A stretch of 64,000 bases of DNA from Euphorbia lathyris. Its lineage: Eukaryota; Streptophyta; Magnoliopsida; Malpighiales; Euphorbiaceae. Shown here one piece after another: positions 1 to 64,000 of the stretch. Numbering within the stretch: the first letter of the stretch is position 1; the number at the start of each line of letters is the position of its first letter. Where the stretch lies: NCBI RefSeq assembly GCF_963576675.1, contig NC_088912.1:101089895-101153894 (forward strand). The letters run 5' to 3'. A model generated the notes under the pieces. It was given only the letters and a program-made list of their open reading frames with translations, searched no databases and was not told the DNA's origin. Position numbers and translations under genes: made by a program.

Positions 1-2541
1 TTCCACTTCATTCCGCCAACACCATCACCATTCCCTCTTCTCCCTTCCAATTCCAAAATCCAGCAACATCGCCTCACTCCTCTCAAATTTCTTTCTTTCC
101 TAAAATTTGAACAGCATCTCTAATCTTTCTTTCCTTTAATTTCTAATACCCATCCATACAATTCCAAACCCACCAAATTCCACTTCCTTCAATCTTTAAT
201 TTTTGATTTGTTTATTTATTTTTTTTCTTCTTCTTCTTTTCCTTTCCTTCAATTTTCCACTTCAATTTCTCCTTCACTTTCTCACAAGATTCCAATTTCC
301 TTTTTTTATTTATTTCTTTTCTCTCCCTCATAAAAGTTGACCAGCACCACCCTCTTCTTCAATTTCAATTTCTTACAAATTTCACCCACCATCACCAACT
401 TCCACTTCCTTTAATTTTTGTTAATTTATTTGATTTTTTTTTTCTCTTTTCCTTTCCTTCAATTTCTCACTTTAATTTTTCCCCTTCAAATTCTAACACA
501 CAACTCCACCATAGCCTCAGGTTACAACGGTTTTACTCATTCACAATCAGTTTTCATACCGCAACCAGTGATGGCCGCAACTTCTATGGACACATCGTCA
601 TCAATACCACCCGAGTCACCACATGATGGAGGCAACCACCCTGCTGATGTAGCGGTTCTTACAAGGCACCGAACAGCACCACCGCCAACAGGACTATCGG
701 GGTCCCCTCCCCTAAAAAAGGACAGTAAGCTTCTTAATCACTCGTTTATATTTTATCTTTTCATTATATTGGTTGTTGAGGTTGCTGCCCTTGCCCCTAA
801 TTGATTAAATTCCGCACCGAGGACGGTGCGAGGAGAAAAGAGGGGGAGGGATGATGTATTAGAAGTGCTTTCATGTGAATATGGTTGTTGCATTATGATA
901 GATGTTTTGCTGTTCAACACACTCTTTAGGCTAGAAATCTATGAAACTTTTGGTATAAGTCTAGAATAGTGTGAGGTAGTCGCCTCGGAAAAAAATTAAG
1001 AGAGAAATGTGTTTGAACTAGTGTGAGGTGGCTGCCCTTTGTTTTGTTTCATTGAGATTTTACCATTGCTAGCTCATTATCTTCCAAATAGTTGATAAAG
1101 TTGCTTGTTGTTGTAGTACTTAGTCCCCTAAGTGTTATCGAGTCTTGCGAGTACCTTTCTGAACAGTCGGAGTCAAGTAAATGCTTTGCCTACACGCTGA
1201 CAAACTAAATTGTTTCCAACATTGCATGAAAACTCGTTTTAATAAGTTGACTTAGAAGCAGCAGCACCACTTTACACCCCATTTCTGGTAAGCATTTGAG
1301 CCTAATGGAAAGAGCAAACACATTATGCATTTGCTCTATTTTCTTTTCTGAGTGCGTCTGCATAGCATGATAGTTCTAGAACTTGCCATGACATACGTTT
1401 CAAGACCCGATTGATGAATTCGAACTGTTAAAATGATAAGGGCATTAGGTTTCTTTTGTTGTTAACCTTTCCACACTTTTGAACCCTGAAAAAGAAAAAA
1501 AAATTTACCAAAATTTAACCAGCCTTTAGACTGCCAATTTGAGCCTTTTTCCCCATTTTTTTGATACCTTGTTTATTCCTTTGGCCAAGGATAAGTTTTA
1601 AGCCTTCAGAGTCCAGTTGAAGTTTGTACAAAGTGTTGGGTCGTTTATGTTTCGTGTCATATTTCGAACCACAAGCTCTTTAAAGAAGAGACAACAAACC
1701 GTTGTGCTCTATAATTACTTATTGTGGTTATGAAAAAAAAAGAAAAAAAAAGAGAAAATAGAGGCAGAAAAAAAATAAAAATGAAAAAAAAAACAGAAAA
1801 GAAAAAGCCTCAAAGAAAAAAGAAAAAAAGAAAAGAAAAAGCCTCAAAGAAGAAAAAGAGGAAAGAAAAAAAAAGATAATTAGGATACAGTCATTTGTCT
1901 GTCCTAGTTCGTTTACTGTTTTAGTTTCTTTTGTTTATGTTCTCATTAGTTTCCATGATTGTCTCGAGTTGTTTTCTAGATATTCATATGAGATTATGAG
2001 TTTGTCGTCTTGTAAATATGCAGTTTTATTTTTGTTTTGGCCCAGTTTGGAGTAGTTTGCACTATTTTACTACTCTCGGATCCCCTAAAGTTTTTTTCCC
2101 CTCTCTCTTTTCCAACCAATGAGCCTAACCTACGTTACACCCTTGTTAAGTCCCTTTGACTTTCTGTTTGAATTCATACTATGTGGTGGAGGTTCGATTG
2201 ATTGGCAAGCTTATGGTAACTACATTCTATGATTGTGACTTGAGTGAATCCTCTAAAATAAATTATAAGCCTAAACACAAGAGTGCATAGAGTGATCACG
2301 TGAGGGTGTTGTTGCTTCTAGTTTCTTGTTTTACACATTACGTGCAGTATTGTTGAGATGTTTTTGGGAGTTAGAAGTAGTCTAAAAATTCGAAAGATTC
2401 TTGACTTGGATGATTGGTAGTCAATGTCTTTATAACGCTTAGGGGAATTAGGAACGAATGACAAAACTACCTAAGAGTATGCGGAGCTAATGCCATGATC
2501 TGGTATGCTTGAGGACAAGCATTGGGCAAGTGTGAGGTGTT
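1..2541 (+). mobile_element. 3' internal (post-pol) region of a Ty3/Gypsy element, partial
   Basis: This stretch lies directly upstream of a Gypsy LTR and ends in the usual arrangement: a 'gaggacaagca' block, then a purine-rich tract just before the LTR's TGATAAGTG start. I see no gag or pol domain. The first 500 bases are strongly pyrimidine-rich and 1725-1880 is a purine-rich run with short internal repeats. One open frame at 418-804 (128 codons) has a hydrophobic, low-complexity start and resembles nothing I recognise, so I do not call it a gene. The 5' LTR and coding part must lie to the left of the window. The Athila/Tat-like (OTA) assignment is inferred from the style of the 3' region only. 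Confidence 0.7.
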
Positions 2542-3932
2542 TGATAAGTGCATAATTCGACAATAAATAACCCCGCTTTTGTACTTTATAATTGTCATGT
2601 TTTGTTATTTTTGCGGGTTTTATTGTTTGTTTTCGGTATTTTGACCTCTACAGGCCAATGATGACAAAAGGGAGATGAATTGGGCTTAATTTGGGCCGAG
2701 CTGGTGTCGGGTCGTGATCCGGAGCTGATTGGGCGAAAATTGGTCTGAGTCGGAGTTAGTCTTGCACAAGACTAAGGCAGTTACGGGCTGACAGTTTCCT
2801 GGTTCGAATAAGATTGCTTTCCTGATCCAGATTGGACGATTTGAGAACAAGACTTTCAGCTAAAGCACGAAATTGTAGGAGACAAATGAGGGGGCAATTA
2901 ATTTCAAATTTGAAGAAGGATTCTTAAGCTATTTTGAAGGGATTTAGTTCCTTACATTTAGGAACCGTGATAGATTTAACGACGGCAGATTTTCCAAGTC
3001 CAGAGATCAGTTTTTTTTACATTTATTTTTCCAGCAGAAAAACACATACGTTCCATGGCTATTGATAGCTAATTTCTTTATTTCGGTTAAGGGTTAATTC
3101 AAGGGATTTTTCTCCGTTATTGTGAGACTGTCGTGTTACATTTTTCTCAATTTATTAAGCCGTTTATTTGTTCATCGTGTTTAGAGAATTACTCTCAATT
3201 GATTGTTTGTTCTATGAATGATAACTGCAGGTTGTTTGTCGAATCGAATAATCATATGGCTGATTTGGTTTATTAGAGTTTCACCTAAGATAGCCAGACA
3301 AAGTAGCTATTGACTATTTAAATCAAGCTAGCTTCGTGTTTGGAAGAACAGACTCAAGTTTGACAAACCTGAGTTTGTATTCCGCGTGACATTAATACGA
3401 ATCTAGTTGGGTTTATCTGAGTCAAATGAACAGATAAGTTAGTCGAAAATCGCCGACGCTGAGAGACGATTAACTAAGATCATGTTCTTCTATTCCTTAA
3501 AGCTGTCAGTAAATTAAATCTTAGGCGCTGAGATAAGATTGTTTATTGATTAGGAACAAGTTATTTGCCGTGCTTAACTAGTTCGTTATTAAGGAAGAAC
3601 ATTCAAACTGACCCGGTGAAAACATGAGAATATAATCTTATCTGTCAATGATCGTTAACGTATGAATTATCCTGCGATTCCCCCTTAACTGAACTTTTCC
3701 AAATATTATTCACAAACCATCTTCAATTTCTGTTTTGTTTTTGCCATATCTTTTACTTGCTACCTTTAATTTAATAAGCTTCACAATTTCAAACCCCCAT
3801 TTAATTATTTTGTTAGGTCATTAGAAGTTTTAAATCAATATTATTCCCTTGGGTTCGACCTCTACTTGCTCTATTACAAATTATTCGTTTAGGGAAAGTT
3901 GGGATTATTTTTGGTGGATTCGGCACCCATCA
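2542..3932 (+). mobile_element. 3' LTR of the Gypsy element (about 1.39 kb)
   Basis: It begins TGATAAGTGCATAA right after a purine-rich tract and ends in ...CACCCATCA. The next base starts an inverted Copia fragment, so both borders are sharp. The length suits Athila/Tat-type LTRs. The target duplication cannot be checked because the 5' LTR is outside the window; the first bases after the LTR are ATACT. The LTR sits inside, and is therefore younger than, the inverted Copia segment that starts at 3933. Confidence 0.8.
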
Positions 3933-4965
3933 ATACTATAGGGTTGGGATTAGAGAAATTACCTGGATACGGGCCGAGTAGAGATGGTAGTTGACACGAT
4001 GTGCTTACCCCTGAGTTGCTAGATGAAGGTGATGATGCAGTGATTGTAGATGCAGGAAAGACTTCTTCATTGTGCTGCACAAACTTGCAGATGTATATGC
4101 GTCCGGTGGCATATTCAAGACAGATATCCCCGGAATGATTTTCTGATGGACCAAGGTAGACACATAGCTTGGAGCGAAAATCAAATTTGTGCTGATTGTA
4201 TGGACGAAGAAGGGGATAAATACCACTGCCAAAAATGCGTAAGGCCTTATAGGCAGGTTGTTTCTTGTAGAACAAGAAATAGGGTGACTTGTTGTTTAGG
4301 ATTTTGGTGGGTTAGTTAATTAGCCTAATGCTGTGTATCATGGCATAGTTCCAAAATTTTGGAGGTAAAGATGCATTGGCTAGCAAAGTAAGGCAAGTGT
4401 CAACAACATGTCTAATTTTCCTCTCAGCTATACCGTTTTGTGCATGAGTGTGAGGGCATGCAATCTTGTGTATAATGCCATGGCGTTTGAAAAAAGGTTG
4501 TAGTTTTTGAAACTCCCCCCCAAGATCAGAGTAAATGTTCTTAACCCTTGCACTATACTGATTAGAGATCATGTCATAAAAATCACAGAAAGTTGAAAAA
4601 ACATCACTCTTATTCTTTAAACAAAAAACCCATCCAAATCTGGTGAATTCATCAATGATTATTAAAAAATAACGGTGGCCAAGACAAGAAGTAACTGGAG
4701 CTGGCCCCCAAACATCCAGATGTAAGTTTTCAAAAGTAAATGTGCTAGAGCGACTAATAGATGGTAAAGAGCTCCTAGCAAGCTTGCCTAATGGACAAAA
4801 AGAACATTTGCTAACTGGTTTTGAAGAGGATAGGTTGTTTCCTTTGAGAACTGAACTGACTGTCTGATTCTGACAATGTCCAAGCCGTGCATGCCACCTT
4901 TCAAAAGACACCTTCTCTCCAACTAGCGCCTCCTTCAGGGTGGGTGTAAGCACATAGAGTCCATC
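3933..4965 (-). pseudogene. Copia integrase fragment, inverted arm
   Basis: On the minus strand this encodes the GAG-pre-integrase and integrase core of a Copia polyprotein. It contains the WHARLGH zinc-finger start, the LDVWGP and SDLGGEF acidic motifs, and the AERK glutamate motif. It is a near-identical reverse complement of 6116-7148, with only a handful of substitutions seen by eye. Similarity stops abruptly at 4965, where plus-strand gag sequence begins, and at 3933, where the Gypsy LTR was inserted. A 213-codon open frame (4312-4953) survives in it. It is one arm of the rearranged Copia described at 3933-9294. Confidence 0.9.
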
Positions 4966-7900
4966 AACATCAACATCAAATTAAACCCGAACAACTACAA
5001 AGCATGGAGAATGTCCATGGAATCTACCCTTCAAACCTATCATCTTCTTCCTCACATTCTTAGTTCAACACCAGCACCACCCAAATTTATTCCTAGAACA
5101 GGTTTTGTGACATCAGCTGCGGATTTAATCATAAATCCATCGTTTATTCAATGGGATGATGTAGAAAATGTGGTTAGGACTTTGCTCCTAAATTCAATCA
5201 CCGAAGAGGTGTTTTCTGAGATTGCATATCTCAAATATTCACATGACATTTGGCTAGCCTTAGAGGATGCCTACGGGCTGATTACAGGTAGCAAGCAGTT
5301 TCAGATGGGAGTCGAACTGCATGAACTTGAGCAAGGAGGAATGTCTGTTACGGCATATATGCAAAAAGTGAAATCCATCCTTGATGATCTGGCTGCCTCA
5401 GGGAATCCTTATCCTCGGCATCTACTACCGTCAGTCCTTTACAAAGGTTTAGCAGAAGAGTATCGCTCCACTGTTCAGAATCTTGTAACTCAGCGCGGTA
5501 CAAACATCAACTATCAAGAGATTTTGCATAGCTTGAAGATAGTTGAGGGCATGATTCAATCAACCAGAAAGACAACTCTGCTTCAACCTGAGGCTAATGT
5601 ATCCACCATGGAAGCAAATCAAGCAAAGAAGCAGAATCCAAAGAAAAGAAGAAGTGGTAAGTGCTATAATTGTGGTGACCCAAGCCACTGGGCTGACAAA
5701 TGCTAAAGACCTAAGAACAATTCAAGAGCACAATACAATCCTGGACCACAAGCGCACATGGCATGGCACCAACCACTGAATCCATTCATGGGTCCTAATC
5801 AGCCGTGGTACCCAGACACGGGAGCAACTAATCACATGACGGCAAATCCGGCTCAACTTCAACAAATGCAGCCATATCCAGGATATGATACAGTTCAGTT
5901 TGGCAATGGTCAAGGTTTGCAAATTTCTCACTTTGGAAATTCAAGTATCAATAATTTGAAAATTAATGATGCCCTACTTGTTCCCAAGCTTACCAAATCT
6001 TTACTATCTGTTTAAAAATTTACCCGTGACAACTCATGTTTCTTTGAATTTTGGCCTAACCATTTTCTTGTGAAGGACCAAACAACTGGGGAAATCCTGT
6101 TACGGGGCCCGAGTAAAGATGGACTCTATGTGCTTACACCCACCCTGAAGGAGGCGCTAGTTGGAGAGAAGGTGTCTTTTGAAAGGTGGCATGCACGGCT
6201 TGGACATTGTCAGAATCAGACAGTCAGCTCAGTTCTCAAAGGAAACAATCTATCCTCTTCAAAAGCAGTTAGCAAATGTTCTTTTTGTCCATTAGGCAAG
6301 CTTGCTAGGAGCTCTTTACCATCTATTAGTCGCTCTAGCACATTTACTTTTGAAAACTTACATCTGGATGTTTGGGGGCCAGCTCTAGTTACTTCTTGTC
6401 TTGGCCACCGTTATTTTTTAATAATCATTGATGAATTCACCAGATTTGGATGGGTTTTTTGTTTAAAGAATAAGAGTGATGTTTTTTCAACCTTCTGTGA
6501 TTTTTATGTCATGATCTCTAATCAGTATAGTGCAAGGGTTAAGAACATTTACTCTGATCTTGGGGGGGAGTTTCAAAAACTACAACCTTTTTTCAAACGC
6601 CAGGGCATTATACACAAGATTGCATGCCCTCACACTCATGCACAAAACAGTATAGCTGAGAGGAAAATTAGACATATTGTTGACACTTGCCTTACTTTGC
6701 TAGCCAATGCATCTTTACCTCCAAAATTTTGGAACTATGCCATGATACACAGCATTAGGCTAATTAACTACTTACCCACCAAAATCCTAAACAACAAGTC
6801 ACCCTATTTCTTGTTCTACAAGAAACAACCTGCCTATAAGGCCTTACGCATTTTTGGCAGTGGTATTTATCCCCTTCTTCGTCCATACAATCAGCACAAA
6901 TTTGATTTTCGCTCCAAGCTATGTGTCTACCTTGGTCCATCAGAAAATCATTCCGGGGATATCTGTCTTGAATATGCCACCGGACGCATATACATCTGCA
7001 AGTTTGTGCAGCACAATGAAGAAGTCTTTCCTGCATCAACAATCACTGCATCATCACCTTCATCTAGCAACTCAGGGGTAAGCACATCGTGTCAACTACC
7101 ATCTCTACTCGGCCCGTATCCAGGTAATTTCTCTAATCCCAACCCTATAGTATCTTCTTCTAACCTGGTTCCATACTCTGCACCCATCACACCTGGACCT
7201 CATCCTGGAACCCCAACTACTCCTCCTGACTCTGAAGCCACACACAGTGCTCCTTTAGTTCCACCTCAATATCTGTCACCAGTGGTCACTGCTGCATCAA
7301 CACCTGTTTCTCAGAATGATCCTAATGTTGAAGATAACACTCCAGTTGATGCTGCAGACATCATCACACCGGAAATACAGAATGCAATTCCTCATGAGGA
7401 GAACATCATGCCACAAACAGATTCTCCTCCTCCTGAAAGTGCACCACATGCTCCTATTCCACCTGAAAGGCCCAGGCCTCGCAATGCACCGCTGATTGGT
7501 CCACGATAACATTATATGCAACTTCGACAGTCATCTCTTCAGTCAAGAGGAAGGTTTGAGGGACTATTAGCTACACATCCAAATGGCACAGTGGATCCCA
7601 CATGCTTCAGTAAAGCCAACAAACAAGCAGAATGGCGTACTGCAATGTCTGAAGAGATCCAAGCTCTTCTGGACAATGGAACATGGCAACTTGTACCGAG
7701 ACCACATGATCAGCATGTCATCACCTCCAGGTGGCTCTTTCGTACAAAGAAGAAGTCTGATGGAACCATTGAGCGTCACAAAGCCCGCTTAGTAGCACGT
7801 GGATTCACTCAAAAAGCTGGGATTGACTACAACGAAACATTTAGTCCAGTAATCAAAGCCACAACCATCAGGTCTGTATTTGCCATCGCAGCAGCGAACA

Positions 7901-9025
7901 ACTGATTCGTCAATCAGCTAGATGTCTCCAATGCTTTTCTCCATGGAAACTTATCAGAAACCATATATATGGAACAACCGCAGGGGTTTCGAGATAGTGA
8001 CCGATCAGATCATGTCTGCCTTCTCAAAAAGAGTCTTTATGGATTGAAGCAAGCACCGAGAGAATGGTTCACTCACCTTCGAACATTCCTCCTCTCCCTA
8101 GGGTACAAAATGTCACATGCTGACAACTCTTTGTTCAGCAGACGCACCGATACTGAAAAAAGTTACATTCTGTGCTATGTTGATGATATACTCATAACAG
8201 GGAACCACCCTGCACACATCACCAACACTATTGTAGCCATCGAACGTGAGTTTCCCATCCGCAATCTTGGCAAAGCAGAATACTTTCTTGGAATAGAGAT
8301 CCGATATGAGAAGGAGGGCATTCACATGTGTCAAGCCAAGTATGTGGCTGACATCCTCGACAGAGTGAAGATGATTGACTCCAAGCCCACACTAACGCCC
8401 ATGGCCACCACACCAACACTTTCAAAGGAGCTAGGCACCAGCTTAACCTCTGGAGATGAATATAGAAGCATTGTGGGGGCACTTCAATACTTAACATTCA
8501 CTCGACCTGACATTGCATTTGCAGTTAACAAATTATGTCAATTTCTACACTGTCCAACTGATGAACACTGGAAAGGAGTCAAGAGGGTTTTACGCTATGT
8601 TCAGGGTACATCAGATTTTGGCATAGTCATATCTGTCAAACCAATACAGCACATCCACTGCTACTCAGATAGTGATTGGGGAGGGTGTCCTGATGATCGA
8701 TGATCCACGGGTGCCTTCTGTGTCTATCTTGGATCCAGCATTGTATCGTGGCAGACCCGCAAGAAACCCACAATAGCCAGATCCTCAACGGAGAGCGATA
8801 CAAAGCAGTAGCAAATGCCACTGCCGAATTGCTATGGCTCAAATCTCTTCTCTCGGATCTCGGATTTCCATTACCCACCTCGGTTCAGTTATGGTGTGAT
8901 AATGTTGGAGCAATCTATCTCACCTCAAATCCAGTGTTTCATGCTCGCACGAAACACATTGAGCTAGACTATCATTTTGTTCGTGAACAAGTTCACAGAG
9001 GATTTCTCAGTGTCAGATTTATTGG
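4966..9025 (+). pseudogene. Copia gag-pol pseudogene (gag, protease, integrase, RT, RNase H)
   Basis: A single reading frame carries a gag domain lacking its first codons, a CCHC zinc knuckle (CYNCGDPSHWADKC, ends 5703), a protease motif DTGATNHM near 5815, the HHCC/DDE integrase (6070-7150), a proline-rich linker, RT with YVDD near 8180, and RNase H (8640-9025). In-frame stops occur at 5704, 6013, 7507, 7903 and 8701. A one-base frameshift lies near 8790, after which RNase H continues in another frame to 9025. The sequence ends about 20 residues before the usual Copia C-terminus, where it abuts a reversed primer site. It is not functional. Confidence 0.92.
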
Positions 9026-9036
9026 CTCTGATACCA

Positions 9037-9294
9037 TGTTGAATCTAGGGTTAGATAGATGAGAGAATTATGGAGATAGACAGATAAGTAATAGGCACAA
9101 TAATGAATTGAATAAGCTTAATGATTCTGACTCAGAGGCCTTGTATTTATAGTGAGCCAATAATAGTTTGTATAAGAATACAATACATAAGTATAGTCGT
9201 AGTAGAACTCTACCTAGCTAGGAATATAGACAGAGTAAAACTCTAACTAGATAGGAATCTATTTACAGGGATAATTAGAATATTATCTCTAACA
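9037..9294 (-). mobile_element. Copia LTR (5' LTR in minus orientation) with adjacent primer site
   Basis: The 258-bp sequence starts TGTTGAATC and ends CTCTAACA on the plus strand, so on the minus strand it runs TGTTAGAG to TTCAACA. A TATA-like CTATAAATACAAG lies on the minus strand near 9150. The flanking 9024-9036 is the complement of the initiator tRNA-Met 3' end, and its position shows that this is a 5' LTR reading leftward, against the gag-pol body beside it. Confidence 0.85.
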
Positions 9295-9883
9295 GAGCAT
9301 ATAGACAAGCAGAAACAGAAAGCATCATATTCTTGGCAGTTATATATTTACACGGATAATGATCAAATTTAACTCTAACGTTTCAAGTCAAGTGCAGATT
9401 TAGTTCTAACATATGAAATTGTGTAAATTTAATCCTAACATTTCCAAGCAAGATCAATTTTAGCAATGCGTTTGACTGTTACTTAATTGTTAGATCAGAC
9501 TTTCAGACAAGTATGTCAATAAATTAAAACAGTTTCGTACAATTTTTGTAACTATATTAATAACACAGTAAATATTTTAGATAGTTTGAAAAAGAAAATT
9601 ATGATTAACTTATCTGTAGTAGATTTAGTTTTTAGCATTTTTTACAGATTTTTGTAAATTTGTTAGTAATGCATTAAATATCTTAGATATAATTGATATT
9701 TAGAAAGTTCAAAGTGAAAGTTGAATATTAGTTAAGTAAGTTTTTTCTAATTTTTTAAACGTAGAGTTAAAATTGATCTTACTTTGGGAACGTTTTGCAT
9801 TATTTTATATCTTAAGGATAAATATACACTTCCCTGGCTAGCATCCTAAAATTCCGTCGTTTTGGTGTCGTAAATGCTGAAAG
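9295..9883. other. AT-rich spacer
   Basis: I see no gene. A loosely repeated phrase about 'taacatttnnaagcaagatcaattt' occurs in 9370-9480 and looks like an old dispersed repeat. Confidence 0.6.
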
Positions 9884-10360
9884 ATTAAAAGTACTCATCC
9901 TAAAAGAAGCAGACATATTTAACATTTTATAAATTAAACACTAATTTTTAAAAATTATACAACTTTTATCCTTTTATTTTTAATTATGAATTTTTTATAA
10001 CTTTTTATAAAGTAAATATATACTAAAAAAAATTAAAAGTACCCAACCTAAAAAGTACTAGATATATTTAAGGTTTTGTAAATTCAACACTTATTTATAC
10101 TGACTTTTTATCTTTTCATTTTTAATTATGAATTTCTTATATGTTTTTATAAAGTAAAATTTATATTAGAAAGTTAAAAGTACGCAGCACAAAAGAAATA
10201 GATATATTTCACGTTTTATAAATTCAATACTATTTTTTTAAAAAGTAGACAACTTTTATCTTTTTATTTTTAATTATAAATTCTTATAATTTTTATAAAG
10301 TAAAATTTATGCTAAAAGTTTAAAAGTGTTGAGCCTTGAAGAAAAAGATATATTTAATGT
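9884..10360. repeat. Diverged tandem repeat, about 145-bp period, 3.3 copies
   Basis: The phrase 'ttaaaagtac' opens units near 9884, 10032, 10173 and 10318. Each is followed by an 'agatatattta...ttttataaattcaa.ac' block and ends in a 'taattatgaatttnttat..ttttataaagtaaa' block. Spacings are 148, 141 and 145 bases. Confidence 0.7.
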
Positions 10361-10641
10361 TTTTCAAAGAGCCACAACCAAAATCAAAAGTAGAAATGAA
10401 ATATTTGTATGATTGTCTTTTGAATTTGGTCATCTCAGGAATATGTGTGATGAGTTCAGTTCCGTTAGCAATTTTGAGATTATTGAAATATTCTAAATTT
10501 TGGAAAGAAAACACAAAACAAATGAAACTTTCCAGTAGAAACGGTATGCTTTTAACTTATACGCTTGCTTTTCTCGCTGGTCTTGCCTCTTTCTTCATCT
10601 GTAATAGTATCGTTTCAATTTCCTTAATTTTTCTCTATTTT

Positions 10642-10698
10642 TGTCGCATTTGTGACGAAATTTGTCGCAGATACGACAAATATGTCACAAATGCGACA
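10642..10698. repeat. 57-bp near-perfect palindrome (hairpin)
   Basis: The outer arms TGTCGCATTTGTGAC and GTCACAAATGCGACA pair perfectly. Inside them ATTTGTCG and CGACAAAT pair around a six-base loop. It lies in a 158-codon open frame (10336-10812) that has no recognisable domain and is probably not a gene. Confidence 0.75.
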
Positions 10699-10812
10699 GT
10701 AGCAATTTTGGCGCAGATGCGACATGAGCAACTATTGATGCGGAAAAAATGGAGGAAATCAGAAATGACGGGTTCAACAAGAAAACATTCAATTAACCAA
10801 CTGCGTATTTGA

Positions 10813-12246
10813 ATAATGTGTATGTAAAATGAAGAAATAATACTTATATGAATTTGAATAATGTATGGATATGCTTAAATCTTGGATTGAATTTTGTTGT
10901 AAGAATTTGAAAGAAATGAAAAGGAGAAGGAGGTTAGGATAGTTTTGTCTAGGATGGATGAAAATGTCTAATTTGGTAAAATGAAAGGGAAATATGTCAA
11001 ATATGTTAAAAGAGAAAATTACATGATAATTCAAGTTTGAATATTATTTTACAGTTATATAAAATGTTTTTGGTTTTTTATCAATAAAACACAAAAAATT
11101 CATCTATTATCAAATAAGCAGTTTTTTTATTTTGCTTTTGTCAAAAAAACAGTTAGGATTAAAATACAGGGAATATATACTTTGTAGAGATCTGACAAAA
11201 TAAAAATTAATTTTACAAACTGTATAAACTTGTAGTTATTTATTAAAAACTGAATATTTGTGTAACTACCCCTATGTTAAATAGACTCCATCAAATGGGC
11301 TAATAGCCCTAAAACATGTATTTTAACTAGCTTAGCCATTTTAAAATTTTAAAATTATACTACAAACTGGTAAACTAAATTTAGGGGTCTATATTAATGT
11401 TCTGTTTGTTTCACCTGCTCCTATTTGCTATTGTTGTTAGTTGTTTGTTGTTTGGTGTTATTGATAGGTAGCAAATATTAGTTGTTTTTTCTATAAAAAG
11501 CAGTTGTTTCGAATTTTTATCAAACCCTTTTTGTCTCCTATTTAGACTTAAAAGGCAAAAATCAGTTTCGAAAATTGAAAACAAGCGGACACTAAATACC
11601 AAAGCAATACTGCTAAAGGATGGAGCCAGTGTCCAGAGGAGTCAGAGCCCATTGAACTCTGGACTGGATCCGTCTCTTCATATTCGAGATTCCACCAGAA
11701 TATAAAAAAAATGCACAAAATAGTAATAAAAAAGAGACAAAAATAAATCATCTTTAACAAAACACCTTCCATAAGCCTAAGCTCGGTAAATAAATCCAAT
11801 TCCTTGAACTCATTAAGATTTTCAATTATTATTATTAATATTAATATTATTATTGATATAATTATAATTTCCAAAAATTAGATAAAAAAAAGTGTATCAA
11901 TAATATCAATATATAAAAAAAATTGAACAAAATAGTCTATTATGAAGTGTGTCGATCAAATTATTTTAAATTTATAATACAAAATGATTTGGATATTCAA
12001 AATTATTGATGATTGAAAACTTATAATTTAGTTCTTTTTATAACAATTTTTTAGCAAATTGAATTATGAACTATGAACAGCAAATTGTGGTTTCATATGG
12101 ATCAGTCCATTGTGAAATACTTTAGTGTGCTATAACCTAAAAGAAATATTATTTTAAATTTTAATATTTATTTGTTTGAAAGCAAATATGTAAATTCTAG
12201 TGATAAAATCAAATAAAAAATTTCTTGCAAAAACATGAGAATGTGA
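10813..12246. other. AT-rich intergenic sequence
   Basis: I see no gene. A weakly MITE-like stretch lies at about 11397-11600, and simple (att)n-rich sequence at 11825-11860. Confidence 0.55.
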
Positions 12247-12574
12247 GGTCGAAGCTCTATTACAGGCTATGCAATGGTTAGAAGCTAATGGAATAAGGAA
12301 TGTGGTTTTTGAGTCCGATGCTAAACAAGTGATTGATGCAATAAATTCCAGTTCTGTTGATGATTCTGAATTTGGGGATAGAATTATTCAAATACGATCG
12401 ATTCTAATGTCAAATGACTCTTACTCAGTCAAATGGATACGGCGGCAAGCGAATGGGATGGCACATGTGTTAGCACAGTCTTCCCGTTTATCCACTTGCC
12501 CTTCTTTTTTTAATTTATTACTGAGTTCTGTTTCCGATTTATTGTTACAATATTGCCAAAATTTGGCCCATTAA
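12247..12574 (+). pseudogene. RNase H-like (RVT_3) fragment
   Basis: The frame encodes an RNase H fold of the type found in plant LINE-derived and RNase H-like proteins. It opens with an 'EALLQAMQWLEANG' helix, continues with 'VVFESDAKQVIDAI' (acidic active-site strand), and near its end has 'WIRRQANGMAHVLAQ', matching the conserved R-x-x-N-x-x-A-H/D-x-L-A motif. The usual N-terminal D-G strand is missing and a stop lies just upstream, so it is a 5'-truncated fragment. The stop is followed shortly by a run of eight A residues, which fits a 3' end copied from a LINE, though I see no clear target duplication. It could also be a decayed stand-alone RNase H-like gene. Confidence 0.7.
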
Positions 12575-13112
12575 TACATTGTCTGTTTGATTAAAAAAAA
12601 CTAGTATATAACTAAATTATTAGTCTGTGTCTCAAGTTAATAGTACAATCTCTCAATTTATAAACACAACTTTTCCAATATATATGACAGTTTTTGACGA
12701 TGAATTTTCTCTTTTAGAATTCTTTTTTTTTTTTTATGATTGCGTAATTTATTTTTTATCAGAATAAGATTCAAATTTTCCCTTATATTTTTATCTCTAC
12801 TTAACAAAAAAACTTAAATAAACTGGTTTATTTTACTCGCTATTTAATTGCCACATCAAATCTCTCAAACATTAATTGTAAAATATTGATTTTATTATTA
12901 ACAAACTTAAGCAATATGTTAAAATAATAATATTTAAGCCTCCCAAATACAAGTTAATAACACATAAAATAAATTAAAATATTTACTATATTATTAAAAC
13001 AGTTATAAACAATTTCTGAAAATACCCATCACTAATTCAGTTAATCCATAAATTTGCTTCAAAGATCCAATATAGCAATCAAATTACTGTTAAATCATTG
13101 CATTTAAATTTT

Positions 13113-13651
13113 AGGGAAAAGTATGAAAAAAATGCTTGTGGTTTACCCAATTTGTAAACAGAGGCATGTGGTTTAAAAGTTTACAAATAAAGGTTTATGG
13201 TATGTTTTATTTACAAAACAAAGTATTAAAATTACACATTTAAGTTCTGATTACAACCAAATACGTTTTTATCTAAAAAAAAATTATTCTTATATATCAG
13301 CAAAACACAACCCCCGCAAAAAAAAAACAACTTTTTAAATCGAAACAATAAATAATATGGTGAAATTTACGTTTTTTTACTAATCTGACAGTTTATGAAC
13401 TAAATTGATATTTAAGTTCATTTTACACGGTTGCAATTTGATTTTGTGATCTGTATTTTGTCAATATATAAATGTAATTAAAAAAAATTAAAAAAATTCC
13501 CTTATTGTTATCAATTACTTAAAAGTTTAATTTTAAATACTTTGTTTTGTAAAAAAAAGTATACCACATACCTCTATTTGCAAACTTTTAAACCACGGAC
13601 CTCTATTTGCAAACAAGGCAAACCACGAGCATTTTTTTCGTACTTTGCCCT
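13113..13651. mobile_element. Long-TIR MITE (Mutator-like), 539 bp
   Basis: The ends are inverted repeats of about 120 bp, left AGGGAAAAGTATGAAAAAAA and right ...TACTTTGCCCT. It is flanked by AAATTTT on both sides (13106-13112 and 13652-13658). The undisturbed site is visible in BAHD units 2 and 3, where 'ttaaattttcag' or similar runs on without the element. The interior has no coding potential. The TIR start resembles the right end of the element carrying the dioxygenase exon (ending 58273). Confidence 0.8.
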
Positions 13652-13737
13652 AAATTTTAAGATTTTTTTTTTTTGGTAAACAAGAATTTAGGTAAAGGTA
13701 GGTTACCAACTTCCAAGGTCAGGGCAAACCAGAAATC

Positions 13738-15409
13738 CAGGGCCGACTTCAGGAACAATCCGCATAGGTGGCCACCTAGGACCTCCGATTGAAATTTATT
13801 TCAAATTTGATAATTATTAAGATTTATATAGTTAAAAAGTATGTAAACTTAGATTTATAGCAAAATGTAAAACTAGGCTGAATGGTAAAGACATAGTTGA
13901 ATTGTTTGTGAGGCAGAGTTTGATCCATGGATTTTTTTTTTGTATGTTTTTGTTCTCATTTTATTTTATTCCTAATTTTCTTCACACTAAGAAAACTATG
14001 TTTTTTATTAAAGTTATTTTCTCTTTATTTTTCATATATATTTTGTTTTTATTTTTATTTTTATTATTATTATTCTTACATAATTTTAATAATTAGTTTT
14101 TTTTTATAATTTTATTTTTTTCCTCAAACCAAAATGTTCATATATATTCAATTTAAAATGACTAATATATATATATATATATATATTGATTTACTTGTTA
14201 CAATATATTTTAGGGCACAATTAATTTTCACTAATTTATATATTCAATCTAAAATGACTAATATATGATATATTGATTTACTTATTAGAATATATTTTAA
14301 GACACAATAATTTTGACTAATTTACTCATACTATTAAGTTAATTACAACACAACCTGTATCGATCAATTTTTGTATGAATGTTTTGATTTTCATTTTCTT
14401 TTATTTCTAATTTTCTTCACAATAAGAAAAATATATTTCTTATTAAAGTTCTTTTTTCTTTATTTTTCATATATGTTTTTTTATTTTTATTTTTTTTATT
14501 ATTATTCTTATATAATTTTAATAATTATATTTTTTTCCTTGTTACAATCTAAAATGTTAATATATGTTCAATCTAAAATGACTAATATATTATATATTGA
14601 TTTACTTGTTACAATATATTTTAAGACAAAATTAATTTTCATTAATTTATATATTCAATCTAAAATGACTAATATATGATATATTGATTTACTTGTTACA
14701 ATATTTTTAGGACACAATTAATTTTCACTAATTTACTTATACTATTGAGTTAATTACATAACAACCTCTCTAGATCAAATTTTTTATGGTGAATATTTTT
14801 ACAAAATCAAAATGAAAATTATAACATAGTAGGACAACAATTTATAATAACACCTGAATATTTATGCACCACCGCAACACGTTATGGACCACCAAAAAAC
14901 GTTATGGATCCTTAAAAATAATATATGTATTTTTTCTAGGCTTATATGTGTTGTGCTCAGTATTTGAGTTTTATGACGTGATTTAATAAAAAATAATTTT
15001 TTTTGTAATATAACATATTGAGTTAATTACATGTTGAGTATTTTTACAAATTCAAAAAGAAAATTATAATTCAGTAGGACAATAATTTATAAGAAGGTCC
15101 AAATATTTATGGACCTAGACATAGGTCATAAGTGCGATCGCCTAGGACCTGAGCCAAAAAGGGTTTAAATTATTTTTTTACTATATATATTTTATAATTT
15201 TTTGAAAGGTAGTTATCATACTTATTCATAACTAGAAAATGACCAAATAATATGATATTTTAGGTCTAAAATATCCCAAAATTTCTATTTTACATCTTTA
15301 AATACAATTTTTTTTATTAAGAGTTTCTTTATCTCTTTTTTGCCTAAAACTCATAAAAATATATGGACCGATCTTGCCTAGGGCCTCCAAAATACTGAAG
15401 CCGGCCTTG
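13738..15409. mobile_element. Non-autonomous hAT-like element in BAHD unit 1, 1.67 kb
   Basis: The termini are CAGGGCCGACTTCAGG and, reversed, CAAGGCCGGCTTCAGT. Both are followed inward by a 'cctagg.cctcc' type motif. The flanks CAGAAATC (13730-13737) and CATAGACC (15410-15417) are a diverged 8-bp target duplication. The empty site reads CACATACC in BAHD unit 2 near 17437. The interior is AT-rich, without transposase, and includes a tandem duplication of about 440 bp (13927-14360 and 14371-14760). Confidence 0.75.
13927..14760. repeat. Tandem duplication, about 440-bp unit, inside the hAT-like element
   Basis: A block beginning 'tttttgtatg' with 'cctaattttcttcaca.taagaaaa' is repeated at 14371. 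Each copy ends in several repeats of 'aatctaaaatgactaatatat.atattgatttactt'. Confidence 0.7.
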
Positions 15410-15529
15410 CATAGACCTCTATTAATGAGGACTAAATTTTGACGGAGTTTTAATTAGGTATGAGTAAAATTGATGTTGTTTGAGGAGTCGATGGACCAAA
15501 AGAATTTGCACAAGCAAGAAACTCTGACA

Positions 15530-15744
15530 CACCTCCACACGCAAATGCCTTTTGGGCTTGCAGCGTGTATAACACAAGCCCATCCGCCACTGTTTTTAAT
15601 TCCACACATTAATTAGGTTGTCAGGACTCGAACCCTCGACCGTTTGGTCATAGAAGCTCTGATGCCATGTCATGGAACCATTTGAACCAAAATCTCAAGC
15701 TGATAGTTAAGACTCTATCATATATCTTATCTTAACCTCCGACA
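15530..15744 (-). mobile_element. TRIM-like relic in BAHD unit 1
   Basis: On the minus strand a short LTR-like segment (15744-15668, TGTCGGAGG to CCATGACA) is followed by TGGCATCAGAGC, an iMet primer site, then about 130 bp of interior, a purine-rich tract, and TGTCAGAG, the start of a second LTR that is cut off against BAHD sequence. It replaces a few hundred bases of the BAHD coding region. No target duplication is visible. Confidence 0.6.
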
Positions 15745-16045
15745 GAATTATACTTTGCATTTGACTACAAAACGAGGTTTCCCATCAAACATTTTGACAT
15801 TGGTGGTTTTGTTAGTCTTTGGATGTATACTGATTGAATCATAATAGACGGTCGAATAGAAGAACTTGATATTCTATTGTCCATTTCCATACATTTCCAT
15901 ATGAAAGCACTTAATAATGCTTGAACTCGAGTTCGATTCTCTAGGAACTCATTTCTTGCTTTTGTCCTCAAGGCAGCTACTACATTCGCATCTCCTCGAA
16001 TCGCCTTCCTTTTGTTCACCGAACCAAATGCTATCGCATCATTGC
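15745..16045 (-). pseudogene. BAHD acyltransferase fragment, copy 1
   Basis: The minus-strand translation matches the middle of the other BAHD copies (RVQAL.SAFIWKC, S.IRPS.MIQSV, GNLVL). Compared with copy 4 it spans only about residues 210-300. Both the HXXXD and DFGWG motifs are absent. A short C-terminal remnant lies at about 15508-15530. The gene is truncated at its 5' side by unrelated sequence (near 16045) that recurs at 59020-59045. Pseudogene. Confidence 0.85.
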
Positions 16046-16080
16046 TGGGTTCTCAATGTTGCATTGTTGCATGATGCTCA

Positions 16081-16386
16081 TGTTATAAATTTAAGGATAA
16101 ATAATTACAAGGTCTTTGTGTTTTTACGTAATACTGTCTGTTGTCTTTAGCGTGTAGTGTCTCTTGTGAGATTGACTTAGTCTTCGCTCGATCAAAGCTT
16201 ATCAGTATCGATCAAGCTTGATTGACTCATATTACTCTACGCTATTGATTCTTTACTACGCTAGTCCCTGTAGTTTTTGAAATGTTTATATAGTCTCTTC
16301 ATTTTTATTTTCGTCACTTTTTAGTCTTTATATTTGAGTGAATGGTTAAATTGGACTAAATAAAATTTAAAATATCAAAAATACCA
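16081..16386. other. Spacer between BAHD units
   Basis: I see no gene. It contains short direct repeats of 'gatcaagctt' type around 16185-16225. Confidence 0.5.
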
Positions 16387-16404
16387 TTTACTATATGCTT
16401 TAAT

Positions 16405-16578
16405 TTTTTTTTTGGTAGAAACAGAAAAGAAAACAAACCAATACCGAGACAAAAGCTAACCTGTGATCAACCTAGGAAAGCTAACCCCAACTCTGTCCTC
16501 TAAAAGGAGAGAAGAAAGATAGATAGGAGGATCAGAAAGGGTGGAAACACCTAACATCCCCTCGTGCCCAGCCGCCGG
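16405..16578 (-). mobile_element. Short non-LTR retrotransposon insertion (LINE 3' end or SINE), 174 bp
   Basis: It is flanked by a perfect 18-bp target duplication, TTTACTATATGCTTTAAT (16387-16404 and 16579-16596). The left end is a poly-T tract, so the insert lies on the minus strand with a poly-A tail. No A or B box is clear, so a 5'-truncated LINE is more likely than a SINE. Confidence 0.85.
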
Positions 16579-16596
16579 TTTACTATATGCTTTAAT

Positions 16597-17079
16597 AATA
16601 AAATATCCATGTTTTCTATTTTATGTTTTCCTAATAATAAAATATCATTTGTTTTATTAATTTTTATATAATTATAAATTTTAATTTTAGTAGTGTAGAA
16701 CTTATTCATTAAAAAATGAATGATAAAAATCGTAAAAAATTATTAAAATTGTAGTAGAGAAATACAAAATAATAAAAGTGTTTTTTTAAGAGAATAAGAA
16801 ATATAATTTTTTTAATAATTATTGTACACAAATATAAGAATTTCGGAGTATATATATACTACAAAAACTTCATTAAAACTATTTTGATTCAATTTGAAAA
16901 CTAGAAGATAAGTTATTTTATTTGTATAATTAGGGGCATTTTTGTACTTTCATGTATAAAAATAAATAGATGGACTAAAGAGCTGATTAAGGTAAAATCT
17001 AAGGGTCTTATAATAACATAATGGACCTACCAGCGTGTTAAGTAAAAACACATGTACCTTAAAATTATTTACCCTAAAT
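16597..17079. other. AT-rich spacer
   Basis: I see no gene. Confidence 0.5.
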
Positions 17080-17853
17080 TTAAACAAATTAATTTAGTTT
17101 ATTCGTTATATAATTGTCACATCAGGCCTCTGAAACATCAATTATGCATAAAATATTTATTTTATTACCAACAAAGTTAAACAATATGTCAAAATATCAA
17201 TATATAAGTCTTCGATATACAAGTTAATAACACAAAAACTAAATCCTTAAATGTTTATTATATTATTAAAATAGTTATAAAAAACTGCTCAAAACGCATA
17301 AAACTACTTCGGTGTATTCACTAATTTGTCTGAAAGTTCGAATGTAGCGATCAAATTACTGTTGAATTTTCAGTTTTTTTGGTAAATAAGAGTTTAGGTG
17401 AAAGTAGTCCTATCAACTCTCAATGTCAGGACAAACCACATACCTCTACCAGTAATGCTAAATTTTGATGGTGAGCTTCGGTTAGGTATGAATAAAATTG
17501 ATGTTGCTTGGCAAGTCCATGGACGAACTACTATTAAAAGTTACAGATTTGGTTTAGGACTAAGCTTGAGCGACAATTTTTTGTCGATGGTTCTGTACTA
17601 CTAAATAATGAATGGACTTCATTTTCTGAAGAGACTGAACATCCGACTGATTTCCTACCGAAACTGTTGGATATTAGTCTTTAATATTGGTGTTGTGGGA
17701 ATTCCGCATGAAAAGAATAAGAATGAAGTCTGTATTTTATATTGTTTGGAGACATATGTATCTGTATTTTATATTGTCTGGAGACATCTGTATTTTGGAT
17801 AAGAATAAACAATTTTTATAACAGTTTGACAACCAACTTTTTAGTTATAAATA

Positions 17854-18534
17854 GGCCTAATGCTTCCCCAGCCCCCTTAACTTGTCCAAATTGGTCATTT
17901 TACCCCCTCAACTCATCGAATGTCCTATTTACCACATTAACTCCATAAAAGTGGTATTTCTCACCCCCTCAACTTGTTTATTTATCCACCCAACTTATAG
18001 AATGTTCTATTTACCCCCTTAACTCCATAAAAGTGGTATTTTTCACCCTTTACAATCCGTTATCGAAGCCTAAATTGATAACTTTTTTTAAACGTTAAAC
18101 CTATATTTATGCTATTTTGTAAGTGGAACCTAAATTGATACTTTCCTAAAAATTATAGGCCTATTTTGGTACATTATCCCTATATATAATGTATTTAACT
18201 TGTTTATATTAATGTTCTTGTTATTTGTATTTTTTATTCGTTCTTTCTCTTTTCAATTTTTTTAACTACTATAAAGGAATAATAAATACCATTTTTATGG
18301 AGTTAAGAGAGTAAATAAGATCATAAGTGGTGAGAAATACCACTTTTATGGACTTAAAGGGGTAAATAGGATATTCGATGAGTTGAGAAGTGGTAAAATA
18401 ACAAATTTGGACAAGTTAAGGGGGTTTGAAATACCATTTTTATGGAGTTAAATGGGTAAATAAGACATTCGATAAGTTAAAGGGGTAAAATGACCAATTT
18501 GGACAAGTTAAGGGGGCTGGAAAAGCATTAAGCC
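17854..18534. mobile_element. Mutator-like MITE, 681 bp, 9-bp target duplication
   Basis: It is flanked by TTATAAATA on both sides (17845-17853 and 18535-18543), the 9-bp duplication typical of Mutator-like elements. The ends are long inverted repeats (GGCCTAATGCTT / AAGCATTAAGCC) built from repeated phrases such as 'aactccataaaagtggtatt' and 'caacttgtccaaattggtca'. There is no coding region. Confidence 0.88.
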
Positions 18535-18966
18535 TTATAAATATCATCAATCCTTCATATCTTTTCACTTACTGTTTGTAATTATTCAAATAGGAAAATT
18601 AATGGAATTGCTACTATTAATTTCATTTCATGTTAAGGAAATGCTAGAGGAAACTTAGTCAGAAACCCAATAGCAATTGACTTTCGGGACTAATAGAAAC
18701 TTTATATGAAAATTTCATCTTTATGCCTAGTAAAAAAGTTTCTTCTATTTAAAACACTTGAAACTTGAAATTTCTGTATAATTTGCATTATTAATCCTCG
18801 AACACGACAACTATGGAAGTAAATAACACCAAGATGAAGAACATAATCAGAAATGCACAGCCAATAAAGCTTTTAAAACACAGAACATGTTTCAATATAT
18901 GACGAATTGAAAAATCATCTTCTCAAACAACAGAAATCGAAAGCATCATACCACAAATCATTCAAA

Positions 18967-20956
18967 TTAGATTACAACATTTTCAGAAGAATTTGCAAAA
19001 GCAAGAAACTCAGGATCATGTTGAAGAACATCCATGGTGGTGTCTTCTAATGTGATCCATGCCTCAAACACATTGCTTCCTCTTCCCGTATCCATAAGAA
19101 TCACATCATTTGAATCACCACTCATCTCTCCACATACTCCAACCCAAATAGGCTTCCCCCATCCAAAATCAATCTCAGTTAAACCTAAAGAATTCCAACT
19201 TGCACAGGTAAACACATGAGAATTATTCTCCATGGAAGCCTCTACAAGCTCATCTGCATCTCTTAAAATGGCTGCATACCCTTCATCACCTGACATAGTC
19301 TTTACATATTCACTATTGATTTTTCCTACACTTTCCTGTAATAAACTCACCAACTGAGTCATCTCCATCTCCATCTCCATCTCGTCGGGATTATACCTTG
19401 CATTTGAATGTAAAACCAGGTTTCCAATAGATCGTGGCATCGTTAGTCTTCGCACATTCACTGATTGAATCATCACAGATGGCTGAATGGAGGAACCTGA
19501 TATTCTATTGCAAGCTTTTGTAGCACATTTCCATATGAAAGCACTTAATGCTTGAACTCGAGTTGGATTCTCTACCAACTCACTTAGAACACGAAGCGCC
19601 TTGTCTTGCAAGCACGTTAACCGAACCACATGATATCCATCAATGATGTATAGTGAGAAAACAATGATTTCTGCGATGCCGATGAAGCCTCGGATAGACG
19701 AGGCTGTATGAGGTTTTTATAGGAAGCACTCAAATTGGCTGCCCATGTCTTAAGGAAGGAATCGGTTGTCATTCCATCCATGATCTTCTGGGACAAACAC
19801 AGGACTTGATAGAAATATGGGATCACAAACATAAAATATTAGTCCCCACTATCAGGACAAACACTGGAGCAATGCTGCCCCAGTTGAAAAGATTCACTTG
19901 CACACCTAGTTGTGGTTGTAACACCCTCTACCAATACCATATAGATATTGTCCGCTCTGGCTCAAATCCAACACATTGGGCCTCACGGCTTTAAAATGCA
20001 TCTTCATGTATTGGATTCACATCTTACTAATATGCCCCAATCACTTCCTCTCCACTTCCGATGTGGGATTCAGTTTATTCCTGTCCCCATCGCCATCCTT
20101 AGGGCCGCTCCTTGCTCAGGCCTTCTTACTCCAGCGCCACCCACTCCGGACCGGGACGCGTTTTAAAGTCGTGAGGCCCAATATGTTGGATTTGGGCCAG
20201 AGCGGACAATATCTACATGGTATTGGACCAGGGTGTTACAATTGGTATCAAAGCCGACTCTCCACGTATGATGTGTGGTTCGGGGTTGAACCAGGCGGAA
20301 GCTGGTGGGCCTGTAACGACCCGGTCCGGAGTGGGTGGCGCCGGGGTAAGAAGGCCTAAGCAAGGAGCGGCCCTAAGGGATGGCGATGGGGACATGAATG
20401 AACTGAATCCCACATCGGAAGTGGAGAGGGAGTGATTGTGGCTTATTAGTAAGATGTGAATCCAATACATGTAGACGCGTTTTAAAGCCGTGAGGCTCAA
20501 GGTGTTGGATTTGAGCCGGAGCGGACAATATCTACATGGTATTGAACCAGAGTGTTACAGTGGTATTGTGGGATCAAGTTTTCTGTCGAAATTTTGTTAT
20601 GGAAGGAGCCTATTCAACGTTTCTATTTCACGATGCCTGAGGAAACCCGACAAATGACGGTTTACTCGAGCTTCGAAATAAGGAACACCCACGTTGAAGT
20701 TGTCGATTATAAGGTTGTCTTTCACTCTTCCTGATAAAGGGTAGTAGAGATTTAGAGTTTTGGAGAGTGACCATTTTAGTTGAGCTGTGATTTCGGTGTT
20801 TTTCAGATGAAAATTCTTAGTGTCGTAAAAGAGAATTAGAGGAGTATATGTGTTAGGTATAAGCTGGTCTAAAAGGCATAGATTGAAAGGTTTCAGATCA
20901 TGAACATGGGAAGCAGAAGGTCTTATGATATCCATGGATACAACTGAAACTTCCAT
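18967..20956 (-). pseudogene. BAHD acyltransferase pseudogene, copy 2
   Basis: BAHD enzymes transfer acyl groups from acyl-CoA to alcohols or amines in specialised metabolism. The start (20956, MEVSVVSMDIIRPSA) and the C-terminus (stop at 18967, preceded by DFGWGKPIWVG and the conserved C-terminal strand) are present. The gene is broken in several ways: a 642-bp palindromic TRIM in the middle (19918-20559), a filler insertion of about 60 bp around 19825-19885 just before the active site, a frame break near 19620, and a change of the catalytic histidine (SQKIMDG instead of SHKIMDG). A short EM repeat (DEMEMEMEM) is longer here than in copies 3 and 4. The family is certain; closeness to vinorine synthase-like enzymes is only an impression. 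Confidence 0.93.
19918..20559 (+). mobile_element. Palindromic TRIM (terminal-repeat retrotransposon in miniature)
   Basis: It is flanked by a perfect 5-bp duplication GTGGT (19913-19917 and 20560-20564). From right to left it holds a full 248-bp LTR (20312-20559, TGTAACGACC to GTGTTACA), a 71-bp interior with a primer site TTGGTATCAAAGCC right after position 20240, and the last 85 bp of a 5' LTR (20156-20240). The rest of the 5' LTR is replaced by an inverted LTR copy (19918-20155, starting TGTAACACCC). The whole unit therefore folds back on itself. It integrated as one piece, because the outer ends are the ones carrying the target duplication. Confidence 0.88.
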
Positions 20957-21188
20957 TTCAATGTTGAATCAGAATGAAATGTTAAAATATTTAGAATAGA
21001 GAAACTAGAAAATACAGTATTTTCTTACCAAAAAAAAAGAAAAAGAAAATACAGTATTTAATTAAAATAAGTTGTCGGCACCATTAATGCCCATCTCATT
21101 CATTACTTTTTTTAATAATAATTTATAATTATTATTAACTACTTTATATTGAAAGTGGTCAGGATAAAGTCAGAAAATTTTCCTTATA
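20957..21188. other. Promoter-side flank of BAHD unit 2
   Basis: AT-rich. The phrase about 'ttgtcggcaccattaatgcccatctcatt' near 21072 corresponds to the upstream flank of copies 3 and 4, so the duplication includes sequence upstream of the gene. Confidence 0.5.
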
Positions 21189-21231
21189 CAGTAAAACCTC
21201 TATATAGGAGTACACTTGGGACCGGACTATT

Positions 21232-24200
21232 CACTACAAGAAATTCATCATTTCATGACATACAATATTTGTCATTAAAAGATGATTTTTTGTCATAATA
21301 AATAATAGATGACGAAATTTTATCGTCAGAACCATTGTCACAGTATGAGCGTGGTATTTTGTATATTTGACATTTTTTTGTTTTGTCACCAAACATTTAG
21401 TTTTGTGTGACGGAAAAATGAAAATGTCATAATATTTGTGAGTTTTTGTGACGTTCATTTTTTCATCATTAATGAACATTTCTTGTCACTGAATACTCTA
21501 TTTTGTCACCATTTGTTAAAGTTTTAAACGACAAATTCATACTTTTGTCAGAAAAAACATAAGTTATGGTGACAAATATCAAAATGACTAGAAAATTATA
21601 TAATTTTAATGATATTATGATTGTCATAAGAAACTTAACAGTTCTGTCATATTAAAATTTAATTCGTCATTGTAAATAATAATTTATGACAAATAATTAT
21701 CGTTGTTTACATTATAACCCGTTAGTAATAAATTAATTGTTTAATATATGTATATATATTATTTTTAAATTTATTTATTATTTAATTACTAATAGTGATC
21801 AATTTATTGTTTCCTAGCCTCGTCAAATTAGAGAAATTATATCTTAAAGGGATATAAAATAAAATTAAAGTAAAATACTAATATAAAAAATAATAAATTG
21901 AGATTTTGTATATCTGAACATTTTAAATTACAACAATCCATACAAAAAATAACATAAAAATATAAAAAATGTATTCTATTCTTCAATTTCTTTACTCTCC
22001 ACACTTCCTCTGCTTTCCAAAATTCTTCAAAGAAAAGCCAAACCCATTTATCCTCCAAACTCGTCTATATTCTGTCAAAAGAAAAATCACGAGTCAATAC
22101 AATTGCACAAATGTCTATATATAATTTTAAAAAATTCTAGAAAAGCCAAATTCTAGAACCTCTTGTTATTATCACATGAAACTTAATAATACAATCTCAT
22201 TGTCTAGAAATTTATGGTTTTGGACTATCAAGAACTACAAATAGTATTTTCTGGTGTCTCACCTTTTCAACCCAGGAACTCCAAACAAGAAATTCAACCA
22301 TCAATTTATTTTACCCATCTTAATTTTCACATGCTAATCTACGAAGTCTATCTAGACATTAATCATATCATTCATTTGCAGTGGAGTTATTAATTGAATC
22401 TAACATTTTATCGGAACGTCTTCAGTTTTCAGAACCATCAAACAAGGCATTTTTCATAGTCATTTCATTTAGAGAAGCTGAAATAGAAGAAATCGAAAGA
22501 AATAGAGAAAAAAAATAGATTCCTTCTCCCATTCAAATAAATCCAAATAAAATCAAATCAAAAAGAACAAAAAGGAAGAGAGAAAGATCTTTTACCTTAT
22601 GAATTTCTTCTTGCATTCAAACAAACCTAAATCAACGGGTAGAAAAAAAAAAGAATGAGAAATTGACAGGTAGAAAAAAAGAGAACAAAATAATATTCAG
22701 AGATGGGAGGGGAAAAGAAAATGAGAGAGAGAATGAGAAAAAAAAGGAAAAAAAAAGAAGTGAAAGAGAAACAAAAGACATATTGTTAACCCCTGGAAAT
22801 GAGAAAGAGTGAAAGAATGGAATCTGACCTGAGTGGTTGCTATGTGGAGGCCGAATTTGGGAGAAGAAAATGGGTAATGGAGATGGCGGAACCTTGAATG
22901 TGGAAAGAAACCGCCCAAATGAGATGTTACATGATAAAGATAATGGCGAAGGAAAAGGGATTCTAATGCTTAAAGGTAAAGATTAAGTTAGGTTAGGCTA
23001 TGAGTTATTGGGTTTGGGCTTGGGTTAAGTTAATCTTTCTTCTTGGCTTCATTAATTTGTGTTTAAATTGTAAAATGATCCCATTTAAAATATTTTTTAA
23101 TTAAAATTTAGAGTAAATAATTTACTAGTACTCTCTTTTGGTTATTTTGTCTATTTTTTTTAGAATTTTAATTGTTATATTCGGCGTAAATAGACACACA
23201 GAAGAATAAAATGATCAAATGGTTAAATGTGACAAAAGATAGGGACATTATAATTTATTTCTCAAAATAAGAGACTAAACAGTGCGTTATAAAAAAGTGG
23301 AGAATAATATTATGTTTGTGAACGAACTCATCTAACAACAAACGACATAATATTAAGTTTATATATTTGTGAACTAACACAAAACTAAAATTTATTCGTA
23401 AATTTTTTACTCGAGCCTGTCGCGAGCTTTCGACCCGAGCTTTGGCATGCTCAAACTCGAAGTTTTTAGGAACTGAGCCAGTAATGATTGGACACATCAT
23501 TTTTATTACTACGTTAAGTTCTGATTTCTCTCTCCATATATAATTGAGAAAACTTAACAGAATAATATCAATGACGTGTCTCGTTCCGTTATGGAGGCCT
23601 AAATTGGTACATTTTTTAAACGTTAGTCTATATTGATGCGATTTTATATGCGGATCCTAAATTGATACTTTTCAAAAACCATAGACCTATTTTGGTGCCT
23701 TATCTCTTACTTTATTAAATTATATTTTAATACGATAAACTTATCTTTATAAAATATTTATCTTACTTGAATATTTAAACCTAAATATGAAAAATGTTGA
23801 ATAGTTAAATATATCTAATATTTGTATATAAAAAAACCTAATATTCAATACATATATAAGAAAAATAGAATATTCAATGTTATGCATAAACTTATAAATA
23901 TGTTCTTTTATATTAAACTATGAAGAATAAAAACTATCTTAAAGATAATAGTGGAGTGACATTATTGTCATGGAAATGTATTAAATACACGATAATATCT
24001 TAATATCGTCACTGTAAAATAAAAATATATGACGTAATCTAGAAAATGCTACAATCTCGATTTTATGATGAATAAAAATAATAATAGAAATTACTATATA
24101 TAAAAATGACATAAAATCGTCATCGGTTAACATAATGTAACATTCCCTAAATATTGTCATGGAAGCTCCTTAAAGTATATGACAATATCTTAATAACGCC

Positions 24201-25038
24201 ACTATTAAATAAAAATGTGGCATAATTTATGTTTCTCACATTCTTTTCTATTATATTATGACTAAATATATATGATCATAATAATTATTATATACGGTGA
24301 CGATATAAAATCATCATCAATTAACATAACGAAGACAATTATCATAAATTATCGTAAAAACAGATTAAAATACATGATAATATCACGATATGTCACCATA
24401 AAATTTAAGTATGTGATGTAATTTACATTGTCACGTTAGTTTTTATTAAATTGTGACGAATAAGAAATGTCATGAAATAGTTTTTTACCATGACGATATA
24501 ATTGTGTCATTAATTAACTTTATTTCGTAATAGAAAAAATTTCCTTCTAATTTTTTAGTACCATTTTTCTACGTCCAAATTTGTAGTGACAATCATTTAT
24601 ATATCGTCATAAAAATATCACAATACATGACGAAATTTAAATAATATCATAACAGATAATAATAAATGACAAAAATCTTATTTGTTACCATTTGTTCGAA
24701 TTAAATTTGTACAAATATAAAGCGTCATAATAAATATTTGTTACAATGATGATATATTCGTCACCAATTATCCTCATTTTGTCAAGAAAACGTTTTCCCT
24801 CCAAATTTACTCTACTAATTTTTGCCTCAAAAACTATAGGTTACGATATTTTACTTATCGTCATAAAATATTTCTAATGGTGACGAATTGATAGAACAAT
24901 GGAGACGTTCGTAAAAATTGTCATGAGAAAATGAAGAATAATGACGAAAGGTAAAATTTGTCATGTTTAAGTGATTATTAGTGATGAAATAGCCTTCGTA
25001 GAAAAAAATCGTCATAAAATCTCATATTTCTTGTAGTG
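21232..25038. mobile_element. Non-autonomous CACTA (En/Spm) element, 3.8 kb
   Basis: The termini are CACTACAAGAAAT and ATTTCTTGTAGTG, flanked by a 3-bp ATT duplication (21229-21231 and 25039-25041). Both ends are dense in short subterminal motifs of the type TGACGAAA / TTTGTCAT / ATCGTCATAA in both directions, over about 400 bp on the left and over 1 kb on the right, as expected of transposase-binding repeats. I find no transposase. The middle (22480-22960) is purine-rich, and the parts at 23110-23290 and 23560-23710 resemble MITE and other repeat phrases found elsewhere in the window. Confidence 0.93.
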
Positions 25039-25132
25039 ATTTATATAACAATTGGGAGGTTATTACTAAATAGTTATAATAAAATTTCTCAATATATAAA
25101 TTTTTAAATTTTTTAACAATAACAAGAGCTCT

Positions 25133-26602
25133 CTAATTATTATTATTCAGAAAATATTTATCTAAAGTTGATTGGCACATTGATTTAGTTTTTATATTTG
25201 CTACTAAATCTTTGAACTTGCGAGTCCTTAGTAACTCACTTGCATGAACACCTTCTTGTTGAATCCAAAATGTTTCTAACCTTTCAAGAACATTGAAAGC
25301 TTCTTGGCATGTAACATTTTCTATTTCTACACTATCATCATCTGCAGGATTATCTTCTTGGTCATTTTGTATTGCAGCAACAATTTCTTCTTCACTTAAA
25401 GTATATGTAACTTGTTGCTCACTTGGATGATCAAGAAATTCATTAATATCCATTCTATTATGATAGTTAAGTTCTTTAATCTGTTCCTCCAAGTTTGTAA
25501 TGAGCCTTTTATTTTCCTCTTCCATCACCTTGGCAATTTGTCCTTCATCAACATCAGGAGTCCTAATTTGACAATGCTTAAAACAATTGGCAATTGTTTG
25601 TGGCTTCACATCATTTGACCATGCAATAACGACATTTAGAATTCCATCAAGGACACTTATCTTTGCTGGTTCCAAAACACGATCTTCAATTCTTTTCAAA
25701 AGTTGGCGGTTAAATCGCTGGCGGTAATAACCTTTGAAATTTCTAATAATACCCGCATCACATGGTTGGATTTTGGAAGTGCAATTTGGTGGCAAGAACA
25801 TCACAGTTGTATGACGAAGTGGGGGAAAATTCTCTTTTTTTCCATGTGCAGTACAATTATCCAAAATAAGTAAAACATTCCTATCCATTCGATTGTCAAA
25901 CCATTGAAGCCATTCATTAAAAATTAAAAATGTCATCCATGCATTTGAATTTGCTTGATACTTGCAGTTGAGACTATCACGATTATTATTCTTGAAGCAT
26001 CTTGGATTTAAAAACTTACCGATGATCCAAAGTGGAAGTTTGTCAGACCCATCGGCATTGCAACAAATAGCAATTGTAATCCTCTCTTTATTCTGCTTTC
26101 GGCCCTCCAATTGTTTTGTTGCAAGAGAGTTATCAGCTTGCATGCGATAAAATAGGCCAGTTTCATCCATGTTGTAAATGTCTTTCAAAGACCATTTGTC
26201 CAATTTCTCTTTTATTTTTGGCAAAACAGCTTCAATTTTCTTCATGTCAACCGAACCGCTCTCTCCAAAACGTCGAAAGGAACGAATTGCATGTCGTTGC
26301 TTGAACTTCTCTAGCCATCCATTTGAAAATACAAATGAGGTAGCCGCAGGACATAATTCCTTTAGAAAATAATTCCCTTTCTCTTTTAATAATTCCCCAC
26401 TCATATTGACATGCTCTTGATGGCATATAAACCACTCATAAAGAGCTGATTCCATAGCTGGATACTTCACCATTTTTTGATGTTTTGCATTTGGGTTCAA
26501 GACCACTTCTTCTTGGAGTATATCTTTAGAACATTTAAGTGTCTTGGATACTGCTGCTTGTGATACTTTGAGACCATGAATATTTTCCAACCATGTCATC
26601 AA
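25133..26602 (-). pseudogene. Pogo-type transposase, main part (HTH_CENPB + DDE_1)
   Basis: 489 uninterrupted codons. Residues 1-110 carry the end of the N-terminal helix-turn-helix and the CENP-B-type DNA-binding domain (KYPAMESALYEWF, then WLEKFKQRH). The DDE_1 catalytic core follows, with three aspartates in the contexts YNMDETG (D146), LILDNCTAH (D248) and QPCDAG (D282), giving a DD33D spacing suited to pogo/Tigger. The C-terminal 130 residues are acidic and end in STLDKYF. All catalytic residues are present. The first codon here is not the true start: the N-terminal 34 codons lie at 27739-27840, beyond a Copia insertion. With that insertion and one stop upstream the gene is split, but the catalytic part looks recently functional. 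Confidence 0.93.
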
Positions 26603-27486
26603 TGCAAAGAGAGTTTGAAATGACAGATATGGGGAAAATGAAGTTTTTCCTTGGAGTAGAAGTTCATCAAAGCAGTAATGGGATTCATATCAGTCAGAAG
26701 AAATATGCAAAGGAAGTACTGGAGAGGTTCAATATGTGGAATTGTAACTCAGTCAGAAATCCAATTGTCCCTGGCACGATTATCACAAAGGAGGGAAGCA
26801 GCGGAGTTGACGCAACACTCTACAAGCAACTCGTGGGATGTCTAATGTACCTTACGGTAACAAGGCCTGACTTGATGTTTATAGTGTGTTTGATAGCTCG
26901 GTTTATGGCAAATCCCAAAGAAGAACATATGTTGTTTGCCAAAAGAGTACTAAGGTACTTAAAGGGAACATTGGACTTTGGAGTCTTTTACGGAAGGGCA
27001 CCGGAGATGAATCTGTTAGGCTATACAGACAGTGATTATGCTCGGGACATGGATGATAGGAAAAGCACTTCAGGGTATGTATTCCTGTTGAATGGAGCAG
27101 CAATCTGCTGGAGTTCAAGGAAACAAGATATCGTTACGCTTTCTTCGACTGAGGCTGAATATGTTGCAGCAACCTCAGCAGTGTGTCACTGTGTTTGGTT
27201 GAGAGGAATGTTGCAGGAGTTGAATGCCGTGAGTGGAGAATGCATTGACATTATGTGTGACAACAACTCGGCGATCAAATTATCAAAGAATCCAATCATG
27301 CATCAGAGAACGAAGCATATTGACGTAAGGTACCATTACTTACGCAATTTGTCAAATGAGGGAGTCATGAAGCTGGTTTTTTATGGAACAAATGATCAAA
27401 TTGCAGACATCATGACTAAACCTATCAAACTCGATCAGTTTGAGAAGCTAAGGTGGTCACTTGGAGTTCGAAGTTTGGGAGGTTAA
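26593..27486 (+). pseudogene. Copia RT C-terminus and RNase H, open but truncated
   Basis: An open frame of 298 codons encodes the thumb/connection part of Copia RT (REFEMTDMG, FFLGVEV, SQKKYAKEVLERF, GCLMYLTVTRPD) followed by RNase H with its acidic residues (GYTDSDYA, STEAEYVA, CDNNSAI) and the terminal ADIMTKPI motif. It ends in a normal stop 31 bases before the 3' LTR, so the C-terminus is intact. The catalytic YVDD half of RT is missing. The first two codons are shared with the reverse-strand pogo transposase sequence. It cannot encode a working polyprotein. Confidence 0.9.
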
Positions 27487-27740
27487 ACTGAAGCATTTCA
27501 GTTTAAGGGGAGGAATTTGTTGGATGTTTGACAAAGTCTGGAGAAGAATAAGTCAAGCTAAGTTTTAGGAGTTTTTGAATAAGTTGTTTCTGTTCTGTTT
27601 TTTGTTTCCTGAAATTTCTCTTTCTTGTTGTAAGGCTCTTATAAAAGCCATTAGTCTTTTCTATATACGGATGAGAATTATTCTGACTATATTTTAGATC
27701 TTGAGAGTAAACATTAGAGTTCTGGTTCTTTTATCTACCA
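26597..27740 (+). mobile_element. 5'-truncated Copia insertion (RT end, RNase H, 3' LTR)
   Basis: It enters the pogo transposase frame at about 26597 and leaves at about 27740, with CAAT repeated at both junctions. It starts in the middle of the RT domain, contains an open frame through RNase H, then a purine-rich tract (TTTAAGGGGAGG, 27502-27513) and an LTR of about 223 bp starting TGTTGGATG at 27518. No 5' LTR, gag, protease or integrase is present. Confidence 0.8.
27518..27740 (+). mobile_element. 3' LTR of the truncated Copia
   Basis: It starts TGTTGGATGTTTG after a purine-rich tract. A TATA-like CTTATAAAAGCC lies near 27634. The right border is placed at ...TCTACCA because pogo transposase sequence (CAATTGCTTTTGATT on the plus strand) resumes there. 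Confidence 0.75.
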
Positions 27741-27840
27741 ATTGCTTTTGATTTCAATTGGGATTTGATTCTTTTATTTTGCACAACTCAGCACGAATAC
27801 CTTTCGTTAGATGAACTCGTTTTTTTTCTTTTGGAGGCAT
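27739..27840 (-). pseudogene. Pogo transposase, N-terminal 34 codons
   Basis: The minus strand from 27840 reads MPPKEKKRVHLTKGIRAELC, a typical lysine-rich start of pogo-type transposases leading into the first helix-turn-helix. A stop (TGA) occurs at codon 29. The frame continues as NQKQL and joins in frame to MTWLENIHG at 26599 once the Copia insertion is removed, which shows that the insertion falls inside the gene and that both parts were one exon. Confidence 0.85.
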
Positions 27841-28351
27841 AGTTAAGGAATATGAAATAATAATAGAGATTGAACCCTTAAGGATTTCTATTGATCAAGG
27901 AGAATATAAATAGCCAAAAGTTTACAAAATCAAGCTTTATAATTATGCCTAATTATGTCTATAATCAATACCCAAAAGTTTACAAAATCAAGCCTTATAA
28001 TTATGCCTAAGTTTACAAAATCAAACCTTATAATTATGCCTATAATCAAGCCCTATAATTATGCCTAATACAAATCAATCAATAATATATTTCCTAAACA
28101 AGATAATAGGGTGTTTCCCACTCATAGATAATTTTAATAGTTTTTTTTAATATTTTATAATTTAGTTTGAATTCTTAATATATATTACTATATAGAGGCA
28201 TAGTTTCTAAAGGTGGGACTTGAAAAGTGTATAACAAATAACATTTGGGAGGTTATTCCTATTTATAACCGGGCCCAAGTTGGGACCGAGTTTTTTATAA
28301 CAAAATAGAGGTTATTCCTATATAGAGTATTCCTATATAGAGGTTTTACTG
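27841..28351. other. 5' region and right end of the pogo element
   Basis: It holds a short tandem repeat of about 40-50 bp ('caaaagtttacaaaatcaagc.ttataattatgcct', about 27915-28075). The terminal 180 bp contains 'ggttattcctat' phrases and ends with the TIR. Confidence 0.65.
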
Positions 28352-28353
28352 TA

Positions 28354-30149
28354 GTATCTAGTACGAGAAATAGAAAAGCCTTATTATTCTCTGCATTTCC
28401 GGTTGAGTGCTTCTGCCATCTTACCTTCCACCTTCCAAGCTAGCCCACGATAAAGTGTAAGTAAATTCTAACCCAAGATCTAAGTTGTGAGATTTTTTAA
28501 AACATTTATCAATCAGAAGTAATTTTATACTTACTTCTTATATTTTAGCAAGTTGTTTATAATTGTTTCAATAACATATTAAAAAGATGAGACATTTTTT
28601 CTAATTAACTTATATATGATAAACTTTTTTTGAAAAGATATATGACAAACTTAAAATGTTTGAAAATGTTATTAGGAATAAAATTATCTTATTTCTTACA
28701 TTAGGAATAAATATGCATTTCTCCTAAAAAGAATGGAAGCAAATTTGAATCTTATCTCAATAATTTTAATGAAGTCATCCAAAGAAAATGGGAATTCTAA
28801 AAAATGGAAAATTTATCTATTGTGAGAAATTCCTGTATATAGTAAGTGTCAGTTTGTTTTTGCTTCTAAGAATATATATCATTGATTCTTGAAATTTTTA
28901 TTTTGAAGCCGTCAATGACGGTCTTAAAACATTGAGTGAACACAAATGTTAAAAAATGTAAAATTGAGTATCTTATAGTTATGATATTTTTTTTATCATT
29001 GCTATTGATTTTTAATGGCATATGTACCATGGTATAAACATTTCTAGTGATTGTAGTTTTAACATCATTATTATTAATTTTGTGACATACATATATATCA
29101 TGTTATAAATACTTTTTGTGAGGGTAGTTTTTATCATTATTATTAATTTCATGGAATAATAAAAGGATTTTATATTATTATAAAAACTTCAATGAGGATA
29201 TTTTTTATTATAATACTAATATTTAATAACAAATATATTGTTGTAATAAGAGTTTATTATCTAATTATTATGTGTTTTTATGATAAAATATTATAATATA
29301 GTAAGATAATTTTTCTTCATTATAAATCATTTAATGAGAAGGTTTTTAAATTATTACAAATACTTTAATGAGAGGATTTAGTTATTATTAATTTATTTTT
29401 GGTAAAATGCATCATTACGTTCCTAATTTTTCATTTTTTGGTTCACTAAACTTTTAATATTTTATTTGGATACATTAAGCCTCATATCATTTATTTATTT
29501 TCTCATTAAGCCCCGACTTACCAAATTAGTAACTTGTGAACATCTAACTCTGTTAAAAAGGTATTTAGTAACTTCATCTGAATTTGAAATTATTAAAATA
29601 TATATATTTTTTACAGTTTGAATTCAGATCCGTATGTAAGGAGAAATAAAGTTTGGAAGTAAGGTCCATGCTTAGAATATGGGGAATTGTTAGTTAAATT
29701 GGTTGCTCCCTACTCTGACTCTAACCAATTTAACTATACACCTACCTATCAACTAAATAAACTAAAAGTAAGGGAAGTTAGTAATTGGTGGAGGGAAGTT
29801 AGGGTTTTTTTTACAGCTAAACCCACCCTCTTCAACTATAAATAGAGCCATCATCCTCCTCATTTCAACGCACAATAAACATCAATTGAGATTAATCGCA
29901 TTTTTAGATTTCAAGTTTTGATACGTAAATCCATAAATTTAAGCGTCCATATTAATTGAGATTAATTTCTCTGGCACATCCGCACTCAAATCCACACGTG
30001 ACAAGTTTGAGATTGACAATGCTACGAAAATATTCCTAATAATTTTTCGCATGCCCAGTATGACTGATACTATGTTAAGGGTTAATGAGTTCAACCGGTT
30101 GATTATAATTGGCAGAACAGAAATATATTTTAAATTATATATATATATA
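28354..30149. other. AT-rich intergenic sequence
   Basis: I see no gene. A promoter-like TATA box (CTATAAATAGAGCC, about 29838) follows a stretch starting near 29688 with TGTTAGTTAAATTGG, which could be an old LTR fragment. I cannot find a partner or a clear end. Confidence 0.45.
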
Positions 30150-30300
30150 TACCTAGTGGTTGAGAGTTTACCTATGCCTTGGGAGGTCATGGGTTCGAAT
30201 CACATCCGGATCTGGTGAGGATTTTTCTTTCTTCTTTAATTGTAAGCGCATTAGTTTTTCATTATTGTGAAAACGTTTTTTAATTCGTCAATAAAAGTCC
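30150..30300 (+). repeat. SINE-like unit with tRNA-type boxes
   Basis: 'CCTAGTGGTTGAGAG' at about 30152 fits an A box and 'GGTTCGAATCAC' at about 30191 fits a B box, 38 bases apart, as in tRNA-derived plant SINEs. The 3' end is T-rich. No target duplication is certain. Confidence 0.45.
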
Positions 30301-30344
30301 AACTAATCAACTTTATCTATCATAAGAACATCAAGGTTCCCATA

Positions 30345-30510
30345 CTCACTTTTCAAAATTTGCAAACACATCTTCTGGTTGATCATATCCGGTTTCTACC
30401 ACATCTCACACTTCTTGGGAACCCAACAAAGCTTTCATTATAATGCACCAATTATCATAATTCTCTTTTGAGAGTTGTGGATATTTGTATGAGATCATTA
30501 CATTCATCAT
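30345..30510 (-). pseudogene. Copia gag N-terminal fragment
   Basis: From the ATG at 30510 the minus strand reads MMNVMISYKYPQLSKENYDN and continues as WC...MKALLGSQEV, the standard opening of Copia gag (UBN2 / DUF4219-type). A stop replaces the usual tryptophan after QEV. The frame then degrades and is lost by about 30345. It lies 34 bases inside the LTR, with the primer site between, so it is a genuine gag start. The rest of the element is missing. Its leader sequence matches that of the gene-bearing element at 33680-35556. Confidence 0.8.
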
Positions 30511-30544
30511 TGTAAGAGAATTTTTGGTGGCTCTGATACTAATT

Positions 30545-30802
30545 TGTTGGATCAAATAAATAAACTTTCACATATATAGAGGAAGAGTAAAATTACCGCA
30601 TAAAAAATATTTTTCCTTACTGCTTGTACTAATAGGTATTTATAAATTACAAACATTACCATTGATAAATAAAATAACTTTTTCTAAATACAGATGACTC
30701 TGTATTAAACAATACAACTCTTTATAAATACAGATATGACTGTTGGACAATACACTAAATAAAATTAAAGACTCTATTAATTATAATTTTATTATTTCAA
30801 CA
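30545..30802 (-). mobile_element. Copia 5' LTR (258 bp), diverged relative of the LTRs at 33680 and 35276
   Basis: Plus-strand ends are TGTTGGATCAAATAAATAAA and ...TTATTTCAACA, the same as in the young element at 33680-35556, with many differences in between. Primer site AGTATCAGAGCC lies just to the left. It reads leftward. Confidence 0.85.
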
Positions 30803-30946
30803 AAAACTATTTTAGTTATTCACAAACTTGTTTCAAAAATCTAGTGTTGTAATCGAATTATTGTCAAATCATTGAGTTTAAATTTTCAGTTTTTTTTTAA
30901 AAACAAAAGTTTACTTAAAGGTAGGCATTCCCACCTAAGATTAGGC

Positions 30947-31997
30947 AGGACCGATCCTGAGATTTTAGAGGCCTATGGGCGAGTTACCAAGTGGGCCCTA
31001 ATAAGTATAAGTAAAAAATAAAATAGAAAAGTCATTTGTATAAAAGAAGAGTACTTAAAAATGACATTTTTTTGTTACGTTTAATGATCTAATAAAAAAA
31101 TTTCATATGAAAAAAACATTTTATATTGCTTTAAGTGCCTAATTTCTTATACAAAATGATGTTTATGTGCATTTCTAGATGCAAAATTCTCAAATTTAAT
31201 AAATTATGAAATAGTTCTAATAGATTTAATGTTATTCAAGACACAAATCATGATAACAGAAAAATGAAAAACCAAATCCGAAAATCATCTCAGGTAATGA
31301 GCTTTAGCGGCTAAGTTCTTGAAGTTGGAAGATTTTGATGCTTTTCTTCCAAATTGCCTCTAAAGAACAAGTAAATCAGAATCTGATACGATTTCTCAAA
31401 GACAAAAAAAAAAGCTATTAGCAATTAGAAGTTTCACAGTGAGGTGATTAGAGAACAAAATTGATTGTATATGTGATGAATTGAATATGAACTACAGATG
31501 CAGAATAACATTACCGTTTGATATTTTTTGGGATTGGAGTGTGACTAAAGAAGAAAAAGATAAATTAGATATTTTGTTAGGATTGATGGTGGGAAAGATA
31601 ATTATGGAAAGACTTTCAGATAAATTAGGGAATTGATGTCCCACATTTTTATTAGGAAATTTGGAAAAAATCCGACGTAAATTAGAGAATTTACCAACAC
31701 TACCTAGTAATTGAAGCCCATGTTTTTAATTAAGTGTAACTTTTTTTAAAATTTAATCTAATACCAACGTTTTTTTTTATAATAATAATGCTTACTGTTT
31801 TTAATTTGAAAAGAATATGATGACAATATTTTTAATCAAAGTATTTTTTTTAATTTAATCAAGTATATTTTTTTTTGAAAAATAATCAAGTATAGTTTAA
31901 AAGCCTATGATAGTACTATATATTATTATAATTGGACTCCTTTCATCCCTGGGCTCTGGGCATACGCCTCTCCTGCCCATGCTCGGGGACGGACCTG
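30947..31997. mobile_element. Non-autonomous hAT-like element in BAHD unit 3, 1.05 kb
   Basis: The ends are CAGGACCGATCCTGAG and (reversed) CAGGTCCGTCCCCGAG, related to the element in unit 1. It is flanked by GATTAGG (30940-30946 and 31998-32004). It lacks a transposase. Its position in the duplicated unit differs slightly from that of the unit 1 insertion, so the two insertions are independent. Confidence 0.75.
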
Positions 31998-32503
31998 GAT
32001 TAGGACAAACTACATTATACTAACAATGAGGGCTAAATTTTGACGGAATGAGTTTCAGTTATATAAAAGTAAAATTTATGTTGCTTAGTGAGTCAATGGA
32101 CCAAAAACTATTAAAAGTTAGGATTTGGTTTAGGACTAAGCTTCAGGGAGAATAAATTCCGTGGCTGGCTCCATACTAATAACGAACCGGCTTCATTTTC
32201 TGAAGAGACTGAACAGACCACTGATTTCATACAGAAACTTCATCGGTAAACATAATTTTTTCATCTTTAACCCTAATAAACAAAATTTCTTCTATTTAAA
32301 ACTCTTGAAACTTCTGTATAATTTGCATTGTTAATCCATGAACACGACCTGTGGAAGTAAATAACCCAAAGATGAAGAACATAATCAGAAGCGCACAACC
32401 AATAAAGCTTTTAAAACCCAGAACATGTTCAATATATGACAAATTGAAAAATCATCTTCTCAAACAACAGAAATCGAAAGCATCATACCACAAATCATTC
32501 AAA

Positions 32504-33662
32504 TTAGATTACAACATTTTCAGAAGAATTTGCAAAAGCAAGAAACTCAGGATCATGTTGAAGAACATCCATGGTGGTCTCACCTAATGTGCTCCATGCC
32601 TCAAATGCATTGCTTCTTCTTCTTCCCGTATCCATAAGAATCACATCATTTGAATCACCACTCATCTCTCCACATACTCCAACCCAAATAGGCTCCCCCC
32701 ATCCGAAATCAATCTCATTAAAACCTAAAGAATTCCAACTTGCACAGGTAAACATATGAGGATTATTCTCCATGGAAGCCTCTACAAGCTCATCTTTGTC
32801 TCTTAAAATGGCTGCACACCCTTCATCACCTGACATAGTCTTTACATATTCACTATTGATTTTTCCTACACTTTCTTGTAATAAACTCACCAACTGATTC
32901 ATCTCCATCTCCATCTCGTCAGGATTATACCTTGCATTTGAATGCAAAACCAGGTTTCCGATTGAATGTGACATTCGTGGATTGGTTAGTCTTCGGATAT
33001 TGACTGATTGAATCATCACAGATGGCCGAATGGAGGAACCAGATATTCTATTGCAAGCTTTCATAGCACATTTCCATATGAAAGCACTTAATGCTTGAAC
33101 TCGAGTTGGATTCTCTACCAACTCACTTCTTCCTTTTGTCCTCAAAGCATCTATTGCATTCGCATCGAACACGAATCGCCTTGTCTTGCAAGCGCGTTCA
33201 CCGAACCAAATGCTATTGGTCAATGACGTATAGCGAGAAGACAATGATTTCTGCGGTGGAAACATCGATGAAGCCTCGGATAGGCTAGGCTGTATGAGGT
33301 TTTTATAGGAACCACTAAAATTGGCTGCCCATGTCTTAAGAAAGGAACCGGATGTTATTCCATCCATGATCTTGTGGGACCAACACAGGCCGAGAGCAAT
33401 GCTGCCGCAGTCGAAAACATTCACTTGCACAGCTAGTTGTGGTATTGTTGGATCAAGTTGTCTGTCGAAATTTTGGTATGGAAGGAGCCAACGTTTCTAT
33501 TTGATGATGTCTGAGGAAACCCGACAAATGACAGTTTACTCGAGCTTCGAAATAAGGAACACCCACGTTGAAGTTGTCGATTGAGTGTTGGAGAGTGACC
33601 ATTTTAGTTGAGCTGTGATTTGGGTGTTTTTCATATGAAAATTCTTAGTGTTATAGAAGAGA
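32504..33662 (-). pseudogene. BAHD acyltransferase pseudogene, copy 3 (C-terminal part)
   Basis: A 308-codon open frame (33430-32504) contains the intact active-site motif SHKIMDG, the whole middle and C-terminal half, and the structural motif DFGWGEPIWVG, ending ...SSENVVI. Upstream, the N-terminal part continues to 33679 but has lost about 46 bp relative to copy 4 around 33583, which shifts the frame. It is then cut by an LTR element; the first codons resume at 35562-35660. Of the four copies, this one has the best-preserved C-terminal half. Expression of a truncated protein from the internal Met is possible but the N-terminal domain would be missing. Confidence 0.93.
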
Positions 33663-33679
33663 ATTAGGAGTATAAGTGG

Positions 33680-33960
33680 TGTTGGATCAAATAAATAAAC
33701 TTTCAGAGGTACAGAGGAAGAGTATAATTGCTGGAAGAAATTCTCTTATGATTCTCTTGCCTTACTACTTTGTATTGATAGGTATTTATAGATTACAAAC
33801 ATGACTCTTAGTAAACCACATTAACTCTCTATAAATACAGATACAAACACAGGTACAGAAATGACTCTTGGACACTCTATAAATACAGATACAGAAATGA
33901 CTCTTGGATAATACACTGAACCAAATTAAGACTATTAATTATAAGTTTATTATTTCAACA
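33680..33960 (-). repeat. 3' LTR of the gene-bearing element
   Basis: 281 bp, TGTTGGATCAA to TTTCAACA on the plus strand. It contains several 'tctataaatacagata' phrases. It differs from the other LTR at one base (cacaggtac against cacatgtac). Confidence 0.92.
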
Positions 33961-34080
33961 CACCCCCTTAAACTTATAATTTTTTTATCCCTTTCGTAAC
34001 ACCAAAAACAGTCGGTAGTCTGTAATCTGTTTAAATCTTTAAACTTCATCTCTTCACTCTAGCTTCCATCAACCCCATAA

Positions 34081-35238
34081 TTATCTCCAACGTTTTCTTC
34101 GAAATTCATTGTTATAGACATCTTCATGGTAGCTTCCATCATCCCCATTAGTATCTCCATCATTTTCTTCTTCCTCATCATCATCATCTTCGTTAGTACC
34201 ATCAACATCACTATTATCACTGTCAACTGATATTTTGGGGTTTGGATGTGGAACATAACTTGTAGTGTACCTTCTACATGACATTGACATAATACTACTC
34301 ATGTCAATTACACCGAGTTCTTTCACTCTTTCCTTTCTCTTTTCAACTTCCTTGACTTCTTTTTCAGATGCTTTTGATGACAATCCTTCATTGGAAAATG
34401 TCTCCTTCAATTCCTTCATTAGCTTGACCTCACATTTGTTCTCAAGCACTTGCTTGATTTTATCAAAGGCTTTCTCAATACCTTCTGCACTTGTGTTGTC
34501 TTTTGCTTCTTCTTCCACATGCTTGCTCTGCTTCTCTTCTGATACTTTGATTTCTTTTTCAAGCCTCTACCTCTTCTTAGATACTTTCGAATTTTGCACA
34601 TTTTTCTTCTCTGGTTTTACTTCTTCATCTTCATCCTGATCGTCGTCTCTGTCTGAAGACTCTGAATTCTCATCAGCCCATTGCAATACCTCATCTATAT
34701 GATTGCTTATATATTTGTTGAATGGATCAAGTGCAAATTTCTCAATTCCCATATCTTCCTCTAACAGTCGACAAAGACGGACCGTTGTAAGTTCCTCATA
34801 ATTGGCTTTAATATAGGAAACTCTCTTCATCATGGCCTTGCTAATGTTGAACTTACTTGGAACTTCTTTCTTCTTACTGACTGGATCAGTTTCTGGCAAA
34901 AGACCCATCACAGGAGAATCTTCCATTTTCTCCTCATCATCAGATATTTGTTCTTGTACCTTCGCATGTCTTTCACCAATTTCTCCTAAATCCTCAGAAT
35001 TCTCATCATCATCATTTTCTAAGGATTCCACCAAACATTGCATGACAAATTTCTTCTGTCCATCCAATGTATATTTCTCCAATCCCAATTCCTTCTCCAA
35101 CAACCTCCTGATCTCCTCGAAGGTCAAAGAATCTACTTGTTCTTTGATGTCATCTATGCATAAGCGCATAGCTTTCCAAATCTGGGACTTGGTCTCCCAC
35201 GAATCAATGGCGATTTCTCTTTTCACCATGATTCTCAA
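34081..35238 (-). pseudogene. Captured DEK_C/CHZ-domain chromatin protein gene (one internal stop)
   Basis: One frame of 386 codons, broken once by a TAG at 34567-34569. Residues about 18-75 and 134-187 are two DEK_C-type domains (SLTFEEIRRLLEKELGLEKY; LTTVRLCRLLEEDMGIEKF). Acidic and basic linkers follow. The second part has a coiled-coil-like lysine/glutamate stretch, then GVIDMSSIMSMSCRR, resembling the CHZ histone-chaperone motif, and an acidic tail of D and E runs. This order matches plant DEK_C plus CHZ proteins (the Arabidopsis At1g44780/At4g08310 type), which bind histones in the nucleus. That match is from memory of the family. There are no introns, so capture through mRNA is likely. 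The start codon lies 37 bases inside the LTR, where gag begins in the related Copia. Confidence 0.82.
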
Positions 35239-35275
35239 TTTTCAGGAGAATTTTTGTCTGGCTCTGATACCAATT

Positions 35276-35556
35276 TGTTGGATCAAATAAATAAACTTTC
35301 AGAGGTACAGAGGAAGAGTATAATTGCTGGAAGAAATTCTCTTATGATTCTCTTGCCTTACTACTTTGTATTGATAGGTATTTATAGATTACAAACATGA
35401 CTCTTAGTAAACCACATTAACTCTCTATAAATACAGATACAAACACATGTACAGAAATGACTCTTGGACACTCTATAAATACAGATACAGAAATGACTCT
35501 TGGATAATACACTGAACCAAATTAAGACTATTAATTATAAGTTTATTATTTCAACA
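35276..35556 (-). repeat. 5' LTR of the gene-bearing element
   Basis: 281 bp, same ends as the copy at 33680. As the 5' LTR it should hold the promoter. The minus strand has TATA-like 'tatttatagag' motifs and the primer site lies directly inside. Confidence 0.92.
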
Positions 35557-35561
35557 AGTGG

Positions 35562-35660
35562 TGGGTATAAGCTGGTCTAAAAGGCAGAGATTGAAAGGTT
35601 TCAGATCATGAACATGTGAAGAAGATGGTCTTATGCTTTCTACGGATATAACTGAAACTT
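35562..35660 (-). pseudogene. BAHD copy 3, first codons
   Basis: From the ATG at 35660 the minus strand encodes the start of the BAHD protein (MEVSVISVESIRPSSS.VHDLKPFNLC), up to the LTR-element insertion. It joins to 33679 after removal of the 1.88-kb insert. The upstream flank matches that of copy 4. Confidence 0.88.
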
Positions 35661-35950
35661 CCATTTCAATGTTCAATCAGAAACAAATGCTAAAAAATTT
35701 AAAGGAAGTTACCCCTGTATAGCTTTAGATATTATAATTGTTGTAGGCACTATTACCGTTGCCACCCATCTCATTATTTACTTTTTACTGTCATACTGGT
35801 TGTAGGCACCATTAGTGGCTATCTCGTTAATTGTCAAAACGATTTGGGTTCTGTCTAACCGCATCTAAAGTTTATACTCGCATACATGCCACATCATCCA
35901 TTTAATAAACTATATTTTATTAAACTATCTAACTCCAATAGTTAACCTTT

Positions 35951-36328
35951 AGATTAAATAATGTATTAGTCCCTTAATTTTTACCTAACACACTGTTTAG
36001 TCGTCTTATTTTGAAGAACACATTTTAAGGTCTCTATTTTTGCCAATATTAATCCTTTGGTCCGTTTGTCCATTTTTTTTAGATTTTTAATCGAACATAT
36101 CTTAGAATTTAGGAAAGCCACAACACAGTACAAAATGATCATGTTACTTTGTTATCTTATATTTGTATGTTTACATTAAATATAACGGTTACAAGTCTAG
36201 AAAAACTAAACAAAATGACCAAAGTGTTAATATTGGCAAAAACTATGGACCTTATAATGTGTTTTTCAAAATAGGGGACTAAACAGTGTGATAGGTAAAA
36301 AGTAGGGGACTAATAAATTACTTACCCT
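35951..36328. mobile_element. Long-TIR MITE, 378 bp
   Basis: Inverted repeats of about 140 bp, left 'agattaaataatgtattag' and right (reversed) 'agggtaagtaatttattag'. Flanks AACCTTT and AAACTTT are a probable 7-bp duplication with one change. A degraded relative lies in the CACTA element at 23110-23290. Confidence 0.75.
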
Positions 36329-36811
36329 AAACTTTATAATCACTCAATCATAATGGATCCACCAATTAATTAAACATATCATAATATTAGGTTATCTTAT
36401 AGTTATTTATTGATTGGTGAGTTAATTGGGTATTATGGATATAGTTTGGAATCGAATTTCATGCTTCAAATGTAAAATTAAAAGTTTTGGTTAAGTATTA
36501 AAAAAAGTTAAATTTTATAGGGTTCAAAATGAACTATTTCCCTTATTGGGAAGATCAATAATACAAATCAAAATTTGTGTTTTCGTAGTAGTTAATTTGT
36601 ATGATTAAAAAATGTGAAAAAGAATTACCAAAATGTCATGTAATTTTTATAATAAAAAAATATAAAATAAAAATCAATATTTACATGATCTTAAAACTTG
36701 ACAAGTGTTCATCATGCATGCTTTCCATTATGCATGCATATACCTAAAGCTCTCACATGAAAATAAGTTTATTATTATTATTAATTGAAGTATTTCGTTA
36801 CTTTTTAATTT

Positions 36812-36877
<66 letters not shown>

Positions 36878-37850
36878 TAATAGTGGTTTTAATTTAAGAT
36901 ACTGGTTTACGCCATTTTTCTCTAGCAATATTTTATTTTAGAATTTTATATTAATTCTAAGAATTTTTAATTTTATTGCAAAAATAAGTAATTACTAAAA
37001 AAAGACTTTTCATAAATTGTTAATATGAATTAGTATGTCAGCTACCCATGTCAAATAAATGAGGTGGTGGCTTTCATGCATAAATTTTTAAATAATTAAA
37101 AAATGCATATTGAAATGTGTCATGCAAGATGAGATGTGGCATTCATGCATACCAAAGAAAAAGGTTAGTATATTTATAAATCTATTTAAAAAAAAGATAT
37201 ATTCATCCATACATTGTTTCCTTATGGACCAATAAAAAAAAAAGAAAAAAAAAGAGATAGAATAAAGTGAAATTAAGAGTGTGAATGAGAGAACGTTAGT
37301 AGTAAATTGAGTTAATTGAGAATATCTAGACACTTCATTTCATAGTTTAAATGGTGAAAATCAGAGTGCAAAGTCTTTAAGACGGGTTTGTATATTAGAC
37401 AGATTTTGAGACTCGGGTTGTGTCTTTCGTCGATTAATTGCTGAAGTAAGTAATTTATCAACTACCTTTTTATAATTTTGAGTATATATACATATATGTT
37501 AAGTTATCTTTATAAATTTTATTTCTTAAGGTGAATATTTGATTTTAAGATGATTAAAATAGTGTTTTTGATAACTTATAATTTATGAAATAAAGTTTAT
37601 ATGTATGATCACAAGATATATCATGAAATTATAATATTTTTAGTATCTATCAAGAGTAATCCGGATAGGTGGTTTTAATGAAAAACCGTATTTAGTGAGA
37701 AATATGGCATGTATATAGAGTTGAAAGACCTATCGAGTATGACAAAGAAGTGTTGAGTAAGACCATGCGGGTTAGGCAAAATTATGAGATATCTCGATTC
37801 TATTATATTGTGGGGATTGATACATACAAAGATTTTCCCTAGGATGGATA

Positions 37851-38006
37851 CGGTTTATGAAGTATTTATTGATATACGTTTTATGAAGTATTTATTGATA
37901 TACATTTCTTGAAGTATTCATTGATATACGGTTTACAAAGTGTTTATTGATATAGGATTTATGAAGTATATATTGATATACGGTTATGAAGTATTTATTA
38001 ATATAC
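37851..38006 (+). repeat. Minisatellite, about 26-bp unit, six copies
   Basis: Degenerate copies of 'ggtttatgaagtatttattgatatac', including variants such as 'atttcttgaagtattcattgatatac'. Confidence 0.85.
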
Positions 38007-38298
38007 AATTGATTTGAGTAAATGGTTAATTGCAAATCTATTTATTTTGTATAGTTGAGATTTTAAAGAAATAAATACATATAACTATTTTGAACACAAA
38101 TTTTGGTATTAAGTATTTTAATACAATGATTTACATCTTGACAATGTGGGATAATTTAAAAAATAATGTTATAACAAGCTTATGATATTTTAAATTGCAT
38201 ATTTGGTTAAAAGTATTATTTTGATTATTTTATTATATGATTTAATCCATAAAATGTTTATTTTTAAGAATATGAATTTTATATGATGCATTTTGGAA

Positions 38299-38303
<5 letters not shown>

Positions 38304-38356
<53 letters not shown>
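38304..38356. repeat. (AT)n microsatellite
   Basis: About 26 uninterrupted AT repeats. A similar (TA)n tract lies at 36826-36873. Confidence 0.95.
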
Positions 38357-38358
<2 letters not shown>

Positions 38359-38425
38359 GTAGTTTATAATTGCTTACTGAGATTTTTGTCTCACGTTTTC
38401 AAATGTTTTAATGTTTTTAGGGGAG

Positions 38426-38862
38426 AAAGTACAAGATATAGAGAAGGTTATCGACCGATTAGGCGAGGATTGGAGGTTGTTGCGCATTATTAGAATTATC
38501 ATTAGAACTTTAGTATTTCAATTGTAATATAATGAAGTTCGTAAATATGTTGAGGTTCTTGAATGACTAATGTAGTAGGAATATAAATTTATTTAGAATA
38601 TATATTTAAGAGGAATGCCTAGAAAAAATGTTTTCAAATATATATTTAAGAGGAATGACTAAAGTACAAGATATAGAGAAGGTTATCGACCGATTAGGCG
38701 AGGATTGGAGGTTGTTGCGCATTGTTAGAATTATCATTAGAACTTTAGTATTTCAATTGTAATATAATGAAGTTCGTAAATATGTTGAGGTTCTTGAATG
38801 ACTAATGTAGTAGGAATATAAATTTATTTAGAATATATATTTAAGAGGAATGCCTAGAAAAA
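38426..38862 (+). repeat. 235-bp tandem duplication at the 3' side of the LARD LTR
   Basis: 'aaagtacaagatatagagaa' starts at 38426 and again at 38661. The next 200 bases are almost identical, with about one substitution (cgcattattag / cgcattgttag). Confidence 0.92.
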
Positions 38863-38969
38863 AAATGATATTATGATATTTGGATAATTTGGAGACTCTT
38901 AAGTGTTGATTGTGATCTTTCTATTTCACGCCTGATACCGATTGAGGTCGTTTAGGGTCGGATGTGACA

Positions 38970-41217
38970 GTTTGGTATTAGAGCTTAGCTTAAATTCTTC
39001 AGATCTAAGGTTGATAATAAGTGAGAAATATGAATTTTTAGTCATAGCTAAGAAATAATTTGGAATTTTTTTTGGATTGACTAACTAGCTAATGAGGTGT
39101 AAAAATGAGATTTGGTGGTTAGTATTTGGTGATATGAGTTACATACATGATATTAAGTATGACTTGAAATTGATATTTGAGAGTTTAATAATTAGTGTAT
39201 AACTATATATATTAGATGTTAAATAAGACTAGAAGACTTTGAAATAATATGACGAGTTTATGTTCTTAAGAGTATACGTGATCGAGGAAATGATAAATTG
39301 ATGAATTAGAGATATTAGATATAAGTTTGAGGAAAATAAAAAATTTACTAATTATTATGGAGTTTGACTAATATTTTGGAAATTATAATAGACACTAATT
39401 TTGAATTAGCATAAATAGTCGAGGATATGTATATTTCAAATTGAAATTATATAGTACCTTCATTGATAATAGTTAAGTAATTTTTAGTTGAAGTTTGTGT
39501 GATTATAGTTTAAGTTTATATAAAGATCAAATTGAGTATTTATAGTCAAATAAGAAAATCAAATGACATTATAGATTTATTGACTTTTATGTATGTGTTT
39601 GCACCATAATTTAATTTTTTGGCACTTATATATTTTTAATATATTAATTGGCCTAACTTACGTCTAAGTAGATTTCTTAAGTGTGAACCTTAGGGGAAAC
39701 CAATTTCCTAAGGTGAACCTCGGAGGAAACCTAAGGTAAATTAAAAGGAAACTCAGAAGGTCATTCAATATTTTAACGTGTATTTTGTGAGCCAATTAGA
39801 AAGCAGGAAAGTTAGAAGGCGTCATAATCAATTTCATTGTGAAAGTCAAAGTGGGGCAGTTATTCAAGACGTGGCTTGAATGTGGAGAACGTGACTTATG
39901 GAAGCAAGCATGAAGTTATCCCAACGTCTATTAAAGGAAGAAATCACGATGAAAAAGGGACAACTCGACAACTCAACACACCCAAACAAAACTCTAGCAC
40001 AAATTATCTCTAGACTCCAGCAATTTAGAATTCTCAGATTCAGTTTTTCCCTTTTCAAGTTTATTTCTCATTCTGTAGACATTCAGTTTAATTTCAATCC
40101 AAGCACTTCATTTCCTATCAATTTTATTTTGTTTGTTCATAATCATTTATGTAAGGTTAGTATCGTTTTGATAATCGAATCCTTTAAAATATTAGGTCTC
40201 TTTATTCCTTACAGTCGTTTGATATTTAGAAGTTAGAAAGCACACTCAATTTCATTCCATAGTTCGAGAATACTATAAATTCTTTGGCACACCCGCAATT
40301 TCCCACAAAAAGCCAAACAGTATGTAAAGATATCATTTGGAGTTTGTAAAAAACATTGATTATCGTAATTTAGGTACTCTGTATTCCTTGGTTATATGGT
40401 TTGGAGAAAATATTGGAGTTTATTTAGATTGATAAATGGTATATATAGTGGTGATTATAAAAAAAATAGCATATTAGCTCAGTTGATTTTAAGGAATTAA
40501 ATGGAAAATTATAAGAGTGATAATGATATTAAGATTTTATGAAATGAGTCTTATTGATAGGAAATTATATTATAATAATAAGGTTTATATTTGATTGATG
40601 ATGATGATTGAAGTTAATAATACGAATCATGATTGGAGTGAAAAATTATAGATACATGTATTGTTATTATGATGAAATAAATTATATATTGATGCAAATC
40701 ATTGATTCAGATTATTTGAAGTATAAGAAAATATAATATCGTACATATTAGTGGTTCAAATGTGATTTTTTTCCCTTATAGAAACCTATAGAATTTTGAG
40801 ATAAGTGAAATATATTTGATATATATGCAATTGTTAAAATCCATTGTGATTTGAATTTATTAAAATGAAAATTGGTTTAATGCTAGGAGGATATGAGCAT
40901 AAAATGTATCATATTATATAAAATTGAACAAATGATATTTGAAGTTTTATTGTGGATTTATTGGTGATGGAAACTATGTTGAAGTTTAGAGTTACTCAGC
41001 GTTATATATAAATGATTGTTACAGAGATGTCGATATTGATAAATTATGAAGTTAATAGAAGTAAACATTAGAATTTATGGTCTCCTAATGATTATGGATA
41101 ATATTAATCTTAGTGATTTTAAATAACTTCATGATCTTGAAGATTGTTTGAGGAAAAAAATTAAGATAATTATAGAATATGAATTTCGAGGACGGAATTA
41201 TTTAAGGTGGGGAGAAT
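38970..41217 (+). mobile_element. Internal region of the LARD-like element, no coding capacity
   Basis: It starts with a primer-site-like TTTGGTATTAGAGC and ends with 'tttcgaggacggaattatttaaggtggggagaat', the standard pre-LTR block of plant Gypsy elements, followed by TGTCACATCC. I see no gag or pol domain in any frame over 2.2 kb. It should depend on another element for movement. Confidence 0.75.
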
Positions 41218-41342
41218 TGTCACATCCGTGTCTTTAATTTTAGTTATTATACCCTAATATTAGGTTGCTTTATAGTTATTTATTGATTGGTGAGGTAATT
41301 GGGTATTATGGATATAGTTTGGAAGCAAATTTTCATGCTTCA
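41218..41342 (+). mobile_element. Start of the LARD 3' LTR, cut off
   Basis: It begins TGTCACATCCGTG and matches 36380-36475 ('atattaggtt.c.ttatagttatttattgattgg'), then stops at 'catgcttca', where unrelated sequence beginning CACTATGC takes over. Confidence 0.75.
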
Positions 41343-41851
41343 CACTATGCTATTTTGCCTTTCACATAACACAAGATACATGACACACATTTGTTTTCGT
41401 ATCGTCTGAATTTTTTTCGTGACAGTATTTTAACATTCTATCATCTAAAGGCTTAAATAAAAACGCGCTCGATTCTCAAATGACGTTACGATTATAGTCT
41501 TTTGTCATCTAAAAAAACGCGATTTTGATGGAAAAGTCACTTAATCATCAGATGACACTTATTAAATTGAACTGTCAGTGTGTCGAGTCAATAAAAATCT
41601 AAAATTTTCTAACTTTCACGGGTGGAGCAAAAAGTATCTAAAAATTGAATGCGCCCCCAAAACTCCAAATATATCATTTTACCCCTTTTCCCTCTTTTCT
41701 ATCTTTACTGTAAACCTAGTTTGGTCTTCTTTCTCGTTGATATTTCTCTTTTCCATCTCTCCTCTCTATCAATTTCTTCAGGTTATGGGTTTATGTTCGA
41801 CTTAGGCTCATGCTCAAAAACCTCCTTCGGCTATTTCTAACCAGAGTTTAA

Positions 41852-41977
41852 ATGGATACGGACGTGACCATGGTACCAGCTAGTGAAGGCAGTTCGAGCA
41901 TCACCAGACCTTCTTCTTCTGCCAAGAAACCTACACAATCTAAAATAAAAAAGTGGGACCTCGCTCTTTGGGCCTGA
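41852..41977 (+). pseudogene. RBX1: RBX1 (RING-box protein 1) exon 1 fragment
   Basis: The frame reads [16 protein letters not shown], then a serine-rich stretch with KK, and ends in [10 protein letters not shown] before a TGA. This is the N-terminal part of plant RBX1, the RING subunit of cullin-RING ubiquitin ligases, up to the point where the protein continues ALWAWDIV. The tryptophan codon after ALWA is TGA, and a splice-donor-like GGTCTG follows, so the fragment ends at an exon border. The RING domain (zinc-binding C/H residues) is absent. It is a non-functional captured or duplicated exon. Confidence 0.8.
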
Positions 41978-42454
41978 GGTCTGTTCCTAAATCTCTAAAA
42001 CCTTTTCCATTTAGCTATGTTGGTGGTATGACCACGCTTTTTTTTAAAACCATAACCTTAATTTATTGAATTTGGGGTTTTTTGTTTATAATTATTGTTG
42101 ATTGATATCTCTTTATGTTAATTGTGTATTCATTTGTACAGTGAGTTCCTTGATTCGTATGAAACATTAGTTTTATATATGAAATGCAAGAGATAGAAAA
42201 TGCAACCAGACAAACAAATTTGTCGTTTGTCTTTTATAGCTCTTTTTTATATCTTCTCTCTTAACTGGTTGTTTTGGATATTAATATTGTCACAGCTGGG
42301 ATGAAGGTCATTGAGGCTTGAGTTGTAAATTATGGTTTGCTTGAGTTGTAATAATGATTATATGAATTTTGGAAGACTATGTTCTACCTGTAATATATAT
42401 TGAATGGTTTCTCTATCTTTTTTCTTTTTCCTTTTTCCCCCCTTTGCAATTTAG

Positions 42455-42726
42455 GTGTCTTTTTGCTTATGGGCCAGCTCTTGGTGCTAAGGGTGTAAAT
42501 ATTATGGCTTTCTGTAAGGATTACAATTTCAAAACAGCTGATAAAGCCGGCTATATCATTCCTGTTGAAATTACAGTCTATGATGTTAGTTCATTCAATC
42601 GATCCTTGCCTTTTGTTTTGATGGGTTTTCTGTTTGTAATTTTGATGTGATGTTATTTTCAGGATAGAAGCTTCACTTTCATTTTGAAGACACCACCTTC
42701 CACCGTTTTACTACTTAAGGCTACAT
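42455..42726 (+). pseudogene. PRPL11: Plastid ribosomal protein L11 fragment (two exons)
   Basis: Exon A (42455-42584) encodes [19 protein letters not shown] and continues to IPVEITVYD. Exon B (42663-42726) begins DRSFTFILKTPP. Both match the bacterial/plastid type of ribosomal protein L11, which binds 23S rRNA at the GTPase centre. The intron between them has GT (42585) and AG (42662) ends, and exon B ends at a GTATGC donor. A pyrimidine-rich tract and AG precede exon A. The first 15 bases of exon A no longer fit the usual PPVGPALG context. N- and C-terminal exons are absent. Confidence 0.88.
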
Positions 42727-42894
42727 GTATGCTTGTGTTATAATGTTACTCACCAGCTATTTGATGTTTTTCCCATAAGAGTATTTGTGCCATTCGATCT
42801 TTGTTTACTTGCCTGATGACCTTTGTTTGTTGATCCCCTTAGATTTTATTGACCAATGTTGCATCCTTCCATCTTAATTAGCAATCAGGAATGG

Positions 42895-43071
42895 TTATAG
42901 ACCACCTGACAATTAAAATCATTTGTGGTTTTGTGCTCATGATGATGTTTGGGAAGCTCTTAAGTGGGTAAAGTCTAGAACTTGGCTTCAAAGTGGAAAG
43001 GACTCAAAAGTTCATGTATATTTGGGTGGAGATAGTTCAGGAGGTAACATTGCCCATCATGCAGCGGTAAG
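42895..43071 (+). pseudogene. GID1: Gibberellin receptor GID1 fragment
   Basis: The frame encodes ALKWVKSRTWLQSGKDSKVH followed by VYLGGDSSGGNIAHHAAVR, which is the central part of GID1-type carboxylesterase-like receptors including the conserved GDSSGGN motif around the former nucleophile elbow. Upstream, 'GYRPPDN' followed by a stop and a frame-disturbed stretch corresponds to the YRRSPENRYPC region. It breaks off at VR, where the Athila LTR starts (43074). The N-terminal lid and the HGG motif region are absent. It is not functional. Confidence 0.85.
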
Positions 43072-43073
43072 AG

Positions 43074-44891
43074 TGATAGGGGTATTTTACCCCTATCTTT
43101 TAACGTGATTTACGGATTAATTTTAGAGGAAATAAATAAGTTTAATTACAAAAATAGAGTGTTTTAATAAAATAACGAAATAAAAATAAATTCCGCACTT
43201 TCGGTTAATTTTCCGTATTTTTGATTAATATTAGTAAATAAAATGTCAAGCTAACTCGGCTCCCGAGAATTGTATTTCAGGTACGAGCAAGAAGTGAAAA
43301 TCCATCCATACACGCGAGGCACATCAATCCTCACGCGAGGCGTGAAACATTGGATCAGAAATAATTGACTTATCCGCAGGCACCACGTGGGATCTAGTCA
43401 TCAGTACGCGAGGCGTGTACCACCATACGCGGGGCATGGAACATATGTCAGAAATGATTAACCTAATCCTGAAAGTCAGACTGCACGGTCTCCCTGAGTC
43501 AACTATCCATACGCGGGACGTACCACCTTACACGCGGGGCGTGTAAGGAAGTTCTTCAATGAAAAAAGCTCAGAGACACATTTACGCGGGGCGTGCTTCA
43601 GCTACGCACGGCGTAAAAGACCCAATTCAAGTAATAAAATCTCAGAAACTCAAACACGCGAGGCGCATCTCAGTCTACGCGGGGCGTGTTTGAGACAACA
43701 AGATCTAGAATTGGTCCACATGCAAGAGATTTCTGACGGAATGGGCAAACACGCGGGGCGTTCCACACCCTACGCGAGGTATATTATGGGATTTCTGCAC
43801 AAAATAATGTTGCTCCATGCTTGTACTTTGTGAAATTACAAATCTACCCTAGCTTGATGTGTATAAATAGGAGTGACTAGCACTCATTTCACAATCTTCT
43901 CTTTTGCATAGAAAGGAAACTCTTGAGATTAGATTCTTGTAGTTTTAGATTTTGTTTTTAGGCTTTATATAGCCAAACTCTTCCACCTTGAGAGCTTGTT
44001 CGTTGATTCCGGCATTCCATCCAAGTTCCGCTCCATCTCCGTGCACCAAGCTCGAAAGCTCCACCATCCAAGTCCTAAGAGACGGCTTTGAGTCCGGTTA
44101 GCTAGTTCCGAGGGTGGATTCTTCCCTTTACACTTGCTAATTAGCTTGCACTCATCCTATGTACTAGGCTTAGTTGTAATTCATATTTACATTCTCCATA
44201 TTTATAATTTATGATTTATAATCTTCTTTTCTATATATGTGTTGATGTTTGTTACTTGTTTTGATATACATAATTGATTATTGTGTGGGAGAACGCGATT
44301 TCCGACGCCATTCGGGCTATCTTTAGGGATTCATATAGGTGTTGCCTTACCGGAAGTGACAAACCGGAAACCGTAGGAATTGACAAGCCACAGAACTTAC
44401 GGGCCCTAATTTCTGATCCATAGCATTAGACACGCCTTGACTAGGAACCACGTAGTCTAAGTACTTCACGGGTCGGTCACACTACACGTAGTCATCATTG
44501 CACGAACAAACCATCAACCGTATAAACATTAGAAGTCGTTATTCGTCATATTTATAACTTATCACATCCGCATCACTTCATAGAGTTTCGTTATATAAAT
44601 TCGCCTCACCCGTAGTTAGGAGTAGTTTGTAGTTGGTCCCCATATCAACCTCAAAGTATTCACCACTTAAATAACGTATAAAACCGAGTAGTTTAATACT
44701 TGCAGTTATAAATCCCGTGGATTCGATACCCGGTCTTAACCGGATTATTACTTGATACGACGGGGTACACTTGCCCCTAAGTAGTGACGTCTAGTAAAGA
44801 TAGAGCATTTAGAAAGATCACATCCATAGTCGTAACGCACTTATCATACACATTTTATCATAGAAAACACTACACTAGACGGCACGCATCA
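43074..44891 (+). repeat. 5' LTR of the Athila element, 1818 bp
   Basis: It starts TGATAGGGG and ends ACGCATCA. It contains at least eleven copies of an 11-base GC-rich motif around ACGCGRGGCGT between 43308 and 43780. A TATA box GTATAAATAGG lies at about 43860. Confidence 0.92.
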
Positions 44892-45049
44892 AGTTTTTGG
44901 CGCCGTTGCCGGGGATTTATAACATCTTGCAATATTAGACAAAAACGTTTTATTGTTAGTTTAAGCATTCTTTTTGTATAAATTGTTTATATATACTTTT
45001 ACTAACATCATTCTTTCTTGTTGATATTGTATTTTATTTCATTCTTTTT

Positions 45050-48000
45050 ATGCACACCCGATCTCGAAGTTGTCCTCTCGTTCCTATTGATCTCGAAATT
45101 GAACATACTCTTTGTAGGATTCGGAGAGAGAAAATGACAACCCTCAATAATGAAGCTAACCAGCCCGAGGGCAACCAAAGGCCGCCGGAGCAACCCGTGA
45201 ATAACAACCGCAATGGTGGAGGCAATGACATGCGCTCGATGTTCGAGATTCTTGCTCCGCATCGCCCTCAAAACCGTAACGAAATCATTGCCCCCACCAT
45301 TCCGGCCGACACATATGAAATAAAGACTAGCATGATCCAACTGATCCAACAACTTGGTCAATTCGGAGGGGAACCCCATGAAAACCCTAACGAACACCTT
45401 GATAAATTTCTTATGTGTGCCGAAACTTCTCGGCAAAACGGTGTTCCGATTGAGGCCATCCAACTAAAATTATTTCCTTTCTCTTTGACAGGACAAGCGT
45501 TGGAGTGGTTGCATTCGTTAGAGGCGGGATCGATCACATCATGGGAGGAGCTTGAGAAGGAGTTCCTTTCTTACTACTTCCCGCCTTCTAAAACGGTTAA
45601 GTTGAGGAACGATATCACTTCCTTTCGGCAACTTGGATACGAGGCCCTCCATTCAGCTTGGGCTAGGTTTCGAAAGTTGCTCCGAAGCTGTCCCCACCAT
45701 GATATTCCTAAGCATGATTTGGTAAGTACTTTCTACCATGGATTAACACCCGCTAATCGTGCAACCGTTGACTCTGCTGCAGGTGGGGATTTGTTTCGGA
45801 AATCGGCAGGCGAGGCTTATGAGCTCATCCACAAATTAGCTAGGAAAAGTGTCCAATGGCAAGAAGATCGGCTTGCCGGACCCTCGCGACATCAAACTTT
45901 TGCCATGGAAGACGAGGCTCCCACAATCTTCATGGTCGAAATGAATAAAAAGCTGGACGCCTTGATGGCGCAAATGAGCCTCAAGAATACCGCACAAGCC
46001 CTAGTGTGCCCATATTGCGGTGGTGACCACCACGGTAAGGATTGTCAAGCCGGAAGCCCTTTTGCCGGCGATACCGAAAGCGTAAGTTATGTAGGGGGGT
46101 GACAAAGGTTTAATTCTTATCATAACTCCTATCCTGAATCGAACGCTTATCACCACCGTAACAATAATAACAACGGATGGAGGCCTCAACACCAAAACCC
46201 GAATTTATCTAATGGTAACAAGCAGAAGGTGTTGAAGCCCCCATCCGAACTCCATAATGAGTTCGTGGAGCAAGGTTCGGGCCAATTCCCTCATGACTAA
46301 GGAGGACAAAATTTTCAACCTCCTAGCAATGCGCAAGACTCTATGGTAATTGATCTTCTCAAAGAAATATCTTCCCGTCTTGCTAACAATGAAGCATTTT
46401 GCAGGGGTTTGGGACGTCAAGTGGCCCAATTGAGTCGCCAATGACAAGAGAGACAACACGAGTTTCTCCCGATTAACACCGAACAAAACCCGAGACCAAA
46501 GAACCGGGAGACCGCACAAGCAATAACTCTCCGTAGTGGTAAGGGTTTGGAACCACCGATTCCCAAGGCGATCCCAACCGCTCCGAAGGTAAGTGACAAA
46601 CCGGAAGTGGTAAGCAACCCCGGTTCGGATCCGAAACCCACGACTTCCTCGGATAAAAATAAAAATGTATGTGATCCCATTGGAGCTTACGTATCGAAGC
46701 TCCCTTTTCCGCAACGACTTAAAAAGGAAAAATTGGATCACCAATATGGCAAATTTTTGGAGATTTTTAAGAAACTTCACATTAACATCCCGCTTGCGAA
46801 GGCATTGGAACAAATGCCTATATATGCAAAGTTTCTTAAAGAAATCCTCTCCAAAAAGAGGAAGTTAGATCATAATGAAATGGTAGCGCTCACGGAGGAA
46901 TGCTCCGCGATCATAACAAACAAACTCCCACCTAAACTCAAGGATTTAGGAAGTTTTTCTATCCCTTGCACGATTGGTAATGTTGAGTTTAGGAGAGCTT
47001 TATGCGATTTGGGTGCTAGTATCAATCTAATGCCTTTATCTGTGTTTAGAAAGCTCGGGTTGGGAGAGCCAAAGCCTACCAATATGACGCTCCAGTTGGC
47101 CGACAGATCCATTGCCCGGCCAAAAGGGGTTGTGGAGGATGTCTTAGTGAAAGTGGACAAGTTCATTTTCCCCACCGATTTCGTAGTACTCGATATGGCA
47201 GAAGACGAGTCGGTACCGATCCTTTTAGGACGACCATTTCTTGCAATAGGTAGGACTCTCATTGACGTCCATGAGGGTAAGCTTATCCTACGGTTGCAGG
47301 ACGAAGAGGTAGAGTTTAACGTATACGACTCCATGAAATTCCCGTCTAATACCATGGAGGATTGTAACTTTTTAAATTTCGTAGACTCTATTGATCTTTT
47401 TGTTGAGGATTTTTGTGATAGGTCTTCTGCGGGAACCTCTTCGGAAATAGATGGTAATGAACATTTGGATGAGGAGCCATTGAACAAGCCATTTGAATAC
47501 TCCTCCGAAATAGAACAATGTCTGTTGGCAAGGAGCCGGTTCGAGGGTTTGGACCGGGACAACAGAGCAAAGCCGAAGTCCTCTCTCGAGGAGCCTCCGA
47601 CTTTGGAACTTAAACCCTTGCCTCCTAATTTAAAATATGCATTTTTACAACCTCCTAATTTCTTACCGGTTGTTATATCTTCGCTTTTGACAGCAGAAAT
47701 GGAGGAAGCGTTAATTGCGGTGTTACAAAAACACAAGGGCGCATTTGGATGGACCATTCACGACATTAAAGGGATCAACCCCACCATTTGCACACACCGC
47801 ATCTTTATGGAGGATAAAGTCAAACCCTCTGTGCAGCCGCAACGACGACTTAACCCTAATATGAAAGAGGTAGTAAAGGCCGAGGTAATCAAACTCCTCG
47901 ACGCAGGTATAATCTTTCCTATCTCCGATAGTCCATGGGTTAGTCCGGTCCAATGTGTTCCCAAAAAGGGGGGCACTACGGTGACGGAAAATGATCAAGG

Positions 48001-50497
48001 GTAATTAATTCCCACACGAAAAGTAACGGGGTGGCGAGTATGCATTGATTATAGGAAACTTAATGAAGCCACCCGAAAGGATCATTTTCCGTTGCCGTTC
48101 ATTGACCAAATGTTGGAAAGAATGGCGGGGCATAAATTCTTTTGTACCCTCGATGGCCTGTCCGGCTACATGCAATTTCCCGTTGATCCTTCGGATCAAG
48201 AGAAGACGACATTTACTTGTCCGTATGGGAAATTTGCATATAGGCGGATGCCGTTTGGGCTGTGTAACGCCCCCGCCACCTTTCAACAGTGCATGACGGC
48301 TATATTCTCCAAAATGATTGAGGATTTCATGGAAGTCTTCATGGACGATTTTTCTGTTTTTGGGTCGTCCTTCGAAATTTGTTTGAACAATCTTGATAAA
48401 GTCCTTCAACGTTGCGAGGACACTAACCTAGCTCTTAGTTGGGAAAAGTGTCAATTTATGGTTCAAGATTGTATCGTTTTGGGACACAAGGTGTCCGGGG
48501 AAGGAATCGCGGTCGATCCGGCCAAGATTGAGGTGATTGAAAAATTACCTCCTCCAATCAATGTTAAAGGAATACGGAGTTTCTTGGGTCATGCAGGGTT
48601 CTATAGGAGATTTATTAAAGATTTCTCTAAAATAGCAACCCCTTTGACCCAACTCCTTGCAAAGGATGCGAAATTTAGTTTTTCCTCCGAATGTTTGCTT
48701 GCATTTAACACGCTAAAGGAAAAACTAGTTAATGCACCCATCATGGTGAAACCTGATTGGAGTCTTCCCTTTGAACTTATGTGTGATGCGAGTGATTTGG
48801 CTGTAGGTGCTTGTTTGGGCCAACGGGTGGATAAAATTTTCCGCCCCATTTTTTATGCGAGCAAAACGCTCAATGAAGCCCAACAAAACTATTCCATTAC
48901 GGAAAAAGAGATGCTTGCTGTAGTTTTTCCTTTCGATAAATTTAGATCATATCTCGTGTTATCCAAAATTATCGTATACACTGACCACGCAGCTCTCAAG
49001 TACTTAATGACTAAGCAGGATGCCAAACCATGATTGATACGGTGGATTCTACTCCTACAAGAATTTGATATCGAAATCAGGGATAAAAAAGGAGTGGAGA
49101 ATGTCGTAGCCGACCATCTTTCCCGGCTACAAAGCGAGCAAGCCACGTCTCCGGAAATTGTGGAGATCAAGGAGACCTTTCCCGACGAAACTCTCTATGC
49201 GGTAACACCTTTACCTTGGTATGCCGATATGGCAAACTACAAAGCCGGTAATATTCTTCCCCCGCATCTTACTTACGAGCAACGTAGGAAGTTCTTTTAT
49301 GACGCTAAGAACTATTTTTGGGAAGAGCCCTACTTGTTTAAATCTTGTGCTGATAATGTCATTCGTAGGTGCATACCGGAAGATGAGGTAAATCATGTGT
49401 TGCATATGTGTCACACCCAAGAGCCGGGGGGCCACTTCAGCCCTAGTCGGACTATGGCAAAGGTTCTACAATGTGGCTTTTATTAGCCTACCTTGTCCAA
49501 GGATTCCCAAGACTTCGTCAAATCATGTGATGCTTGTCAGCGGAGCGGGAACATCTCCCGTAAACATGAAATGCTCCAACAAGGGATCCTAGTTTGCGAA
49601 CTTTTTGATGTTTGGGGGATAGACTTTATGGGGCCTTTCCCTAAGTCGCATAACAACGCCTACATTCTTGTGGCGGTTGACTATGTCTCCAAATGGGTGG
49701 AGGCCGTTGCCTTACCCTCAAACGACTCTAAGGTAGTAGGGAAATTTATAAAGAAGAACATCTTTACTCTGTTTGGAACCCATCGAGCTATCATTAGTGA
49801 CGGGGGCTCCCACTTTTGCAACTGCCAATTCAATCAACTGTTACATAAATACGGGGTTGCCCACCGAGTTTCCACCCTCTACCATCCGCAAACTAATGGA
49901 CATGTCGAGGTTTCTAACCGTGAACTAAAACGAATCTTGGAAAAAACGGTTAGTGCCTCTAGGAAAGACTGGAGCCTAAAGCTCGACGACGCCCTCTGGG
50001 CCTACCGCACGGCGTTTAAAACGTCTATCGGGATGTCTCCTTATCGTTTAATTTTCGGGAAATCATGTCATTTACCAGTGGAATTAGAACATAAGGCCTA
50101 TTGGGCCCTGGAATTTTTAAATTTTGATACACAGGCCACAGGGGACCAACGTCTCCTCCAACTCAATACCCTTGATGAACTCCGTCTCGGATCGTACGAA
50201 AATGCCAGGATTTACAAAGAACGTACGAAGAAATGGCACGACAAGCATGTGCAAATCAAGGAATTCAACAAAGGGGACTAAGTCCTCCTATATAATTCTC
50301 GCCTCCACCTATTCCCAAGAAAATTAAGGAGTCGATGGTCGGGACCGCACACCGTTATCAATACCCACTCATCCGGAGCGGTCGACATCCAAGGTTCCGA
50401 CAACGAAACCCACCGGGTGAACGACCACCACCTGAATATATATTGCGGGGGCACTCTTCCACAACACGGAGAAACCACATTCCTTAAAACACCGTAA
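45050..50497 (+). pseudogene. Athila gag-pol pseudogene (one frame, seven stops)
   Basis: Domains in order: gag (about 45140-46100, retrotransposon gag helices with QALEWLHSLEAGSITSWEEL and a CPYCGGDHHGKDC knuckle), aspartic protease (ALCDLGASINLMP, about 47007), RT (about 47850-48560; FMDD at 48340), RNase H (CDAS near 48784, EKEM near 48904), and integrase with zinc finger and DDE residues ([23 protein letters not shown]). In-frame stops at 46100, 46298, 46442, 48002, 49031, 49484 and 50279 break it. No frameshift is seen in 5.4 kb. Motif wording and the primer site match the Athila lineage. Confidence 0.93.
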
Positions 50498-52391
50498 GCA
50501 TGCACACATCACGAGAAAGTCGAGCTACTCCGACTCTAAACGTAGCCTCGGTTTGCGTTCCTCAAACCCTTTGTATATATGTATCATATCCGCTTGTTCT
50601 TTTTAGGCGCTATCCTTATTTTATTCAATTAAAATCAACGAAAAACAAATCCCATACGAATCCAAATAGATCACGCGGGGCATGCACACCGTCACGCCCC
50701 GCGCATCTGAGCCTCTGGCCAAAATCGGCCTACAATGCATCTTTCACGCAGGGCGTACTCCCTTTGACGCCCCGTGTGATCGCCTGTCTTCCCTATATCA
50801 AAAGCCCAAAAACTCAAACACGCGGGGCGCCCCTCTTACTGCGCCCCACGTATTTGAGTCTCTGCCCAAAAAGAGCTCACAACGCACCTCCTACGCGGGG
50901 CGCCCTCTTGGGCACATCTCGCGTAGGACCAAACCTTAAATGGGTCTAATTTTAAATTCATGTCTATTTTTGTTTTTGTTTTTCTCTTCTTTTGCGATGT
51001 CCTTGGAATAGACGTCATTTTAATAACGCGGAGGGCCGTGCAACCCCGCACTTTCAGTTTGTTTTGCACTAACAAAAACAAAAATAAATAAAAATCAAAT
51101 AAACAACAAAATAATTGAACTAATTTATCGACTCTGAAAATTGTTCCGACACACTACCCCCTTGGAAATAAAATAAAAGTTCCATTATTTGTCTTTAAAA
51201 AAGACGGAACACAAAGGATCAGTTTTAGTGAGAAATTTTAGTCTTAATTTTGAAGTTCTAGAATTTATGCAAAGCCGAGGTTTATACTAAACAAAAGCAT
51301 TGAGTCCTAACCCACATGTCATCTCCATAATGAAATTTAAAAAGGCAATAAAAACGGGATGTTTGAGAGTTTAGCGAAAACTCGATAGTACACAATTTAA
51401 ACCCGAAATTTTGTGAGGTAATTTTGAGCCTAAAAGAGTTCGTACGAGAACTCTAATTCTTTCATAATTTTTTGAGAGCTTTGACTTCACTCGACTCATA
51501 GAGTTTGCACCTAATACCGGGTTAAGTACACCTATTTTGGTTAAAATGACAACAAATGATAAAACGAACCCACGTAGTCTAATTCTTTTCTTAATTTATT
51601 TTTCTCGTTTTTATTAACCTCTAGGAAACCCCCTCGAGCCTATTAACCAACTTTTTTTTGTAAACACCCTTTTTAACAGTTAACCCTTTTTCCTCTTGAT
51701 TAAATATCAACAAAATCGATTCGCACCCAAAATAAGTCAAGGCCTTAAAAAGTGAGCTCCATAAGTTCTCGAGATCGTTTTTGTGCCGCTCTCAAAACAA
51801 AAAGAAAAAGAAGAACATAATAAAGAGCAAAAAGGCATTCTCAAGCTCCACCCGAGCAATTTCGAGTTATATTTTACAGACTTACCAAGGCCAAAATAAG
51901 ATACGGTGCAATCATCAAAAGGGTATTTAAACTCGAGTCTTCAAAAATTAACCACTAAAAAGCCACCCACATTACAACCCCCCTTCGGGTTCATTTTTAA
52001 TATTGTCTAAACCATAACATAGGAGGAAAAACCCGGATGAAAATGCAAACTCAAAGTGATCTCGGATAAGTGCAAAGAAGAGTGCTAAAACACCGACCCA
52101 CCAAAGTTTGAGCGTAAGAGTGAAATCCCTTGGTGAGGTACTATCGGGTCCTCAAAAGATAATCAACCCCCGTTAATATTGCCTATTAATTTTGATCATG
52201 GAGGTTTCAAATAAGTTTTGGTCACTCGATTGTTTGCGTAGTTGTTTACCGAAAACTTTGCATAAAACTGTAACTTTGAAATCACGCACTTGGTAAAACC
52301 AACCGACAGTTTGTTTCTTAATAATCTCAATCCCTTGTCTTTCGATTTCTTTTACTTGAGGACAAGTAAAACTTTAAAGTCCGAGGAGGTT
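50498..52391 (+). mobile_element. Athila post-pol non-coding region
   Basis: No domain is recognisable. The part 50670-50930 contains GC-rich motifs of the same kind as in the LTR, here in both directions (ACGCGGGGC and GCCCCGCG), able to pair with each other. It ends with 'gaggacaagtaaaactttaaag' and a purine tract before the LTR. Confidence 0.8.
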
Positions 52392-53234
52392 TGATAGGGG
52401 TATTTTACCCCTATCTTTTAGCGTGATTTACGGATTAATTTTAGAGGAAATAAATAAGTTTAATTACAAAAATAGAGTGTTTTAATAAAAAAACGAAATA
52501 AAAATAAATTCCGTACTTTCGGTTAATTTTCTGTATTTTTTATTAATATTAGTAAATAAAATGTCAAGCTAACTCGGCTCCCAAGAATTGTATTTCAGGT
52601 ACGAGCAAGAAGTGAAAATCCATCCATACACGCGAGGCGCATCACTCCTCACGCGAGGCGTGAAACATTGGATCAGAAATAATTGACTTATCCGCAGGCA
52701 CCACTTGGGATCTAGTCATCAGTACGCGAGGCGTGTACCACCATACGCGGGGCATGGAACATATGTCAGAAATGATTAACCTAATCCTGAAAGTCAGACT
52801 GCACGGTCTCCCTGAGTCAACTATCCATACGCGGGACGTACCACCTTACACGCGGGGCGTGTAAGGAAGTTCTTCAATGAAAAAAGCTCAGAGACACATT
52901 TACGCGGGGCGTGCTTCAGCTACGCACGGCGTAAAAGACCCAATTCAAGCAATAAAATCTCAGAAACTCAACCACGCGAGGCGCATCTCAGTCTACGCAG
53001 GGCGTGTTTGAGACAACAAGATCTGGAATTGGTCCACATGCAGGAGATTTCTGATGGAATGGGCAAACACGCGGGGCGTTCCACACCCTACGCGAGGCGT
53101 ATTATGGGATTTTTGCACAAAATAATGTTGCTCCATGCTTGTACTTTGTGAAATTACAAATCTACCCTAGCTTGATGTGTATAAATAGGAGTGACTAGCA
53201 CTCATTTCACAATCTTTTCTTTTGCATAGAAAGG
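52392..53234 (+). repeat. 3' LTR of the Athila element, truncated
   Basis: It matches the first 840 bases of the 5' LTR with a small number of mainly C/T or G/A differences, then stops after 'gaaaggaaactcttg'. Confidence 0.92.
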
Positions 53235-53565
53235 AAACTCTTGTAGTTACACCTATTTTCGAACAACACCTATGTGGTCCTTATATTTATTTATTTTATA
53301 AATTAGCCCCTCATTATTAACTAATTATCACAAACAAACCCCAAAATAAAAAATAAAAATCAATTATACCATCTTCTCCATCTCTTTAATTTCTTATTTT
53401 TTCTTCTTCTTTCTCCCTCTTCTCTCTTAATTTTTCTCTCTCTAACCAAACAAACACCCTATTATTCCACCTCAGTATCCCCTCTAACAAACTCATTTCT
53501 TAAATTAATTTATATCTACAAATTTCAATAAACCTTACCCGAAAAGAAAAAGTATAATGGAATAC

Positions 53566-53872
53566 CTGAATTGCGAAGGAAATTGAGGCCATTGATTAGT
53601 CAAATTTCGGAGCTGATGATCATCAGGATTATCCAATGCAGGAATCAGAGTTGGATCCAAAGCTAAATAATCGAAAACCACTTTCCAATCTCTAACATTT
53701 TTAGTGTGCTCACTATCATAAAAACCCATAGGATCAACTTCGCTTCTCTGAACTTTCCATTTCTGATCGAGAGGTTGATCGAATAATTGTTTGGCTACTT
53801 TCTCCATTTTTTGTCGAAGCTCCGCTGAAACTCCATGATTGATCACTTGAAAAAACCCATACTTTTGGCATG
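53566..53872 (-). pseudogene. 2-oxoglutarate/Fe(II) dioxygenase exon 1, second half
   Basis: The minus-strand frame encodes CQKYGFFQVINHGVSAELRQ and on to NVRDWKVVFDYLALDPTLIP and NQWPQFPSQFR, the N-terminal (DIOX_N) domain of plant 2-oxoglutarate-dependent dioxygenases. Enzymes of this family act in hormone and specialised metabolism. At 53566-53565 the exon ends at a GT splice donor, after which TIR sequence begins. The catalytic C-terminal domain (HxD...H and RxS) is absent. The exon is interrupted at 53872 by a Copia LTR and continues at 57614. It has no stop within this part. The exact subfamily is not certain. Confidence 0.85.
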
Positions 53873-54649
53873 TGTTGGAACTGGAACTCGGAAAACAGGA
53901 ACAGACCGAACAAAAATAAATGGGCAGAGTCGCGGACAATGTCGCTTTCTTTAAGACGTTCGCGGAACTACCGAAAAATTGCAAACAGTATGAACTCCGG
54001 TCGCCTCCAGGATAAAACAGCCCTCTGTAAATACGATTTTGTATTGCACCGTACAAAAATCGTTTCTGCCTACACTCTCAATTTGCTCAGTTTCGAAATA
54101 CAGAAAGAATGAAAATAATTGTGTGTATTGAATGGCAGTCTTACCACCTATTTATACAGAAAAATAGAGCTGTTGAAGCTCTAATTTACAGGAGAGAAAG
54201 TGGGAGAGAAAACAGTGGAAGGTGGTGAGATTGAGTTTTGACAAAGTCACGTTCAGAAAATAGACGTTAAGAGAATAACGTTCAGAAAAACTAATTCAGA
54301 GTAGTAATTAATTAAATAAAAATAAAAAACAGATTTAATAAAATAATAATAAAAAATTATTATTAATTTTTCAATAAAAAATTATATTATTTACACCACA
54401 CCACACCAACCCGGCCCAGTTCGGTTCGGTCGGACGGACGGCGTGCGCACGTGTGGTGGTCAACCAAGAGGTAGGTCCTCACCCTTTCACAAAAGTGGGT
54501 ACCCCTTGGCGCACACCCCAAGCATTTGAGGACCTCCTTTATAAATATCTCCACCAAGTGCTTTGAAAGCAACGTGGGATACTTTTCACTTGAAAAACTT
54601 AAAGACACATGGGCTTATTTCATAAATTATAATTGGGCCAAGCCCAACA
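53873..54649 (-). repeat. 3' LTR of the deleted Copia, 777 bp
   Basis: Plus-strand ends TGTTGGAACTGG and AAGCCCAACA. The minus strand carries a TATA-like CTGTATAAATAGG near 54160. GC-rich 'cggtcggacgga' stretch at 54425-54450. Confidence 0.9.
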
Positions 54650-55179
54650 ATCCCCTATTAGAATTTTTGAAATCGTTTTACTGAGCAGTTACATAAAGTC
54701 AGACATAAACAGAGGTATCTTTCGATTTGAACCTTTGCGTAGTGAGTATAGTTCAGATTTTACTAGAGTGACTCGTAGTCTTGAACTCTATCTCTGATGT
54801 ATATCACGCCATAACCTTTTCAGAGTGTAGTTCTAGTAGCCCGTGCGTTTATGGCCATGCACGTCTATCCCGGTTTAATGAATGCTCTAGAGTTTTGCCC
54901 TAAACTCATAGGAAGCAGCCTCACTTCCACATTCATATAGGTGATTCTATCAAAAGTACTCCTGGAGCTATGTACTTCACTCCAAATGGAGTATAGATTT
55001 CATTAAGAGTTTCTATTATCTCAACCTCACATCGCTTCAGGATATTCATGCTTCAAATTGCATGATCTGACACATATTACAACACAACTTGTTATTACCC
55101 ATTGAACCTATTTCTTGGGATCTCCAGTCTATAGGTTGGGTTACCATTGTGTGTAACTCATCACTGTAGGGGCATAAGT

Positions 55180-56758
55180 CCCATACTCTTTGCCATATTC
55201 TGGACTTTTTCTCTAGCTAATCCTTTCGTCAAAGGATCAGCTAAATTCTCTTCTGAGCGTATGTGATCCACTCTAACAGCTCCTTTAGTGAGTAGCTCTC
55301 TTACAGTGTTGTGCTTACGACGTATCTATCGTTTCTTATCATTATAATAACGATTCTGGATCTTAGCAATAGCCGCGGTACTATCGCAGTGGATCAATAC
55401 AGCTGGAATCAGTTTTTCCCATAGGGGAATCTCAGCTAACAGACTTCTCAACCAACCTGCTTCTTCACTAGCCACAGCTAGTGCAATCAGTTCTGATTCC
55501 ATGGTTGATTGAGCTAGGATAGTCTGTTTCTTAGACTTCCATGAAACAGCACCACCAGCTATATTGAAAATATAGCCACTAGTAGCCTTGGAATCATCTG
55601 ATAAGGTATTCCAGTCAGCATCACTATATCCTTCAAGAACTGCTGGAAACCTTTGATAATGTAATCCAAGTTTCATGGTTCTTTTAAGGTAACTCATGAC
55701 CCTTTCTATAGCATTCCAATGCTCCATTATAGGTCTACTAGTAAATCTGCATAGTAATCCTACGACATACGCGATGTCGGGTCTAGTACAATCAGTGGCA
55801 TAACGAAGGCTGCCAATTACGCTAGCATACTCTGATTGTCTTCCACTATCTCCAGTGTTCTTAAAAAGTTTTATACTAGGGTCATAAGGTGTACATGCAA
55901 GTTTACAATCAAAGTAGTTATATTTTTTTAGAATCTTTTCAATGTAGTGATTGATCTAAAGAAATTCCAGTTCCAGACCTAGTTATCTTTATGCCAAGAA
56001 TGATGTTCGCTTCTCCTAGATCTTTCATGTCAAAGTTTTCACATAGCATTGACTTAACAGAATTCACAACATGAATATTAGATCCAAAAATAAGCAAGTC
56101 ATCAACATATAAGCATATAATGGTGCAGAGACCATTTTCATATTTGTAGTAGATACATTTATCACTTTCATTCACCTTAAAGCCATTTGAAATAATCAAG
56201 TTATAAAATTTTGCATGCCATTGCTTAGGTGCTTGTTTTAGCCTATATAAAGACTTATCTAACTTACATACCTTATGGGCTTGATCAAAGACTACAAAGC
56301 CCTCAGGTTGATCCATATAAACCTCTTCTTCTAGTTCACCATTCAAAAACGCAGTTTTAACATCCATTTGGTGCACCACTAGATTGTGCACAGAAGCAAT
56401 AGCAATCAAAACACGTATAGCCGTAATCCTAGTGACAGGTGAATAAGTATCAAAGAAATCAACATTTTCTCTTTGTCTAAAGCCTTTAGCTACAAAGCGA
56501 GCCTTAAACTTATCTACTGAACCATCAGGTTTCAATTTCTTCTTAAGGATCCATTTACAACCTATTGGTTTACAACCTGGTGGTAAGTCTACTAAGTGCC
56601 AAGTTTGGTTTGACTCAAGTGAGTCCATTTCATCATTAATGGCTTCTTGCCATAAATCAGCATCTAATGAGGTTAAGGCTTCTTGTATAGTAAGTGGATC
56701 CTCTTCTACTGTGAAAGCATAAAAGTCAGAACCAAAGTCTTTAGATACTCTAGGTCTT
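55180..56758 (-). pseudogene. Copia RT and RNase H, truncated
   Basis: RT is open from 56758 to 55939, with QTWHLVDLPPGCKPIGCKW, the KARFVAKGF strand, the DVKTAFLNGEL motif and catalytic YVDD (CLYVDDLLIFGS, about 56120). Stops and frame loss occur between 55938 and 55728. RNase H then continues in an open frame (55727-55326: [24 protein letters not shown]) and on to an ADPLTKGL-type end at about 55180. The open frame extends upstream of the RT into LTR sequence, to an ATG at 56889, because the LTR and RT were joined by deletion. It is not a functional polyprotein. Confidence 0.9.
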
Positions 56759-57613
56759 TGGAACTGGAACTCGGAAAACAGGAACAGATCGAACAAAAAT
56801 AAATGGGCAGAGTCGCGGACAATGTCGCTTTCTTTAAGACGTTCGCAGAACTGCCGGAAAATTGCAAACAGTATGAACTCCGATCGCATAACAAAAATAA
56901 ATGGGCAGAGTCGCGGACAATGTCGCTTTCTTTAAGACGTTCGCGAAACTGCCGGAAAATTGCAAACAGTATAAACTCCGGTCGCCTCCAGGATAAAACA
57001 GCCCTCTGTAAATACGATTTTGTATTGCACCGTACAAAAATCGTTTCTGCCTACACTCTCAATTTGCTCAGTTTCGAAATACAGAAAGAATGAAAATAAT
57101 TGTGTGTATTGAATGGCAGTCTCACACCACCTATTTATACAGAAAAATAGAGCTGTTGAAGCTCTGATTTACAAGAGAGAAAGTGGGAGAGAAAACAGGG
57201 GAAGGTGGTGAGATTGAGGTTTGAGAAAGCCACGTTCAGAAAATAGACGTTAAGAGAATAACGTTCAAAAAGACTAATTCAGAGTAGTAATTAATTACAT
57301 AAAAATAAAAAACGAATTTAATAAAATAATAACAAAAAATTATATTATTTACACCACACCACACCTCACCACACCACCCCAACCCGACCCGATTCGGTCG
57401 GACGGCGGCGCGCGCGTGTGGTGGTTAACCAAGAGGTAGGTCCTCACCCTTCATAAAAGTGGGTACCCCTTGGGGCACACCCCAAGCATGTGAGGACATC
57501 CTTTATAAATATCTCCACCAAGTGCTTTGAAAGCAATATGGGATACTTTTCACTTGAAAAACTTAAAGACACATGGGCTTATTTCATAAATTATAATTGG
57601 GCCAAGACCAACA
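56758..57613 (-). repeat. 5' LTR of the deleted Copia, with 98-bp internal duplication
   Basis: It matches the 3' LTR but contains the block 'aacaaaaataaatgggcaga...' twice, at 56792 and 56890. It lacks the terminal TG at its inner end, where RT sequence joins. Confidence 0.88.
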
Positions 57614-57758
57614 ATGATTTTCTGATCTTGAAAACTACTTTTGCGGTTTCAGAAGAGAGATCGATCATAGGGATTTCTTCTTTGATATCCATGGATTTGA
57701 GTTCAGGCCTCTGATCCGGTACTTGAATAAAAGATGGATCAACCTCTACCTCTCCCAT
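57614..57758 (-). pseudogene. 2-oxoglutarate/Fe(II) dioxygenase exon 1, first half with start codon
   Basis: From the ATG at 57758 the minus strand encodes MGEVEVDPSFIQVPDQRPEL and then EEIPMIDLSS, the typical opening of a plant 2-oxoglutarate-dependent dioxygenase (the IPxIDLS strand). The frame runs to KIRK, where the Copia LTR interrupts it. The continuation (CQKYGFF) is at 53872. The start codon and about 110 bp of upstream sequence come before the TIR, so the captured piece includes some 5' untranslated region. Confidence 0.85.
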
Positions 57759-58273
57759 ATTTGAGATTTCCAGTATGCTCACTATAGCAAGTTATTGAAA
57801 TCATTTAAAATTGAATAGACTAAAACATATATCAAATCCAAATTTCAGAGGTAGAGAAAATGAGGCCACAGTTGATTCATTTCTTAGGTAAGAGAGGTAA
57901 TGAGTTTGTTAGAGGGGATAATGAGGTGGAATAATGGGGTGTTTGTTTGGTTAGAGAGAGAAAAATTAAGAGAGAGGAGGGAGAAAGAAAAAAATAAGAA
58001 ATTAAAGAGATGTAGAAGATGGTATAATTGATTTTTATTTTTTATGTTGAGGTTTGTTTGTGATAATTAGATAATAAAAGGGGGTTAATTTATAAAATAA
58101 ATAAATAAAAGGACCAAATTAAGTCTTTTTCCTTTGACTTTTAATATCGTTAGTCAATTTGGTATGTGTTTGCTAACCGAATGAACCTCATGTACCATTT
58201 TACAAACTTTTAAACTACATGAGTGTTGTTCGAAAACATGTGTAACCACAAAGTTTATTTTTGTACTTTTCCC

Positions 58274-58890
58274 TATTATATTTTAGAATTTTATATTATA
58301 AAAATGAAAAGAAATTCTAGTAAGTTTTATTTCAAAAATAAGTAATTACTAACAAAACTTTTTATAAATTGTTAATATGAATTAGTATGTCACCTCACAT
58401 GTCAAATAAATGTGGGGGTGACTTTCATGCATAAATTTTTAAATAATTAAAAAAATGCATAATGAAATGTGTCATGTATGCAAATTTTTATAAAAAAAAA
58501 ATGTGTCTTGCATGATGAGATGTGACATTCATGTATACAAAGAAAAATGTTAGTATATATATAAACCTATTTGAAAAAAAAAAAGATATATTCATGTATA
58601 CATGTTATTTCCTTGAGGACCAATAAAAACAAAAGAAAAGAAAAGAGAGAGAGACGAAGAAAGTGAAATTAAGAGTATGAATGAGAAAAAGTTAGTAGTA
58701 AATTGAGAATATCTAGACACTTCATTTCATAGTTTAAATGGTGAAAATCAGAGTGCAAAGTCTTTAAGACGGATTTATATATATTAGAGAGATTTTGAGA
58801 CTCGCGTTATTTGAAAAAAAAAAAAAGATATATTCATCTATACATTGTTTCCTTGAGGACCAATAAAAAAAAGAAAAAAAAAAAAGAAAG
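58274..58890 (+). mobile_element. Second copy of the LARD LTR middle part
   Basis: It matches 36925-37420 (for example 'atctagacacttcatttcatagtttaaatggtgaaaatcagagtgcaaag'-type sequence), followed by a partial repeat of 'gatatattcatc.atacattgtttccttgaggaccaataaaa'. It probably continues the 3' LTR begun at 41218, split by the 17 kb in between. Confidence 0.65.
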
Positions 58891-58929
58891 ATCCTAAGAA
58901 AGTGAACTTTAGACTATGTGCTGCCTTGG

Positions 58930-59060
58930 TGAAGTAGGCTACATAGAGTCCTGCCTTTTTTCCAATCTAATAGTTTTCTCCGCAAGCTCGAATTTTTCTT
59001 TTAACTCTGCCATCATTTCTGCGTTCTCAATGTTGCATTGTTGCAGGTTCACCAACCTGT
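58930..59060 (-). pseudogene. Short coiled-coil-like coding fragment of unknown origin
   Basis: The minus strand reads DRLVNLQQCNIENAEMMAEL and KEKFELAEKTIRLEKRQDSM before a stop: about 40 residues with a heptad-like pattern. I cannot name a family. The first part (LQQCNIEN) is also present at 16025-16055, at the break of BAHD copy 1. It may be an exon remnant of an unknown gene or element. Confidence 0.35.
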
Positions 59061-61185
59061 CTTATGTTTTCTTAAAGAGTCGGAATCGTTTGTTTGGTTC
59101 ACTCTATGCTCATAGCACCAATTTGATAAAATATGATATGTTGGATAGAGGTTTGTTGCCTTATAGAACTCATTTGATACATGAAATAAGACAAAAAGAG
59201 ATTCAACATATAAGTAAAATTGATATTGCTTGGGGAGTATGGACGAAAAACTATTAAAAATTACGTTTCGGTTCAGGACCAAGCTTCAGCGACAATTAAT
59301 TTCGTAGCTGGTTCGGTACTAATAACGAATCTGCTTCATTTTCTGTAGTGACTGAACAGACGACAAATTTTTAACAAAAACTTTGTCGGTAAATATAATA
59401 TTTTCGTCTTTCTCCCTAATAAACAAAACTTCTTCTATTTAAAACTGTATAATTTGCATTATTAATCCTCGAATACGACCTATGGAAGTAAATAACACAA
59501 ACATGAAGAACATGATCAGAAACGCACAGCCAATAAAAGCTTTTGAAACCCAGAACATGTTTCAATACATGTTAAATTGAAAAAGCATCTTCTCAAACAA
59601 CAGAAATTGAAAGGATCATACCACAAATCAATCAAATTGAAAAATCATCTTCTCAAACAACAGACATCGAAAGGATCATACCGCAAATCAATCAAATTAG
59701 ATCACAACATTTTCAGAGGAATTTGAAAAAGCAAGAAACTCAGGATCATGTTGAAGAACATCCATGGTGGTCTCATCTAATGTGATCCATGCCTCAAATG
59801 AATTGCTTTTTCTTGTTCCTGTATCTACAAGAATCACATCATTTATATCACAACTCATGTCTCCACATACTCCAACCCAAATAGGCTCCCCCATCCAAAA
59901 TCAATCTCAGTAAAACCTACAGAATTCCAACTTGCACAGGTAAACACATGAGGATTATTCTCCATGGAACCCTTTACAAGCTCATCTGTCTCTCTTAAAA
60001 TGGCTGCACACCCTTCATCACCTGACATAGTCTTTACAAATTCACTATTGATTTTTCCTACACTTTCCGTTAATAACCTCACCAACTGATTCATCTCCAT
60101 CTCCATCTCGTCAGGATTATACCTTGCATTTGAATGCAAAATCAGGTTTCCGATCGAATATCTCGACATTCGTGGCTTGGTTAGTCTTCGGATATTCACC
60201 GGTTGAATCATCACAGATGGCCGAATGGAGGAACCTGATATTCTATTGCAAGCTCTCATAGCACATTTCCATCTGAAAGCACTTAATGCTTGAACTCGAG
60301 TTGGATTCTCTACCAACTCATTTCTTCCTTTTGTCCTCAATGCATCTATTGCATTGGCATCGAACACGAATCGCCTTGTCTTGCAAGCGCGTTCACCGAA
60401 CCGCATGCTATCCCTCAATGATGTATAGCCAGAAGACAATGATTTCTGTGGTGGAAACATCAATGAAGCCTCGGATAGACTAGGCTGTATGAGGTTTTTA
60501 TAGGAACCACTAAAATTGGATGCCCATGTCTTAAGAAAGGAACCGGATGTTATTCCATCCATGATCTTGTGGGACAAACACAGGCCTAGAGCAATGCTGC
60601 CGCAGTTGAAAACATTCACTTGCACAGCTAGTTGTGGTATTGTTGGATCAAGTTGTCCGTAGACATTTTGGTATGGAAGGAACTGATTCAACATTTCAAT
60701 TCGAGGATGTGCAAGGAAATCGGACAAATGACCCTTGACTCGACCTTCGAAACAAGGAACGCCCGCGTCGAAGTTGTCGATTATAAGGTTGTCTTTCACT
60801 CTTCTTGATAAAGGGTAGTAGAGATTTAGAGTGTTGGAGAGTGACCATTTTAGTTGAGCTGTGATTTGGGTGTTTTTCAGATGAAAATTCTTAGTGTTGT
60901 AGAAGAGAATAAGAGGAGTATAAGTGTTGGGTGTAAGCTGGTCTACAAGGCAGAGATTGAAAGGTTTCAGATCATGAACATGGGAAGCAGATGGTCTTAT
61001 GCTTTCTACGGATATAACTGAAACTTCCATTTCAATGTTGAATAGAGCAACTTAATAGAGAAAATACATATCCGACATCCTTTATTTAAATGAAGTTATC
61101 TCTCTATAGCTTTAGATATTATAATTGTTGTAGGCACTATTACCGTTGCCGCCCATCTCATTAATTACTTTTTACTGTCATACTG
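59050..61185 (-). repeat. BAHD segmental duplication, unit 4
   Basis: It aligns with unit 3 over the 3' flank (59210-59700 against 32060-32500), the gene, and the upstream flank to about 61185. It is the only unit without an insertion in the gene. Confidence 0.78.
59697..61030 (-). pseudogene. BAHD acyltransferase, copy 4: full length with one frameshift
   Basis: From MEVSVISVESIRPSA (61030) an open frame of 391 codons includes the active-site motif SHKIMDG (H154, D158) and DFGWG (from residue 377). It then leaves the frame because a cytosine run has five Cs here (59888-59892) and six in copy 3 (32695-32700). The remaining 65 codons, PIWVGVCG to SSENVVI, are open in the other frame down to 59697. 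The total length of about 440 matches BAHD enzymes. There is also an arginine in YYPLSRR, where copy 2 has YYPLSGR. No intron is seen. The truncated product would lack the last strand and helix; activity is doubtful. Confidence 0.93.
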
Positions 61186-61584
61186 TGTAATCCCATCGGG
61201 TTACATTGAAAACACATAGAAAACCAAACAATTATAATAATTTAGCATAAACTCCCACATAACTACATAAAGGCTTCCAATTTAATTCCGTCTGCCAAAA
61301 TCTCATAACCAAACAATTATAATAATTAAGCATAAACGCCCACATCACTTAAATTTATTAACAATTGGTCCAATCCAATAATATAATAAATCCTAATGAA
61401 TGTCTATGAAATTACTAATGGGAATGAGACGCTTGTGCTGGCCAGCTTGAATGCAGGGTAAACCTAAAAATCTAGCAAATAGGAGAACCTCTGAACCTAG
61501 CCTGAAAATTTCAACTTGGCAAGAGGTGAGCTGCCTACTCAATAAGCATAATTACCTATGTTTAAATATATATATATATATATA
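61186..61584. other. Spacer upstream of the terminal Copia
   Basis: A 40-base phrase 'aaccaaacaattataataat' plus 'agcataaacncccaca' is directly repeated at 61222 and 61308. The part 61430-61560 looks like repeat-derived sequence, but I cannot classify it. A short (TA)n lies at 61567-61585. Confidence 0.45.
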
Positions 61585-62122
61585 TGTAAGTCGTTGTTTT
61601 CTATCACTTGCTGATGATGCTGAGTCAACAAGTCAGCATGAGTAAAATCAAGAAGTCGGAATGCTGAGTTATCAAGTCAGCATGGCTGTGGTCAGCATGG
61701 TACTGAGGTGATAATACAGGTCAACATGGTCTTGCTGTGTTACCACTGGTCAGTAGGTCTTGCTGAGTTAGTACATTTTGAGTAAGGATATTTTGGGTAT
61801 TTTCACAACTTTGTAAAGGCTATAAAAGGTCTGGGTTGGGAAGTAGTTTCACACGAGAGATTCTTAGACTAAGTCATAAGTGTACACTGTGATAATCTGA
61901 ATTGGGGATGGGAAAACACGAGAGTTTCTGCAAAAGGAGAAACTGTTTCAATCTTGTTGTAATCTCCATTGATTAGTGAAGTTGCTGGATGTAGGCAGTT
62001 AAGCCGAACCAGGGTAAATTCTGTGTGTATTCTTTTGATTGTTGTTTCAAGATCCAATCTGTGATCTTTGTGTACTTTGTTTCTCTGTGTGGTTGATTGA
62101 TCGTTCGAAGCGTAGTTCAACA
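61585..62122 (+). mobile_element. 5' LTR of the terminal Copia (left border approximate)
   Basis: The right end TTCAACA at 62122 is followed by the primer site TTGGTATCAGAGC (62124 on). A TATA box GGCTATAAAAGGTC lies at about 61818. Between 61610 and 61770 the phrases 'gctgagt' and 'gtcagcatg' recur, as enhancer-like repeats. The left border is uncertain; TGTAAGTC at 61585 is one candidate. Confidence 0.65.
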
Positions 62123-62153
62123 ATTGGTATCAGAGCTAATCAAGAATAGAGCA

Positions 62154-64000
62154 ATGTGTTTTACAAAGATCGAGATCGAGCGTTTCAATGGTAAGGGAGA
62201 TTTTGCTCTATGGAGACAGAGGATGAAGGCAATCTTAGTTCAAATGAAGGTTGCGAAGGCTCTGAAGGGCGAGAAGGAATTTTCGGCGATAATGACGAAG
62301 GAGGAGAAAGAAGATCTTCTTGAATTGGCTTACAGTACGATCGTCCTGTATCTTGGCGATAAAGTGCTAAGAGAAGTTTCGAAGGAAACCTCAGCTGCTG
62401 GGGTTTGGCTCAAGCTTGAACAGTTGTACATGACGAAGACACTCACCAATTGGGTTTATCTTAAGGGAAAGCTTTTCGGCTTCAAGATGAACGAGGACAA
62501 GCCAGTAGAAGAATATCTTGATGATTTCTCAAAGATCATAATTGACCTAGAGAACATAGAGGTAAAGATTGAAGATGAAGATCAGGCCATAATGATCTTG
62601 AATTCTTTACCCCAGTCTTTCAGTCATTTTGTTGAAACCATGAAGTACGCTAGAGAAACACTAAGTCTGGAAGAAGTTCTGATGGCGCTAAAGTCAAAAC
62701 AGATTGAGGCCAACACCAACACTGAAGCTGCAGAAGGATTGTTTGTTCGTGGAAGGACTGAGAAAAAGGACTCTCACAAGCCAAAGAACAAGAACGGGAA
62801 AAAGTCCAAAACTACATCCTCAAGCAATAAAGAAGGCAAGGTCTACAAGTGTTTTCACTGCCATAAGGAAGGACATTTCAGGAAAAACTGTCCTGAGAGG
62901 AACAAGAGTCTAGGTCAGCCTAAAGATCAAGGCGAAGCCGCTGTGGTAGAAGAAGGTTATGAGAGCGCTGAGGTCCTTGCTGTCACTGATAAAGATCCAA
63001 ACACTGACTGGATCTTGGACAGCGGATGTACGTTCCATATGACTCCCAACAGGACGTGGTTCGAAGACTTTCAAGAGGAAGGTGGGAGGGTTCTTCTAGG
63101 CAACAACAAGTTGTGCAAGGTACTGGGTCAAGGCTCCATTAGGCTGAAGATGTTCGATGGTCAAGAAAGGATTATGACCGGTGTGAGGTATGTGCCAGAA
63201 CTGAAAAGAAATTTAATTTCTTTGGGTACGCTTGATAAACAAGGATACAATTATAGAGCCGAAGGGGGTATCATAAGGATATCTAGAGGACCTTTAGTTG
63301 TTATGAAAGGTACCATGAGTAATAGCCTATACACACTCCTAGGTAGTACTGTGTTAGTCTCTAGCGCAAATCTCACCGAGTCTAAAACTGATAGAACCAA
63401 TATTTGGCACCTTAGACTAGGTCACGTGAGTGAAGTTGGTTTACATGAACTTAGGAAGCAGGGTTGTCTTGGTAAAGATCACATAGGAAAGATAGATTTC
63501 TGTGAGAACTGTGTCTTAGGGAAGTCTAGTAAAGTCAAGTTTCCTAAGTCAGCAATACATAGAACCCAGGACATTCTTGAGTACATTCACTCTGACCTAT
63601 GGGGGCCAACAAGAACTAAGTCTCATGGTGGGAGGACCTATTTTATGACTCTTATTGATGATTACTCTATAAGAGTATGGGTTTATATTCTAGCTCATAA
63701 GAATGAGGCTTTGCAAACGTTCAAGGATTGGAAAGTGTTAGTGGAAAACCAAACAGGAAAGAAAATCAAAAGGTTGAGAACCGACAATGGTTTGGAGTTT
63801 CTTGACAAAGATTTCATCACTTTGTGCAAGAAGTCAGGTATAACTAAACATCATACCGTTCCTGGAACTCCACAGCAGAATGGCCTAGCAGAGAGGTATA
63901 ATAGGACTATCCTAGAAAGAGTTAGGTGCATGTTAATCCAATCCAGTCTCCCTAAGTCTTTCTGGGCTGAAGCAATGCAAACTGCGTGTTACCTAATCAA
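62154..64000 (+). CDS. Copia gag-pol polyprotein, 5' part, open to the end of the window
   Basis: From the ATG at 62154, 615 codons are open with no stop. Gag (UBN2-type, LWRQRMKAILVQM) comes first, then a CCHC zinc knuckle CFHCHKEGHFRKNC (about 62851-62892), a protease with WILDSGCTFHM (about 63011), GAG-pre-integrase with HHCC residues (WHLRLGH, CENCVLGK), and the integrase core with HSDLWGP, RTDNGLEF and NGLAERYNR, providing the DDE residues. Spacing from primer site to ATG is normal. RT and RNase H should follow to the right of the window. The intact frame suggests a young, possibly active element. The lineage (Tork- or Ivana-like) is not decided. Confidence 0.93.
   Translation, partial: MCFTKIEIERFNGKGDFALWRQRMKAILVQMKVAKALKGEKEFSAIMTKEEKEDLLELAYSTIVLYLGDKVLREVSKETSAAGVWLKLEQLYMTKTLTNWVYLKGKLFGFKMNEDKPVEEYLDDFSKIIIDLENIEVKIEDEDQAIMILNSLPQSFSHFVETMKYARETLSLEEVLMALKSKQIEANTNTEAAEGLFVRGRTEKKDSHKPKNKNGKKSKTTSSSNKEGKVYKCFHCHKEGHFRKNCPERNKSLGQPKDQGEAAVVEEGYESAEVLAVTDKDPNTDWILDSGCTFHMTPNRTWFEDFQEEGGRVLLGNNKLCKVLGQGSIRLKMFDGQERIMTGVRYVPELKRNLISLGTLDKQGYNYRAEGGIIRISRGPLVVMKGTMSNSLYTLLGSTVLVSSANLTESKTDRTNIWHLRLGHVSEVGLHELRKQGCLGKDHIGKIDFCENCVLGKSSKVKFPKSAIHRTQDILEYIHSDLWGPTRTKSHGGRTYFMTLIDDYSIRVWVYILAHKNEALQTFKDWKVLVENQTGKKIKRLRTDNGLEFLDKDFITLCKKSGITKHHTVPGTPQQNGLAERYNRTILERVRCMLIQSSLPKSFWAEAMQTACYLI

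Follow-up and report, generated by a model that had tools for sequence, protein, structure and literature searches.

An LTR retrotransposon of 1877 bp was recognized at 33680-35556, on the minus strand, in a 64-kb stretch of Euphorbia lathyris DNA that is referred to here as the window. Its ends are marked by the following features:

35557..35561, no strand: target-site duplication AGTGG, right copy, by sequence inspection
35276..35556, minus strand: 5′ LTR (TG...CA), with one mismatch against the other LTR
35261..35272, minus strand: primer-binding site TGGTATCAGAGC just inside the 5′ LTR, by motif scan
33961..33969, minus strand: polypurine tract AAGGGGGTG just inside the 3′ LTR, by motif scan
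33680..33960, minus strand: 3′ LTR, by repeat comparison
33675..33679, no strand: target-site duplication AGTGG, left copy, by sequence inspection

The LTRs are 281 bp each and differ at a single position, which repeat comparison placed at 33852. This difference, the perfect 5-bp duplication, the primer site and the purine tract had all been described in the original prediction, made from the letters of the DNA, and were recovered here. A TATA-like TATAAA (first base 35386) was detected in the 5′ LTR by motif scan, and TGGTATCAGAGC would pair with the 3′ terminus of initiator tRNA-Met. Near-identical LTRs, TG..CA ends, a target-site duplication, a primer-binding site and a polypurine tract together identify the element as an LTR retrotransposon. 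Neither a frame nor a Pfam domain of gag or pol was found in it when both pieces of its frame were searched, in agreement with the absence of gag and pol first reported, and the element is therefore regarded as non-autonomous. Assignment to the TR-GAG class was rejected, the sole ORF being without GAG according to Pfam. TRIMs are very small elements with no coding capacity, and this class was also rejected, since the element measures 1877 bp and its frame comprises 381 codons.

The insertion lies near the start of the coding sequence of a BAHD acyltransferase, the two parts of which are given below:

35562..35664, minus strand: 5′ end of the interrupted BAHD coding sequence (MEVSVISVES...), by paralogue alignment
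32504..33679, minus strand: 3′ part of the interrupted BAHD target gene (PF02458), by paralogue alignment and Pfam

When joined without the insert, the flanks align across the junction with two BAHD paralogues of the window, at 88% along 1512 columns for 59675-61185 and at 81% for 20560-20993. The target gene has gaps and a frameshift relative to its paralogue as well. Because only one LTR difference is present, this insertion is considered young, with an age of perhaps 0.1 to 0.3 million years; the error on this estimate is wide owing to that one difference and to the assumed mutation rates. In addition, the BAHD paralogue at 18943-20993 is split by another insert (19917-20559, about 640 bp), whose 182-bp inverted arms show 91% complementarity and which is bordered by GTGGT at either end; inserts interrupt two of the three BAHD copies of the window.

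The interior of the element contains the following features:

34570..35229, minus strand: first piece of the captured frame (220 codons), in which a EEKMEDSPVMGLL linker joins two DEK_C-like stretches, by Pfam and homologue alignment
34567..34569, minus strand: in-frame TAG; the frames of three annotated relatives are open
34081..34566, minus strand: captured frame, second piece, 161 codons and a stop, by homologue alignment and PDB match
34051..34170, minus strand: 50-base duplication in the coding sequence of the acidic tail (34051-34100 and 34121-34170, 84%), by repeat comparison

From 35229 to 34081 the minus-strand frame is open except for one TAG, and the other five frames of this span contain 7 to 54 stops. 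The single TAG had been read correctly at first sight, but the frame comprises 381 codons (220 + 161) instead of 386. Its second piece consists of a shortened CHZ region, an acidic tail and the changed end NNEFRRKRWR, the RRKRWR of which arises because the second copy of the 50-base duplication is read in another frame. Two DEK_C domains had been proposed; both are supported by alignment with full-length homologues, but Pfam gave the first piece a single weak DEK_C match (E 0.00096 and 19.5 bits, under the cut-off of 24.8), and in the window copy it recognized no second DEK_C and no CHZ. The proposed CHZ identity, absent by Pfam, is nevertheless sustained by the match of the second piece to the C-terminal region of rice OsChz1 (PDB 6m2m, E 1.2e-18), which relates the captured frame to a solved member of the DEK_C/CHZ family. 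The first piece matched no PDB sequence up to E 1. Its predicted structure shows two three-helix blocks, with block means mostly of 82-92 pLDDT, a whole-model mean pLDDT of 67 and a pTM of 0.36; since Foldseek returned no significant PDB match for this model (best E 1.1), the fold adds nothing firm.

One protein search gave 120 of 393 matches and another all 74; the matches listed included plant DEK_C/CHZ proteins, and 156 homologous proteins were fetched. Among the matches was a full-length E. lathyris homologue of 497 aa (P0032), which passes the Pfam cut-offs for both DEK_C and CHZ. The window copy is 66% identical to it overall (145 of 220 aligned residues in the first piece, 105 of 159 in the second), and clear homology starts at host codon 10 or 11. 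Measured against P0032, and unlike OsChz1, the window copy has lost its start, carries an internal deletion of 23-24 residues and another deletion upstream of CHZ, and ends in a changed tail. OsChz1, the C-terminal region of which is homologous to the second piece, contacts H2A-H2B through residues 432-446 in 6m2m (PMC7658359); the window copy retains the acidic tail with an altered sequence. The derivation of the interior from a host DEK_C/CHZ gene is thus upheld by the P0032 and OsChz1 matches, and a Copia gag, named beforehand as the finding that would contradict it, was returned neither by Pfam nor by the two comparisons. An unusual Copia gag that merely resembles DEK_C/CHZ would suit the sub-threshold DEK_C score, yet it is exceedingly improbable in view of 66% identity along the host protein, an E value of 1.2e-18 to OsChz1 and the DUF4219 at the gag start of a related element.

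A pattern scan picked out ten of the 156 homologues as having additional residues ahead of their second DEK_C-like stretch, and one of these (P0094) was dropped as a repeat of another kind. In the other nine models, which are not independent because several are from Populus or Salix, extra intron-like sequence follows KANSE or KANSD; the window copy continues there without a break. Eight of the nine insertions start with Y directly after KANSE, which would fit read-through of a GTATG splice donor. The site is read straight across in 64 of the 156 homologues, and the rest fitted neither pattern. The Ilex models P0004 and P0005 have the same N-terminus and equal-sized contigs, yet differ in the KANSE stretch. 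As anticipated in the original prediction, the captured frame is apparently a spliced, intronless copy, the position of the intron being inferred from other plants' models; on that basis, host homology and intron loss inside a pair of LTRs characterize it as a captured retrogene.

The parent of the element may be represented by remnants nearby:

30516..30802, minus strand: related LTR with primer site, about 3 kb from the element, by alignment (73% in the LTR, rising to 75% when the primer-site side is included)
30409..30510, minus strand: broken Copia gag start (DUF4219) after the related LTR, by Pfam (E 4.5e-5, 23.5 bits, cut-off 27)

The latter match is a 34-residue piece on the minus strand, below the Pfam cut-off, of a domain known from the N-terminal end of Copia gag. 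The element has no pol, and its putative Copia kinship is read from the kin LTR and primer site followed by this below-cut-off DUF4219; the related LTR and the DUF4219 piece support a Copia parent that would act in trans. Homology to the related Copia leader stops at 35246, with 16 unassigned bases from there to the ATG at 35229, and host homology begins at codon 10 or 11. Replacement of gag-pol precisely at the gag start, as originally proposed, goes beyond what these positions support. The 5′ truncation of the frame also fits retrocopies made by LINEs, and a processed copy of this origin could have been put into a pre-existing small LTR element, as opposed to being joined at the RNA level; such a course is very unlikely, as the longest A run after the frame is seven bases, at 33980-33986 close to the purine tract, and a comparison for direct repeats of at least 12 bases returned none on the two sides of the captured part. 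It is likely that the locus holds a non-autonomous, probably Copia-derived LTR element in which a copy of a host DEK_C/CHZ histone-chaperone mRNA, spliced and 5′-truncated, took the place of gag-pol. Capture would have come about through a template switch involving the RNA of the element and a host mRNA that shared its particle. The LTR promoter would drive synthesis of the element RNA, for which an autonomous Copia relative would provide packaging, reverse transcription and integration in trans.

At least three annotated E. lathyris relatives of the window copy, known here as proteins, were identified, namely P0069 (403 aa), P0123 (326 aa) and P0002 (257 aa). All four copies have lost 23-24 residues after DEVL, show a loss upstream of CHZ that differs in extent, and end in FRRKRWR; among the 156 fetched proteins, the RRKRWR tail is present in three and the deletion signature in the same three. 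The truncated start (host codon 10 or 11) is common to the window copy, P0069 and P0123, and P0002 starts later and lacks the N-terminal part. In trees of either piece, each built from the four copies and 12 other plant sequences, the four form one clade with an ultrafast bootstrap of 100. This clade joins E. lathyris P0032 in the first-piece tree (ultrafast bootstrap 73) and E. peplus in the second-piece tree (84), and because the trees disagree on this point, the capture is placed only in Euphorbia, in the lineage of which it would have taken place. P0069 and P0123 lie on 111.9 Mb contigs, P0002 on one of 98.1 Mb and P0032 on one of 89.8 Mb, sizes that suggest different chromosomes for P0069/P0123, P0002 and P0032.

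The copies are 66-89% identical among themselves and 66-70% to P0032, so that capture and spread look old and the family would have been mobile for long. The youth attributed to the element at the outset thus holds for this insertion, with its one LTR difference, but apparently not for the capture. Internal deletions vary from copy to copy, and P0123 has a stretch that is seemingly read in another frame, for which reason their function may be eroding. The captured gene has probably diversified into a multicopy family: the deletion and the changed C-terminus recur in three proteins, which group with the window copy in a single clade. If P0069, P0002 and P0123 were instead host retrogenes or paralogues without LTRs, one of which was recently copied by the element in a one-off capture, their annotation as proteins with open frames would be expected. 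This course of events is unlikely, given that the deletion and the changed end are common to the window copy and all three, and the truncated start to two of them, and that the window copy nests in the clade of the three in both part-trees. No relatives of P0069 in viral contigs were found among 373 pattern matches, a set from which the genome of the window was possibly excluded. The annotated E. lathyris proteins P0069, P0123 and P0002 may accordingly represent cargo of transposons.

Neutral decay of the frame was tested using branch lengths of the protein trees with three transition weights, a rough test since the other copies are available as proteins only. From the four-copy ancestor to the window copy about 104 amino-acid changes are estimated by branch lengths, along with which 5.6 to 7.9 stops would be expected neutrally and 1 is observed (P 0.003 to 0.024). 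Since the host split, an interval that includes any time spent as a host gene, the expectation is 9.8 to 13.9 stops (P 0.0006 or less); for the latest branch alone it is 2.3 to 3.3 with 1 seen, which is not significant (P 0.16 to 0.33). By this rough measure the frame appears better preserved than expected under neutral decay across the family history but not along the latest branch, and the annotated copies are a biased sample, as broken ones may escape annotation. Where the window copy has gaps relative to the host protein, reading continues in the same frame. The frame would have been open through much of the family history, and its protein may thus have been produced and either tolerated or put to use.

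The chance falls slightly short of even that the protein never mattered to the element and that its frame looks intact because some of the divergence dates from before capture, in a host gene under selection, a view that is compatible with the Copia-derived capture set out above, as both can be true. The TAG and the lack of a Pfam CHZ in the window copy suit such a view, as do a latest branch that fits neutrality and a reported higher share of neutrally evolving pseudogenes among rice captured genes; the same survey describes more purifying selection among those of sorghum (PMC3726574), which points the other way, together with the occurrence of one stop only in about 104 amino-acid changes and gaps that keep the same frame open. 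A long-lived, still mobile LTR lineage whose sole gene, a host-derived histone-chaperone gene, is kept by selection as a helper of the element is a doubtful proposal; candidate roles would be remodelling chromatin on element DNA or countering silencing. If true, a chromatin-level helper would be carried by a non-autonomous retrotransposon. The host homologue, several captured copies and the likely Copia parent are all comparable here, and such a comparison allows one to ask whether a chromatin gene stolen by an LTR element is retained by chance or because it is of use.

Capture of host mRNA by LTR elements is already documented in maize Bs1 and in rice, sorghum and pepper. What is new here is that three E. 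lathyris proteins share the deletion and the C-terminus of the captured copy; the history of the element is unusually readable. In the open-access literature searched, no title was found that names an LTR element with a captured plant DEK_C/CHZ histone chaperone; a paper on rice G-quadruplexes, as judged by its title, was the single match for a captured histone chaperone in plant LTR retrotransposons. The rarity ascribed to such captures in the original prediction is contradicted by hundreds to thousands reported per plant genome (PMC3726574).

Maize Bs1 is, like the present element, an LTR element with intronless host exons; it is described with segments of three genes and no full-length ORF, whereas here one gene is present over most of its length and has related copies (PMC13317346, PMC4717578). 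Retroduplicated NLRs of pepper likewise are spliced host mRNA within LTR elements, about 72% of them in non-autonomous elements without gag/pol and with the machinery supplied in trans; a gene family of NLRs is concerned there, whereas the copies here share derived deletions and a new C-terminus (PMC5664825). TRIMs with gene fragments, such as soybean GmaRetroS15, are likewise small, with 5-bp target-site duplications and exons only, and mostly occur in two or more copies, but they measure 1172-1449 bp and carry fragments, compared with 1877 bp and most of a gene (PMC4717578). LTR-captured genes of rice and sorghum were re-mobilised, with 84-89% protein identity in example copy pairs, and the example elements are 9.9-15.8 kb, unlike this 1877-bp element (PMC3726574). 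TR-GAG elements are also non-autonomous LTR elements with one ORF, which is gag there and a host gene here, and one of them was shown to transpose in Arabidopsis ddm1 (PMC8704663).

Several other mobile sequences were observed in the window. An uninterrupted, transposase-like frame of 489 codons lies at 25133-26602 on the minus strand (DDE_1 and HTH_Tnp_Tc5 by Pfam), and a Gypsy-type element at 43074-52691, with Retrotrans_gag at 45050-46102, is found between repeats 97% alike that are possibly its LTRs. At 53535-57615, two repeats (93-95%) flank a Copia RVT_2 frame and a DIOX_N fragment overlaps one of them, which may represent a Copia insertion in, or pick-up of, a dioxygenase enzyme gene. 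Copia pol sequence occurs twice, in opposite orientations, at 3933-7153, with 99% complementarity along two arms that measure 653 and 384 bases, and two direct copies of 203 bp, 100% alike at rounding and 235 bases apart from start to start, lie at 38426-38863.
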